Origin: Homarus americanus
Taxonomy: Eukaryota; Arthropoda; Malacostraca; Decapoda; Nephropidae
Direction of reading: 5' to 3'
Assembly (NCBI RefSeq): GCF_018991925.1
Contig: NW_024737042.1
Coordinates: 17,007,678 to 17,071,677, forward strand
Length of the DNA: 64,000 bases
Of the stretch, positions 1-64,000 are shown piece by piece (position 1 is the first letter of the stretch; every line of letters starts with the position of its first letter). A program made the translations under genes and the position numbers. The notes beneath the pieces were generated by a model that was not told the origin of the DNA, searched no databases, and saw nothing but the letters and a program-made list of their open reading frames with translations.

Positions 1-365
1 ACTCCCTTTTTTACACAACTATGTTAGTAAAATTTTATCTTAACTTTATGATGGTATGCACATAATTATTTAAGAGAAATATCAATAATATTAGGTTTTT
101 TAACACTTGCATTAGTAGAAAAGATGGCTGGGCACACGGGATGGGGTTGGTTCCGAGGCAGAGGGCAGATTATTGGCCCTCACCTGTATCACTTGTATCA
201 ATTGTATCACTATCCACCACAGAGGCTTGCAGGGCCTCTTTGTCAAACCCCTCAAAGGCCATATAAGTCCATATCCTCACTATAATTATCACTATCACTG
301 ACTTGGGCCGGCTGTGGTGGGTGGCGGAAGAACCTGCATGTTTTTTGATGACTGGGCGACCTGTG
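1..365 (-). mobile_element. Left arm of an inverted element pair
   Basis: Read on the minus strand, this matches roughly 1488-1863 read on the plus strand, so the two copies face each other around about 1.1 kb of (TA)n and a short Tigger-type element. Both arms include a coding-like stretch containing the short motif DKEALQASVVDSDTI, with acidic and Ser/Asp-rich residues around it. The match reaches the window edge, so the copy continues outside. I do not recognise the protein. The twin copy ends in a CAG-type inverted terminus next to TA, which suggests a Tigger/pogo-like element, but that is inference. Confidence 0.5.
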
Positions 366-470
366 GCATCGTGCTCAAGGCCAGCTTCTGGTGATATGAT
401 GAAAAATTCGCTATGAAAGTTCACAGGCATCACAGATATGATAAACGCGTGAAAACCAGTGGGTAGTGAT

Positions 471-1211
<741 letters not shown>

Positions 1212-1215
1212 ATGC

Positions 1216-1316
<101 letters not shown>

Positions 1317-1487
1317 CTTTCTTTGATCCATTCGTTTCCACGTTCTGGCGGTGCCTCTGAAACCCAAGATGCTCACATTCATGGTGCGTGTACCCCTTCT
1401 CGCGGAGAGCGGCTGGCGAGCCAGCGCCATTTTGGATCCAAACCTCCGCCATCCGCCATGTTGTGTAGCTCGCGAACATGAAGAACG

Positions 1488-1977
1488 CACAAAAGGTGCC
1501 CAGTCATCAAACATACCAGTTCTTCACCGCCACCCACCACAGCCGGCCCAAGTCAGTGATAGTGATAATTATGGTGAGATATGGACTCATATGGACTTTG
1601 GGGAGTTTGACAAAGAGGCCCTGCAAGCCTCTGTGGTGGATAGTGATACAATTGTTACAAGTGACACAGGTGAGGGCCATTAATCTGCCCTCTGCCTCGG
1701 AACCAACCGCCCATCCCGTGTGCCCAGCCATTTTCTACTATGTAAGTGTTAAAATCCTAATATTATTGATATTTCTCTTAATTATTAATTGTGTGTGCAT
1801 ACCATCATAAAGTTAAGATAATATTTTTACTTCAACATAGTTGTGTGTCGTCAAAAGTGGAGTTTGGGGATCGGCCTGGACTCCATTTCAATTAATCCCA
1901 TATGTTATGTTATTCACTTCGCGTTTCTCACTTTCGCGGTACCCTCGTTACATTAACGCGTAAAGTGAGGTTAACTG
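1488..1977 (+). mobile_element. Right arm of the inverted pair, with one terminus
   Basis: The plus-strand partner of 1-365. It carries the same short coding-like stretch (GEFDKEALQASVVDSD around 1605-1655). Beyond about 1863 it runs on to a terminus which, read inward, starts CAGTTAACCTCACTTTACG and is flanked by TA at 1978-1980. A CAG start and a TA target fit the pogo/Tigger branch of Tc1/mariner, but no transposase catalytic motif is visible, so the class is uncertain. Confidence 0.5.
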
Positions 1978-1985
1978 TATATATA

Positions 1986-2393
1986 CACCTAGACCCTGAC
2001 TTACGGCGGGGTTGGGGACACAAATCAGGTTGTAAGTCCGACATGGTAAGTAAGTCCGATATAGATAAAAAAATTTTTTTTTTTTAAATAAATAAATAAT
2101 CTACAATGAAATACAGTACAGTAAAAAGTAATGAATAATGAGGAATGGATGATACAGTGAAAGTAATAAATAATAAGAAATGAGCACTTACCTTTAATGT
2201 AGTCAGCTGAATGCACATGGAATTTATAATCTTTTATTATACATGGAGACTACATTAACTGAAACATTTTTGGTATGAAAAATGCGTGTCATTTGAAGAA
2301 ATTTTTTTTTTTTTTTTTTTTTAATAAAATCTCGCGGCGGTCATAAGTCCCGACGGTGCGTGAAATCCCTTAGTTTAGTAAGTGGTCTAGGTG
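1986..2393 (+). mobile_element. Short Tigger-type nonautonomous element, copy B
   Basis: Complete at both ends. It starts CACCTAGACCC and ends with the inverse GGTCTAGGTG, each flanked by TA (1984-1985 and 2394-2395), which is the target duplication typical of Tc1/mariner. Subterminal GACTTACG/CGTAAGTC motifs and the shared interior match copies A, C and D. No ORF. Confidence 0.8.
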
Positions 2394-2405
2394 TAATATG
2401 TAATA

Positions 2406-2834
2406 CACCTAAACCCGACTTACGACGGGGTTAGGACCCAAATCAGGTCGTAAGTCCGATATGGTCGTAAGTCCGATATAGATAAAAAAAAAAAAAAAAA
2501 AAAAATTTTTTTTTTATAAAAATCTACAATGAAATACAGTACAGTAAAAGTAATGAATAATGATGAATGGATACAGTACAGTAGTATAATAAATAATAAG
2601 GAATGGATGCAGTGTGACTGAGCACTTAACCTTTAATGTAGTCAGCTGAATGCACATAGGGCCCCTATAATTTTCTAATTATACATGGAGACTACATTAA
2701 CTGGAAACGTTCATTATAAATGCGTGTGTCATTTAAAAAAAAAAAAAAAAAATTTTTTTTTTTTTATCTATATCTGAGGCGGTCGTAAGTCCCGACGGTC
2801 GTAGTCCACGTAGTCGTAAGTCGGGGTCTAGGTG
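2406..2834 (+). mobile_element. Short Tigger-type nonautonomous element, copy C
   Basis: A second complete copy, in the same orientation as copy B and only about a dozen bases beyond it. Ends CACCTAAACCC and GGTCTAGGTG, flanked by TA at 2404-2405 and 2835-2836. The interior contains the diagnostic AATGTAGTC and ACAGTACAGTA motifs and A/T runs. No ORF. Confidence 0.8.
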
Positions 2835-2863
2835 TATATTCAGAAATTTCAGAGTAATTTCAA

Positions 2864-3930
2864 ATGCCCGCCATTATTAGCGATACTGAGGCGTTCAAGG
2901 TCAAGTCTCTGAGGAAGAAGCGATCCCACATAGTGAAATGCCCGGATCTAAGGCATTCAAGGACAGAATTACACTCTGTTGGGGAATGTTGCTGGTTTCT
3001 GCTAAAGCCCTTCATGATCTATCATTCAGAGAACCCCAAGGCTTTTAAACATGTCAGCAAGCACACACTGCCAGTGTGTTTTATCGCAGTAACAAGAAAA
3101 GCCTGGATGACCCTAGTTTATTGAGGATTGTCTATGACTTGTTTCATTCCACGAGCCAAGGAGTATTGTTCGTAACAGCGATTCCATTCAAGATTTTACT
3201 GATTTTGATAATGCCTGGACACCCACCACACCTGGACTGATATGCACCCTGATGTTAAGGTAGTGTACATGCCACCTAACACTACCTCTATCATCCAACC
3301 CATGGATCAAGGTGCTATTTCTGCCTTTAAAGCGATATTTACGACGACCTTCGCTCAGGCTGTTGCTGGCACTGAAGGCGAGAAAACGCTCGGACAGTTT
3401 TGAAGGAGTACAACATTTTGTCATGTATAAGAAATAGCAGCATGGGATCAGGGTTAAAACATTGCATGAATGGAATATGGAAGAAAATCCTGAAAAGATA
3501 TACAGTTTCAAAGGATTTAATGAAAGTGAAGTTATTTTGGATATTAGTAACAAGATAGTGGAGTTAGTAAAACAGCTGGAGTTAGAAATTGATACTGAAG
3601 ATGTTGACAGTTGGTTGAAAAGTGTAGCAGAAGAGCTCAGTAACGAGGATCTTATTGAACTAGATGCACAGAAAGTTGCAGAGGAAGAAGAGGAGACAAA
3701 ATGTAGAAGAAGAGCCTGCACCCCCAAAAGTTTTCAGTGAAACATATGGCAGAGTGCATTTGCTACAATTAATAAAGCAATGCAAATGTTTGATGACATG
3801 GATCAAAATTATGAGCAAGTATGCCAAAGTTGACAGAATGATCCAAGATTCACTTGCTTGGTTACAGAAATTTATAATGAAAAAGAAAAAGCAAACTGTG
3901 CAGTCTTAAATTGGACACCTATTTCAAGAA
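2864..3930 (+). pseudogene. Decayed Tigger/pogo-type (DDE_1) transposase
   Basis: The plus strand, read across several frames, shows segments typical of the Tigger/jerky/CENP-B DDE_1 family. First comes PFMIYHSENPKAFKHV with LPVCF and KAWMT around 3005-3115. The metal-binding motif that normally reads DNAPGHP lies at 3207-3226 and is broken by a small deletion. MPPNTTSIIQPMDQGAIS follows at 3268-3325. After about 3460 there is an acidic C-terminal region and a lysine-rich tail near 3880-3905. Several frameshifts and stops interrupt it, and the N-terminal HTH/CENP-B part is not evident. It lies between short element C and truncated copy D, so it may be the internal part of the autonomous parent of that family; this is inference. 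Confidence 0.8.
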
Positions 3931-4092
3931 GTCCCCCAGTGTTGTCTCCTCACGCCCACCAGTGCTGCCTCTTTCACCTCAAGAAGATGATCTAATACCT
4001 TCTAACCAGCAAGTTACCACAGCACATAAATCCTGTCTAGGCTGAAAGGACATTGATGACCCACCCAGCCCTGTCTCCTTCTGCTTTCTTCC

Positions 4093-4387
4093 AGTTAATG
4101 TAGTCTCCATGTATAATTAGAAAATTATGGGGGCTCCATGTGCATTCAGCTGACTACATTAAAGGTAAGTGCTCAGTCACACTGTATCCATTCCTCATTA
4201 TTTATTACTTTCACTGTACTGTATCCATTCCTCATTATTTATTACTTTTACTGTACTGTATTTCATTGTAGATTTTTTATTTAAAAAAAAAATTATTTTT
4301 TTATATTTTTTATCTATGTCGGACTTACGACCATTCGGACTTACGACCTGGATTTGGGTCCCTAACCCTGTCGTAAGTCGGGGTGTA
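4093..4387 (-). mobile_element. Short Tigger-type element, truncated copy D
   Basis: Carries the family interior from GTTAATGTAGTCTCCATG and one end (GTCGTAAGTCGGGGTGTAG), in the opposite orientation to copies B and C. The other end is missing. It follows directly after the Tigger transposase remnant and could be that element's right terminus. Confidence 0.7.
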
Positions 4388-4390
4388 GCT

Positions 4391-4431
4391 GTGTGTGTGT
4401 ATGTATGTATGTATGTATGTATGTATGTATG

Positions 4432-4520
<89 letters not shown>
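4391..4520. repeat. (GTAT)n then (TA)n microsatellite
   Basis: About 45 bp of GTAT/TG repeats grade into about 80 bp of TA dinucleotides. Confidence 0.95.
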
Positions 4521-4521
<1 letters not shown>

Positions 4522-5160
4522 AGTAAATCACTGTAGGTGCGCATGATCTAGGTATATGCTGATAACCACAAGGAAAGAAGAAAACACGTAGTTCCCAGGG
4601 GTGAGTACAGACTAAAGAGAAATACAAAACAAGGTGTATATATACAGAGGAGGGTGAGACCAGGTGCACAATGGTCAGGTATTAGGTAATGACCTTACTA
4701 ATCTTTAAATAGCACTGCAACGGTTGGTAGTCAGGTCAGAGGGTAAGGTGACCCAACCTTCTCACCTGGTTACAAATCTTCTTTATTACAAAATTGTCCA
4801 GTTCGTACTTGCCATTACTCAAATTCATGTTGAATGCTTCGGTATGTTTAATGAGACTAGATTCTATGATGTTTCTACTATCAATTGAATTACAAGGTAA
4901 TTAAGAAGATTTGTAACCAGGTGAGGAGGTTGGGTCACCTTACCCTCTGACCTGACTACCAACCGTTGCGGTGCTATTTAAAGATTAGTAAGGTCATTAC
5001 CTAATACCTGACCATTGTGGACCTGGTCTCACCCTCCTCTGTATATATACACCTTGTTTTGTACTTCTCCTTAGACTGTACTCACCCCTGAAGATGTGAA
5101 TTACACGAAAGCGCTTGGGAACTTCGTGTTTTCATCTTTCCTTGTGGTTATCAGCATATA
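4521..5160. mobile_element. Penelope-like end sequences as a large palindrome
   Basis: The left arm (about 4540-4785) and right arm (about 4900-5160) are inverted copies, sharing for example GGTAAGGTGACCCAACCTTC and its complement, with a central spacer of about 110 bp. Both arms carry the module CTCACCCCTG...CGTGTTTTC...CCTTGTGGTTATCAGCATAT. The left arm lacks about 27 bp that the right arm has between CCCCTG and GGGAAC. The palindrome is bordered by (TA)n. Related pieces occur at 8546-8712 and near 26520-26572. Assignment to Penelope-like retroelements rests on the ribozyme-like core and remembered similarity to invertebrate Penelope ends. No GIY-YIG or RT coding is present. Confidence 0.5.
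5085..5119 (+). ncRNA. Hammerhead-ribozyme-like fold (minimal type I)
   Basis: In order: CCC (5085-5087), core CTGAAGA (5088-5094), one extra T, a GTG/CAC hairpin (5096-5098 with 5104-5106), GAAA (5107-5110), a short AGC/GCT stem closed without a loop, T, and GGG (5117-5119) that can pair with the initial CCC. This is the arrangement of the short type I hammerheads found in Penelope-like elements. Departures from canonical are A at the variable position of CUGANGA and an unpaired U before stem II. The very short stem III would favour activity as a dimer. Activity is not established. Confidence 0.45.
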
Positions 5161-5162
5161 TA

Positions 5163-5988
5163 CAGTGACCCCTCGCTTAACGAACACCCTGGCTAACGTA
5201 ATTTCGATTAACGAACTGCCTTCCATAAGGATCTTCTTAATTCGGTTAATCTAAAAAAATTCGCTTAACTTAACTTCTTACTTAACCGACTCTCAACATG
5301 TTTCGCCAGACTGACCGGCAACCAGCTTTAGTATCAGTCCGCCAATACATTAATGGTTCTAGGCTTAAATTCTACTATTTTGTAAATATCAAGAAGTTTA
5401 TACTATTCAATAATTTTAAAAGTTTAATATTCAATTTTTAGTCATTTTAACAATTATTGAACAAAATTGAATGCAAGTGACTAGTTTAATGGGCGTATCC
5501 AGCCTCTTAACACAGCAAACAGGCGTCAGTCTCTTCTGTTTTCACTGAGGTACATCTTGCTTGGAGACTCTCTTCAACTAAACGCTTTTTTTTCATGCTT
5601 CTGCCAAATTATTGGTCATTTTGAAATATATTTTATATATTGACAATATATAATGCAGCAGCGTTGATTTAAAGAAAATAATCTTGAATTAAACCAGAGA
5701 GCTAAAATTTTATGGGTGAATGTGGGCACCATGGGGTGACTTTCTTCCACCCCTGTAATACCTTCTTCTTCCTTCTCCTCCACCCCATTCTAAATCCATC
5801 ATCATCATCATCATCCAGGAGCTTTCTACATACACACACCTCAAAGTAAGTGAACTTTTCTACCATTTTTGTTGAATTTAGGAAATTTCGGTGAGTTGGA
5901 ACCATCACTCCAAAACCTATTGAAACAATGGTTTCGGTTAATCTTGAACGTTTCGGTTAACGAACGACCTTCTGGAACGGATTGGAGT

Positions 5989-5991
<3 letters not shown>
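5163..5991. mobile_element. Mariner/Tigger-type MITE
   Basis: Starts CAGTGACCCCTCGCTTAACG after TA. Similar TTAACGAAC and GTTCCAGAAGG-type subterminal motifs recur in inverse form at 5925-5985. The interior is non-coding and AT-rich. The right end runs into (TA)n and the exact terminus is lost. End style and TA target fit Tc1/mariner. Confidence 0.6.

Positions 5992-5992
<1 letters not shown>

Positions 5993-6054
<62 letters not shown>
5993..6054. repeat. (TA)n microsatellite
   Basis: About 60 bp of TA dinucleotides abutting the decayed end of the MITE. Confidence 0.97.
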
Positions 6055-6058
<4 letters not shown>

Positions 6059-6148
6059 AGTATCGGTGTACTGTATTGCATTGTGTTTTTAATGTAGGCT
6101 AATATACAACATACATGATATAGAAATCTTAAAAATAAAAAAAAAAAA

Positions 6149-6885
6149 TTACCTTTGCTTAAGGCTGAATAAGCTGCAGTCTTCTTCTTCTTTATGTGCC
6201 CATGCATACTTTTCTGTAGATCGGATATTTTTCAGTATTGGCTGATTGCTCTTTAGAAAGGTGTAGAAATCACTGCAAAATGTTTCTCGGAAGTTGTACT
6301 GTACAGTCAGAATGCCTTTCATTGTTTCAACACTCAATTTGTTCCTTTCCTTTGTCCATTGACTTTGCATCAGTGAAAAAACTCTTTCTACATTTGCATT
6401 GTGAGATGGTATAGCAAAGAAGAATTGTGCAATTCTTAGCAATTCTGAGTGGCATTCAAAGTTCTTTGATTTTTCAAAGTATCTGGTCCACTTTTTATGT
6501 GTTGGCAGATTACTAAATTCTTCATCACTTGTAATTTTCCACAAACTGCTTCAGGTTACTAACTTGGTCAAAACGCTTCACATCATCAACTTCTACCCCT
6601 TATCAATCAAGTATTTGACAGCTAAGTTGACAACACCGTACAGGCGCACACGTGACTTATCAGCTGACGAAAACTGAACGAGATCTCTACGGTTTCCACC
6701 TCCCCTCTCTCTCAGTCTCTCTCTCTCGTCATTACAGTTTCATATTCTTTTTCCGCGGAGAAAATGATGGAAGCTGAAATTCCGGACTTTTGAAGAATTT
6801 AAAAAATTACTTCCGGATGAAGATTTCGAGACTTAAATGGAGGACATGTCCGGGAAAATACGGATGTATGGCAAGCCTAATGTGA
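6149..6885 (-). pseudogene. hAT transposase remnant, C-terminal dimerisation part
   Basis: The ORF at 6544-6149 (131 aa) contains FFFAIPSHNANVERVFSLM (residues 42-59), the hallmark of the hAT C-terminal dimerisation domain, followed by W-x-RN-x-L and a helical tail. The catalytic DDE part upstream is absent or unreadable. At 6835-6885 the strand, read inward, gives a TIR-like sequence with TTGCCATACATCCGTATTTT and CCGGACATGTCC, resembling the ends of a hAT subgroup. The opposite end is not seen. The element is an internally deleted, inactive copy, with the TIR and C-terminus only about 300 bp apart. Confidence 0.75.
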
Positions 6886-7302
6886 TGTGTTCTTTTAAAT
6901 GTACAACCAGTAATAATGTAAGAAACTAGTGTATCTAATTGGAATTTCAGATGAGTAAAGCCAAGGAGTTGATCCTTGTAGTTGTATGTTAATGATACCT
7001 TTAAAAAATATAACATCATTCTAATAAACCATTTTATTCGTATATTAGGAGTATCATTTACCTGCAGTATTTTACCTTCATTCTTTTCCATTGCTTGATG
7101 CCAGAATTACAGTATACCCATGTGTCTTAACCCTCGAGCCATGTTACCAACGGTCAGAGGTTATGAAGTAACTATATGTAATGAAATAACTAGACAGAAC
7201 TAGTGGAGAAAATGAATGAAGTAAGAAATTGAGAGAAAAAACAGGTTGAAGAATTTATAAGTTAATAGCAGGGGGATAACTTAATAAGATAAGACTAATA
7301 AG

Positions 7303-7543
7303 AAATCCGCCCCCTTTATGAATGGTGACGACGATTTCCGCCCCCTTTATGAATGGTGACGGCGATTTCCTCCCCCTTTATGAATGGTGACGGCGATTTC
7401 CGCCCCCTTTATGAATGGTGACGTCGATTTCCGCCCCCTTTATGAATGGTGACGGCGATTTCCGCCCCCTTTATGAATGGTGACGGCGATTTCCGCCCCC
7501 TTTATGAATGGTGACGGCGATTTCCTCCCCCTTTATGAATGGT
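7303..7543. repeat. 31-bp tandem repeat, about 7.7 copies
   Basis: The unit contains CCCCCTTTATGAATGGTGAC followed by GGCGATTTCC. Copies start every 31 bp (7307, 7338, 7369, 7400 and so on to 7524). Units are near-identical; differences are single bases such as GCC/TCC and GACGACG/GACGGCG. There are no unique spacers. It lies between the two unrelated hAT remnants. Confidence 0.95.
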
Positions 7544-7564
7544 TGTGAAACTGTATGAGAGTTT

Positions 7565-8271
7565 GATCTTTTACTGAGCCTGTCTACACAGAGACAACAA
7601 AAAGAACAAAAAAGAGAAAACATTTATCTGATGAATCAGTTGGCACTGAAACTCAATTTGATCCACATGAGAAGTTCAAGGTGGACAATTTCTACACCAT
7701 ATTAGATTGCCTTTGGAATGAATTAGAGCACAGAGTGAATGCCTACTCAGAAATAAAGAAGCTGTTGAGCTTCTTAACGGAGTATGACAGTATGAAATAT
7801 GATGATCTCAAAGCCCAACTGGAATTGGTTGTCAGTACCTATTCCAGTGACCTATAAACATCTGTTCTAGGTGAGTTTTTGCAATTTAAAGACATTTTGT
7901 CTTCTGAATCTGACAGGTCAGTGACAAACATATCCACTTTGCTGAGGTCCAAAGATGGTATTTTGACAACTGCCTTTCCAAACATTAGTATCTTGGTAAG
8001 AATTTTCCTTACCATCCCCGTTACAAATTGTGAAGGAGAGAGGTCTTTCTCTACTCTATCTAGGGTGGAAAATCACATGAGGTCTACCATGGGACAAACC
8101 AGATTAAACCCACTTTCATTATTATGCATTGAATCTGGCCTCCTACAATCCCTTGACACAAACAGTATCATTGACAAATTTTCCATGAAAAAAGTAGGAA
8201 GAAGTTATTTTGAAATTCACACAGTTTGCTGTGCTTCATGTGCTTGCAAAATTGATTATGCTTCAAGTTAA
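7565..8271 (+). pseudogene. hAT transposase remnant of the ZMYM/BED type
   Basis: The upstream part (about 7565-7858) reads as a continuous frame with DPHEKFKVDNFYTILD and LEHRVNAYSEIKKLL, then a stop at about 7855. The downstream ORF at 7879-8271 (130 aa) holds the hAT dimerisation signature IPVTNCEGERSFSTLSRV (residues 46-63), followed by MRSTMGQTRLNPLSLL. This is the C-terminal third of a hAT transposase of the kind often annotated as zinc finger MYM-type protein 1-like. The N-terminal BED/TTF finger and catalytic core are missing. It differs clearly from the hAT at 6149-6885. Confidence 0.8.
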
Positions 8272-8428
8272 TTGTATTTCTTTCATTATTCCCATATATA
8301 AGATGTACATGATATAGAACTAATTTGATTAAAAGTACTGATGTGTCACATTGTGTTGAAATTTTTATTTCTTACATTATAATATTATGATATTATGTAA
8401 TATTTGATGACATTTGGCCATTGCAAAA

Positions 8429-8712
<284 letters not shown>

Positions 8713-8792
<80 letters not shown>
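8713..8792. repeat. (TA)n microsatellite
   Basis: About 80 bp of TA dinucleotides. Confidence 0.97.
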
Positions 8793-8794
<2 letters not shown>

Positions 8795-9371
8795 ATTATT
8801 GAAACATGCAAACATTTCTATAAATTTGGGGGCCCACTGATGAGTTTGGCCTGGGGCCCACAAGTAGGTAAATCCGGCCCTGGCTGCAGCGTCTTTCCGG
8901 CGCTGGCGCTTGTCTGAGTTGGTTTGCAGTCAGGCTAACTCGAAAGTATTGACACCATCTCGTGTGGTGCTCCTCCAAGCATTGCGGTGTGGATTAATCG
9001 TCTCCCAGGTCAGGGGGTCGATTTGGCACCTTTTCAGGTTTGTCTTAAGACTATCCTTATACCTTTTCAGTTGCCCGCCAGCGTTACGTTTACTATTCGT
9101 TAGGTGACTGTAAAGAAGCTGCTTTGGCAGTCTACTGTCATCCATGCGGGTAACATGGCCAGTCCAAAGTAGTTGTTCATGGATAATGGTAGCCTCGATG
9201 CTCCTACAGTTGGTGTCATCGTGAATACTGGCATTTGTTCTCTTTTCTTTCCAGCGAACACAGAGGATGGAAGGTAGATTACGTTGGGTGAAAGTTTTCA
9301 AGTGTCTTCAGGTGCTTTCTGTATGTGACCCATGTCTCGCTGCCATATAGCAGGGTGGGGAAGACCATTGA

Positions 9372-10560
9372 TCAATAGACGTGCAGCTTTGTAGATAATT
9401 TCAGCTCCCTACAACTGAAGACACGGGTACGGAGTCTGCCAAAGGCTTGAGATGTACATCTGATCCGATGTTGAATCTCTTCATCGATGTCTGCCGTGGT
9501 GGACAGATGGGAGCCGATATACCGAAAGTGGATAACATTAGAGAGGGTAGTACCGTTAACATGGTTGGGTGGTGGAGGTGTGTCTGAACCAGGGGCAGTT
9601 TGAAAGAGAATCTCAGTCCTACGTACATTCACCTCGAGGCCGAAGTGTGCATAAGCATCTGCGTAGGTGTTCACAATTTCCTGTAGGTCGCATTCAGTGT
9701 GAGCGACAAGGGTGAGGTCGTCTGCATACAGAAGTTCGGTAAAGGAAGCTGCCGACACCTTTGTTCTTGCCTGGAGTCGTCTTATGTTGAATAGACACCC
9801 CTTCGGCTAAATTGGCACGAGCAAGAGTAAGGAAGGCAGCCAAAAAAATGGAAAAGAGAGTTGGTGCCAGTACACACCCTTCTTTAACCTTCGTTTGGAT
9901 GGGGAATAACTCAGACTGGGTGCCATTGTGCAGGACACTGCCGCTCATGCCAACGTGGGGTTGCCTCACAGTGGCGATGAATTTTTGTTGGCAGCCTAAA
10001 CGGCTGAGGGTCCACCAGAGGGCTTCCCTGTTGACCGAGTCGAAGGCATTGGTTAGGTCGACGAAAGCCATGTACAGATCACGACGCTGTTCTCTGCACT
10101 TTTCCTGTATCTGACGGGCAGCAAAGATCATGTCAGTGGTGCCACGTGATGGTCTAAAGCCACATTGAGATTCTGGGAGGAAGTTTTCCGCCTCAGGAAG
10201 AAGTCTGTTTAGAAGGACTTGGGCGATAACTTTTCCAGCTACGGACATCAGCGAGATCCCGTGGTAGTTGCCACAGGCTGATCGGTCTCCCCTGTTCTTA
10301 TAAATATTGACAATTGAGGCGTCTTCATGAGCTTAGTGAATTTCCTCCTTTTCTCATATATTCTCCAGGAGAGAGTGGAGACCGCTGGTAAGCAGAGGTC
10401 GTCCAGCTTTATATATCTCGGCTGGGATTCCATCAGGCCCTGAGGATTTGATATTTTTCAAATGTTTGATGGCAATTTCTACTTCATCCAGGGATGAAGA
10501 ATAGCTGAGGTGGGTCATTTCTGGATGCTGAGGGACCTGCTGGGTAGTCAGGACATCCAC
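9372..10560 (-). pseudogene. LINE-B reverse transcriptase domain
   Basis: Segments of an RT are read in sequence from 10560 downward. SGPDGIPAEIYKAG is near the start. The ORF at 10248-9694 follows, with FLPESQCGFRPSRGTTDMIF, MAFVDLTNAFDSVNREALWW (motif A) and KEGCVLAPTLFS (motif B). The ORF at 9758-9372 carries LLYADDLT (catalytic YADD at 9728-9717), then HFGLEVN and the thumb. The two main ORFs overlap out of frame around 9694-9758, and a further frame change lies near 10250-10350. The protein primes cDNA synthesis at a nicked target; this copy cannot encode it intact. Confidence 0.82.
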
Positions 10561-11109
10561 ATCGGTGTTTCGGTTGAGCAGTGAATGGTAGCGTTCTTTC
10601 CAGCGCTGAAGGACGCCTTCATCGTCTTTAATTAGGGAGTTATTGTCAGATGAGCGGAGGGGGGGGGGTGCACCATGAGTGATTGGCCCATAAAAAGTTT
10701 TAGTGGAATTGAAAAATTCGCGCCTCTTGTGCTAATCTGCAAATTTTTGTGTTTCACACGCTTTAATTTTAAACCAGTCGTTCTTTAGTTTTCGAAGTTC
10801 CCGCTGGGCCGCTTCTTTCTTCTTGCCGAAGGTATCAGCTTTGGTCTGAGACTGAGGGTTGTTCTGTCAGTATGTTAAAGCAGCATGTTTATCATCAACG
10901 AGGACATTGATTGCCGGGTCATTTTCATCAAACCAGTTCTGATGTATTTTTTCGATCTGGCCGAGGGTCTCTCTGCAAGGTTGTTTGTTGTCGGGTTGTT
11001 TATTCGCCCATGTTCAAGCTGCTCTCTGAAAGCATGTACTTCTGTTGGATCCTGTAGTCTCTTAGTGCTAAGACCTCTTCTGGAGGCTTGCTGCCTTCGC
11101 CATTTTGGG

Positions 11110-11888
11110 GCGACGTGAAGTGACAGCTTGGCTCTGACGAGCTGATGATCAGTGTCGCAGTGGTCTGAGCCACTCAGGTGATGAGGACATCTTGGCGATC
11201 GAATTCTCTGTCAATGATGTAGTCAATGAGATGCCAGCGTTTGGATCGTGGGTGTTGCCACGAAACCTTGAACTTGTCGGCCTGCCTAAACAAGGTGTTG
11301 GTGATAGTGAGGTTGTATGCAGCACATTTGCTGAGGAGGAGTAGGCAGTTGGGATTACACTTGCCTAGTCCATTTCTCCCTATAGTTCCCTGCTAAATGT
11401 CAGCATCTCTTCTGGCACTGAAGTCACCAAGGAGCACAACCTTATCTTCTCTCGGGATAGAGGTTAGCACTCTGTGAGGTCGGCAAAAAGGCGTCCTTGA
11501 TGTCATCCTCTGCATCCAGTGTTGGGGTGTATGCACTGATGATATAGGCATGCCGTGAGTGATTCAGTAGGACTCTGAGCATCATGAGGCGCTCGTTGAT
11601 CCCAATTGGCATTTCAGTTAGCCTGTGTAGGATGCCTTGGCGGATGGCAAAGCCAACTCCATAAATGCGGTTTCTCTCAGCAGCAAGCTTACCCTTCCAG
11701 AAGAAGGTATAGCCAGACCCCTGTTTTGTGAGTTAGCCCTCATCTGGGAGTTGGGACTCACTAATGGCTGCCATGTCGATGTTATACCTAGCCAGTTCTT
11801 TTGTCACAAGGGCGGTTTTTCTTTCAGTACGCTCATTTGTGCCCGTAACCAGAAAGGTCCTGACATTCCATGCAGCGACCATAAGAGG
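11110..11888 (-). pseudogene. LINE-B endonuclease remnant
   Basis: Comparison with the longer copy at 22407-22883 shows the same order: AAWNVRT near 11880, the NIDMAAISES region, the SAYTPTLDAEDD region and the GDFSARRDA region near 11400. It is an apurinic-type (EEP) endonuclease that nicks target DNA. Multiple stops and indels break it here. Confidence 0.7.
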
Positions 11889-12004
11889 TTGTATACACAC
11901 ACACACACACTACTACTACTACAACTACTAATACTTTGCTGTAACTCGGAATCGCGAATTACGATCATCCAACTATGATACAATGATATGAGTTATTAGG
12001 GATG

Positions 12005-12573
12005 TCACCTAGGTTGGTGAGTTTTGAAGTGACTAAAGAGGCCGATACGGAACCCGCAGGGTCGTCTGCATTCGTTACACATGTGGAGGGCTGCATCTAG
12101 TGCGGAAAGGGCGGTGGCAGCGTCTTTCCGGCATTGGTGCTTGTCTGCCTTGGTTTGCAGTCGGGCTAACTCGAAAGTATTGACACCTTCTCGTATGGTG
12201 CTCCTCCAAGCGTTACGATATGGAGTAATCGACTCCCAGGTAAGGGGGTCGATTTGGCACTTTTTCAGGTTTGTCTTAAGACTATCCATATACCTTTTCA
12301 GTTGCCCGCCGGCGTTATGTTTACTATTCGTTATTTGACTGCAAAGTAGATGCTATGGCAATCTACTGTCTCCCTTGCGGGTAACATGGCCAGTCCAGCG
12401 TAGTTGTTCATGGATAATGGTAGCCTCGATGCTCCTACAGTTAGTGTCAGCAAGAATATTGGCATTTGTTCTCTTTTCTTCCCAGCAAACTCGGAGGATG
12501 GAACGTAGGCTACGTTGGTGAAAGTTTTCAAGTGCCTTGAGGTGCTTCCTGTATGTGGCCCATGTCTCACTGC

Positions 12574-12580
<7 letters not shown>
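12005..12580 (-). mobile_element. LINE-B copy 2, C-terminal and 3' fragment
   Basis: Matches the 3' part of copy 1 (8930-9350), including HLKALENFHQRSLRSILRV, NCRSIEATIIHEQL and LTWESITPYRNAW motifs spread over frames. At its 5' side (12580) the homology stops exactly where an (AC)n tract begins. Confidence 0.8.
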
Positions 12581-12646
<66 letters not shown>

Positions 12647-12722
12647 TATATTTTCAGCCTTCTGGCTGCCAAGCTCTTTCAATAAACCGTTAATTATTAT
12701 TATTATTATTATTACACACACA
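12581..12722 (+). mobile_element. LINE-E 3' end embedded in (AC)n
   Basis: (CA)n at 12581-12643 is followed without spacer by a short LINE 3' end (CTGTATATTTTCAGCC...TTTCAATAAACCGTTAATT), an (ATT)n tail at about 12692-12713, and then (AC)n again. The same 3' end, orientation and (AC)n context occur at 20915-21076 and 56118-56811. This copy is reduced to about 70 bp. Confidence 0.7.
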
Positions 12723-12789
12723 CACACAGACGAATACTATTACTTTCCACTATTGAGTTGTGTTGCTGACAAAGGTTAGTGACCAAGTT

Positions 12790-15700
12790 GAGGTGAGTTA
12801 AAAGAATAAAAATATAAACAGAACATCAATAAATAAAAAAATGTAAAATTAACCAATAAACAAAATTAGATAAAATCAACTAGGTTTGAATGGTGTAAAA
12901 AATAAATTAATATATCTTCTTGATGATTAATTATTGTTCCTATTTACAAGACTTTCCACGAGGTTGTCTTGTCACGAATATTGGCCAGCGCACCGAGGCC
13001 GTATCTTAATGGTTCACATGACATAATACACCTCGTAACTGCCGTCATAATAATAAATCTAACTATTTTACTCAATTTAAAACATTAAATAAAATCAAAT
13101 AACATCAAATTCTCATTCTCACTCTAAGTTGATACGTTCAATTAGCATTACAAATGTGCAAAATGTCTGGAAAAAAGTCTACCCGTTAGTCTATATGTGA
13201 AGTGAATGTATCTAGTTAAGGTATAGTCTCAGTAAGAATTTAATGCCAGTTTTGAAAGTTATGTTTGTGTTTGTCATCCAGTTACTGTAGGTATATTGTA
13301 TTCGTATATCTGTAGTAACATACCAGGAATAATCAACGTGCGGCCCTTTGAGAGTATGCCCTGCATTCTTCCCTGACATACCCTCAAGGAAAGTTGTCTG
13401 TATAATGACTAAATACAGGAAAAACACAGGAAAAAAACATAATGTATTGTGTCGTCATGTCGGGAGGAGGTAGAGTCTTGTAGTTTTAAAATTAGTGTAA
13501 AGATAATATAGACCATCGTAGGTTTAGGGAGAATATAGAGCTCTTTTCTTATAAGTCAGTGGAGGAAAATTATAGAGCCCTGTAATTCTAAGTCAGTTTA
13601 GATGAAAGAAAAAACCCTTTAACTGTTTTTGGGATGCGGTCTTAGGAGGCCTGTTGGCGATTTGTGAAGACCTATCCAATGGATATAATTTAACATCAAG
13701 GATCTGAAATTATTGAAAATTTCGTTTTTGGTCAAGAACTCTTAGTTTATTAATTAATAGATGCAATCATGCTCGGTGACTTGAAGTTCATTTGACAGAT
13801 GTGTTTAGAATAAAGTATATCAGGGTTTATTACTAGGGGTACATTCATGGCCCAGAATGTGACCCTTAGGGCTGGTAGGATATGAGAAATACATGTTGTT
13901 AGGTTTCATTTAGAATGATATCTGAAAATCAGATTTATAACGCTGGCGTTGGTTAAATCAGTCACAACTGGAACTCTAAACTCTAAACTGTATTCAAAGG
14001 TCAATGTACTGATATGACGGTATAAGAGTATGACACCGATATTGTTGTGTGACTGACGTGCAGTAAATACTGTAGACGCAAACTCTCTCATCCACAGTCA
14101 AGAGGAAATATGCTTACGTGTAAAATTTTTGATCACATTTCGGTTCAGATCCTTAGTGTTGACCTATAACGATATAAAGAGATCATATCTATAAAGTTGA
14201 GAGCCGACGGCCTCTATCTAGATAACACCCCTTTAAGGTCAAGATAAATAAAAACTATATGGTCCCACTTATTGAGCATGACGAGTGTGGCGGAAGGATG
14301 TTTCTGAGTTTTCAGGAGTCGCTTTTTAAAACAGTGCATTAGAGTTGTTTTGTTACATCATGAGTGGAACATAAAACATGTCCTTTTGTCAATGATATTC
14401 ATAAATTATTAAGATTTGCTAAAGCACTACCATCGGGCACTCCTCGTTGTTATTATTATTATTATACTTCACTTTTTTCTTATTAATGACTAAAAGATTC
14501 CAATAAATTTTCAGATTTACGAAGGAAGGAACGGTCAGGCAAGCTGTTGTAATATTGGCGGGTCCTCACTGCTGTTCACTTGCGTTACATTTATTCTTCT
14601 TTTTATAATGTTCTCTGTTATTCTGTGTTCATCTCTAGATCACTATAATTATTATTGCACGGGTTTTTATCCGCTCGGATGTCTCGCTTTTGCTGTATGT
14701 TTGAAACAGTTACCACTCTAAAAGCAGTTTCTATAGTCGTCACAGGTGAGCTGGGGGGAGGTTAAACACCACCTGTCACATCTCTGGGTGAGAACACTCA
14801 TGTTCAGACTTGAAGAATAATGTGTGAACAACAGTGCGGGGCTCCCAGCCGACACATCAAGTGGGCCGCTCCCTCCTCCACACCTGCCTGTTATTATTGT
14901 CTTCACTTATTTTCTCTTTCTGTTTTTCTACTGCGCGTTCCTCCTCTACAGTATTTTTTCTCTTTAGATTTTAATATGTTTTTCGAGCTTTCCTTTTTTT
15001 TACTGCTTTCTTGTTCTCTCTCTTGACAAAGTTTTCTCTCCTGTGTACATTCGTTTCACCTATGTGTCTCACTCTTGGGAGTTAGGCGAAAGGTGAGGAC
15101 GACGGTAAACTAAATGAAACATGGCAGGAGATAAACTTAGAATTTCTTTTGATAAATGCCCCCAAATAATAGTAAAGATAATATTACTATTTCCTTAAAG
15201 AAGGTAGAAAACAAACCTTCAGTAACGAGGTAATTGAAATCACAATATAAACAGAACATAAATGGGAAGAAATTTAATCATCCATTAAGGTACACTGACA
15301 AGATTAGGGGTTAAAGGATTACAACGAAACCGAAAGTAAATTGTCGTTTCAGACCCAGATAGGAAATATGAGCTACAAATGGCCAAGGGATCAAAACGGG
15401 CTGAGAGTTGAGTGGAGGGACAGATTTCGATGGAGGAGTGTAATGTACTTGTGTGTCAGGTCATTTGGGGTTGAGAGGTTAGGCAATTTTGGGGGCTATT
15501 AGGGAATGGTTTTTGATGATATGGGAGTAAACCACGCCGAGCAGAGCAAACTTTACAGTGTTTTCTCTCTTTACAATAACTTTTACCATCTCGGGTTACA
15601 GAGAAGCAGGCGGAGGCAGGTGAGAGGAACAGAATGTCCACATTGAGGTTGATTCTGGCTCCCATGTTGACTGTCTCTTTCACTACCACTACGAGCTGTT

Positions 15701-17184
15701 AATAACAACTTTAGTACAGTAGGACAATGTTGTTTATTCAGAAGCCTGATACTAATCAAATATCAACGAATCATCCGACAGAAATGTAAATACATTATCC
15801 TCCGTCTCCTCTTTTTGATAATAACGAGCTTCAGCATCAACACCCTGGCGGCGAGTATTAAACAGTGGAGGCACAAAACACTACACATTAGTGAGGGTGA
15901 GCGAGGCCTCCTCCACTCCCCAGCTCGGCGTGTGCTCCAGGCAACACCTCCCGGTAAGCTCATGATTCCACATTTACAGTTTTAAGGAGCGTAATATTTA
16001 ATATTTTTTCCATGCTGGTCCAGTAATGGGTGGCGCGGGCGATGAGGCGGGTAAAAGCGGCAGTGTATCTTGTATACTAAATATTTCAGGAGGAAAGCGT
16101 CGTTACGTGGCTTTGTTCCTCCACTAAATATCTCCAAACTGCGGACGTAAATACAAGATGATGGTATCACCACACAGCTCTGCCAGGTGGGATTAGCCAG
16201 GCACGGCCAGGCTCACACTAACATTTTTTAACATGATGAAGAGAACGTAGCGTCGCGCTCACTACTGCACGTACGAAGGCGGGAAACAATAGTGGTAAGG
16301 ATGGAAACAACGATACTATTATTTTTTTGAGGAATATAAAACTATTTGTTATTTATGAAGTTGAAATGTCTTGCTGTACGGATAAAAATATGAAATATGT
16401 GTTAGTGTAAACATTAGATACTATTTCAATGACATTTTGAAATAAAAGATTTAATAATCCTTTGAGTATTCAGGAGACGCTGAGTAGCTTTACATTAATA
16501 ATATTACAGGTAACCCAATATGTTACATTAAGTTCAAATATTATAAACCACCTTAAAGAGAATAAACACGAAAATGGACACAAGTCCACAAAGAAAACCA
16601 AACAAGAAATATACTGTAAATTAAAAAATATATGAATGTGGGGGAGGGGGTTGGGTGTTGGTGAAGCGCAGGAGAGACAAACCCACAAGGACAACAAAAG
16701 TGACATCACAAGATACAGTGCCAGAATACATGAGAGTGAGAGTCGACGTATTGGGATGCAGGCGGGACTTTGCTCATGGTATATCACTAATGGCCACGTC
16801 TCGGCTCCTGATGCCCGCATTGTTGCTCGCTTTTTACCTCGCTCCTGAAGAAGGCACGACTTGAGGAACGCTGCAGGCGCCGAGAATAGTGATTACCAGC
16901 CCCTGCCTCTAGCGTTCACATCGTTTTTATACCTTTCTCTTACTTTTTAAAAGGAAAAGTTTTTTTATCAGTAACGATGGCACATTTGCTTCCTATATAA
17001 ATCAAACAAAGTTATTAATTTTGCCCTTCTGGATTAACAACCACCAATGACTCAAAGGGGAACTTTTATATATTCCCTAAATTAAAATGATGATAGACTG
17101 AGTACAAAAACACGGAACACAAAGGAGTGTGTCATGCAGCTAATTCTTGGAAAAGTCTTGGTTTCTTGTGTTCTGGGAAGGTAG

Positions 17185-17186
<2 letters not shown>
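12790..17186. other. 4.4 kb without a recognisable gene
   Basis: AT-rich from 12.8 to 14.4 kb, more balanced at 14.7-16.9 kb. Only short frames without convincing domain motifs. No repeat family shared with the rest of the window was seen. If any unique host sequence survives in this window, this is the likeliest place for it. Confidence 0.5.

Positions 17187-17242
<56 letters not shown>
17187..17242. repeat. (CT)n microsatellite
   Basis: About 55 bp of CT dinucleotides. Confidence 0.97.
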
Positions 17243-17246
<4 letters not shown>

Positions 17247-17374
17247 TCTGGATTTGTTAATTTTTTCCAATGCTGTGACAGCTGTAAATATATATTCACA
17301 GTTTATGATGCTCTGACGCTGTTGTTGTTTTTATTTGTTTAGATTCATCGTCGGCTAGGAGCCATTTTTTTATT

Positions 17375-17588
17375 TACTAATTTTTTTTTGTTACGGGGTA
17401 GAGCCCACCCGGGCAAAGGTCATCGACCCACAATGGGGCCTAGGGGGCGACAAAATAAGAGTGAAAAGAAATTAAAAATAGAAAAGAAAAGACCATATTA
17501 ATCTACACCACAATAATGACGGAAAACCAGCTTTTTAAAGTGAGACAGAGTGTAAGAGTATGAAAACAGAAAAAGGCAGAGCATTTCA
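17375..17588 (-). mobile_element. LINE-C copy 1, 3' part (interrupted)
   Basis: On the minus strand this reads the end of a LINE ORF (FLFSYSYTLSHFKKL) and then the 3' end, including the segment whose plus-strand form is ACGGGGTAGAGCCCACCCG. The same 3' end is present in the less interrupted copy at 59505-59985. The upstream coding half lies at 19537-19870; a CR1 LINE separates them. Confidence 0.75.
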
Positions 17589-17634
17589 CATGACATTAGA
17601 ATAAAGAAAATAATTTATAAGAAATTAAAGGGAG

Positions 17635-18596
17635 GTGAGGAACATCTCAATAGATAGGTATAAGGAACTATCTAGGAATGTTAAGAAAACTGCACGGAAG
17701 GCAAAGGGGGAGTACGAAATCAGGATAGCAAGAGAATCCAAGGCGAATCCCAAGGGATTTTTCCAGGTATATAGGACAAATTTCAAGGACAAAGTGGGGC
17801 CCCTAAAGTCAGAGAGACGGGAAGTGATCGTGAGGAAATAAGCAAAGCATTAAACAGCTACTTCTTATTAGTTTTCATAAAAGAAATTCACGAGTAAACG
17901 CCAGAGGTAGAACTGATATTTAGGGGAAATGAAGAAGAGACACTAAAGGATAACACTATCAGAAAAGAGGATGTTCTTAAGAAGATAAATAAATTAAAGA
18001 AGACAAAATCCCAGGGCTGGATGAAATTTTCCCTCGAGTTTTGAAAGAGCGTAAGGAAAAGAGTAGTGGACCCCTCGTAAATTTATTTACAAAATCATTA
18101 GACAAGGGATTTGGGCCAGACTGGTGGAAACAGGCAAATGTAGTACCCATATTCAAAAACGGAGACAGAGCATCAGCGTCAAAGTACTGGCCGATTAGTT
18201 TGACGTCAGTAGTGTGAAATTTCTTGAATCAATTATAGCAAATAGCATCCGATCGCATTTAGAGAAAACAAATTAATCTATGACTCTCATCATGAATTTA
18301 CAAAGTGAAAATTTTGTCTAACAAATCTGCTGACGTTTTTAGGAAAGTCTATGAGGTAGTAGATAATGACTAAAATTATGATGTTTATTTACTTAGACTT
18401 TAGCAAAGCATTTGACAAAGTACCGCATCAGAGGCTTCTGAGAAAAGTTAAGGCTCATAGTATCTAGGGGAAAGTTTTAAATTGGATAAAATCATGGCTC
18501 ACCGATAGAACACAGAGGGTCAGCGTAGATGGTTTTAAATCTGAGTGGGGCTGTGTAACTAGTGGGGTTCCCCAGGGGTCAGTACTGGGCTCACTC
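17635..18596 (+). pseudogene. CR1 ORF2 N-terminal RT part, frameshifted
   Basis: An 68-codon frame opens at 17635 (YKELSRNVKKTARKAKGEYE). It is followed by broken frames with recognisable RT blocks: FSLEF near 18030, YWPISLTS near 18190, [13 protein letters not shown] near 18395-18430 and [10 protein letters not shown] near 18562-18590. It retains about 150 bp that copy 3 lacks. Several stops prevent translation. Confidence 0.8.
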
Positions 18597-19463
18597 TTGT
18601 TCATAATCTACATAAACGATCTAGATACTGGGATCAGCAGTGACATAAGCAAGGTTGCGGATGACACCAAAATAGGGCGGCAGATTAATTCAGGGCAGGA
18701 TGCAAATGCATTACAGGAGGATCTAAATAAACTGCAGGGGTGGTCTGAAAAATGGCAAATGAAATTCAACACCAGCAAGTGCAGCGTACTTAATATTGAA
18801 AGAACAAATTCTGTCAATGTATACAGCCTTAACAACATCAACCTTGAGAAGTTGACTTGTGAAAGAGACCTAGGGGTACTTGTAAGCCCGGACCTACGGC
18901 CTAGAAAACAGTGCGTTAATGTTCGAAATAAGGCAAACGGAGTATTGGGTTTTATATCTAGAAGTGTAAGTAATAAGAGTGCAGAGGTTTTATTGCAACT
19001 ATATCTTGCGCTAGTCAGGCCGCACCTCGATTATGCTGTACAGTTCTGGTACCCTTATTATAGAATGGATATCAATTCACTGGCGTCGGTGCAGAGAAGA
19101 ATGACGAAAATGATTCCGGGACTTAGAAACCTTACCTATCAAGATAGATTAAAGAAACTAAACTTGCATTCCCTAGTTAGACGAAGAGTGCGGGGAAATA
19201 TGATAGAAGTATATAAGTGGGTGAAAGGAACCAATAAAGGAGATATAGAGAAAGTTCGAAAAATATCCGAGCAGGATAGTACTCGTAGCAACGGATTTAA
19301 GTTGGATAAGTTTAGGTTTAGGAGGGAGATAGGAAGGAACTGGTTCACAAATAGGGTGGTAGACGAGTGGAACAAGCTTAGCAACTTTGTAGTAAGTGCT
19401 GGCACGCTGGAGAGTTTTAGAAGGAGGCTAGGTAGATTCATGGGCGATAGAGGTTGGTTGTAA
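18597..19463 (+). CDS. CR1 ORF2 C-terminal RT (288 aa, partial)
   Basis: Open frame from motif B onward. It contains the catalytic C block as VADDTKIG (residues 21-28, where FADD is usual), then the thumb with WSEKWQMKFNTSKC and the C-terminal region typical of CR1 LINEs (HLDYAVQFWYPYYR, RFRREIGRNWFTNRVVDEWN). It ends at a stop just before the CR1 tail. The start is only the first methionine in the open frame; the natural protein begins far upstream. It would be inactive alone. Confidence 0.85.
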   Translation: MFIIYINDLDTGISSDISKVADDTKIGRQINSGQDANALQEDLNKLQGWSEKWQMKFNTSKCSVLNIERTNSVNVYSLNNINLEKLTCERDLGVLVSPDLRPRKQCVNVRNKANGVLGFISRSVSNKSAEVLLQLYLALVRPHLDYAVQFWYPYYRMDINSLASVQRRMTKMIPGLRNLTYQDRLKKLNLHSLVRRRVRGNMIEVYKWVKGTNKGDIEKVRKISEQDSTRSNGFKLDKFRFRREIGRNWFTNRVVDEWNKLSNFVVSAGTLESFRRRLGRFMGDRGWL

Positions 19464-19536
19464 CTCTCGACAGGAGCTGCCATGCACAGGCCAACCGGCC
19501 TATTGCAGACTCCTTATTTCCTTATGTTATGTTCTT

Positions 19537-19870
19537 AGGTGAGGAAAGAAGGATGTATTATAACGGGTTATTCTAGTATGACCGACAGCCACAGAGAAAC
19601 TGTGGGTACCACGGGCAAGACGTGTGTTACGAGCCCCCAGCCTTGCCGGCGGTACACAGGATGCCACATCCACCGAACATTGCCCGTGAAAGTACCTGTA
19701 AAAGAGAGAGTGAAGCAACATTGCGGCGAAGAGAAAGGGAAGAAAGATTATCAACTAAAGGAGGAGAGTCAATAAGACGAAATGCCTTTGATTCCACCCT
19801 ATCTAACAGTTGGACAGTAGAAGAGCCAACCCAGATATGAGAGCAATGTTGTGGATGTGTGGCTTCCATG
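19537..19870 (-). pseudogene. LINE-C copy 1, RT C-terminal part
   Basis: The minus strand reads LLDRVESKAFRLIDSPP, LSLRRNVASLSLL and, in a neighbouring frame, FYRYFHGQCSVDVASCVPP. This is the conserved end of a LINE RT ORF. The frame should continue into 17588-17375, but CR1 copy 1 intervenes. Confidence 0.78.
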
Positions 19871-20219
19871 ACGTATTAGAGGAAATGGTGAGACTTAGCA
19901 TTTTCTCTACTAGACAACAAATTCTAGATATGATGACGTATTCTGACGCCTGTAGACCTTTTATGCTGTGTCGAAAGTTTCTAAAACTTTAACTTTCTTC
20001 TTTTTTATACTTACATGCTTTTATGGCCGAGGTTCTCAGTACAGGTAAATGACCTTTTCAGACCTCCTGCGGTATATTCAACCTCGTGACGTCATGATGG
20101 TGAAGTAAAAGTGGGGTTACTCGTGTTAGTACGAGGTGTTGTGTGAGTCATGTCTGGCGTTCCTTTGATGGTAAGGCACGACATCCCAATTTCTAATACT
20201 AACACAACCTTAATGTGAC

Positions 20220-20254
<35 letters not shown>

Positions 20255-20914
20255 TCCTTGATCACCGGAGGGTCAAGACCTATTCGGCGCTGCTCCTGCG
20301 GCTGTAGCTTCCCTGGCCAATGTTGGCTCACTCCCCCATTCCCCTCCCCTCAACCCCTCCTCCCCACCAGAATGTCATCAAAATCCCGCAAAAAAATTGA
20401 CAATTTCGTTTCGGAAAGGAGTGGGATCAATGTTGAATAGTGGAACAGTGATGAACAGTGTTTAAGTCGGTAAATTCAGCACTAGACAGCACTAACGAGA
20501 GCCATGACCCATCAGTGAGGTCCGCACCCAGAGATAAACTCCCCTGAGAACCGACCACCATCTTCTGACCAGGTGGTATAGTGTTAATCAGTTCTTCTCT
20601 GGGAACAGTACCTTAGCATAGAGTGAGGTACTGTGACACCACACTACACCACACTACCCGGTGTCTCATAATGTAACACCACACCACCTGGTGTTTCCAT
20701 GACCACACGAGGTCCTTCATGTCAACACCTATGGACAAGTTACTGCACCACGTGGCCTGCGTGACCTCACACAGTCGGGCAAGAGACCAGCCCGGGCCAT
20801 CAACTGTAAACTGTAATTTGTTCAATTCATGTTCCTTCCACTTTTAGTAATGAAAGCTTTTATTAAACGACCCACCCACCCCATGTCTTTGTATGTAATA
20901 AGTAATTTCTGTTC
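19871..20914. other. Non-coding stretch
   Basis: No gene recognised. It holds a (GACA)n tract of about 32 bp at 20221-20253 and a local run of CACTACACC/CACCACACC near 20638-20690. The last part (about 20830 on) may already belong to the 3' UTR of LINE-E. Confidence 0.5.
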
Positions 20915-21037
20915 AATGTATATTTTCAGACTTTTGGCTGCTGAACTTTTTCAATAAACTTTTAATCCTCCTCCTCCTCCCTCTCATCATCGTCTTCATC
21001 ATTATTATTGTAATTATTATTATTATTATCTCACACA

Positions 21038-21076
<39 letters not shown>
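20915..21076 (+). mobile_element. LINE-E 3' end followed by (AC)n
   Basis: ATGTATATTTTCAGACTTTT...TTTCAATAAACTTTTAAT matches the ends at 12644 and 56725. It is followed by a degenerate CTC/ATT-rich tail (20965-21030) and then (AC)n to 21076. Orientation relative to the AC strand is the same as in the other two copies. Confidence 0.65.
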
Positions 21077-21080
<4 letters not shown>

Positions 21081-21089
21081 GTTGCATGT

Positions 21090-22883
21090 GTGGAGGGCTA
21101 CATCTAGTCCGGGAGGGGTGGCAGCTTCGTCTTTCCGTTGCTGGCGCTGTCTGCTTCGGCATGCAGTCGGGCTAACTCGAAAGTATTATCAACTTCTCAT
21201 GTGGTACTCCTCCAAACGTTACGGTGTGGAGTGATCGTCTCCCAGGTGGGGGTGGTCGTTTTGGTGCTTTTTCCGGTTTAAAACTATCCTTATACCTTTT
21301 CCGTTGTCCGCCAGCGTTACGTTTACCATTCGTTAGGTGACTGTTAAGTAGCTGCTTTGGCAGTCTACTGTCGTCCAGGCGGGTAACATAGCCAGTATAA
21401 TGTAGTTGTTCATGGATAATGGTAGCCTCGGTGCTCCTACAGTTGGTGTCAGCAAGAATACTGGCATTTGTTCTCTTGTCTTCCCAGCGAACTTGGAGGA
21501 TGGAACGTAAACAACGTTGGTGAAAGTTTTCAAGTGCCTTGAGGTGCCTCCTGTATGTGACCATTGTCTCGCTGCAATACAGCAGGGTGGGGAGGACCAC
21601 GCCATGAGTAGGTAGGCCATTTATTGTTTTAGTGGAAATGAAGAATTCACTTTTCTTCTTTTGATCCGCAAGATTTTGCATTTAATACGCTTTATTTTTC
21701 CACCAATCGTTCATTAGTTTGCAATGTTCGTGCTGGACCGTCGCTTTCTTCTCGTGAAAGGCATCAGCTTTGGTCCGAGACTTAAGGTTGTTCTGCCAGT
21801 CAGTTGAACCAGCATGTTAACTATTGACGAGTACTTCGATTTCCGGGTCGTGTTCATCAAACCAATACTGGTGTTTTCCTTTGGTCTGCCCGAGGGTCTC
21901 GTTGCAGGTTTTTTGCGACGACAGCTTTGATGGGACTCCAATCGTCACTCGGTTGTTTGTTGTAGGGTTGTTTATCAGCCCCTCGTTAAGCTGCTCTGTG
22001 AAATGTTCTACCGCTGGATCCTCCAGTCGCTTGTGTGTTAAAGCCTCTTCTGGAGGCTTGTTGCCTTCCCTGTTTTCAGGCGACGTGAAGGGGGAGTTTG
22101 GCTCTGACACGCCAGTGGTCTGTGTCACAGTGGTCTGAGCCACGCATGGCTCGGGTGATGAAGACATCTCGACGATCTATTTCGTTGACAATTATGTAGT
22201 CAATGCGATGCCAATGTTTGGATCGTGGGTGTTGTCAAGAATCCTTGAATGTGTCAGCCTTCCTCAACCAGGTGTTAGTGATAGTGAGGTTGTGTGCAGC
22301 ACACTTGCCGAGAAGGAGTAGGCCGTTGGGATTACACTTGCCTACTCCGTTTCTCCCTATGGTTCCCTGCCATATGTTAGCATCTCTGCCAACTTTGGCA
22401 CTGAAGTCACCTAGGAGCATCAATCTTATCCTCTCTGGGGATAGGGGTTAGCACTCTGTCAAGGTCGGCGTAAAAGGCCTCCTTGATGTCGTCCTCTGCA
22501 TCCAGTGTTGGGGCGTATGCACTGATAAAGAAGGCATGACGTGAGTGATTCGGTGGGACTCGAAGCGTCATGAGGTGCTCGTTGATCCCAACAGGCATTT
22601 CAGTTAGCTTATGTAGGATGGATTGGCGAATGGTAAGGCCAACTCCGTACATGCGGTTCCTCTGTGCAGCAGGCTTACCCTTCCAGAAAAAGGTATAGCT
22701 GGACCACAATTCTGTGAATCGACCCTCGTTTGGGAGCCGGGACTCATTAATGGCTGCTATGTCAATGTTATACCTAGATAGCCCTTTTGTTACAAGGGCA
22801 GTTATTTTTTCAGGACGGGCATTTGTCCCAGTATCCAGAAGGGTCCTGATATTCCATGCAGCGATCACAAGAAGTTGTATCAT
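21090..22883 (-). mobile_element. LINE-B copy 3, RT core deleted
   Basis: The 3' part (21090-21600) matches the C-terminal region of copy 1 (DSRLPKQLLNSHLTNGKR). At about 21600 it jumps to sequence that in copy 1 lies near 10670, so the RT domain (about 1.3 kb) is absent. From there to 22883 it carries the linker and endonuclease. Short identity (ACCA/CCATGAG) surrounds the breakpoint. Confidence 0.8.
22407..22883 (-). CDS. LINE-B endonuclease, partial (158 aa)
   Basis: The best-preserved endonuclease of this family in the window. It starts with LLVIAAWNIRTLLDTG, then NIDIAAINESRLP (catalytic E in the ES motif), RMYGVGLTIR, and FISAYAPTLDAEDD near residues 117-130. A frameshift near 22420 separates it from MMLLGDFSAKVGRDANIWQG (22423-22235), which holds the GDF catalytic motif. 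EEP-fold endonucleases nick the target to prime reverse transcription. The ATG at 22883 is plausible as the real ORF start, since LINE ORF2s of this type open close to the WNIRT motif. Confidence 0.78.
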   Translation of the reverse strand: MIQLLVIAAWNIRTLLDTGTNARPEKITALVTKGLSRYNIDIAAINESRLPNEGRFTELWSSYTFFWKGKPAAQRNRMYGVGLTIRQSILHKLTEMPVGINEHLMTLRVPPNHSRHAFFISAYAPTLDAEDDIKEAFYADLDRVLTPIPREDKIDAPR

Positions 22884-23239
22884 TTGTTATTGTTTTGATC
22901 TTTGATTATGATTGTGTTTTGGACCGCATTAGGATGGCCTTACTGGGTGCGGTTGCCCAATCAGACTATATTTAGGGCACATTTTCTACCCCCTTCCCAC
23001 GTGGGGAAAGCAGATTGGCCCCTCGAAAGGGCTACCCAGTCGCACGGACGGGACTGGATTGCACTACTACCTAGATCCCAGTGCATAAACGACCATCTTT
23101 TATTTGCCGCCCAAGTGCAGAGTTGTGACTAGAGACTTCCGGTAGTCATCTCAGCCTGTCCCCATCGCCACTCGACTGTCGCCATAGGACTTTTGGGGTA
23201 TAAGGGTTTTGATGCCCACCAAATTTCATATCCATTTTG
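22884..23239. other. Non-coding GC-balanced stretch between LINE-B copies
   Basis: Lies directly upstream (minus strand) of the endonuclease start of LINE-B copy 3 and may be its 5' UTR. No ORF with family motifs. Contains an isolated GGGGTATAAGGG. Confidence 0.35.
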
Positions 23240-23810
23240 AGGCAACTCCACGATGGCATGAACGGCAGTGTCCTACACAATGGCACTCAGTCTGAGTTCT
23301 TCCCCATCCAAACGGGGGTAAAACAGGGATGTGTACTGGCACCAACTCACTTTTCCATTTTCTTGGTTGCCTTACTCGTGCCAGTGCCAATTTAGCCGGC
23401 GGGGTGAACATTCAGTACCAGATGAAGGGACTTTTCAACATAAAACGACTTCAGGTAGGAACAAAGGTGGCGTCCGCTTCCATCACTGAACTTCAGTAAG
23501 TAGACGATCTCACCCTCGTCACTCACTCTGAACGCGACCTACAGAAAATCATAAACACCTATGTAGATGCGCATGCACACCTCGGCGTTGAGATGAATGC
23601 ACGTAAGATTCGGATTCTCTTTCACCCTGTCCCTGGTTTAACTACGATTCCATCATCCACCGAGGACATTGATGAAGAGATTCAACATCGGATCAGTTGT
23701 GCATCTCAAGCCTTTGGCAGACTCCGTAACCATGTCTTCAGCTGCAAGAAGCTGAAATTGTCTACAAAGTTGCACGTGTATCGAGCAGTGTTTTATGTTG
23801 TTTTAGTTTG
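23240..23810 (+). pseudogene. LINE-B copy 4, RT C-terminal fragment
   Basis: The plus strand reads, over several frames, GSVLHNGTQSEFFPIQTGVK and KQGCVLAPTHFSIF (motif B). A degraded catalytic region follows near 23500, then the ORF at 23593-23811 with TEDIDEEIQHRISCASQAF and KKLKLSTKLHVY. It corresponds to 9990-9372 of copy 1 in the opposite orientation. The YADD tetrad is lost (GTAGACGATCTC near 23500). Confidence 0.8.
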
Positions 23811-24056
23811 ATTCCATACTATGTTTACTATTGCCAGTTTCCTTCTCCCGAATATAAACAAACACAGTGTGCCACACTGCATAAAATCTGACGAGCCCGT
23901 GTAAACACCCTGGGGAAGAGGACTACAGGTATACCTTTCTCATCCTACTCATCAACAAAAATGATTCTTATGATGTGTGACCAATTTATTATCTTCCATG
24001 TATATAAAGATCATGAAAATCCCAGATATACAGATAACCGCTAGAAAGTATAAATG

Positions 24057-24112
24057 AGACTCCTTACTCTTTTGGGATTACTTATAAGTAATCCCAAAAG
24101 AGTAAGGAGTCT
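24057..24112. repeat. Perfect 56-bp palindrome, no spacer
   Basis: All 28 base pairs match around a centre between 24084 and 24085 (TTACTTATAAGTAA), and the first flanking pair (24056/24113) mismatches. It lies about 30 bp before a (GT)n tract. No TE match is apparent. Confidence 0.97.
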
Positions 24113-24140
24113 TGTAATACAGCGGGAGTGTATATACGTT

Positions 24141-24145
<5 letters not shown>

Positions 24146-24214
<69 letters not shown>
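24146..24214. repeat. (GT)n microsatellite
   Basis: About 70 bp of GT dinucleotides. Confidence 0.97.
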
Positions 24215-24217
<3 letters not shown>

Positions 24218-24324
24218 GGTGTAACACAAGCAATTAAACCCACGTACCCACTACCTGCCTGATGAACTACATTACTACATCAAGATACACACACACTCTG
24301 GTGCCAGAATACACACGTATACAC

Positions 24325-24635
24325 CACTGAAGAGGAGGAGGAAGAGGAAAGTGAGGAGAAGGAGGAAGAGCAGGAGGAAAGTGAGGAGAAGGAGGAAGAG
24401 GGGGGGAGAAAGTGAAAGGAAGGAGGAAGGTGAAGGGAAGGAGAAAGAGGAGGAGGAAGGTGAAGTGAATGAGGAGGAGGTCACTCACAGGATCTAGCCG
24501 GTGATAAGGACCCGCAGTTAAAACTTATGTAGAAGCCTCTCAGGGGTGCCACACGACCCGGGTCCTCAGGGACTTTTAGCAATATGCAGATCCGTTGCCA
24601 TGTTTTAGGAGAGGCGGGGAGAGAACCCATAATCC

Positions 24636-24673
<38 letters not shown>

Positions 24674-25050
24674 GTAAGAGTGGTAGATAAAGAGATAAAC
24701 CTGTGAGTGATAGAGATAATGCTGAAAGAGAGAGATAGAGAAAAAATTCGTAAAGATAAAGAGAAAATCGTGAGAGAGGGTGATAAGAGCTAATCCTGAG
24801 AGAGAGAATTCCGGGAGAGAGGCAAAGAGAAAAAGAGAGAACCATAAAGGAAATACAGATAAGCATGGAGGAGAATGGGAAAGTGACAAAGCCTGAAAAC
24901 AGAGTAAAGAGAGAGAGATATATAGTCTTAGAGGAGAGCTATGTAAAAAAACTAATAATAAATTAGAAGGAATTAGTAGGAAGAGGAACAGAGATGTGGA
25001 GAGAGGGAGAAAAATAAATCCTTCATGGGAGGACGGAGGGAGAGGGACAG
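24325..25050. repeat. Purine-rich low-complexity region with (GA)n
   Basis: GAGGA/GGAGAAGGAGGAAGAG-like runs at 24328-24480, pure (GA)n at 24639-24670, and irregular GAGA-rich sequence to about 25050. Minus-strand serine/leucine frames across it are compositional artefacts. Confidence 0.9.
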
Positions 25051-25251
25051 GAGAGGCAGGCAGTGAGAATTATAGTTGTAGTAATTACCAAGCTGAATAC
25101 TGTTCCTTTAGTCTTACCACACCCTCGGCACAACACTGTCCTATATAGAAGTAATACAAACTATCGATTTACAGATTTAGAACTAATGTAATCTATCCTA
25201 TCATTGCCACACCTTACCAAACATAATTTACGTATAAGTTTGATTAATTTA

Positions 25252-25353
<102 letters not shown>

Positions 25354-25611
25354 GTCATCATCTGTCACATATGTACATGGCATATTTATGCGAATACACT
25401 CGTATAATCATATCCTCCATAAAGTTCCTCATCAAAGTCACCATTAACATCACCTCTGTCTTCACCAGGTAGACCTGACCTATGTTCCTGCATACAGGTA
25501 AGGTGGAACAGCTTCACTCTTAGTCCCGCCATACACACTCCCCAGTAATTCTGCACTCTGGCTCAAGGCTAATTGAATTCCACAAATATTCGCACATTGG
25601 AGCCCAGGTAT

Positions 25612-25644
<33 letters not shown>

Positions 25645-25850
25645 TGTGAGTGTGTGTGTGTGTGTGTAGCAGGATGGTGTGTGGTAGTGGCGGTGGTCGC
25701 AGTAGTGGTAGAAGTGGTGGTGGTAGTAGTAGTGATGGTGGTAATGGTGATTGTGGTGGTGGTGGTGGTAATAGTAGTGGTGCTGATAATAGTGGTGGTG
25801 ATGGTGGTGGGTGTGATGGTTGTGTTGTGTGTTCGCACACAGGGGGGTGA
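25612..25850. repeat. Compound (GA)n-(GT)n-(GGT)n repeat
   Basis: GA dinucleotides (25614-25642), then GT (25643-25667), then a long irregular GGT/AGT trinucleotide region to about 25830. Frames rich in V or G here are artefacts. Confidence 0.93.
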
Positions 25851-25859
25851 AATGCGTCT

Positions 25860-26430
25860 AGTGTGGCAGCATTATGTTAGTGTTAAGGTGCTGGTGCAAG
25901 CACTGCTTGCTCCATCTCGTTTTCAGGTACCGCCGCTGGCTAGCCCTCGCGGCGAACAGGGAAGCAACTTGCATAAGTCTTCCCCTGCCAGTTACCCAGC
26001 CTCTTCACCATCAACACTCCTGCTGTGCCTCGTCGTGGCAACACACGGTAACTGGGTGTCTCGTGGGCCCAGGCTAGTCCAGCAGGGGATCTCGGAGTAG
26101 CAGTGGGCCCCAGAGGGATGGCGAATAGGCCCACTGGCATGTGGACACGTCCTGGCGCCTACCAACCATTGCGGATTAACCTTGGTAGGTATAAGGCTAC
26201 GGGAGTAAACCCCGAACGAAAAATCTGCAGTGGAGCCCCGCATCAGGCAGATATGCTTACAGAGCTCCAAGAAGACCCCAACGGCGATATAGAGGGAAGA
26301 GGTGACCACCATGGGAACCCAACGTCTACACCGGCGGACGAAGGCAATGCCTGATGGACAGGCTACTAAGGCCAGGTACGAGATATTGTTGAAAGGGCGA
26401 TGGCTATAAAATAACAGTGGAGAGTGTTTA
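25860..26430. other. GC-rich non-coding block
   Basis: Markedly richer in G+C than its neighbours. Open frames of 60-175 codons exist on both strands but show no family motif. The style (GGTATAAGGCTACGGGAG, GTGGAGCCCCGCATCAGG) resembles LINE 5' UTRs, but I cannot match it to another copy in this window. Confidence 0.3.
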
Positions 26431-26559
26431 ATGTATCACACACATCAACAGTGGATCACGAGGGCCCTTGACTGTGCTACAGGAGAGCAGATAACAACCA
26501 CAGCAGAGGCACCTAGTACATTTAATACATGGATCACGTGCACCTACAATGATTGATTT

Positions 26560-26700
26560 GCATATATATATTTCATCAGTCCATATAGACACGCGGACTT
26601 CCATATACAAACAATACCTCAATTGTCGGCAATCGAACCCTGGACCTCTGCGTGTGACCAGGATCGCTACCACCGAGCTACATAGTTAGCGCAGGAAACC
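26560..26700 (-). mobile_element. tRNA-derived SINE-like sequence
   Basis: The minus strand has an A-box-like TAGCTCGGTGGTAGCG and a B-box-like GGTTCGATTGCC spaced as in a tRNA. Between them CCTGGTCACACGCAGAGG resembles a tRNA-Val(CAC) anticodon arm. The acceptor stem does not pair cleanly, and a non-tRNA body runs on to a short (TA) tail at 26562-26575. A SINE head or decayed tRNA copy is more likely than a functional tRNA. Confidence 0.5.
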
Positions 26701-26739
26701 CCTAATGGAGGTGTACGGCGCTTGACAAGCACGCTGAAC

Positions 26740-26828
26740 AGGCTGTGTGTGGAATATAACAAAGTCTAGGATTGCTCTTGTTGTCCTTGTGTCACTCTCA
26801 GAGTCCAGGGTTCGATTCCCTATTAGTG

Positions 26829-26918
<90 letters not shown>
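26740..26918 (+). mobile_element. Second tRNA-like/SINE remnant ending in (TA)n
   Basis: Contains GAGTCCAGGGTTCGATTCCC (B box) at about 26800-26820, with a poorly kept A-box region upstream. It leads straight into (TA)n at 26831-26917. It is arranged head to head with the SINE-like copy at 26560-26700. Confidence 0.42.
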
Positions 26919-26919
<1 letters not shown>

Positions 26920-26939
26920 GAGAAGGAGAAAGAAAGCTT

Positions 26940-28244
26940 AACATCTACTTTTGAAATTCTTAACATAGTTTTGTATAAATCTGGATGATATAGAATAGAA
27001 GATGGAGGGTCGCTGTTTGATAATCATATTTTAGGTATTTTAATATCTATGGCATCTATGGCATGCCGTCTCCAAACTCAAGCTAACAATCATATGAATT
27101 TCAATATTTTTAAATCTCTCTCAAATTTTCAAATATAATTTTTCTGACTTCTTGATTCCATGAATGTGATTATCTACATTTTTCTCCTTTCGAAAATTAA
27201 TATATCCTATTGAAAGCTGATGAGCTATTTAGTGAAATGCTTAACCATAAATATCTAACATTATGCATATCCATTAAAATTACGATATCAACACTTTAAA
27301 GAGAATATCCATTAAATATTACCAGAATATCGTAAAAACAGGAACAGGTTGACAATTCTTTTTACGGCAGATTATTCAGTCAAACATAAGGTCTTTCTGT
27401 TTTATTTAAATATCACTTCCGTATTAACCTACCAGATGGCTCCCTTTCTGTATGTTCTTATCTCCCTATTTATTGTGTTTTCTATCTCTCTTTTCCTGTT
27501 TTATTTATCCTTTTTTTTACATTATTATAATCATCATACCTTTCTCTATATCTCTTACATCTAATGCTCTCTTTCCGTGTGTGTGTGTGTGTGTGTGTGT
27601 GTAATTAGCCGACGGTTGAGTGAACTCGTAGGCTTTTGTTGTCAGTATCTCTAATTAAAATTTGGTTCAGATTTAAACTTATTTTTATACAATAACTTTT
27701 TTGTTGTCAATTCCGGAAAATTCTTTACCGTAACGAAACTAATAATAAAATTGAATCTATGTCAAACTTCCATTAACTTTGTGGAAAAATCCGGCAAAAT
27801 AATTAATTGATTAAAATCGACCGCTTTACTGTACCGCAATAGACATTTTCTACGAACAATAATATCCATGAAGATAATATTTTTTTAAGAATAGAATTAA
27901 AACTTTTTACGCAGCTTCATTAGTCATCTCATTTGTTTTATTATGTTAATTAATTAAGCGATTTCCAACAGTTCCGAAAATGCAATGCCCCCTTCGTCAC
28001 GTCGCTATTATTCTCAGTTTGTATTTTATTTTACTGTAATTAAATGATTTATTCTGAAAAAAAAGTATATATCCGGCCAGATAGTGAGTGCTATAAAACT
28101 AGTGGCGATAACAGTGTTGATTGTTGGTGAAGTGTTTGGCAGCGGCGGCTTCAGTTTTTATTGCGTATTTTGTTTACTCAGAATAAATCCAACATCATCA
28201 TAATCCTTTAACAAGACATTTTCTTGCTACATCATGTCTCCTCT

Positions 28245-28247
<3 letters not shown>
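26940..28247. other. AT-rich stretch without genes
   Basis: Strongly AT-rich and without a recognisable domain. A short (GT)n lies at 27580-27601. No TE family shared with the rest of the window was recognised. Confidence 0.5.

Positions 28248-28297
<50 letters not shown>
28248..28297. repeat. (AT)n microsatellite
   Basis: About 50 bp of AT dinucleotides. Confidence 0.96.
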
Positions 28298-28300
<3 letters not shown>

Positions 28301-28608
28301 ATTATTTTATTTACTATACTTCTGATAATTATTGGTAACATTCCCTGATTCTCCTTTATTTATCTGTTTCTATTTATTTACATGGGAACGATGTGAGGCT
28401 GATGTGTGTTGCCCGTCCTTTATTGAGTGGCTGGCTGGCTGGCTGCCTCACGCTCCACCATTTCCTCCTCGCTGATTTATTCCCAACCCTTCCCCTCCCC
28501 CTTTTCTTTATCAACTGCCCTCTTTTCTTTTTCCCTCCATCACTTTAACATTCCTGCCTCCCCTCTCTCATCAACTCCACTTCCTTATCTCTGCTACCTC
28601 TCTCACTT

Positions 28609-28615
<7 letters not shown>

Positions 28616-28656
<41 letters not shown>
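28616..28656. repeat. (CT)n microsatellite
   Basis: About 40 bp of CT dinucleotides within a wider pyrimidine-rich region (28430-28890). Confidence 0.96.
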
Positions 28657-28661
<5 letters not shown>

Positions 28662-28889
28662 ATGTCTTCTTAACGAGTCCCTTCACTTTGCTGGTCCATC
28701 ACCTCTTCCCTCTTCCTCTGTGTTTGTCTTTATTTCCATGTTCTAACTTACTTCCATCCTGAGGAGTTTTCCCCCAATTGACTCCCTTACTCATTCCTAT
28801 CTGTGGTTCCCTCCCTCCCCTAGCTCCCTACATCTCCTTCCCGTCCTAACACCTTCCATCCTTCCCACTGACTCCCTTCCTTTCCCTTC

Positions 28890-31800
28890 TTCCTTTGGCT
28901 CCCCTCCTTTCTGCTCCTGGCTGTCTTCTTTCCGCTCCTGGCTGTCTCCTTTCCTGCTCCTGGCTGTCCTCTCTTCCGCTCCTGTCCTTTTGGCTCTTCT
29001 TCCTTTCGCTCCTGGCTGTTTCTTTCTTTTCCTCTGGCTCCCTGTCTTCCTCTGTTTCTTTCCCTTGTCTTCTTTATGTTTCTTTCCTCCTGGCTGTCTT
29101 CTTTCGCTCCTAGCTGTGGCTGTCTTTCCCGCTCTGTCCTGGCTGTCTTCTTCTTCCTCCTGGCTGTCTTCTTTCTGCTCCTAGCTGTCTTCTTTCTGCT
29201 CCTGGCTGCTCTTCTTTCCCTCCTGGCTGTCTTCTTTCTGTTCCTGGTCTCTTGTCTTCTGTTTCTTCTTTCTGCTGGCTGTCTTCTTTTCTGTCTTCTC
29301 CTGGCTGTCTTCTTTTTCCTCCTGGCTGTCTTCTTTCTGCTCTTCTGGTTTGTCTTCTTTTCTGTCTCTGGCTGTCTTCTTTCTGCTCCTGGCTGTCTTC
29401 TTTCTGCTCCTGGCTGTCTTCTTTCCCTTTCTGCTGTTCCTTTCCCTCTGGCTGTCTTCTTTCTGCTCCTGGCTGTCTTCTGTCCACTCCTGCTGTCTTC
29501 TTTCCGCTCCTGGCTGTTTCTTTCCACTCTAGCTGTCTTCTTTCCGCTCCTGGTTTGTCTTCTTTCCGCTCCTGGGTGTTTCTTTCCCTCCTGGCTGTCT
29601 CTTTTCTGTCTCCTAGCTGTCTTCTTTCCGCTCCTGGCTGTCTTCTTTCCGCTCTCCGCTGTCTTCTTTCCCGCTCCCTGGCTGTCTTCTTTCCGCTCCT
29701 GGCTGGTCTTCCTTTTTCCTGTCTTCTCTGGCTGTCTTCTTTCTTCTGTCTTGGCTGTCTTCCCGCTCCTGGCTGTCTTCTTTCCGCTCCTGGCTGTCTA
29801 GCTGTCTTCTTTCTGCTCTGGCTGTCTTCTTTTCCTGGCTGTCTTCTTTCTGTCCTGGCTGTCTTCCGCTGGCTGTCTTCTTTCCTCCTGTCTTTTTTTC
29901 TTTCTGCTCCTTTCTGCTCCTGGCTGTCTTCTTTTCACTTCTGGGTGTCTTCTTTTCTCTCCTGGCTGTCTTTCTACTCCTGTCTTCTTTCCTCTCTGGC
30001 TGTCTTCTTTCCGCTCCCTCCCTGTCTTCTTTCTGCTCTGCTGTCTTCTTTCCGCTTCCTGTTTTTCTTTTCCTTCCTCTTTCCTGGCTGTCTTCTTTCC
30101 ACCTCCTGGATGCCTCCTTTATACCCTCCTGTCTTTTTTCCCTCCTGGTTGCTGTTTGTCTTTCTTTCCGCTCCTGGCTGTCTTCTTTTCCGCTCTGGAT
30201 GCTTCTCCTCTTTTACCCCTCTTCTGTCTTTTTTTTTTTTGCTCTTACCTGTCTTCTTTCCGCTTCTGGTTTTCTTTCCGTCTCCTGGTTGTTTTTCTTT
30301 CCACCTGGTAGTCTTCTTTCTGCTCCTGGTTGTTTCTTTCTGCTCTGGCTGTCTCTTTCCCCCTGATGCTCCCTTTATGCCCTGGCTTGTCTTTTTCCGC
30401 TCCTGGCTGTCTTCTTCCGTCTTTTGTCTTCTTCCACCCCTGCTGTCTTTCTGTCTGGTTGTCTTCTTTCTGCCCTTGGATGTCTCCCTTCCCGCCCCTG
30501 GATGCCTCCTATTACGCTCCTGCTGTCTTCTTTCTGTCCTGGTTTTTTCCGTCTTCTTTCCGCTCTGGCTGTCTTCTTTCCACTTTCTGGTCTTCTTTCT
30601 TTCCTCTTGCTGTAGTCTTCTTCCGCTGGCTGTCTTCTTCCGCTTCTGGCTGTTTTCTTTCCGCCCTCTGTCTTCTTTCTGCTCCTGGTTGTCTTCTTTC
30701 TGCTGTTGTCTTCTTTCTGCCCTGGCTGTCTCTTTTTCCACCCCTGGATGCCTCCTTTATACCCCTGGCTGTCTTTTTTCCGCTCCTGGCTGTTTTCTTT
30801 CCGCTCCTGGCTGTCTTCTTTCCACCTAGTATCTTCTTTCCGCTCCTGGCTGTCTTCTTTCTGCTCCTGGTTGTCTTCTTTCTGCTCCTGGTTGTCTTCT
30901 TTCTGCTCCTGGCTGTCTCTTTTCCACCCCTGGATGCCTCTTTATACCCCTAGCTGTCTTTTTCCGCTCCTGGCTTGTCTTCTTTCCACCCCTGGTAGTC
31001 TTCTTCCGGCTCCTTCTTTCCGCTCCTGGCTGTCTTCTTTCCCGCCCTGGTTGCTGTCTTCTTTCCACCCTGGTAGTCTTCTTTCCGCTCCTGGCTGTCT
31101 TCTTTCCGCTCCTCTTCTTTGGCTTGTCTTCTTTCCACCCCTGGTAGTCTTCTTTCCGCTTTCTCTGTCTTTTTCCGCTCCTGGCTGTCTTCTTTCCGCT
31201 CCTGGTTGTCTTCTTTCCACCCCTGGTACTCCTGGCTGTCTTCTTTCCACCCCTGGCTGTCTTCTTTCCACCCCTGGTAGTCTTCTTTCCCACCCTGGCT
31301 GTCTCTTCCCTCCTGGCTGTCTTCTTTCCACCCCTGGTAGTTTCCTTTCCTGCCCTGGCTGTCTTCTTTCCCCTGGCTGTCTCCCTGAGTAGTCTTCTTT
31401 CCACCCCTTCCTTCTTTCCACCCCTGGCTGTCTTCTTTCCGCTCCTGGTGTCTTCTTTCCGCCCTGGTGTCTTCTTTCCACCCCTGGTATTGTCTTCTTT
31501 CCGTTTGGCTGTCTTCTTTTCCTCTCCTGGTTGTCTTCTTCCCTTTCTTTCTTCCCTGGTAGTCTTCTTTTCCTGGTAGTCTTCTTTCCGCTCCTGGTCT
31601 TCTTCCCTGGTAGTCTTCTTTCCACCCCTGGCTGTCTTCTTTCCGCTCTGGTTGTCTTCTTTCCACCCCTGGCTGTCTTCTTTCCACTGGTGTCTTCTTT
31701 CCGCCCTGGTGTCTTCTTTCCGCCCTGGCTGTCTTCTTTCCGCCCTGTGTCTTCTTTCCTTTCCTGCTCCTGGTTGTTGTCTTCTTCCACCCCTTAGTCT

Positions 31801-32905
31801 TCTTTCCGCTCTGTTGTCTTTCCGTCTTCTTTCCGCTCCTGCTCCTGGTTGTCTTCTTTCTCTTCTTTCCACTCCCTGGTAGTCTTTCCACCCTGGTTCT
31901 TTCCGCTCCTGTAGTCTTCTTCCACCCCCTGTTTCTTTCCATTTCTCTGTCTTTTTTCGCCCTGGCTGTTTTCTTTCCACCTGGTAGTCTTCTTTCCGTG
32001 GCTGTCTTTCCTCCTGGTATTGTTTTCTTTTCCACCCCTGGTGTCTTCTCCTCTGCTGTTTCTTTCTTTTCCTGGTAGTCTTCTTTTTTTCCGCTGGCTT
32101 TGTGGCTTCTTTCCGGTGGTTGTTCTTGTCTTTCCTGGTTGTCTTCTTAGTCTTCTTTCCACCCCAGTCTTCTTCCCTCATGGTAGTCTTCTTCCGTTCT
32201 GGTTGTCTTCTTTCCACCTGGCTGTCTTTTTCCGCTCCTGGCTGTCTTTCCACTCTGGTCTCTTTCCGTCTTCTTCCTGGTAGTTGTAGTCTTTTTCCAC
32301 CCCTGGTAGCTCTGGTTGTCTTCTTTCCACCTGGCTGTCTTTTTTCCGTCTGCTGTTTTCTTTCACCTGGTGTCTTCTCCGCCCGCTTCTTTCCGTCCTT
32401 TGTCTTTCCACCCCTGGGTCTTCTATGTCTTCTTTCCCGCTCCTGGTTGTCTTCTTTTTCCCTCTGGTAGTCTTCTTTCCACCCCTGGTAGTCTTCTTTC
32501 CGCTCCTGGTTGTCTTCTTTCCGCTCCTGGTTGTTGTCCGCTCCTATCTTTCCACCCTGGCTGTCTTGGCTGTCTTTTCCGCTCCTGGTTGCCTTTTTCC
32601 AGTCCCCCTGGCTCCTTGTCTTCTTCCACCGGTCTTCTTTCCACCTGGTAGTCTTCTTTTCCACCCCTGGTAGTCTTCTTTCCGCTCCTGGTTGTCTTCT
32701 TTCCGCTCCTGGTTGTCTTCTTTCCGCTCCTGGTTGTCTTCTTTCCACTCCTGGCTGTCTTCTTTCCACCCCTGGTAGTCTTCTTTCCGCTCCTGGTTGT
32801 CTTCTTTCCACTCCTGGTTGTCTTCTTTCTGCTCCTGGTTGTCTTCTTTCTGCTCCTGGTTGTCTTCTTTCTGCCCTTGGATGTCTCCCTTCCGCCCCTG
32901 CTTCG
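28890..32905. repeat. 4-kb minisatellite of 21-bp pyrimidine-rich units
   Basis: About 190 unit lengths built on TCTTCTTTCCGCTCCTGG plus CTG. Common variants replace CGCTCC by TGCTCC, CACCCC or CGCCC, and GGCTG by GGTTG or GGTAG. A longer variant with GGATGCCTCCTTTATACC is concentrated at 30.1-30.95 kb. The plus strand is almost free of A. Because 21 is a multiple of 3 and the unit has no stop in several frames, very long spurious ORFs arise, up to 661 codons on the minus strand, reading ERRQPGA or KKTARSG repeats. Frequent units of 17-20 or 22+ bp move the frame, which argues against selection on protein. Confidence 0.95.
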
Positions 32906-32965
32906 CCCGTCCACGCTGCCCTGTACTAAGCGTTGTCAGTGCTAATGAGGCGCCCTCGTTTTGCC

Positions 32966-33019
32966 GAAAAAAAAATAAAAAAAATAAAAATAATAAATAA
33001 ATAAATAAATAAATAATAA
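32966..33019. repeat. A-rich (AAAT)n-like tract
   Basis: AAAAATAAAA grading to (AAAT)n/(TAAA)n just after the minisatellite. Confidence 0.9.
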
Positions 33020-33259
33020 TATCTTGTTAGTTCTCAAAAATCAAAGCAGTTTTGAAATGTTCTTTATGTATAACTGGAATTTTTTTATCCCAGTGGTGGG
33101 TGACCATAGTGGTGTGGGTGACAGTGGTGGGTGATGTTTTACTATTGGTTTGAGGGTGAGGGCCAGGTTGTTCTGGCAGTCCACTCGTATGCGGGCATAA
33201 CGTGTGCTGATTGGTCCTGATCCACCACGGTGTGTTGTGTGTCCCTTATAATACTACTC

Positions 33260-33600
33260 CCGTACTCGAACTTAACCTAACCTAACCTAACCTTAACTTA
33301 TCTTACCATACCTAGGCGCAAATTTACTCTCCCATAATTTAATTAACCGAATATGATTCTTCCCTAACCTAATCATGCTGACCTACAATACAAACTGATA
33401 CTTCCCTAACCTAAACTAACTCCTGTTAGTCCTGAATTTAACATCCCCTAAATTATCATAGCCTAACAACTTATTTTAAGTCTAACCTTAACCCAATCTT
33501 ACTTAACAAACCTAACCTAACCTTGGCCAAACCTTATCCACCTTAATTTAACGAAATTTAACCTAACCCATCCTTGGTAACCTTAACTCACTTAACCAAG
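33260..33600. repeat. Degenerate CCTAA (TTAGG-like) interspersed repeat
   Basis: Short arrays TTAACCTAACCTAACC (about 33270-33293) and AAACCTAACCTAACC (about 33508-33522), with many single CCTAAC/CTTAAC units between. CCTAA is the complement of the arthropod telomere unit TTAGG. Arrays are only two to four perfect units long, so this is interstitial. Confidence 0.7.
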
Positions 33601-34660
33601 CGTACTTTAGTAGTGGAATATGGATACTGGCTGACGTTATGGCGGGTCTGGATCAATCAGCACACAACAGCCCCGCAAAAGCGTGGGAATTCCAAATTGT
33701 GGGCGTGAGGGTGGGGGGTGGCGGTGAGCCAGGTGGTGGTGATGTCTGCCACCCGCTCGTCACCAGTTGACTTAGGGTCTAATACAACCAGCACCCAGCC
33801 GCGCCGCCCCTCCTGATGGCTGACATCGGTAATAAAGACGAGACCTGCACTGGCTCTTTCTGACAGCTGACACGTCTGAAAATTTGAGGTGTACTGTGTA
33901 TGTGAGGGTATACTTGTCTTAACAAGTGAGGTGAACTGTGTATGTTAGGTGTACTGTGTATGTGAGGGTGTACTATTATGAAGTGAGGCGGTGTATTGTA
34001 TATGTGAGGGTATACTTGTGTAACATGTGAGGTGTTCTGTGTTTGTAATGACGAAGAGTGATAACTTCTTCATTTTAGCGAGCAAATGTGTTGTTTTTAA
34101 CATGGCTGACATAATCTAACGTGGTAAAAGTCTCTGAAGGTGCAGAAAAATACCCCCTGCCTTTAGCCTGGAGGAAAATGTATGAGCTGGAAAATGAAGT
34201 AGGAAAACTTTAGCTCCCAGGCATTATCCTCGACAAGGAATATTAGCAGGCTTAGCGTCACCTTTCATTGGCTGGCACACAATCCACCGCCCCTCTCCTC
34301 CTTCACAAGTCCGGGTTCCAAAAGGCAAAATGTCTCAAAGCAAAAATATTTAGAAAACGTAATAGGATATACTTCTCTATTTTTGATAACTCGAAGTACA
34401 ACATAACACATAACAACAACACACAAATAAGATTACACAGACTTTGATTAATGGCTAGGACGTATACAAACTGAAGATGCTTAGGGAATACAAGACCTTT
34501 GGGTGCAGAAAACTTCTAATCTCAACTTATTTTTCTTATCTCAACCTAACTATTATCCACTGTGTAAGGAGTATGGAGGGGTATACAGTGTTACGTAATT
34601 CCCCATTACATAAGAAGAAGCGTGGGGAATCTCAATCCCTCATGATACAATGAAACATGT
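33600..34660. other. Non-coding stretch with an imperfect ~60-bp repeat
   Basis: No gene recognised. At about 33885-34045 three imperfect units share GTGTACTGTGTATGTGAGGG and TATACTTGTGTAACA-like segments. Confidence 0.55.
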
Positions 34661-34663
34661 TTG

Positions 34664-34667
<4 letters not shown>

Positions 34668-34759
<92 letters not shown>
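34668..34759. repeat. (AAT)n microsatellite
   Basis: About 30 AAT units directly abutting a Gypsy LTR, suggesting that the element inserted at its edge. Poly-N, poly-I and poly-stop frames are artefacts. Confidence 0.97.
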
Positions 34760-34761
<2 letters not shown>

Positions 34762-35506
34762 TTACGATCCTCCTTTCGCTGCTTACCAGCGTCCACCGCT
34801 GGTTGCCAGAGGGCAGGTCGTATATACAGAAGCAATAGATATCTCACAAGTGTCGTCGAATTACCATTTAGCTTTTCCGCCAGTCTCCGGTAATTTCCTG
34901 ACGATCGGTATCAGCGTACAAACAAAACAACAGGCAGGTCGATTTCCACCAGGTCACATAAACACTCTTGTGAACTGTAGCCTGCTTTAATAATTACTGA
35001 ATCTTCATAAAACTGTTCACAGGGCATGTCCTCTATACTGGACTTCTCACTTCAAATATATAGTCAGCACGCTACCAGTGTACAATTCTATAGTCTTTTC
35101 ACTTCATATCGCTCACAACAATGCCACAATATGCGCACAACACTTATCTTCAGCTGCCACTAGACTTGTAATTCACCCTCCGTGCAGAAAGGATTGATTC
35201 CTCTAGGCAGCTCGCTGCCACTTACATACCTCATCAGACGCCCCTAGAACATCCTAGCACCACCCAGACGCTGCAAGCCGTAACGAGACACGCCTGGGAA
35301 TTTCTAGAATGTTCTTCTCTGATCGAAGCTTACAAGTAGATCAAAACACAAATAATGCTATACATTCTAGAAAATTCTTACATCAGTAATACATCAATAT
35401 ATATAAGATCTTCCCAAACTTGCCAAGATAACTGCTGCTTGGAAAAAGAAAATAATCAGAAGACCTAGATTACAAACATAATACTAAATTATGCCTCAGC
35501 ATAACA
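34760..35506 (-). repeat. Gypsy 3' LTR (747 bp)
   Basis: Bounded by TGTTACG and CATAACA, so it has the TG...CA form with a TGTTA/TAACA inverted border. Matching partial LTRs are at 40634-40853 (same orientation) and about 43725-44121 (opposite). Confidence 0.85.
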
Positions 35507-35934
35507 CTACCCCACTGCCCCAGCTAATCATTGTGTCGTCCCGACACAACTACTCACTATATACATAACAATCCTAAGACTTGGTAGGTCTCCTCCTCTC
35601 CCGCTGCTGCCGCCGGCGTACTGGGATTTCTTCGGAGTCCTCCCTTGGCACAGCAACCTCAGTCACATCCTCAGATTGGTTTCCTTCTCCTGTCGCGTCC
35701 AATTCCACTAAGAGGAACGGTGTTTTCTTCCTGGTCCGTGGTCGGATTCCCCGGAGTTCTTCCAGGATCTCCGGTCTGGTCCTCGTCGGTGGTAGTTGAC
35801 TGCTCTTCAGAGTTTTCTCAGGTGTATTGCCCTGGCTCATGATACTGCTACAGACGATTGACGTGGACTACCTTTGGCTGAGCCTTCCTTCCATCCTCCC
35901 CTGATCCGGTAGGTCACACATGAAAGGCGTTCCA

Positions 35935-36594
35935 CTACAGTGTATGGTCCTTCCCATGGATTCTACAACTTGGATGACCGACCCTTTTTCCGCAGAGGGT
36001 TATACAGCCAGACCTTATCACCGTCCTTGTAAAAGACCTGGCTTGCTTTGACATCATGGTTGCTCCTCGAACTTGATGGTGGACATCAGTTAACCTTTCT
36101 TGGTGGCTTTTGACGTAATTGGTGGTTTCTTCAGGTAGTTCTTCATCAGGTGGTCTTCCTGTCAGCAAGTTCACTGGTAGCCGCAGTTCGTGAGCCAGCG
36201 TAGGTTTTACCGTTGTGTATCCAGTTGACTCGAGGGCAGCTAACAGATATGCCATCAGCAGAGCAGGAAGTTTCTGGTCCCATTCTGTCTGCCCCTCAGC
36301 ACAATATTTGGCGAGTTCTTGTGCCAAGGTCCAATCAAAAATTTCCACCATTCCGTCTGACTGTGGCCGAAGTGGAGTGGTCCTAGCCTTCCTTATGCCC
36401 AATAGTTTACAGCACTCGCTGAAAACAGCTGACTCAAAGTTTTTGCCCTGGTCCAAGTGCAACTTGTGTGGCACACCAAACCGGCAGAAGAACTGGTCCA
36501 TCGGGACCCTGGCAACAGTCGTGCCTTCCTGATTTGGGATGGTATAGGCTTCTGGCCACTTAGTGAAGTAATCTATGGCCACACAGATGTACAC
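35935..36594 (-). CDS. Gypsy integrase catalytic core (219 aa fragment)
   Basis: The DD(35)E triad is visible: D8 in AIDYFTKWPEAY, D48 in LHLDQGKNFES and E84 in DGMVEIFDW, with exactly 35 residues between D48 and E84. It inserts the cDNA copy into the genome. The frame opens abruptly at the junction with the TIR element at 36592. The C-terminal third (after about residue 165) drifts out of the original frame. In related proteins VERFNR is usual where IFDW is seen. Confidence 0.85.
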   Translation of the reverse strand: MYICVAIDYFTKWPEAYTIPNQEGTTVARVPMDQFFCRFGVPHKLHLDQGKNFESAVFSECCKLLGIRKARTTPLRPQSDGMVEIFDWTLAQELAKYCAEGQTEWDQKLPALLMAYLLAALESTGYTTVKPTLAHELRLPVNLLTGRPPDEELPEETTNYVKSHQERLTDVHHQVRGATMMSKQARSFTRTVIRSGCITLCGKRVGHPSCRIHGKDHTL

Positions 36595-36784
36595 TCAAGC
36601 GCCATATTTTCGATGCACACTCTACCCCTACTTCTGGCTCGAGGAAAGTCGTAGTCAGGGTTGCAAACCGAACGGTCCCTCCTGTATAGTGATGTTAAGT
36701 ATAGTGATGGTAAATAAAGAACATAAGAACATAAGAATCGAGGAAACTGCAGCGGGCCTATTGGCCCATACTGGGCAGTCCCGT

Positions 36785-37183
36785 TTACACCCAACCCCTA
36801 TTGCTCATATAAGCATCCAACCTATGTTTGAAGCTATTCAGCGTATTCGAGTTAATGATGATATTTGGTAACTTGTTCCATTCATCCACTGCTCTGTTTC
36901 CAAACCAGTGTTTACCTATTTCGCGCCTAAATCTAAATTTGTCTAATTTAAAACCATTGTTACGAGTTCGCTCCTGGTTGGATAGTTTGAGTACCTTTGT
37001 AATGTCCCCTTTGTTTCGCCCTGACTTCCATTTATACACCTCTATCAGGTCGCCCCTCGCTCTACGTCTCTCGAGGGAGTGCAAATTAAGATGCTTTAAC
37101 CTGTCTCTATACTCAAGGTTTCTAATGCCCGGGATTAGTCTTGTCATTCTCCTCTGAATTCTTTTCAAGGATTCTATATCCAT
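36785..37183 (-). CDS. CR1 copy 2 ORF2 C-terminal region (132 aa)
   Basis: Contains LKRIQRRMTRLIPGIRNLEY, LERRRARGDLIEVYKW and RFRREIGKHWFGNRAVDEWN, the conserved end of CR1 ORF2, with a proper stop. It is separated from the main ORF by a deletion of about 340 bp at 37220-37240 that removes the thumb region present in copy 4. Confidence 0.85.
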   Translation of the reverse strand: MDIESLKRIQRRMTRLIPGIRNLEYRDRLKHLNLHSLERRRARGDLIEVYKWKSGRNKGDITKVLKLSNQERTRNNGFKLDKFRFRREIGKHWFGNRAVDEWNKLPNIIINSNTLNSFKHRLDAYMSNRGWV

Positions 37184-37236
37184 TCTGTAATACGGTGACC
37201 AGAACTGAACTGCGTAATCCAGGTGTCCTCGTCAGA

Positions 37237-38886
37237 TTAAATAACACGTCCTATTTTAGTGTCATCAGCAAATTTACTTATGTTGCTGTCTATGCCGATA
37301 TCTATGTCGTTTATGTATATAATAAATAATAATGGTCCAAGTACTGAGCCCTGGGGAACTTCACTAGTGACGTTGCTCCAATGGGACTTAGTGCCGTTAA
37401 TGCTCACTCGCTGTTTCCTGTCCTGTAACCACGCCCTAATCCATTTAAGGATATTACCTTTGATGCAGTGTGCTTCTACCTTTCTAATTAGTCTTTCGTG
37501 GGGGACTCTGTCGAAGGCTTTGCTAAAGTCGAGATATACCACATCATAATTGTGCCCTTCGTCCACCGATTCGAAAACTGATGAAAAGAATGTTAATAGA
37601 TTAGTTAGACATGAACGCCCGCTTGTGAAGCCATGTTGGGAATCATTGATCAACTCGTGCTTCTCCAGGTGGTTTCGAATATAGCTTGAATTGATTGATT
37701 CAAGTAATTTGCCTACTATTGATGTTAGGCTGATTGGGCGGTAGTTAGAGGATAGTGATCTATCCCCCTTCTTGAAAATCGGTATTACATTCTCTATCCT
37801 CCAGGATTCTGGTACTACACCTGTATTTAAGGACATGTTAAACAACTTTGCTAAGGGCATACTAAGCTCTTCCTTACATTCCTTTAATACTCTGGCAAAT
37901 ATCGCATCGGGACCAGGTGACTTATTAGGCTTTAGTTTATCTATTTGCTTACTAACATCGCTACTAATCACTACTCTCTCGCTTAATTTGTTTTCTTCAC
38001 TATCTCTGAAAAGAGTCGGTGCCTCGGGTATCATGTTTACATTTTCGGTGGTGAAAACTGTTGAAAAATATTTATTCAAATTATTGCTCATTTCTCCGTC
38101 GTTGTCAGTGAGCTCACCGGTATCTGACCGTATTGGTCCAATCTTTTCTCGTGTTTTAGTTTGATACATTTGGTAGAATCCTTTGGGGTTTGTCTTCGCC
38201 TCCCTTGCTATCCTTACCTCATTATTCCTCTTGGCTTTCCTTATCTCGGTTTTAACCCTACTCGCCAATACCTTATTATAATCCTGGAGGTAAATTTCGC
38301 CATGATTTATCCTTCTACCTATAGCCTTCCTTTGGCCAATGATGTTCTTAAAATAATTATTTATCCATTTAGGGTCATTGTTGTCTGATCTGAGTTTTTT
38401 GCATGGTATGTTCTGCCTTTGTGCATTAAGTAACTCATTATTTAAATTGTCGTGGAACTCGGCTATCTCAGATCTCGTTACCAGGTCGGTGTCATCTGTC
38501 AGGTTCACGCCCACGCGCGACACCCCTTCTCCTAGCTGCCTCTTTAAACTGTCAAAGTTTGCCCTTCTGAAATCTGGTACTTTAGTGGAATTTTCCTTAC
38601 GTCTGCCCTGAAAGTCTAACTGGAATCTAATTTCTTTGTGATCGCTGTTTGCAAGTTCGTTCCCTACCTCGACATTGCTAATGAGGTTTTCTCTGTTCGA
38701 CAGAACTAAATCGAGTATATTACTACCCCGGGTGTGTTTGGTTATATGTTGCCTTAGGAAACAGTCCTGGATCGTTTCGAGAAAATCTTCTGATTCTGAG
38801 TTACCCGTAAGGTCAGTCCAATCTATTTGGCCAAGGTTAAAGTCGCCTACTATACAGACTTTGTTGTGTATGGAAGCCCTGCGCAT
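37237..38886 (-). CDS. CR1 copy 2 ORF2: endonuclease C-term plus RT (549 aa)
   Basis: The longest meaningful ORF in the window. Endonuclease: GDFN at residues 14-17 and the catalytic SDH at 81-83. After a linker come RT blocks: [60 protein letters not shown] (motif A), [14 protein letters not shown] (motif B, E where G is usual) and FADD at 539-542. It stops a few codons later because of the deletion. The frame is open upstream to the 5' truncation near 39010, so the listed methionine is internal. Target-primed reverse transcription would be its role; this copy lacks part of the endonuclease and the thumb. Confidence 0.9.
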
Positions 38887-39367
38887 TTCATCCCAGATAA
38901 GTCTCTCATTGACTCTATCAAGATTGGGAGGTCTATATATTACTCCTGTGATTAATTTTTCCCTACCGTCGATTAATTCTATCCAAATTGTTTCTGTATT
39001 CCGCTCAGTGTTGTGAAGTCACTAAAAAAAATGTATCGTGCATATATTCTCTCAAATATTACATCATGAACTGCTATTCGTACAATCTAGCGAAGCTTCG
39101 AGCTACCACATTGCACCACTAAGCGATGGGTCGGAGGGGGGGGGGGACGTTCGGTATGAAGCCAAGGCTACGACTTCCATAGAGTCAGGAGTAGGGGTAG
39201 AGGGTGCATCGAAACTATGGCGCGTAAGGGTACCTATTCCTATCTGCAGTGAGTGGCAAAGGTCCCTCAATATCCACTGCGACCCACTCCATTGGTGCGC
39301 CTGCATGGTACAACTGCAGTGGGGCATGCGTGTGTAGGTTTGGTCCCTTCTTGGCGTAGCAGACATC

Positions 39368-39577
39368 TCATGAATGGCACCATTCTTCCACATCCCTATG
39401 CATGCCAACCCAGTAAAATCTTTGCCGCAAGCGACTCAGGGTCTTCTTCACTCCCAGATGTCCACTGGCCGGATTGTTGTGCATCTCTCCCAGGATCTCT
39501 GACCTCATCTTCCGGAGAAGTACTGTCTGCCAGTACCTGTTGAGGCCATCGGTAGTAACCCACTGCCGCTGCAGCAT
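39368..39577 (-). pseudogene. Gypsy integrase zinc-binding (H2C2) domain
   Basis: Read on the minus strand: ILGEMHNNPASGHLGVKKTL and RLRQRFYWVGMHRDVEEWC, the HHCC domain before the integrase core, followed in another frame by CDVCYAKKGP. The same domain is present on the plus strand at about 42200-42360. Confidence 0.8.
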
Positions 39578-39783
39578 CCCATCCTTCAGCTGAAGAACAT
39601 CCCAATGAGCCCAGTAGATTTATATCGTGAGCTTGCTCCAGAGATCGTCCCCCATGCTGGCCGCACTCAGCTCTGGCTCATCCACTCGACCACTGGCCTT
39701 TCCCAGCAACGGCTGCATTATCCTCCACTGTAGTGCGACTACATTTCCTGGGAAGTGCCTCTGTCCAGCAACAATGCTGAAAA

Positions 39784-40414
39784 TCAGGCTCCACCACTCC
39801 CAAATGGGTATTCGAGGTACCGTTCACCTTTCACGGTACCCACTTTCCTTTGATTTTCAACTGCAGCGAGCCAAGGTCCGGTTGACATTTTCGAGGTAGG
39901 AGGTATACCAGTCCCAGGATGCAAGGGTCTGCTATATCTTCTACACAAACCTGTAGGGTCTAGATGCTGATATCCACTGGTCCCCTTAGTACTGCGCATT
40001 GCCCAGTTATCCCACATAGCTGCTGCGACGTCTCAGGTAGTTGTGGCTGAGTAACCACGACCGGCCTCACAAAAGTATGCTCCGAGGCTGTGTCGATCAC
40101 CAACGGACACCTTATGCCATCCATCTCACCTTCAACCTGGACACTGCTTACAGTGGCTCTTACACATTTTGCCAATAGTGGGGCTCTGGTGAGACAGTCT
40201 GGTCGTTGCCCCTCAGCACCAGCCATCTCTAGTTCCCCCGTCTTAGTGGGCAGCTCGTATTTCCCTCTTTTGGAATTCCGTGGGCAAGTAGTCCGGAAAT
40301 GTCCATCTTCCCCACACGCCCAAAATTCTCTCTTCTCCATGTTCTCTGTATTGTGCATCTCTCGCTTTCGTTTCCACTTGTAACAGTCCTCCTTTTTGTG
40401 CCAAATCTACTCAT
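39784..40414 (-). pseudogene. Gypsy gag zinc knuckle and protease
   Basis: The ORF at 40358-39960 has CGEDGHFRTTC, a CCHC-type nucleic-acid-binding knuckle, then about 65 residues later the protease region with PLVIDTASEHTFV. DTGS is usual; here Gly is Ala, so the active site is altered. A neighbouring frame continues with DPCILG (protease flap side) before joining the RNase H/integrase linker. The Gln/Glu-rich stretch upstream (40400-40480) is probably the end of gag. Confidence 0.75.
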
Positions 40415-40633
40415 TGTTCCTGCCGTATTTGTTTCTGTTCTTCTCGTTGTTCTTGCAGTAGTTGTTCAAGCATTGTGGAATTGTTGTTTATGTTCTTCCC
40501 ATTGTACATGCAATAATTGCATCAGATCAACCATGAAAATTTCCCCTTGCCTGCCTTGGCTTCTGGTCTGTACACCGTCACCTTCCATCTTGACTAATAT
40601 CTCACTGCTAGGCTATCCCACTCCTGACACCAG

Positions 40634-40853
40634 TGTTACGACCCTCCTTTCCCCGCTTACCAGCTTCCACTGTTGGTGTCGTCGAATTACTACTGGCTGT
40701 CCCGCCAGTCTCTGGAAATTTCCAGACGATCGGTATCAGTGTACAGACAAAGCAACAGGCAGGTAGATTGCCACCAGGTCACAGAAATACACTTGTGAAC
40801 TGTAGTCTACTTTAATAATCACCGAATCTTCATAAAACTGTTCACAGGGTGTA
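40634..40853 (-). repeat. Gypsy 5' LTR (partial)
   Basis: Matches 34760 to about 35040 of the 3' LTR, with a roughly 30-bp internal gap and scattered differences, and diverges after TGTTCACAGGG. Confidence 0.78.
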
Positions 40854-41016
40854 ACAGCACCTTCGCTTCATATAAATATGTACCCAAATAAATAACATCA
40901 AGTTATTCACCAAGTGATTCGCCATGTTATTCACGACTCTAGAGTCTAGATCACTTGGCTTTCATCTCTCTCAAGGGTCGAGCCAGGGCCAGCTGATTTA
41001 GCAAACAACCCAGGGA

Positions 41017-41403
41017 GTGACAGTTGACTCATTACCACTGGACAGGGAAGCTGAGCACTTATCTCAAAGTGTTATTCACAACACTTCCTTGGAGAGAATG
41101 CACAATATACTCTCTCAGATTGTACCTGCCTACAATCTGAAAGGCTTGCACTTGAAGACTGCCTTCATATATCTGGACGACATGATTGTCTTTGGCAGAA
41201 TTTTTGAGCAGGAACTGGGGAGGCTATCGGAAGTGTTTGACCGGTTCCGGACTGGACACCTTAAACTGAGCCCAAAGAAATGCAACTTGTTCCAGAAGGA
41301 AGTTCAATATCTGGGACACACAGCAAGTGAAGACGGAGTATGCACAGACCCAGACCATGGCGTAGTTTCCTTGGCCTTTGTACCTACTACCGTCGATTTG
41401 TGA
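41017..41403 (+). CDS. Gypsy RT C-terminal part (plus-strand copy)
   Basis: From about residue 45 the frame is Gypsy RT: LKTAFIYLDDMIVFG (YLDD at 52-55), GHLKLSPKKCNLF and VQYLGHTASEDGVC. The first 40 residues are not RT, so the junction lies near 41140. After 41340 the RT connection continues in another frame (TYYRRFVKNLAMVAASLHKL). This is the RT lacking from the minus-strand copy. Confidence 0.82.
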   Translation: MTVDSLPLDREAEHLSQSVIHNTSLERMHNILSQIVPAYNLKGLHLKTAFIYLDDMIVFGRIFEQELGRLSEVFDRFRTGHLKLSPKKCNLFQKEVQYLGHTASEDGVCTDPDHGVVSLAFVPTTVDL

Positions 41404-41510
41404 AGAACCTTGCCATGGTTGCCGCATCGTTGCACAAGTTGACTAAGAAGGGGCAGAAATTTGTGTGCACTACTGAGAGTTAAGGCTCCTTCGACCAGTT
41501 AAAGGATGCC

Positions 41511-41867
41511 TTGGCCATCTTCCCGGTGCTCCCATATCCGGACCCAACTCAACCATTCATCTTGGACTGTGGTGCTAGTGATGATGGCATCGATGGAGTG
41601 CTGTCCCAGAAGAAGGAGGACATCGAGTACGTAGTGGCATACTACAGCAAGAAGTTCAGCCATCCAGAAAGAAAGTATTGTGTAACCAGGAATGAACTCT
41701 TGGCTGTGGTAAAGAGTTTAGACTTTTTCCACCCATACCTGTATGGATCTAGTTTCCCCATCTGGACTGACCACGTAGCATTAAGGTGGCTTAAGACCCT
41801 GAAGAATCCAGAAGGACAACTGGCACGGTGGATTGGGAAGCTGAATCAGCACAATTATTCCATCTAG
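41511..41867 (+). CDS. Gypsy RNase H domain (plus-strand copy)
   Basis: A 118-codon frame: ILDCGASDDGIDGVLSQ (first acidic site, D19), VVAYYSKKFSHPERKY, CVTRNELLAVVKSL (Glu site) and IWTDHVALRWL. This is the RNase H typical of Gypsy pol, which removes the RNA template. A stop at 41865 replaces the usual R in IxxRRG; homology carries on (GNADSLSRR) into the linker and H2C2 domain. Confidence 0.85.
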   Translation: MAIFPVLPYPDPTQPFILDCGASDDGIDGVLSQKKEDIEYVVAYYSKKFSHPERKYCVTRNELLAVVKSLDFFHPYLYGSSFPIWTDHVALRWLKTLKNPEGQLARWIGKLNQHNYSI

Positions 41868-42381
41868 AAGAGGCGTGGGCAGATACATGGGAATGCTGAC
41901 AGTCTGAGCCGACGATCATGTGATTTTGATTGTGAGCGGTGTTGCCGGAGAGAGGCAGTTCCCAAGAAGTGTAGTCGCACTACAGTGAAGGAGGATCCAG
42001 CCGTTGTTGGAGAAGCTGCAGCTGGAAGACCAAGACTTGCGACCAGTGGTCGAGTGGGAGACGATCGCTGAGTAAGTCCGACGACTAAAAACTACTGGGC
42101 TCAGTGGGATGCTCTTCGGATGAAGAATGGTCTGCTGCAGCGCCAATGGGTGGCTACCGATGGCTTCAACAAGTAGTGGTAGACACTTCTTCCCCGGAAG
42201 ATGAGGTCAGAGAGCCTGAGAGAGATGCACAGCAATCCAGTCAGAGGAAATCTGGAGGTGAAGAAGACCCAAAATCGCCTGCGGCAAAGGTTTTTCTGTG
42301 TTGGTATGCGTAAGGATGTGGAAGAATGGTGCCGTTCATGCGATGGCTGCTGCGCCAAGAAGGGACCAAAGCTACACAGAC
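41868..42381 (+). pseudogene. Gypsy RNase H-integrase linker and H2C2 (plus-strand copy)
   Basis: Reads GNADSLSRR, then CCRREAVPKKCSRTTVKED, then in other frames LREMHSNPVRGNLEVKKTQN, LRQRFFCVGMRKDVEEWC and CDGCCAKKGPKLH. It stops being Gypsy at about 42375-42381, where LINE RNase H sequence begins. Confidence 0.78.
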
Positions 42382-43240
42382 GGGTCCAAGACTGACGACA
42401 GTGTTGGGGCCGGTATCGGGAGCTGAAACGGGGCGTGGAATTTCCGCTTGCCGCGGAATACAACCATATTCACTGCATAGTTGTTTGCAATAAATAGAGC
42501 CATTGACGTTGCAATAACAACCGATGTCAATGATACTGCTATCATTTCAGACTCTATGTCAGCTCTTAAAGCAATTCAAAGTTGTAATACTACCAGCAAT
42601 GAGGTAGAGGGAAGCATTATAATAAACTACATGCGTGTGCCAAGAAAGTTGTGTTAATATGGGTGCCTGGGCACTGCAACATTCGGGGCAATGAACAGGC
42701 AATCGAACTAGCAAAAGCGACGGTGGGTCTTGGGGAGACAACCAATGTGTCCTGGGAAAGGCAGTCGTGTCTCTCCTTGGGGAAGACATGCAACAAGCAA
42801 GTGGCAGCTGGAATGGACCAGGTTAAATCTTCGCAACTACTGCAAAATTGACATCGGAAACTGGCCCTCAGCATACAGAAAGAACAGGAAGGAAGAGGTG
42901 GTTCTCGCCAGATTAAGGTTAAATTTGACCCACCTATAACCTCACACAGATAACTCCTTTCCCCCCATCTGTGCCACCTGCACCAAAATTATGTCCATTA
43001 AACACATTCTGACAGAGTGCAGCCAGTACGAACTAGAACGCCGGCGGCCGGCGATGCTAACGACCAAGCGAGGCTTCGTGCTGGCTGTACCCAACCTATT
43101 GCAAGATGATGTTACCATTAGTGACGCTGTAATACTCTTCCTCAAGGAGACCTGTCTTCTCGACATGATGTAAATGGTACACGCAACATGTGCTTTTCAT
43201 AATATGTATGTAAACATGCCCTAAATAAATGAAAAATAAA
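42371..43240 (+). pseudogene. LINE-D RNase H and C-terminal region
   Basis: Begins with YTDGSKTDDSVGAG (RNase H first Asp), then IFTA, AINRAIDVA, IISDSMSALKAIQS, WVPGHCNIRGNEQA and SAYRKNRKEEVVLARLRL. At 42991-43173 the zinc-like SIKHILTECSQYE end follows. This is the RNase H plus C-terminal tail of a jockey/I-type LINE, on broken frames. A short 3' UTR ends in an A-rich tail (TAAATAAATGAAAAATAAAT). The RT part that should precede it is replaced by Gypsy sequence. Confidence 0.8.
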
Positions 43241-43724
43241 TAAAAGTAAATACAGAAATGGAACACATACAACACGAGACACATATCACAGAAATTTCCA
43301 TTACATACAACACGCACATATGCAAAGTAAAACTGACAGCTAGCAACACCATACAAACCAAAAGACTCAGGCTACAACGCCACAAAAAAAAAAAAAAAAG
43401 TCACCTGACTGGCCATTCTATCTGGACTGTCATTGATTCATCACCATATCACCCATTCATATCATAATTCACCCAAAAACTAAAACAAAAACATCAAGAA
43501 AAAGAAGAAATAAGACTATCAGGGTTGTTAGACCATTAGAGTAATATAGTGCAAGAATAAATACAAAGAATTAAAAAAATCCTCAAGAATGACCCAGGAG
43601 GAAGAAGAAGGAAGACAACAGCTCCCGCCGAAATAGCCGTAAGGCCAAGTGGCCAGTAGTCCCCAAACAAGCCAGACTAGGAGTTTGTCGACCGGTTTTG
43701 CTCAGTGCAAGTACAAGCCTAGTA

Positions 43725-44121
43725 GGACAATTGAAGATAATTGCTAAGCAAGTATTGTGGAATTGTTGTGAGCAATATAAAGTGCAAAGACTAAGGAATT
43801 GTTCATTGGTAGTGTGCTGTGCTGACTATAGATTCGAAGTGAGAAGTCCAGCTGTGAAGCTGTGAACAGTGTTGTGATAATTTTTGCTATTATCAAAGAG
43901 GCTACAGTGCACAAGTGTGCTTCTGTGACCTGGTGGAAATCTACCTGCCTGTTGTTTGTCTGTACACTGATACCGATCGTTGTAAAATTAGCTGAGACTG
44001 CCGGGACAGCCAGTGGTAATTCGACGACATTGTGAGATATCTACTGCTTCTGTACATACGAAACGGGTCGCTGGTAACCAGTGGCGGAAGCTGGGTAAGC
44101 AGTGCAAGGAGGGACGTAACA
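43725..44121 (+). repeat. Gypsy LTR, plus orientation (partial)
   Basis: Matches the 3' half of the 747-bp LTR, including CTGATACCGATCG, GACCTGGTGGAAAT and the terminal GGGACGTAACA, with 44121 the final base. It is probably the 3' LTR of the plus-strand copy whose RT/RNase H lies at 41140-42381. Confidence 0.8.
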
Positions 44122-44129
44122 ATTATAAC

Positions 44130-45000
44130 AACAACAATTGTATTTCTTACAGAATCCTCATCACTTTTAAATAACTATCATCCTAAATGTCAAAACCTGA
44201 GATAAATTAGTAGTGAAACAATGTGATGTATGATCAGAAAAGTTTGTTTTATTATTGTTTTGTAATGTCTCCGGTAGCTGTAGTCTTTCAAGGGTGCGGC
44301 AGGTGTTGCCATATGAGGGTTAGGTAATTATGAAGGGGATTTTCAACATTGGCAGTCTTATGCATTCAGTCTTCTTTCTTACTGTTTTCTTCATTCATCC
44401 TTCAATCTCAGTTTTTTTACGTTTGTATACTCATCTGGTATTTTTCCTCATTCAAACTTATATCAGTTATTTTCCTTCATTCATCCTTCTATCTCGTTTT
44501 TCCCATTCAAAATTTATCTCGTATTTTTCTTCACTTATCCATCTACTGTATACTGCTATTTCATTCAGCCATTCAACTCATTTGTTGTATTGATTCTTCT
44601 ATTTCGACTTTTTCTTAAAAAAAAAATCAAATTTTTGTTATATAATCCTCCTATTTCATATTTTGTTTATTCATTTATTTATCCATCTCGTTATATTTTC
44701 TCATTTATTCACTCATCTCATTTATTCCTTCATTCATCCTTCCATCGCATTTTCCCCTTATTCAAAAGACCATCTGGTATTCAGTAACAGAAACAACCAT
44801 CTCTATTTCCACGACAGCGTGTCCTCGCCGTCGTTTTCTGTTACCACATCCATTATTTTCTCAGTATTCAAAAATCTTTAACCCATCCTCACATTCTCTC
44901 TCTCTCTCCGCCGGGTTTATTGGTGAAGCCAGCCAGCCTGGGAATATTGTTTCCTAAACCAGAAATTTTATAGAGGATAAAACAAACTGAAGAATGGTAG
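44130..45000. other. T-rich non-coding stretch with imperfect repeats
   Basis: At 44385-44770 an imperfect unit of about 40-60 bp recurs, built on TTCATTCATCCTTC-, ATCTCG- and TTTTTC-like pieces. No coding motif. Remaining sequence is unremarkable. Confidence 0.55.
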
Positions 45001-45024
45001 TATAATTTAACGTACCCTAGCCTG

Positions 45025-45165
45025 AAGTAACATAGCCCAGCATAATGTAACCTAAACTAATAATTATTATCAAGCTTAACCTAACCTATCTAAGTTAACC
45101 TAACCTAACCTAATCTAAACTAGCATTACATAACATAAACATAACCAACCTAAGGTAGCCTAGTC
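45025..45165. repeat. CCTAA-rich interstitial repeat
   Basis: Includes TTAACCTAACCTAACC (about 45093-45108) and many single AACCTA units. It faces the TTAGG-strand block 300 bp downstream. Confidence 0.7.
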
Positions 45166-45469
45166 TTATCTGGATGATAATAGATTAAGGTTGGACTAGG
45201 CTTTCAAAACTGCAAATATTTTCCACTGCAGAATTTTTAGTTTAACAAAAAAGTTAGAAAAAAAAAACGCCTGGTCTCCCTCTAGTACCATCCCTTCTCC
45301 CTTCCTCTCCATTACGGCCGCCGCGTCTTTTGAGGTGTATTATGCGACACTAAGAGGCGAATACGTCCATCATATTGCCCGAGGCACGTATTGAATTGTG
45401 ACGTAATATTAGGCTATGGCTGTTACTGTATCCTCGACCTGAACCTAACTTAACATGTGAGTTTGGACA

Positions 45470-45760
45470 CAATGGTTTAGGTTAGGTTGAGGTAGGCTAG
45501 ATTAGGTCAAGTAAGGTTAGGTTGAGGGAGGCTTGGTTAGTTTAGATAAGGTTAACTTGTGGGTAGGTTAGCTATAGGAAGGTAAGGATAGGTTAGAGTA
45601 ACTAAGCCCTCGGTTAGGTTACGATTAGGCAGGTTAGGTTAGATTAAATTAACTTAGGATTAGATTTGATTAAGTTAGGGTTAGCTTGTATATATGGTTG
45701 GGTTAAGTTGGGATACGTCAGGATAGGTCAGGTTAGGTCCAAGATAGGGTAGTCGTCTCA
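45470..45760. repeat. TTAGG-rich interstitial repeat (opposite strand sense)
   Basis: Many GGTTAGGTT, TTAGGTTGAGG and GGTTAGG units, the reverse complement style of 45025-45165. Perfect arrays are only one or two units long. Confidence 0.7.
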
Positions 45761-46110
45761 CGCTCACCCCACCAGACATACTTTCTTTAAAAGATATGTC
45801 GTGATAAAAACAAACACTGGAGGGCGAGGGTTAAAACTTGAGAAGGGTCAGACTGCTTTAGGGAGGATCACACTACTACAGTAACTTAAACTGACTCAGT
45901 ACACAAATATTTTTTTTTTGGCAAAGTAAACACGATGGGGTATCCAAGATGGTGTTTAGGTATCTTCAGTGTGTGTGTGTGTGTGTGTGTGCACATGAAA
46001 AATTACGATGATTATGTTGGGAAGAAATTATTCCTTAAGTGTAACCAATTCTGTTAAAGAAAACATAATAATATAATATAATATAATATAATATAATATA
46101 ATATAATATA

Positions 46111-46150
<40 letters not shown>

Positions 46151-46560
46151 CTGTAGTTGGCTCGGTGTTGGCCAGCTGCAGGTATAGAATACCTTATACT
46201 GTACTGTCTACTGTACATTTTTTAGAAACATTAGTGCATGAATTAAGGAAGCTTTAAGAGTACATAGTCGGCCCCTTTTTTTTAAACACTCGGGGCAGCA
46301 AGTCCGAAGAGCAATCCCGAATATCGTGTTACTATATAGTAACGCGAACCCTTTTATGGAAAATTTGGTTTAAAACAATGAATTACGGCTCGAGGGAGCT
46401 TTCGGGATACTAATAAGTAACCAGAGTATTGAAAAAAAAAATGGCCGACTGTGTGAACATAGTGGAGAAGTAAGTACATATTTATCGCCATATTTTCTAA
46501 TGATCGTTTTTAATTTAGATTTGAAATTTATCACTGTCGGCACATATGTTTTGGGGTTTG
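45761..46560. other. Non-coding; (AATAT)n grading to (AAT)n
   Basis: No gene. A tract at 46067-46151 starts as the pentamer TAATA and passes directly into AAT trinucleotides. A short (GT)n lies at 45970-45991. Confidence 0.85.
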
Positions 46561-46612
46561 ACACACACACACACACACATATACACATACATATACATAA
46601 ACAGACAGATAG

Positions 46613-46684
<72 letters not shown>

Positions 46685-46800
46685 GCCTGGTATCTCGGGT
46701 AGGCAGACGGAGGTAGCGGAGAGGATGGCCACTGGCGACGTCCCGTGGGATGGTGGCTAGGGTGTGTGGCACCACCACCACCACCACCATCACACCTAAC
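46561..46800. repeat. Compound (AC)n-(GATA)n-(GA)n-(AC)n-(CAC)n region
   Basis: AC at 46561-46580, GATA at 46602-46632, GA at 46632-46648, AC at 46651-46682, then a GC-rich 85 bp and CAC/ACC at 46769-46792. Confidence 0.93.
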
Positions 46801-47012
46801 CCGCCCTCACAAACACCGCTCACTCCAAACCCACCCTCACCACCCACTTCCAGCCCGCCTTCACAATAACTGCTCACTCCCAACCCACCCTCACCACCTC
46901 TCATAACATTTAGTTACTTGTTTTGTTAATACTAAATTTTTATATATTATGCTTTTCCCCATCAGTCAAGAAAGTTTTATATAGCACTATAGGTAAATTG
47001 GGGTCAGCCTCA

Positions 47013-47126
<114 letters not shown>

Positions 47127-47471
47127 CAGAAATTTTAATGTAATATTTAGAGACGTTAGAACAAAAATGACCGATCTGCCGAACAGGGAAACATAAGTAG
47201 GCCAGGCTGAAACACTCATGCCTCGTGGCGAGTTAAAACAAAAGCCCCCAAGCAACGTCCTCAGTCAGGGGGTGGAAGCATTTTGAACGAGGCCTATAGA
47301 AATTTAAATGTACCTCATCGAATTAATGTAGACACGATTCATGAAGTTAAGGGACAATTCTAAAATTAAAGTTATTGTGGATAGTTTCCCAGTTCTAAAT
47401 ATTTTACGTGTGTCCCAAAGAAACAATTAGATAGGACTTTTTGTGTAAGAGATAGGAAACGTAGGACTAGG

Positions 47472-47912
47472 GTGTGTTTTCCTGGGGCTGGGATAGGGCA
47501 TGTAGCTGAGAGGATAGATAGAGTTTTGTCAGGGGAGGGTACCAATCCAGTAGTGTGTCTTAGTGTGGGAGGAAACGACATAGGAAAGGTTAGGAGTGAG
47601 GAACTTTTCAAGAGGTATAGGGAGGCGCTGGGAAAGATTAGAGATAGGGGAGGGATCCCGATAGTATGTGGTGTCTTGCCTAGAAGAGGGGTTGGTCGTG
47701 AATGGCTGTCCAGGGCAAATGCTATAAATTGCCGACTGGAAAAACATTGTGCAAACAATGGTTGGGCATTCATTGATAACTGGCAACGATTCTATGGCAA
47801 CGACTACCTGTACAGTCGTGACGGAGTACACTTGTCTCGTGCGGGGGTAAAGACGTTGTTTGCATCCCTGGAGCGTGAAATTGTTACTCCAAAGGGGGGG
47901 TTTCGCCAGTAG
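47472..47912 (+). CDS. CR1 ORF1, SGNH/GDSL esterase-like (146 aa)
   Basis: Carries VVCLSVGGNDIGKV (block III, GGND at residues 33-36), VCGVLPRRGVG, and SRDGVHLSRAGVKTLF with the catalytic DxxH at 117-120. These are hallmarks of the SGNH hydrolase domain known from ORF1 of CR1-group LINEs. The nucleophile block (GDSQ-like) should lie just upstream; at 47375-47395 only a degraded VDS.F is readable in another frame, so the N-terminus is broken. The listed methionine is internal. Its role in retrotransposition is not settled. Confidence 0.82.
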   Translation: MCFPGAGIGHVAERIDRVLSGEGTNPVVCLSVGGNDIGKVRSEELFKRYREALGKIRDRGGIPIVCGVLPRRGVGREWLSRANAINCRLEKHCANNGWAFIDNWQRFYGNDYLYSRDGVHLSRAGVKTLFASLEREIVTPKGGFRQ

Positions 47913-48017
47913 AGAGAGGTCGGGGTAAGTGGGAGTCAAAAAACAAGCTGGTCCTGGTAAGTAATATTAGTTACTCAGGAAAGGGTAAAACAGGACCAGG
48001 GAAGGGTAGGTATAAAT

Positions 48018-49115
48018 GTATACTATACAAACAGTAGGAGCGTTAGAAATAAAATAGACTTGCTGAGAGCGGTTGTATGTACCGAGAATGTAGACATCAT
48101 AGCAACCACCGACACTTGGATGAATCTGGCGAGCAAAAATTTTTTATCAGAGTACCACATAGAAGGGTACAACCTTTTTCACAACGACAGGGAAGATAGG
48201 AAGGGGGGAGGGGTCGCACTCTTCGTCAAGGATACATTAAAATGTTGTATTAATAATTCAATAAAGGATGAAATAGGAACCCAGTCTGTATGGGTAGAAA
48301 TCACGGAAGGAAGAGAAAAACTACTTATGGGAGTGATTTACAGGCCTCCAAGTCTTGGGAAGGAAGCAGCTCAGCCCATATGGCAGGAAATGAATAGGGC
48401 AGCAAAATATAACAATCTGTGCATTATGGGGGATTTCAACTTCAGAAATATTGACTGGGACAACATTGTAGGTGACTATGAATCTGAAGACTTCCTAGAT
48501 GCAGTACAGGACAATTTTTTGAAACAACTAATTACAGAATCTACTAGAGGTGACAATATATTAGACCTAGTATTAACAAATGAAGAAAAAATTATCAGAG
48601 ATATCACAGAAGGGGAAGAACAAGGTAACAGTGATCACAGAGAAATCAGGTTCACCCTAAATTGGAAAACGAAAAACAATGACAATATGGTCAGAGTCCC
48701 AAACTTTCGGTTGGCGGATTATCAGGGGTTAAGAAGGTACCTAGGTGAGGTCACCTGGGAACAGTCACGTCAGTCACCAGTAGGAAGGGGTGAGGTCATA
48801 GATGACACAACAATTGATCATGACTATAATATATTCACTAGTATACTACATAAAGCACAAGAACAAAATATACCATACATAAAAATTAGGTCAAATAAGA
48901 ATGAGCCAAGGTGGATGACCAGAAAACTTAAACATGACATAGGAATAAAGAAAGGAATATATAAGAAATTAAAGGGAGGGGAGGAGCAGCTCAGAAATAG
49001 GTATAACGAACTATCTAGGAATGTTAAAAAAATTGTAAGGAAAGCAAAGAGAGACTATGAAGTCAAAATAGCAAGAGAATCCAAGGCGAATCCCAACGGA
49101 TTTTTCCAGGTATAG
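48018..49115 (+). CDS. CR1 copy 3 ORF2, endonuclease domain
   Basis: Open from VYYTNSRSVRNKID (48018) to TAG at 49113. Numbered from 48060: ATTDTW at 15-20 (Asp where the catalytic Glu of ETW is usual), GGGVALFVKD near 49-58, GVIYRPP, GDFN at 124-127 and the catalytic NSDHREI at 190-196. Then comes the spacer toward RT. This is an EEP-type endonuclease that makes the first nick at the target. No ATG lies near the start of homology, so the initiation site is unclear. The terminating TAG sits where copy 1 has a Tyr codon, so it is a nonsense mutation in an otherwise continuous ORF2. Confidence 0.88.
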   Translation, partial: VYYTNSRSVRNKIDLLRAVVCTENVDIIATTDTWMNLASKNFLSEYHIEGYNLFHNDREDRKGGGVALFVKDTLKCCINNSIKDEIGTQSVWVEITEGREKLLMGVIYRPPSLGKEAAQPIWQEMNRAAKYNNLCIMGDFNFRNIDWDNIVGDYESEDFLDAVQDNFLKQLITESTRGDNILDLVLTNEEKIIRDITEGEEQGNSDHREIRFTLNWKTKNNDNMVRVPNFRLADYQGLRRYLGEVTWEQSRQSPVGRGEVIDDTTIDHDYNIFTSILHKAQEQNIPYIKIRSNKNEPRWMTRKLKHDIGIKKGIYKKLKGGEEQLRNRYNELSRNVKKIVRKAKRDYEVKIARESKANPNGFFQV

Positions 49116-49166
49116 AGAACAAAAGTCAAGGACAAAGTTGGGCCCTTAAAGTCAGGGAGGGGAGAA

Positions 49167-50168
49167 GTGATAAATGGCAGTGCAGAAATAAGCAAAGCAT
49201 TGAACAGCTACTTCTTATCAGTTTTCACAGAGGAAATTTGCGATGAAATTCCAGAGGTGGAACTGATATTTAAGGGAAAGGAAGAAGAGAAATCATTAGA
49301 CACCGGAGTTGTGCCAGACTTGTGGAAACAGGCAAATGTAGTACCCATATTCAAAAAGGGAGACAGAGCATCAGCGTCAAATTACCGGCCAATCAGTTTG
49401 ACGTCAGTAGTGGGGAAATTTCTTGAATCAATTATAGCAGATAACATCCGATCGCATTTAGAGAAAAGCAAATTAATCTACGACTCTCAACATGGGTTTA
49501 CAAAGGGAAAATCTTGTGTAACAAATCTGCTGACATTTTTTAGGAAAGTCTTCGAGATAGTAGATAATGACGAAAATTACGATGTTATTTACTTAGACTT
49601 TAGCAAAGCATTTGACAGAGTACCGCATCAGAGGCTTCTGAGAAAAATTATGGCTCATGGTATCGAGGGGAAAGTTTTAAATTGGATAAAATCATGGCTC
49701 ACCGAGAGAACGCAGAGGGTCAGCGTAGATGGTGTTAAATCTGAGTGGGGTCGTGTAACCAGTGGGGTTCCCCAGGCGTCAGTACTAGGCCCACTCTTGT
49801 TCATAATCTACATAAACGATATAGATACTGGGATCAGCAGTGACATAAGCAAGTTTGCGGATGACACCAAAATAGGACGGCATATTAATTCAGGGCAGGA
49901 TGCAAATGCAATACAGGAGGATCTAAATAAACTGCAGGGGTGGTCTGAAAAATGGCAAATGAAATTCAACACCAGCAAGTGCAGCGTACTTAATATTGGA
50001 AGAACAAATTCTGTCAATGTATACAGCCTTAACAACATCAACCTTGAGAAGTCGACTTGTGAAAGAGACCTAGGGGTACTTGAAGCCCGGACCTACGGCC
50101 TAGAAAACAGTGCGTTAATGTTCGAAATAAGGCAAACAGAGTATTGGGTTTTATATCTAGAAGTGTAA
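49167..50168 (+). CDS. CR1 copy 3 ORF2, reverse transcriptase
   Basis: Same frame as the endonuclease, resumed after the nonsense codon. Residues from 49167: [15 protein letters not shown] 73-87, QHGFTKGKSCVTN 108-120, [13 protein letters not shown] 142-154 (motif A), [14 protein letters not shown] 199-212 (motif B, Ala where Gly is usual) and FADD 230-233 (motif C). The block normally containing KSPGPDGI is missing: sequence passes from GKEEEKS to LDTGVVPDLWKQ without it. The last 30 residues are out of the natural frame after a one-base loss near 50083. Confidence 0.88.
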   Translation: MINGSAEISKALNSYFLSVFTEEICDEIPEVELIFKGKEEEKSLDTGVVPDLWKQANVVPIFKKGDRASASNYRPISLTSVVGKFLESIIADNIRSHLEKSKLIYDSQHGFTKGKSCVTNLLTFFRKVFEIVDNDENYDVIYLDFSKAFDRVPHQRLLRKIMAHGIEGKVLNWIKSWLTERTQRVSVDGVKSEWGRVTSGVPQASVLGPLLFIIYINDIDTGISSDISKFADDTKIGRHINSGQDANAIQEDLNKLQGWSEKWQMKFNTSKCSVLNIGRTNSVNVYSLNNINLEKSTCERDLGVLEARTYGLENSALMFEIRQTEYWVLYLEV

Positions 50169-50659
50169 GTATTAAGAGTGCAGAGGTCTTATTGCAACTA
50201 TATCTTGCACTAGTCAGGCCGCACCTCGATTATGCGGTTCAGTTCTGGTGCCCTTATTATAGAATGGATATCAATTCACTAGAGTCGGTGCAGCGAAGAA
50301 TGACGAAAATGATTCCGGGACTTAGAAACCTTCCATATGAGGATAGGTTAAAGAAACTAAACTTGCATTCCCTAGAAAGACGAAGAGTGCGGGGAGATAT
50401 GATAGAAGTATTCAAGTGGGTGAAAGGAATCAATAAAGGTGATATAGATAAGGTTCTTATAATATCCGAGCAGGATAGGACTCGGAAAAACGGATTCAAG
50501 TTGGATAAGTTTAGGTTTAGGAGGGAGATAGGAAGGAACTGGTTTACAAATAGGGTGGTGGACGAGTGGAACAAGCTTAGCAACCTTGTAGTAAGTGCTG
50601 GAATGCTGGAAAGTTTCAAAGGGAGGCTGGATAGATTCATGGATGATATAGAGTGGTAG
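50144..50659 (+). CDS. CR1 copy 3 ORF2, C-terminal region (171 aa)
   Basis: Continues ORF2 in the shifted frame: LLQLYLALVRPHLDYAVQFW, QRRMTKMIPGLRNLPY, LERRRVRGDMIEVFKWVKG and RFRREIGRNWFTNRVVDEWN, then a stop 75 bp before the tail. Very similar to the end of copy 1. Confidence 0.87.
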   Translation: MGFISRSVSIKSAEVLLQLYLALVRPHLDYAVQFWCPYYRMDINSLESVQRRMTKMIPGLRNLPYEDRLKKLNLHSLERRRVRGDMIEVFKWVKGINKGDIDKVLIISEQDRTRKNGFKLDKFRFRREIGRNWFTNRVVDEWNKLSNLVVSAGMLESFKGRLDRFMDDIEW

Positions 50660-50739
50660 TAACTCTCGACAGGAGCTGCCATGCACAGGCCAACCGGCCT
50701 ATTGCAAACTCCTTATTTTCTTATGTTCTTATGTTCTTA

Positions 50740-51561
50740 TTAGAAATACGCGAAAGATGAAGTCATGGGGGGGGGGGGGGCAGGCGAGTGCCCTGAGGTA
50801 TATAGGCGTTGACCGGGCCTCAGTAAGTCACGGTCAGTGACCCAGACGGACGTCTGTATACGCGCTCCATGAGCAAGAGACCACGTGGCCTCGTCCCTTC
50901 CCGCGCGTTCATCCTTGTTGCAAGTAAGTCCTTATTCGATCTCAGGCAGTGTTTAGATAGGGCGGAGTAGAATTTAACAGTAGTTAACAAAGTACTCCTT
51001 TTGCAGGGTCACGAGACCCCACTTGGTTGGTGGTTGGTGGTGATGGTGGTTTGGAAGACATAGCTGGATACCCACCCGGCAAGCGAGCAGACAGGTGTTC
51101 TTATTTACCAAACAACCGTAACTGACCGCAGAGCTTGCATATGGTCGATCTGGTTCATCGAATCTCTCCACCTAGGTTCATACAACACCACAAGAACCAC
51201 CCACACATCTCCTCAGTCAGTCAGTGAAAAATCATACTAACGGGAAACTAGAACCCCTAACTCGGCTGGGCAGGGTTCACCTGTACTCGTACCTGTCCAT
51301 GAAGTACTGGGAGTAAGCCAACTGAGTGCAGACTGAGTGAATGAAGCGTCACACGCTGGGACCGGGAATTCTAGTGGTTACATAGAAAAATTCATCTCCC
51401 CAGTATTGGGTGTATGTGATTAATATAGCCAAGTCCAGGTATGGAATCAACGCTCCTCATGGTTGATTGCACACGTAGGACGTAGGAGTTCCTCTTCAAA
51501 AAAATTGGTTGATGCTGTAGCTCCTTAAAGTATGGGTGCATTCTGAACTTATGTGTGAAGC
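50740..51561. other. Non-coding stretch before the DDE-like element
   Basis: A run of 14 G at 50768-50781. The rest is ordinary sequence without a domain. Its last bases (51562-51570, ATATTACGG) are the left copy of the target duplication of the next element. Confidence 0.6.
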
Positions 51562-51855
51562 ATATTACGGTAGGGTGTTTCATAGGAGGAAAGATCAGCT
51601 AAAACTAATGGCCCATCACTTTTTTGGTAGATTTTAGTGTATATAAACAGAAAATAATTTCAGTTTCAATATTTTGCAACCTTTTGCTAGGTAAATTTTA
51701 GCGTGAAATTTATCGAAAATCTAACGTACAGCTGCATTAGTGCATTACAATTAAATAGTGAACATTGCTTTCTGACTTCATTCTTTAACAACCCATCTAA
51801 CAATATTTTTTTCTGTTTCAGATTCTGATGCATTTATAAGTTGATAATATTTGCG

Positions 51856-52080
51856 ATGGCTGCTTGTGTCAGGACGAGGAACCAAAAATCCAGCCATCTC
51901 AGTCACTATCTTGGGTCTGGGAGAGAGCTCCTGAAGTCGGAGTTGCCTACATTGAGAGATGCTTTGAGATACGGTGTTTTAATCAGGCAAATCAGTGAAA
52001 AGAACCAAAGAACTTACACAAACAAAGACATTGCCAGTGATATGACCAAAAGCTGTCTTGGCACAGTACACTCTGGCTAA
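51856..52080 (+). CDS. DDE-like element protein, N-terminal segment
   Basis: Begins at the ATG at 51856 (MAACVRTRNQKSSHLSHYLG) and contains SELPTLRDALRYGVLIRQIS and TNKDIASDMTKSC, a helical DNA-binding-like region. A frameshift near 52050 moves the continuation (YTLANAQFKPPVI) into the next frame. A pyrimidine tract followed by CAG at 51805-51822 looks like a 3' splice site just upstream, so a small 5' exon is possible. Confidence 0.6.
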   Translation: MAACVRTRNQKSSHLSHYLGSGRELLKSELPTLRDALRYGVLIRQISEKNQRTYTNKDIASDMTKSCLGTVHSG

Positions 52081-52408
52081 CGCTCAGTTCAAGCCTCCAG
52101 TCATAACAAGTCAGAAGATTAGTGAGAGACTGCTAGCCAGTTGGGAAAAGGCAAGAGATATCTCTCTTGGGAGAGGAAAACTTGCAGTTAAGGACAGCTT
52201 TGCCAAGCAACTGGACCAGTTATTTGACATAATTACTTGCAAGTGCCCAATTGTTCTCTGTCCTGAGTTTGGATGCGATCGTGACTGTAAATCCGAGGCC
52301 CACATCTCCTGTATTTGCAAGCGTGAACTGAAGATTCCTGATCGAACTGGCATTTGTCAAAGCACAGAGAGAGAAGACTGGCAGTATAGGGGCTCTCATG
52401 ATTTCTAG
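52058..52408 (+). CDS. DDE-like element protein, Cys/His-cluster segment
   Basis: Continues from the previous frame: ISERLLASWEKARDISL, then FDIITCKCPIVLCPEFGCD and CKSEAHISCICKREL. Six Cys occur before AHISCIC, a CKC-x4-C-x4-C-x3-C...H-x2-C-x-C pattern that could bind zinc. It ends with KIPDRT before drifting out of frame. I recall this CKC...HIxC pattern followed by KIP from uncharacterised arthropod proteins but cannot verify it here. Confidence 0.6.
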   Translation: MAQYTLANAQFKPPVITSQKISERLLASWEKARDISLGRGKLAVKDSFAKQLDQLFDIITCKCPIVLCPEFGCDRDCKSEAHISCICKRELKIPDRTGICQSTEREDWQYRGSHDF

Positions 52409-52612
52409 CCAAGATATTCCGGAGTCCAAGAGACAGGAGCTGCCACAGAGAGACAGAGAGGAGAAAGAGTTGCCGAGGAAAGAGACTTGAGAAGGCTCAG
52501 GGTGAGGTAAAAAGGCCGATGATTGGAGTCAAGCTGATTCAGAGTTTAATGACATGGCTGATCCGAGAGTGCTGACCAGGAGAATGGTGACTTTGTCCCT
52601 AACAGAAAAATA

Positions 52613-53314
52613 ATGATCCCAAACCTTCCAGGCATAAGATTCGAAATAGGAAAGATATCGAGCATAGCTCTGGCCAGCATGCGACACCACACTGGTCTCA
52701 GAGAAACTGCAGAGATAGCAACAGCTGCCTGGATTGACGGTGGTTTGATAACACCTGATGATGTTCACCTGGTGATAGATCATAACAAAGTAAGGAGAGC
52801 TCAGGAGAAACTTGTCAGTAACCTAGAAGAGGAGTTTGATAAGGGGATAAGAGAAAATGGAATCAATTGTTTGTTCTTTGATGGGAGAAGGGATGACACT
52901 AAAGTGTTCATGAAAGTTGGAGATTCTGACAAGTTGTTCCCTGCCATGGTGAAGGAGGAACACTACTCCTGCTGCAGTGAACCAGGAGGGAAGTATTTGT
53001 GGCATTTCACTCCAGAGAAAGATGACATCAGGAAACCAGCTGAGATAGTGGCAGATAACATTGTGAACTGGCTCAGAGAGAGGAACGTAGACCAGACCCT
53101 GCAGGCCATTGGAGGGGACAGCACCAACACGAACACAGGGTGGCAAGAGGGGGTCATACAGTGGATAGAGCGGAAGATTGGGAGGAAGCTGGTCTGGATT
53201 GTTTGTGACCTCCACACCAACGAGTTGCCACTCAGACATCTGATCCAGGAGCTGGATGGCAAGACTCTTTCAAACCAGAGCAAGATGCTGGACTCTGCCA
53301 CTGAGTTAAAGTAA
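52613..53314 (+). CDS. DDE-like element protein, catalytic segment 1 (233 aa)
   Basis: LFFDGRRDDTK gives a first Asp (residue 90, codon 52880-52882). EEHYSCCSEPGGKYLWHFTP follows. AIGGDSTNTNTGW holds a second Asp (residue 169, codon 53117-53119). VWIVCDLHTNELPLRHLI includes C198-x2-H201, the C/DxxH motif seen in several eukaryotic cut-and-paste transposases including hAT. The spacing D-79-D, the strand-like residues before each Asp and CxxH about 30 residues after the second Asp fit an RNase H fold. The methionine at 52613 is internal; earlier sequence (52420-52610) is frameshifted. Confidence 0.72.
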   Translation: MIPNLPGIRFEIGKISSIALASMRHHTGLRETAEIATAAWIDGGLITPDDVHLVIDHNKVRRAQEKLVSNLEEEFDKGIRENGINCLFFDGRRDDTKVFMKVGDSDKLFPAMVKEEHYSCCSEPGGKYLWHFTPEKDDIRKPAEIVADNIVNWLRERNVDQTLQAIGGDSTNTNTGWQEGVIQWIERKIGRKLVWIVCDLHTNELPLRHLIQELDGKTLSNQSKMLDSATELK

Positions 53315-53601
53315 ATCCGAGCTTTTGAAAAAAAATGCAGTTGGCCCTCCACTCTGTTGAGCTTGCACATACTGTCGTGACTGACCTGAGTGCAGCCAGT
53401 ACTATGGATTTACATGATTTGCAGTGCCATCAAAACTGGGGTCATGCCTGATAGACTTGCTTACCTGCAGATAGGTCCAGTCTCACATTCTAGGTGGCTC
53501 ACAACGGCTCTCAGGTTCTGCAGAATTTGGTGTCTTTCATAAACTGAAGGGAGACCAGCTTCACAACCTGAGACTTATTATCAATTCATCGTGGTGTCTA
53601 C

Positions 53602-54228
53602 TTGCCAAATTGGTTCAACACCAAGGTCAAGTCATCGTTCTCCGAAGGTCCGAGGCATGTTCTCTTCCAGCTTGAGCTCCTGAGGAGTCAGCCAAGGAAG
53701 GTTGTTCAGATTGTGGAGCAGACTGTGAGGAGATCTTCCTGGTATGCTCATCCTGAGGCAGTTCTGCAGACAATGCTCTGCAGTAAGGATGAGAGGAGAG
53801 AAGAGTGGCAGTCAAAAAAGATCTTGGATATGAGACTTATGAGAGGATCTGGGCATGACGAATCAGTTGGTGACGATTCCTTCAGGGTCAGGAAGACTCC
53901 TGAAGTCAATCTAGGTGCCAAGACCCTCACTGATCTCATAGATCTGGATAACATCCAGGCTGGCAGTGAGCCCCCTCTTACCTGCAGCCTCACCAATGTT
54001 CAAGTCAGAGCTTTCCTGGACAACCCCATGCATGTCCCTGCCTGGCCCTCGCACACCCAGAGTATAGAGCGTTGTGTACAGCAAGTGAGCGAGGCCAGCA
54101 GTCATGTGTACAGCCAGGAGAGGAGGGAAGGCTACATCCGAGCTCAGGTGGTCAGCAGGGAGGTAATGAGTAGAAACAGAAGCAAGAAAGACATGTTGTC
54201 TATGGTGTGCAGCAACACCGGGTCGTAG
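53602..54228 (+). CDS. DDE-like element protein, catalytic segment 2 (208 aa)
   Basis: After a broken stretch (53315-53600) the protein resumes with LPNWFNTKVKSSFSEGPRHV, a helical insertion-domain-like region, SEPPLTCSLTNVQVRAFL and PAWPSHTQSIERCVQQVSEA. E156 (codon 54067-54069) in HTQSIER is a good candidate for the third acidic residue, about 317 residues after the second Asp, leaving room for an insertion domain as in hAT. It ends with SREVMSRNRSKKDML and a stop about 340 bp before the right TIR. Confidence 0.7.
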   Translation: MPNWFNTKVKSSFSEGPRHVLFQLELLRSQPRKVVQIVEQTVRRSSWYAHPEAVLQTMLCSKDERREEWQSKKILDMRLMRGSGHDESVGDDSFRVRKTPEVNLGAKTLTDLIDLDNIQAGSEPPLTCSLTNVQVRAFLDNPMHVPAWPSHTQSIERCVQQVSEASSHVYSQERREGYIRAQVVSREVMSRNRSKKDMLSMVCSNTGS

Positions 54229-54599
54229 TAGTAAAACCGGTTTTTGTATTTGATGATTTTGTTTTCTAAAGGAATATTAAATTTAATAAATGTGTCAAGA
54301 TCATTCGTTTCACTATTCTGGATCATTTTCATCCTAATAAATTAACCTGATACATTTACTTTACTTTAAATAAGCTATTTAGTGGTGTTGGTAAAAGGGT
54401 GGGAATACCGAATTTTCATAAGATATCAAGTTAAAATTTACCTAGCAAAAAATAAAAACTTTTCAAATCTGAAGATATCACATGATTCTGCACATAGAAC
54501 TACATCATTAAAACCATGGGCCGATTTTTCAAACTCAAAAAAAAAAATTCGCCTCCGTATGTCACACCCTAATATTACGGGTGTTGGTGGAGAAATTCA

Positions 54600-55350
54600 C
54601 TCATGACTCCTAAACTTAGAAAGAATAATGGAAAACCAGCGGAGCACCCGCCTGCCTGACGGGTCATGAGTGGTTTTCTTGGTTTTCTTGTAAATGCTTG
54701 CCACTTGGCAGGTTAGTAGTTACAACCTTCGGGTTCTGGGTAGTTAGGACAGTTAGGATTATAGTGTTTTGTGGGTCATTCCAGACAGGCTATGAGTGAT
54801 CCATGTTCTTGTGTAGTATGACTAAATCATGATTTATATCCCTCAGTGATTGCTACAATTTTGTCGGATGCACTTAAGGCATTTTCATCGGTGCAAGTAA
54901 TATTTTGTTAATGTTTTATGTGCCAGTAAGTGTTGTAGGATGTATGAAGGAATTGTTTCAGATGAGTTCCTCGTGCTGGTGTATGTAGTACTGCTGCATT
55001 ATTACTTCTTTTCGAATGCAATTAATATCTTTTAATAATTTTGTTAATACCATGATACAACTTTTGTTTCCAATTGTAGTGTTGTAAGCTATGCTAAGAA
55101 AGTACTTTAGTGCTTGTGTACAATTATTGATTCCGTCTGTAGTGTTGGAAGGAATAGAAGTGTTTTCATTTACCAGTGCGTCTCATTAACCCCAATCACA
55201 GGTACTAGCTATTCCACGGTCACGAAAAATACTTTTATTAATTATGTTTGTGCTGGTTCGGGATTTTCTCTGAGGGGCGCTTCCACTGCTTTACCATCCA
55301 CTATAACTCAAAAACCCCAGTAGGTAGAATTCCGACCGGTTACACACAAA
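54600..55350. other. Stretch without recognisable features
   Basis: AT-rich, short frames only, no TE motif recognised. Confidence 0.5.
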
Positions 55351-55403
55351 CACACACACACACACACACATATATATATGTATATATATATATATATATA
55401 TAT

Positions 55404-55460
<57 letters not shown>
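55346..55460. repeat. (CA)n then (TA)n microsatellite
   Basis: A short AC tract (55346-55369) followed by about 90 bp of TA dinucleotides with two G interruptions. Confidence 0.95.
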
Positions 55461-55463
<3 letters not shown>

Positions 55464-55669
55464 TGTACGTATGTTGTTTACAGCATAATTAGTCTTCCTA
55501 TCACACATGTTAGCATAAGGCAGATTTCCTCATCTGACGAGCAACACAAGGATAATTTCCCTATTATATGCGGCAATAAGGGATATTATCCTAACAAAGT
55601 ACACGGTGAGCTGAGAGTTCCCTGCAGGCTATGTCTTGTACCTTACACATAAATTAATTCCCTGAAGTT

Positions 55670-56090
55670 TCTGGTCAAAATCTTCCCCTCACTCACTCCC
55701 CTCTTACACACGCTCTCACTTTCCTCTTGCTCTCCCTCTTGCATCTCTTCACCCTCTCCTCACACTCCCCTCTTATATATACTCTCACTTTTCCTCTCTC
55801 CTCTCAATCCTCTCTTACTATCGTCTCACGTCACACTTCTCTCTCTTACTCTCTTCTCTCCATCCTTTCACTTCCTTCTCATTTGTTTCTCTCTGTCATT
55901 TTACTTTGCTCTCACCTTTTTCTCCCAAAGACAACCTCCCCCTTCTCCCTCTCTCACATGTTCTCACTGTCATCTCACGTTCATCTCTCGGTTTCCTCTC
56001 ACTCTATTCTCATCTCTCTCCTTCTCTTCCTTTACTCTCATTGCTCTATGACTCCCTTTTTAGTCTCCTTTCACCCCCTTGTCACATGTA
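55670..56090. repeat. Pyrimidine-rich low-complexity region
   Basis: Irregular CTCTCAC/TTCTCTC-rich sequence without a fixed period. Leucine/serine-rich frames are compositional. Confidence 0.85.
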
Positions 56091-56117
56091 AACTCTAAAA
56101 AAATTTTATTCCCATCA

Positions 56118-56139
56118 TACACACAAACACACACACACA

Positions 56140-56234
<95 letters not shown>

Positions 56235-56811
56235 CTTAGGTCACTTGGGACACCCACGCCAGAGCTGAGGACCATCTACAACGCCTTTATTCTCCCCAAA
56301 CTAACGTATGCGTCACCAGCCTGGTCGTCTTCTCTCAACTCCACCCAACAACGTCAGCTAGAGAAGGTACAGAAAAGGGCCTGCAGAATCATGCCCTGCG
56401 CAGAGTACTCCGGCTAGTCCAACGCTCTCTCCACCCTGGAAATGCCATCCCTCAGTGACCTCCACCACCAAGCACTGGAAAGGTTTGGCAGTGGACTACT
56501 GCACCACCCTCGTCATCGCCACCTCCTGCCACCTGCAGCCCCCCACCCAACTCGCACAGTCCGCCACTACAACAAAATTCAACCCATAAGAGCCCGCACC
56601 GATAGATATAAGAACAGCACCATCCCATCTATTGTTAAAATAATAAACAACTCCTGATTTATGTACTGTACAGCCCTGTAAATGTATTCAATGCATATTA
56701 TATCATTATGTCTAAATCAAATGTAAGTCTGTATATTTTCTGCCACCGGCTGCAACTTTATTAATAAACCGTTTATTATTATTATTATTATTATTATTAC
56801 ACACACACAAT
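56118..56811 (+). mobile_element. LINE-E copy inserted in (AC)n
   Basis: (AC)n at 56118-56232 is followed at once by the last part of a LINE ORF (56233-56657): GTPTPELRTIYNAFILPKLT, QLEKVQKRACRIM, SDLHHQALERFGSGLLHHP and ARTDRYKNSTIPSIVKIINN, then a stop. The 3' UTR ends ...TTAATAAACCGTTT, then (ATT)n (56777-56799), then (AC)n again. The element thus sits in an AC tract, with its own sense strand on the AC strand. It is 5'-truncated. Confidence 0.82.
56233..56657 (+). pseudogene. LINE-E ORF2 C-terminal end
   Basis: About 140 codons in two frames, interrupted by a stop at about 56415. It carries the Lys/Arg-rich QKRACRI motif and the conserved tail HHPRHRHLLPP, RTDRYKNS and IVKIIN typical of an arthropod LINE subgroup. 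The catalytic RT blocks are missing owing to 5' truncation. Confidence 0.78.
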
Positions 56812-57049
56812 TCAGCATACAGCGAACTGTATAATAACACATCTAGACGACGCCCACGCCTGACTGACCGACTTATTGACTGACTGACTGACCTTATGAC
56901 GCTCATCTCTGACTAAGTAAACATATGTAACGTAACGTTAAGATAAACTATAACTTAATCTAAAACAAACTATGACGACTTATATAATTAAGTAAATATT
57001 CTTGTACACAACAGAAGTATTTCCTCCGGTAATCAGAGCTAATGACAAA

Positions 57050-57610
57050 TAACTGACAATGTGACCTTTTGACCTTGAACGTGACCTACTAACATAAAAT
57101 TGGTCGTACATGGCAGTCATTAATACCCCCGGGTATTCCTGTCTCATATGAAATTAGCACTGTGACCTTTGACCTTATCTTGCCAGAACAATTACCTCAT
57201 GACCTGGGCAATGAGCACTACGCACATGACTCATTATCTTCCGTGACTCGGTGTTCATTAGGGATCATTCTTGGCGCTGCAACCTTTGATATTTTGACCC
57301 CAGATAATATGTTATAACTTGGGTATGGCACAAGGAAATACAATTCTTCGTACGTAGCGGTAATTGCTTCCAGCGACCCGATCAATGATCATGATTGAAG
57401 GCTATTGATAATGTAACCTTGACCTTAATAAACAGCTCCTGGCTTGAATATGATACACAAAATATAAAATTAATCCAATATTTGCCTCTAGTGGCTAGAT
57501 CAATACTCATTACTAAAGACTATATGACCTTTGGTCTTCCGACCCCTTCAATAAATAGATCAAGATTTAGGTTACCGACACATGTTCATGGCGAGGATCA
57601 CACAGACCTG
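57050..57610. repeat. Diverged ~115-130-bp tandem repeat with TGACCTTTGACCT motifs
   Basis: Five diverged units begin near 57061, 57172, 57286, 57411 and 57527, each with a TGACCTTTGACCTT-like head. A later part has GGTATGGCACAA, TTCGTACGTAG, ATTACTTCC and GATCAATGATCAT-like pieces. Identity is low, so it is old. TGACCTTTGACCT at 57172-57184 is an exact DR1 of the nuclear-receptor half-site. Confidence 0.6.
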
Positions 57611-57679
57611 AGTAGCGTTCATGACTTACTGATGACTTGAACATCCACAACACAGGTGGACCAGGATAAGGCAATTTAC

Positions 57680-59160
57680 TTTACTGGGAGGTAAGTGGTG
57701 GTGTGGGATTAGTGTGGGAGATAAGTGGTGGTGTGGGAGTAGTGTGGGAAGTAAGTGGTGGTGTAGGAGTAGTATGGGAGGTAAGTGGTGGTGTGGGAGT
57801 AGTGTGGGAGGTAAGTGGTTGTGTGGGAGTAGTGTGAGAGGTACGTGGCGGTGTGGGAGTAGTGTGGGAGGTAAGTATTGGTGTGGGAGTAGTGTGGGAG
57901 GTTAGTGGTGGTGTAGGAGTAGTGTGGGAGGTAAGTGTGGGAGGTAAGTGGCGGTGTGGAGGTGGTGGTGTGGTGGTGTGGTGGTGTGGGCTGGAGTGTG
58001 TGGGAGTGTGGTGGTGCGGGAGTGGTGTGGGAAGTAAGTGGTGGTGTTGGGAGTGGTGTGGGAGGTTAGTGGCAGTGTGGAAGTGGTGTGGGAGGTAAGC
58101 GGCGGTGTGGGGTAGTGTGGGAGGTAAGTGGTACTGTGGGGTAATGTGGGAGTAAGTGATTTGGAAGTAGTGTGGGAGTAAGTGGTGGGAGTAAGGTGGT
58201 GGGGTATGGGGAGTGGTGTGGGAGTATGGGGCAAGTGGCGGTGTGGGGTAGTGTGGGAGGTGGGGTGGTGGTGTGGAAGGTAAATGGCGGTGTGTAGTGA
58301 GTGGTGGTGGTGGTGGTGGAGGGTAGTGTGAGAGGTGGTGGAGGTGTGGGAGGTGTGAGAGGTGTGGCGTGGTGTGGGGTAGTGTGGGAGGTTAGTGGTG
58401 GTGTGGGGAGAAGTGTGGGAGGTACGTGGCGGTGTGGGAGGTAAATGGTGGTGTGGGAGTGGTGTGGGAGGTGGGCGATGTGGGAGTAGTGTGGGAGGTT
58501 AGTGGTGGTGTGGGAGAAGTGTGGGAGGTACGTGGCGGTGTGGGAGTAGTGTGGTAAGTAAGTGGTGGTGTGGGGTGGTGTGGTAAGTAAGTGGTGGTGT
58601 GGGAGTGGTTGGGGAGTAAGTGGCGATGTGGGAGTGGTGGGGGTACGTGGCGGTGTGGGAGTAGTGTGGGGAGGTTGAGTGGAGGTGTGGGATGTGGGGA
58701 GGTACGTGGCGGTGTGGGAGGTAAATGGTGGTGTGGGAGTAGTGTGGGAGGTAAGTGGTTGTGTGGGAGTGGTGTGGGAGGTACGTGGCGGTGTGGAAGT
58801 GGTGTGGTGTGGTGGTGGTGTGGGGAGTGGTTGGGAGGTAGGTGGCGATGTGGGAGTGGTGTGGGGAGGTTAGTGGTGGTGTGGGAGATGTGGGAGGTAC
58901 GTGGCAGTGTGGGAGTAGTGTGGTAAGTAAGTGGTGGTGTGGGAGTAGTGTGGGAGGTAAGTGGGTGTGTGGTGTGGGGTGGTGTGGGTGGGAGGTAAGG
59001 GGGTGTGTGGTGTGGGGCAGTGTGGGAGGTAGGTGGTGGTGTGGGAGTAGTGTGGGATGTAAGTGGCGGTGTGGGAGTAGTGTGGGAGGTAAGTGGCGGT
59101 GTGGGAGTAATGTGGGAGGTTGGTATTCGTTCGGGAGTAGTGTGGGAGGTAATTGGTGAT
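57680..59160. repeat. 30-bp minisatellite with GGTAAGT in most units
   Basis: About 45-50 units built on GTGTGGGAGGTAAGTGGTGG plus TGTGGGAGTA. There are frequent shortened or rearranged units, especially between 57960 and 58400. G/T-rich on the plus strand. Long minus-strand frames (TSHTTPTPPL repeats) are artefacts of a unit length divisible by three. Confidence 0.93.
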
Positions 59161-59475
59161 GTGTGAGGTAAGCGGCGTTGTGTGAGGTAAGTGGTATTGT
59201 GTAAGGTAATTGATGTTTTGGGAGGTAAGTGGTGTTGTGTGAGGTAAGTGGCGTTGTGTGAGGTAAGTGGCGTTGTGTGAGGTAAGTGGCGTTGTGTGAG
59301 GTAAGTGGCGTTGTGTGAGGTAAGTGGCGTTGTGTGAGGTAAGTGGCGTTGTGTGAGGTAAGTGGAGTTGTGTGAAGTAAGTGGCGTTGTGTGAGGTAAA
59401 TGGTGTTGTGTGAGGTAAGTGGCGTTGTGTGAGGTAAGTGGTGTTTTGGGAGGTAAGTGGTGGAGTGGGAGGTTC
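59160..59475. repeat. 19-bp minisatellite derived from the 30-bp unit
   Basis: About 16 units of GTGTGAGGTAAGTGGCGTT, highly uniform at 59235-59400. It shares GAGGTAAGTGG with the preceding array and probably arose from it by deletion and local amplification. Confidence 0.94.
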
Positions 59476-59504
59476 ATATCCCTCAGCCACCAAGGCCAAA
59501 AGGA

Positions 59505-59985
59505 TTTTTTTATTTATACGGGGATTAGCCCACCCGAGCACAGGTCAACGACCCACAACGGGGCCGAGGGAGCGAAAAAATAAGAATAGAAAGAAATAAA
59601 AAATAAAAAAAGGAAAAGGTTATATTAATCTACACCAGATTTTTAAGGTGAGACAGATTGTATGAGTATGGAAACACAGAAGAAGGCAGAGCAATCCACA
59701 GTTTGGCTGTGTGAGGAAAGAAGGATGCACTATAACAGGTTATTCTAGTGTGACCGACATCCACAGAGAACGGTGGGCACCGCGGGGAAGACATGTGTTA
59801 CGAGCCCACGGCCTTGCCGGCGGTACACAGGATGCCAGATCCACCGAACATTGCCCGTTAAAGTACCTGTAAAAGAGAGAGAGAGAGAGTGAAGCAACAT
59901 TGCGGCAAAGAGAAAGGGAAGAAAGATTGTCAACTAAAGGAGGAGAGTTAATAACGCGAAATGCCTTTGATTCCACCCTATCTGA
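59505..59985 (-). mobile_element. LINE-C copy 2, RT C-terminus and 3' end
   Basis: The minus strand, from 59985 downward, reads the ORF end (MESKAFRVINSPPLVDNLSS, LSLCRNVASLSLSLFYRYFN, CSVDLASCVPPARPW), then TLWIALPSSVFPYSYNLSHL-type sequence and the 3' end. Unlike copy 1 it is continuous across the site where a CR1 inserted, so it serves as the empty-site reference. At 59985 it is cut by CR1 copy 4. Confidence 0.8.
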
Positions 59986-59986
59986 C

Positions 59987-60990
59987 AGTCACCAGGTCCC
60001 GATGAGATATTTGCCAGAGTATTAAAGGAATGTAAGGAAGAGCTTAGTATACCCTTAGCAAAGTTGTTTAACATGTCCATAAAAACGGATGTAGTACCAG
60101 AATCCTGGAGGATAGCGAATTTAATACCGATTTTCCAGAAGGGAGATAGATCACTATCCTCTAACTACCGTCCAATCAGTTTAACATCAATTGTAGGCAA
60201 ATTTTTGGAAGCAATAATTTCAAACTCTATTCGAAATCATCTGGAGAAGCACAAGTTGATCAATGATTCCCAACATGGCTCCACAAGCGGGCGTTCATGT
60301 CTAACTAATATATTAACATTCTTTTCAACTGTTTTCGAATCAGTGGACGAGGTGCACGACTATGATGTGATATATCTCGACTTTAGCAAAGCCTTCGACA
60401 GAGTCCCCCACGAAAGACTAATCAGAAAAGTGGAGGCTCATGGCATTGAAGGAGATATTCTAAAATGGATTAGGGCGTGGTTACAGGACAGGAAACAGCG
60501 GGTGAGCATTAACGGCACTAAATCCGATTGGGGCAACGTCACTAGTGGAGTACCCCAAGGCTCAGTACTTGGACCATTATTATTTATTATATATATAAAC
60601 GACGTAGATATCGGCGTAGACAGCAACATAAGTAAATTTGCTGATGACACTAAAATAGGGGGTGTAATTAAATCTGACGAGGACTCCGCAAAACTAGAGG
60701 AAGATCTAAATTTGTTTTTCGAATGGTCTGAAAAATGGCAGATGAAATTCAATGTGGACAAATGTGAAGTACTCAGTCTAGGAGATGTAAACAGAGTAAC
60801 CGGATACCAGATGAACAAAGATGTTATAGAGAAATCCGACTGCAAGAAAGATTTAGGAGTTATGATAAGTAGGAATCTTAAGCCAAGTAAACAATGTGTA
60901 TTTGCTCGAAACAAGGCTAATAAAGTACTTGGGTTCATACAAAAGAGGGTTAGTTACAGGACTAGCGAGGTTATCCTAAAACTATATCTG
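59987..60990 (+). mobile_element. CR1-type LINE, copy 4 (both ends lost)
   Basis: Starts at TCACCAGGTCCCGATGAG, corresponding to the SPGPDEIFARVL part of ORF2, and ends at AAACTATATCTG, before the conserved HLDYAVQFW block. The left end abuts LINE-C and the right end is cut by a Gypsy LTR. Same subfamily as copy 2, and it retains the thumb segment that copy 2 lost. Confidence 0.87.
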
Positions 60991-61065
60991 TATGTATATT
61001 ATGTATGCTGTATGTATATTATGTATGTGCTCCATTTATATACATTATTTATTCAGCCTAGCTAG
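60064..61065 (+). CDS. CR1 copy 4 RT domain (333 aa)
   Basis: Unbroken RT core: [49 protein letters not shown] (motif A), [15 protein letters not shown] (canonical motif B), KFADDTKIG (motif C) and WSEKWQMKFNVDKCEV (thumb). The last 25 residues (after LKLYL) come from the Gypsy LTR and are not part of the protein. The open frame extends upstream of the listed methionine to 59987. It is one of the least damaged RTs here but lacks endonuclease and C-terminus. Confidence 0.87.
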   Translation: MFNMSIKTDVVPESWRIANLIPIFQKGDRSLSSNYRPISLTSIVGKFLEAIISNSIRNHLEKHKLINDSQHGSTSGRSCLTNILTFFSTVFESVDEVHDYDVIYLDFSKAFDRVPHERLIRKVEAHGIEGDILKWIRAWLQDRKQRVSINGTKSDWGNVTSGVPQGSVLGPLLFIIYINDVDIGVDSNISKFADDTKIGGVIKSDEDSAKLEEDLNLFFEWSEKWQMKFNVDKCEVLSLGDVNRVTGYQMNKDVIEKSDCKKDLGVMISRNLKPSKQCVFARNKANKVLGFIQKRVSYRTSEVILKLYLYVYYVCCMYIMYVLHLYTLFIQPS

Positions 61066-61306
61066 CAACGTGTGGCAATGTATTTACCACGTCCCACACG
61101 CTTTATTAATGAGCCTGGCGACATATGGAAGCTGCTAATGTATCACTTGCCATATGTCGCCTAAAAGGCTAGTTGACCCCCAGACAGAGTAAGGAGCGCC
61201 ACCTCCCTTGTGTATCTCTGTTTATCCAGTAAATAGAACCTACGAAAACTCTACAGGTGTTTATGTTCGCTCCTGTAGATAGAACTTGATACCCAGAACA
61301 CATGCA
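60989..61306 (+). repeat. Gypsy 5' LTR (about 318 bp)
   Basis: Begins TGTATGTATATTATG, at the point where CR1 homology stops, and ends ...ACACATGCA. TGGCGCAGTGAGTC follows at 61307, in the position and style of a tRNA primer-binding site. The other LTR is outside the window, so the borders are by inference. Confidence 0.65.
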
Positions 61307-61880
61307 TGGCGCAGTGAGTCATTTTACTGGATCATTATACAAGTGAAGTGTAAAGTTTGTGGCAAGACCGGCTTATGGACCCCTGCTCTGTGTCAACCAC
61401 CGCTAATGGCCGTCTCTTCAAAAAATTTATAGCAACTTTGAGCAGTGTCAGTGACAGCAAGTTCCTGTGAAGTGTATAGTGCATTGTGTGTTTAGTGCCA
61501 TAACTGTGTGACCTTGTTCTAAAGGATTCCCAAGGTGTAAGGCATGTTCAGGGCATTTGTGAGGAGTAGAGTTGAGTGCAGCCTCCACCCGCCATGCCTG
61601 GAGGGTAACTGACGACAGACGTGAGTCGCCGCCTCCACCCCTTCACAGCGAGACACTGCCCGAGGTGTGCACACACACACACATGTACGAACACACTGAC
61701 TGCGGCCATTCCTTTATATATATTTAATATATATAATCTACTTATCTGTGCATTTAATTATTTTTTTGTCTCAGATCTTGTTGATATGACGGGCTGACCG
61801 GTCAACACTGATTTAAGACACAGTACACAGATTAAGTTATTATCTCTCGTGCCTTATGCAGTCGTGGAGTCAACGCCCGG
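61307..61880 (+). other. Gypsy leader (primer site and 5' UTR)
   Basis: From the putative primer site to the first in-frame ATG at 61881. Contains a short (AC)n at 61670-61682. No ORF of note. Confidence 0.6.
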
Positions 61881-63240
61881 ATGAGTCAGTCGGAGGACAG
61901 CTCAGCAGAGATGGATGACCAGGCTAAACAGGACGCTCCAGCTCCCACCACATCGCGCAGCCCTTCACCTCGATCTTCAGCGTTGTCTTCAGAGATAATT
62001 GCTTTAATGAAGTTTATGGGGGATGAAAGGCGTCACGACTTTGCTAAAAGACGTGTGTGAGGATGAAGAAAGAAGGCAATCTGAGGCAGAGAGAGACCAC
62101 AAACGGAGATTGAAAGACAGTGCACGGTTTGAAGCTTTGATATCTTGCCTCACTGTTAACCAAGCCCCTGGCTCTAACACTGCCTCGGTATCGACTGGTT
62201 CAGATACCTCATCAATGCTTTCTTCACGTCCCCCAGCCCCACCTAAAGCGGCTGCTCAAACACCGCCCATCTTGAAGCCTGACGTGAATTTCCAGACTTT
62301 TCGTGAATGGCGGCGACGGTGGACTGATTATGCTACAATGGTGGATCTCCAGAGCTTGTCACAGCCTAAACAACTTATTCAGCTGCGTATGTGCCTGTCC
62401 TTGGAAACTCAACGTGTCTTGGAACATACGTTGCACGTACCTCCGACCTCTTCGTTATCTGTAGAGGAGGTACTGGATATTCTACAACGGCACATCAAAG
62501 GGCAGTGGAACGAAGCTCTATGCAGGAGGGAATTGTTTAGCTGCAGACAGATGGAGGGCGAGACTTTTGATGCCTTTTATGTACGACTCAAGAGAGCCTC
62601 GGAAGAGGTAGATATAAGCCCAGGTAACCACCAGCAGTGCGAGGAGACCCAGTTGAAGCAGGTGATCCTGATGGGTGTTAAGGACGAGGAGCTTGTCCAA
62701 CGCCTCACCTCCCTCGACTCTTCCTCTTCTCTTAAGGATGTGTTGACGATATGTCGCTCCTATGAGGCTCCAGGTGTGCCACCTCTGCCATCCGAGCTCC
62801 CCCTACAGCTGTACGCGCTGTATCCTGGTACAAGAAGGACAAGAAGTCTATTTCAACGCCTTCGCCCACCACGCCCACGCCCGGTTCCTTTTGTAACAAC
62901 TGTGGTAAGCAGCACGGAACACATGTGTGTCCAGCTGCTGAGTCTACCTGCTACAGTTGTGACCGTAAGAGCCACTGGTCACTCACAGTACGGTGCCCAG
63001 CCAAATGCATCCAGTGCAATGTGTGCAGTCGTCTGGGCCATTACGACAAGTGTTGCCCTACCAACAAACCCAAGGGACAGCGTCGGCGGAAGCTTCAGCG
63101 CCCTTCCACCAGTGAGGGCCGCCCACAGTCTTCCAATCAGAAGCATGACGACCCTGGACAACGCTCGAGCCATATTAGGAAGGTGTACTCCCCCTCGCGT
63201 CTCAGGACCAAAGTTCCCAAGCACATCAGCGTCATCGTGA
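61881..63240 (+). CDS. Gypsy gag
   Basis: The natural start is probably the ATG at 61881 (MSQSEDSSAEMDDQAKQ), whose frame stops near 62057. A slip in GTGTGTG near 62055 shifts it into the 62023-63240 frame, which carries the gag core: SVNF-like FQTFREWRRRWTDYATM, LRMCLSLETQRVLEH, ILQRHIKGQWNEALCRRELF and SCRQMEGETFDAFYVRLKRA. This is the retrotransposon gag (capsid-like) region that packages the RNA. After about 62815 the coding signal moves to another frame (zinc knuckles), so the last 140 residues of this ORF are not real. Confidence 0.82.
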
Positions 63241-63884
63241 CCTACGGCAGTGTGTCATCCCGTCTTCAGATGTTACCCGACACCGGCGCTGATGCTACAG
63301 TCATCGGTCCCCAGCATTTGCAATGCTTGGGGCTCTCTCCAAGTGACCTAGGACCGCCCCCCAAGGATCTCCGCTTCACGGCAGATGGTTCACAGATGGC
63401 CCCAGCCCTAGGTTCACTCCAAGCACAGGTCACCTTTGGCAACAGGTCGTGTCAAGCCTGGATTGATGTGCATAATGGTGTCCCAACTCCTTTGCTGTCC
63501 TACAGACATTGTCAAGAGTTGGCCATCATCTCCCAGGGCTTCCCTAAACCTATTCTCGAGGTAAAACACGCCAACAGTGTGCACGAAGGGAGCAGCAACT
63601 ATCCTGCTGTCGCCCTACCCCTGCCTCTTGCCAGTGACACCTCTCCTTCAGATGCTCGGAAGTACTTCCTGAAGGAATTCAGCGACGTTCTGGTGACCAA
63701 GTCCGCTCTGGAATCCAAGCCTCTCAAGAAGATGGTAGGCCCCCCCCATGAGGATCCACTTGAGGGACGACGCGAAGCCCTTCGCTATCTACACCCTTCG
63801 ACTGGTCCCCCTGGCCTTCCGCGATGCGGTCAAAAACGAGCTGGACTCCATGGTCGCCCAAGAAATTATTGCACCAGCCGGTGA
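62925..63884 (+). CDS. Gypsy zinc knuckles and aspartic protease (319 aa)
   Basis: Just upstream of the listed start the frame has FCNNCGKQHGTHVCPA; then CYSCDRKSHWSLTVRC and CNVCSRLGHYDKCC (residues 31-44, a perfect CX2CX4HX4C). Protease: LQMLPDTGADATVIG with active-site DTG at 119-121, and PALGSLQAQVTFGN plus LLSYRHCQELAI downstream, ending with the FLKEFSDVLVTKSALE lead into RT. At 63733-63741 a run of eight C marks another frame change. RT sequence (KNELDSMVAQEIIAPAG, PMVVVAKPKGGVRITPDLSK) then follows in the next frame to the window end. Confidence 0.87.
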   Translation: MCPAAESTCYSCDRKSHWSLTVRCPAKCIQCNVCSRLGHYDKCCPTNKPKGQRRRKLQRPSTSEGRPQSSNQKHDDPGQRSSHIRKVYSPSRLRTKVPKHISVIVTYGSVSSRLQMLPDTGADATVIGPQHLQCLGLSPSDLGPPPKDLRFTADGSQMAPALGSLQAQVTFGNRSCQAWIDVHNGVPTPLLSYRHCQELAIISQGFPKPILEVKHANSVHEGSSNYPAVALPLPLASDTSPSDARKYFLKEFSDVLVTKSALESKPLKKMVGPPHEDPLEGRREALRYLHPSTGPPGLPRCGQKRAGLHGRPRNYCTSR

Positions 63885-64000
63885 TGACCCGTCTCCATGG
63901 TGTCACCCTATGGTAGTCGTCGCAAAACCCAAAGGTGGTGTTAGGATCACCCCTGACCTCTCCAAGCTCAACAGCCAGGTGTCTCGTCCTGCGCACCCTT
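63745..64000 (+). pseudogene. Gypsy reverse transcriptase, N-terminal start
   Basis: After the C8 run the frame reads MRIHLREDAKPFAIYTLRL, PLAFRDAVKNELDSMVAQ, IIAPAGDDPSPWCHPMV and KPKGGVRITPDLSKLN, the fingers of a Gypsy RT. The catalytic YxDD lies outside the window. Confidence 0.85.

Follow-up and report, generated by a model that had tools for sequence, protein, structure and literature searches.

A decayed complete DNA transposon copy in Homarus americanus, most likely of the hATm branch of hAT

The 64,000-nucleotide stretch of Homarus americanus DNA analysed here (the window) contains a candidate DNA transposon, which a sequence-only reading described as a complete element with terminal inverted repeats encoding an unplaced DDE-like protein, and as a distinct lineage perhaps related to hAT. 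This locus raises the questions of whether the element is complete, and to which group of transposons it belongs. The copy is 3,001 bp long, decayed, and has kept both termini (Table 1). The inverted ends, the 9-bp duplication outside them and an inner inverted block were all found where the sequence-only reading had placed them.

Table 1. Features of the transposon copy and its flanks, in window coordinates.
Feature	Position	Strand	Basis or remark
hATm-like DNA transposon copy	51571-54571	+	both ends in 35/39 fetched copies; 9-bp duplication
Left target-site duplication, ATATTACGG	51562-51570	.	identical to 54572-54580
Right target-site duplication, ATATTACGG	54572-54580	.	9 bp, directly outside right end
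Left terminal inverted repeat, TAGGGTGTTTCATAGGAGG	51571-51589	+	pairs with 54552-54571, 2 mismatches and one 1-base gap
Right terminal inverted repeat	54552-54571	-	conserved in copies
Subterminal GGCCCAT (putative element)	51610-51616	+	inverted partner 54516-54522; shared 7-mer
Inner inverted block, left arm	51682-51720	+	19-bp perfect core 51682-51700
Inner inverted block, right arm	54412-54450	-	19-bp perfect core 54432-54450
Transposase pseudogene	51856-54228	+	tblastn with P0091 and other relatives; ORF list
Cys-rich module, N-terminal part	52238-52339	+	placed by alignment A3
First putative catalytic D codon (FDGRRD; D347 of P0091)	52880-52882	+	67/67 in alignment A2
Second putative catalytic D codon (GGDST; D426 of P0091)	53117-53119	+	67/67 in alignment A2
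CDLH, a CxxH motif (C455, H458 of P0091)	53204-53215	+	C 65/66, H 66/66
W codon in HSRW (W557 of P0091)	53495-53497	+	W in 64/65
Presumed catalytic E codon, HTQSIER (E749 of P0091)	54067-54069	+	56/59 spanning members

The two ends pair as TAGGGTGTTTCATA-GGAGG / TAGGGTGTGACATACGGAGG over about 20 bp, and the left terminal inverted repeat reads TAGGGTGTGTCATAGGAGG in 13 of 17 aligned copies. A 40-bp local alignment of the ends scored 23, and the 99th percentile for 1,419 pairs of window positions at the same spacing is 18; as the maxima of these control pairs (58) and of 2,000 shuffles (27) both exceed that score, the ends alone are just moderately unusual. The inner inverted block, located approximately 110-160 bp inward of each end, is stronger than the terminal pairing (score 51, versus a maximum of 32 in 1,000 shuffles). 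Counting both strands, the duplicated 9-mer occurs just twice in the window, each time bordering an end of the element.

The limits of the element are settled by its genomic copies, since these share both ends. The genome was searched with the right end and with the left end, with 40 matches listed for each and two copies common to both, and comparison of the coordinates of the two lists gave at least 78 matching places. Right-end matches listed stop at base 3001 in 39/40 cases and at 2999 in the other, while those listed for the left end start at base 1 (37/40), base 4 (two) or base 14 (one); genome matches stop at the ends, and no homology running past 51571 or 54571 was seen. All 39 matches of the right-end list other than the window copy itself were fetched, and 35 of these begin and end within two bases of the same termini, confirming that this is a complete element. 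A further left end of the same family is located about 6 kb past the window end (G000:C19182:17077690-17077974, minus strand).

Target-site duplications were counted in the 36 copies with both ends (these 35 and the window copy), leaving aside L022, L023, L030 and L045, in which the left end is missing or starts past base 3. Eighteen copies have a perfect 9-bp duplication and seven a perfect 8-bp one, with 11 lacking a perfect duplication despite having both ends (L009, L010, L017, L018, L021, L024, L026, L032, L038, L040 and L042); of these, L010 and L038 have an 8-bp match and L042 a 7-bp match, each with two mismatches. In a second sample of eight copies on long contigs, taken from 38 new left-end matches, two were without a right end in the stretch fetched, and the six with both ends had one 8-bp duplication, one 9-bp duplication, one 9-bp duplication with a mismatch, and three none. 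Copies without a perfect duplication are little diverged, as far as measured, and it is possible that recombination between copies or assembly joins account for the missing duplications in young copies.

The family is recent, with divergence from the majority base of 0.1-2.1% of aligned positions and a mean pairwise difference of 1.25%, as measured in 16 copies plus the window copy (one unbroken full-length match each, from the first 20 fetched). An open frame of 801 aa was present in four of the 39 fetched copies and one of 800 aa in a fifth, and related copies in the same genome thus still have an intact gene for the putative transposase. The H of HTQSIER is replaced in two of the five, by D in L014 and by Y in L037. 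Pairwise, the four 801-aa copies have 12-22 non-synonymous and 3-10 synonymous codon differences, as would be expected without selection between copies. A domesticated gene was rejected, since there are many copies with ends and duplications, and most of the fetched ones are broken (34/39 without an 800-aa frame).

The coding region of the window copy begins with an ATG at 51856 and its last stop ends at 54228. Its reading frame shifts near 52050-52062 and again somewhere inside each of 52330-52560 and 53530-53593, and it is interrupted by several in-frame stops; this three-frame region has decayed from one uninterrupted frame of approximately 800 codons. The peptides DGRRDD, GGDSTNTNTG, CDLHTNELPL and HTQSIER, named in the sequence-only reading, are all present. 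Its two aspartates (D90 and D169) are 79 residues apart, the same as D347 and D426 of the intact relative P0091 (801 aa, 91.8% identity to the intact copy L013), which probably have a catalytic role. The presumed catalytic E749 stands 323 residues past the second D, and the CxxH and W are both located between these, as in the hAT superfamily. D, D, CxxH, W and E are conserved in alignment A2 (67 chosen members), and the description as a DDE-like protein with a CxxH motif held. The Cys-rich module was also confirmed near the N terminus, and consists of CxC ... CxC, followed in most members by another Cys/His set, and then KIP, with four cysteines kept in 59/63 or more of the spanning members (in P0091, C129 60/63, C131 59/63, C153 and C155 61/64 each); the predicted structure of 52049-52342, which covers this module, has a mean pLDDT of 86.7.

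Protein searches gave 90 relatives at E ≤ 0.01 (298 candidates) and 105 at E ≤ 0.001 (7,995 candidates scored), among others from Hydra vulgaris, Helobdella robusta, Scylla paramamosain, Diabrotica virgifera and Daktulosphaira vitifoliae, with Scylla giving the nearest named match; arthropod and cnidarian homologues without an assigned name, as proposed in the sequence-only reading, were found. The listing of these 90 and 105 relatives holds no precomputed Pfam domain, and neither the five window pieces nor P0091 matched any Pfam family at E ≤ 1, in agreement with the claimed absence of a BED finger. BED zinc fingers are common in hAT, but not universal. The hAT C-terminal signature, likewise described as absent, was not detected by profile; among the 25 of 55 Pfam families listed for the 67 members there was no match to PF05699, and no BED, THAP or MULE model. 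PF05699 was detected by the same kind of scan in remnants of two further hAT transposases in the window, at 6152-6550 (minus strand; E 4e-4, falling narrowly short of the curated cut-off) and 7858-8268 (plus strand; E 2.7e-12), and the nearest named match of one hAT remnant is from Homarus itself. NCBIfam gave weak unrelated matches below cut-off, PDB sequences gave one weak match in one search and four weak unrelated matches in another, and BFVD gave nothing at E ≤ 0.001. There was no match in phage sequences by tblastn or, for the peptide and end strings, in a literature text search, and viral contigs scanned with one protein and with A2 gave no confirmed relative (27 pattern matches with A2).

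The element was placed by its ends and duplications. Within the hAT superfamily, hATm has been proposed as a fourth family, and PMC6004678 describes it as a clade with good support that is separate from Ac, Buster and Tip, with more than 74 Repbase entries, termini TAGGGTG and CACCCTA, and, in 28 members, duplications of 8 or 9 bp. The window element and its copies have the same termini (5'-TAGGGTG and CACCCTA-3'), all 25 perfect duplications among the 36 copies are 8 or 9 bp, and the hosts are animals in both cases; the class DNA/hAT-hATm is also used for a giant isopod (PMC9107163). We are fairly confident that the element is a decayed complete copy of the hATm branch, which is the most likely reading of its ends and duplications. 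Membership is rated as most likely and not as established, because the match is one of ends and duplications and PF05699 was not detected in this family; for hATm-6, PF05699 is reported, and its inverted repeats measure 417 and 575 bp, versus about 20 bp here. The description as unplaced and as a distinct lineage was not borne out, as the same ends characterise hATm, which already has a name (PMC6004678; a comparison made on ends and duplications). A new superfamily as first choice was rejected because hATm has the same ends and duplications.

The suggested relation to hAT did hold, being supported by the hATm-type ends, by the motif nTnnnnAn in the 8-bp duplications, and by Hermes being the best match of the predicted fold by Z. 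This predicted fold is of the RNase H type with a long helical insert like that of Hermes. Although PF05699 gave no profile match, the fold alignment reaches residue 783 against residue 609 of Hermes, and an ER motif is located near the end of the protein. Hermes also resembles our element in its length of about 3 kb, in the order D, D, CxxH, W and E, and in a spacing of 324 residues between its second D and its E (D248 and E572), versus 323 here. It differs in that most duplications here are 9 bp, which also departs from the classical 8 bp of the hAT superfamily, and in that neither a BED finger nor a hAT C-terminal profile was detected here. The H and W of Hermes have a described role (PMC5225508).

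The 25 perfect duplications, each read on both strands, gave 50 half-sites in total, with A or C at position 1 in 39, T at position 2 in 47, A or G at position 3 in 45 (never T), and C or T at position 4 in 38. The pattern nTnnnnAn, the target preference of Hermes (PMC10368747), fits 7/7 perfect 8-bp duplications, while the 9-bp duplications have T at position 2 in 16/18 and A at position 8 in 17/18. In the simplest reading, the target would consist of two half-sites in inverted orientation, with either of two spacings allowed, which would explain both duplication lengths. This rule was not found in the hATm literature covered, which includes part of PMC6004678, and may already be published elsewhere. 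For three copies with 9-bp duplications the joined flanks plus one duplication copy match uninterrupted related sequence of the window without gaps over 200 bp, as expected of empty sites: L027 at 50366-50565 (91.5%) and 19167-19366 (88.5%), L033 at 63142-63341 (95.5%), and L043 at 10168-10367 (87%). At the other loci fetched, such matches contain between 0 and 9 gap positions.

The window also contains several open frames of retrotransposons that code for endonuclease, reverse transcriptase or both, at 37240-39018 (minus strand; identified by Pfam) and at 47961-50659, 18468-19463 and 59986-61065 (plus strand; identified by likeness of their translations alone). A GDSL-type esterase domain (PF13472, E 2.3e-12; 47385-47909, plus strand) adjoins one retrotransposon-like frame on its upstream side. 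Features like those of LTR-type elements at 35938-36594 (minus strand) and 62011-63881 (plus strand) comprise an integrase core (PF00665, E 5e-11) and, below cut-off, weak matches of gag-like (PNMA) and aspartyl-protease type. Long, strongly strand-asymmetric minisatellite arrays (28907-32900 and 57685-59473) are open in several frames.

Alternatively, the element may represent a separate lineage with TAGGGTG ends, 8- or 9-bp duplications and a protein of its own (with the Cys-rich module and no recognisable hAT C-terminal signature), either as a sister group to hATm and the remaining hAT families or as a new superfamily, which we consider unlikely. This would be consistent with the lack of any credible transposase model or chain among the matches listed (Pfam, NCBIfam, PDB sequences), which are weak and unrelated, with a hAT profile comparison that was not significant, and with hATm being recognised here by ends and duplications, not by protein. 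However, termini and duplication lengths equal those of hATm, the target rule is of Hermes type with Hermes the best fold by Z, and hAT-hATm is listed among the putatively active elements of Hydra (PMC12220107), where the present protein family occurs. Similarly improbable is a deep hAT sister outside hATm, without recognisable C-terminal signature or BED finger, in which a fixed half-site and two active-site spacings would give each insertion an 8- or 9-bp duplication. A Mutator-like element (MULE) is very improbable: Muta1 shares the 8-9 bp duplications, CxxH and W, but has 136 residues between the second D and E (D283 and E419; PMC5225508) versus 323 here, and the Hermes-like target rule, the higher Z of Hermes and the lack of a MULE model among the Pfam families listed also argue against it. 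Least probable of all is a P-element relative without THAP finger, to which the best Foldseek E-value (P element, 4.6e-4) and a weak match of 1/67 members to PF21788 ('TNP-like, GTP-binding insertion domain', E 0.069) point, with Z below that of Hermes and no THAP domain found in P0091 or the five window pieces.

With hATm as the preferred placement, the element is ordinary, though well preserved, and of a kind already known, and the claimed new superfamily is removed. It adds a recent family with intact genes in a decapod, from a protein group in which the searches found no Pfam model. In this otherwise ordinary element, the half-site rule proposed above is the detail deserving follow-up, as it would offer a simple, testable reason for the two duplication lengths of hATm insertions.
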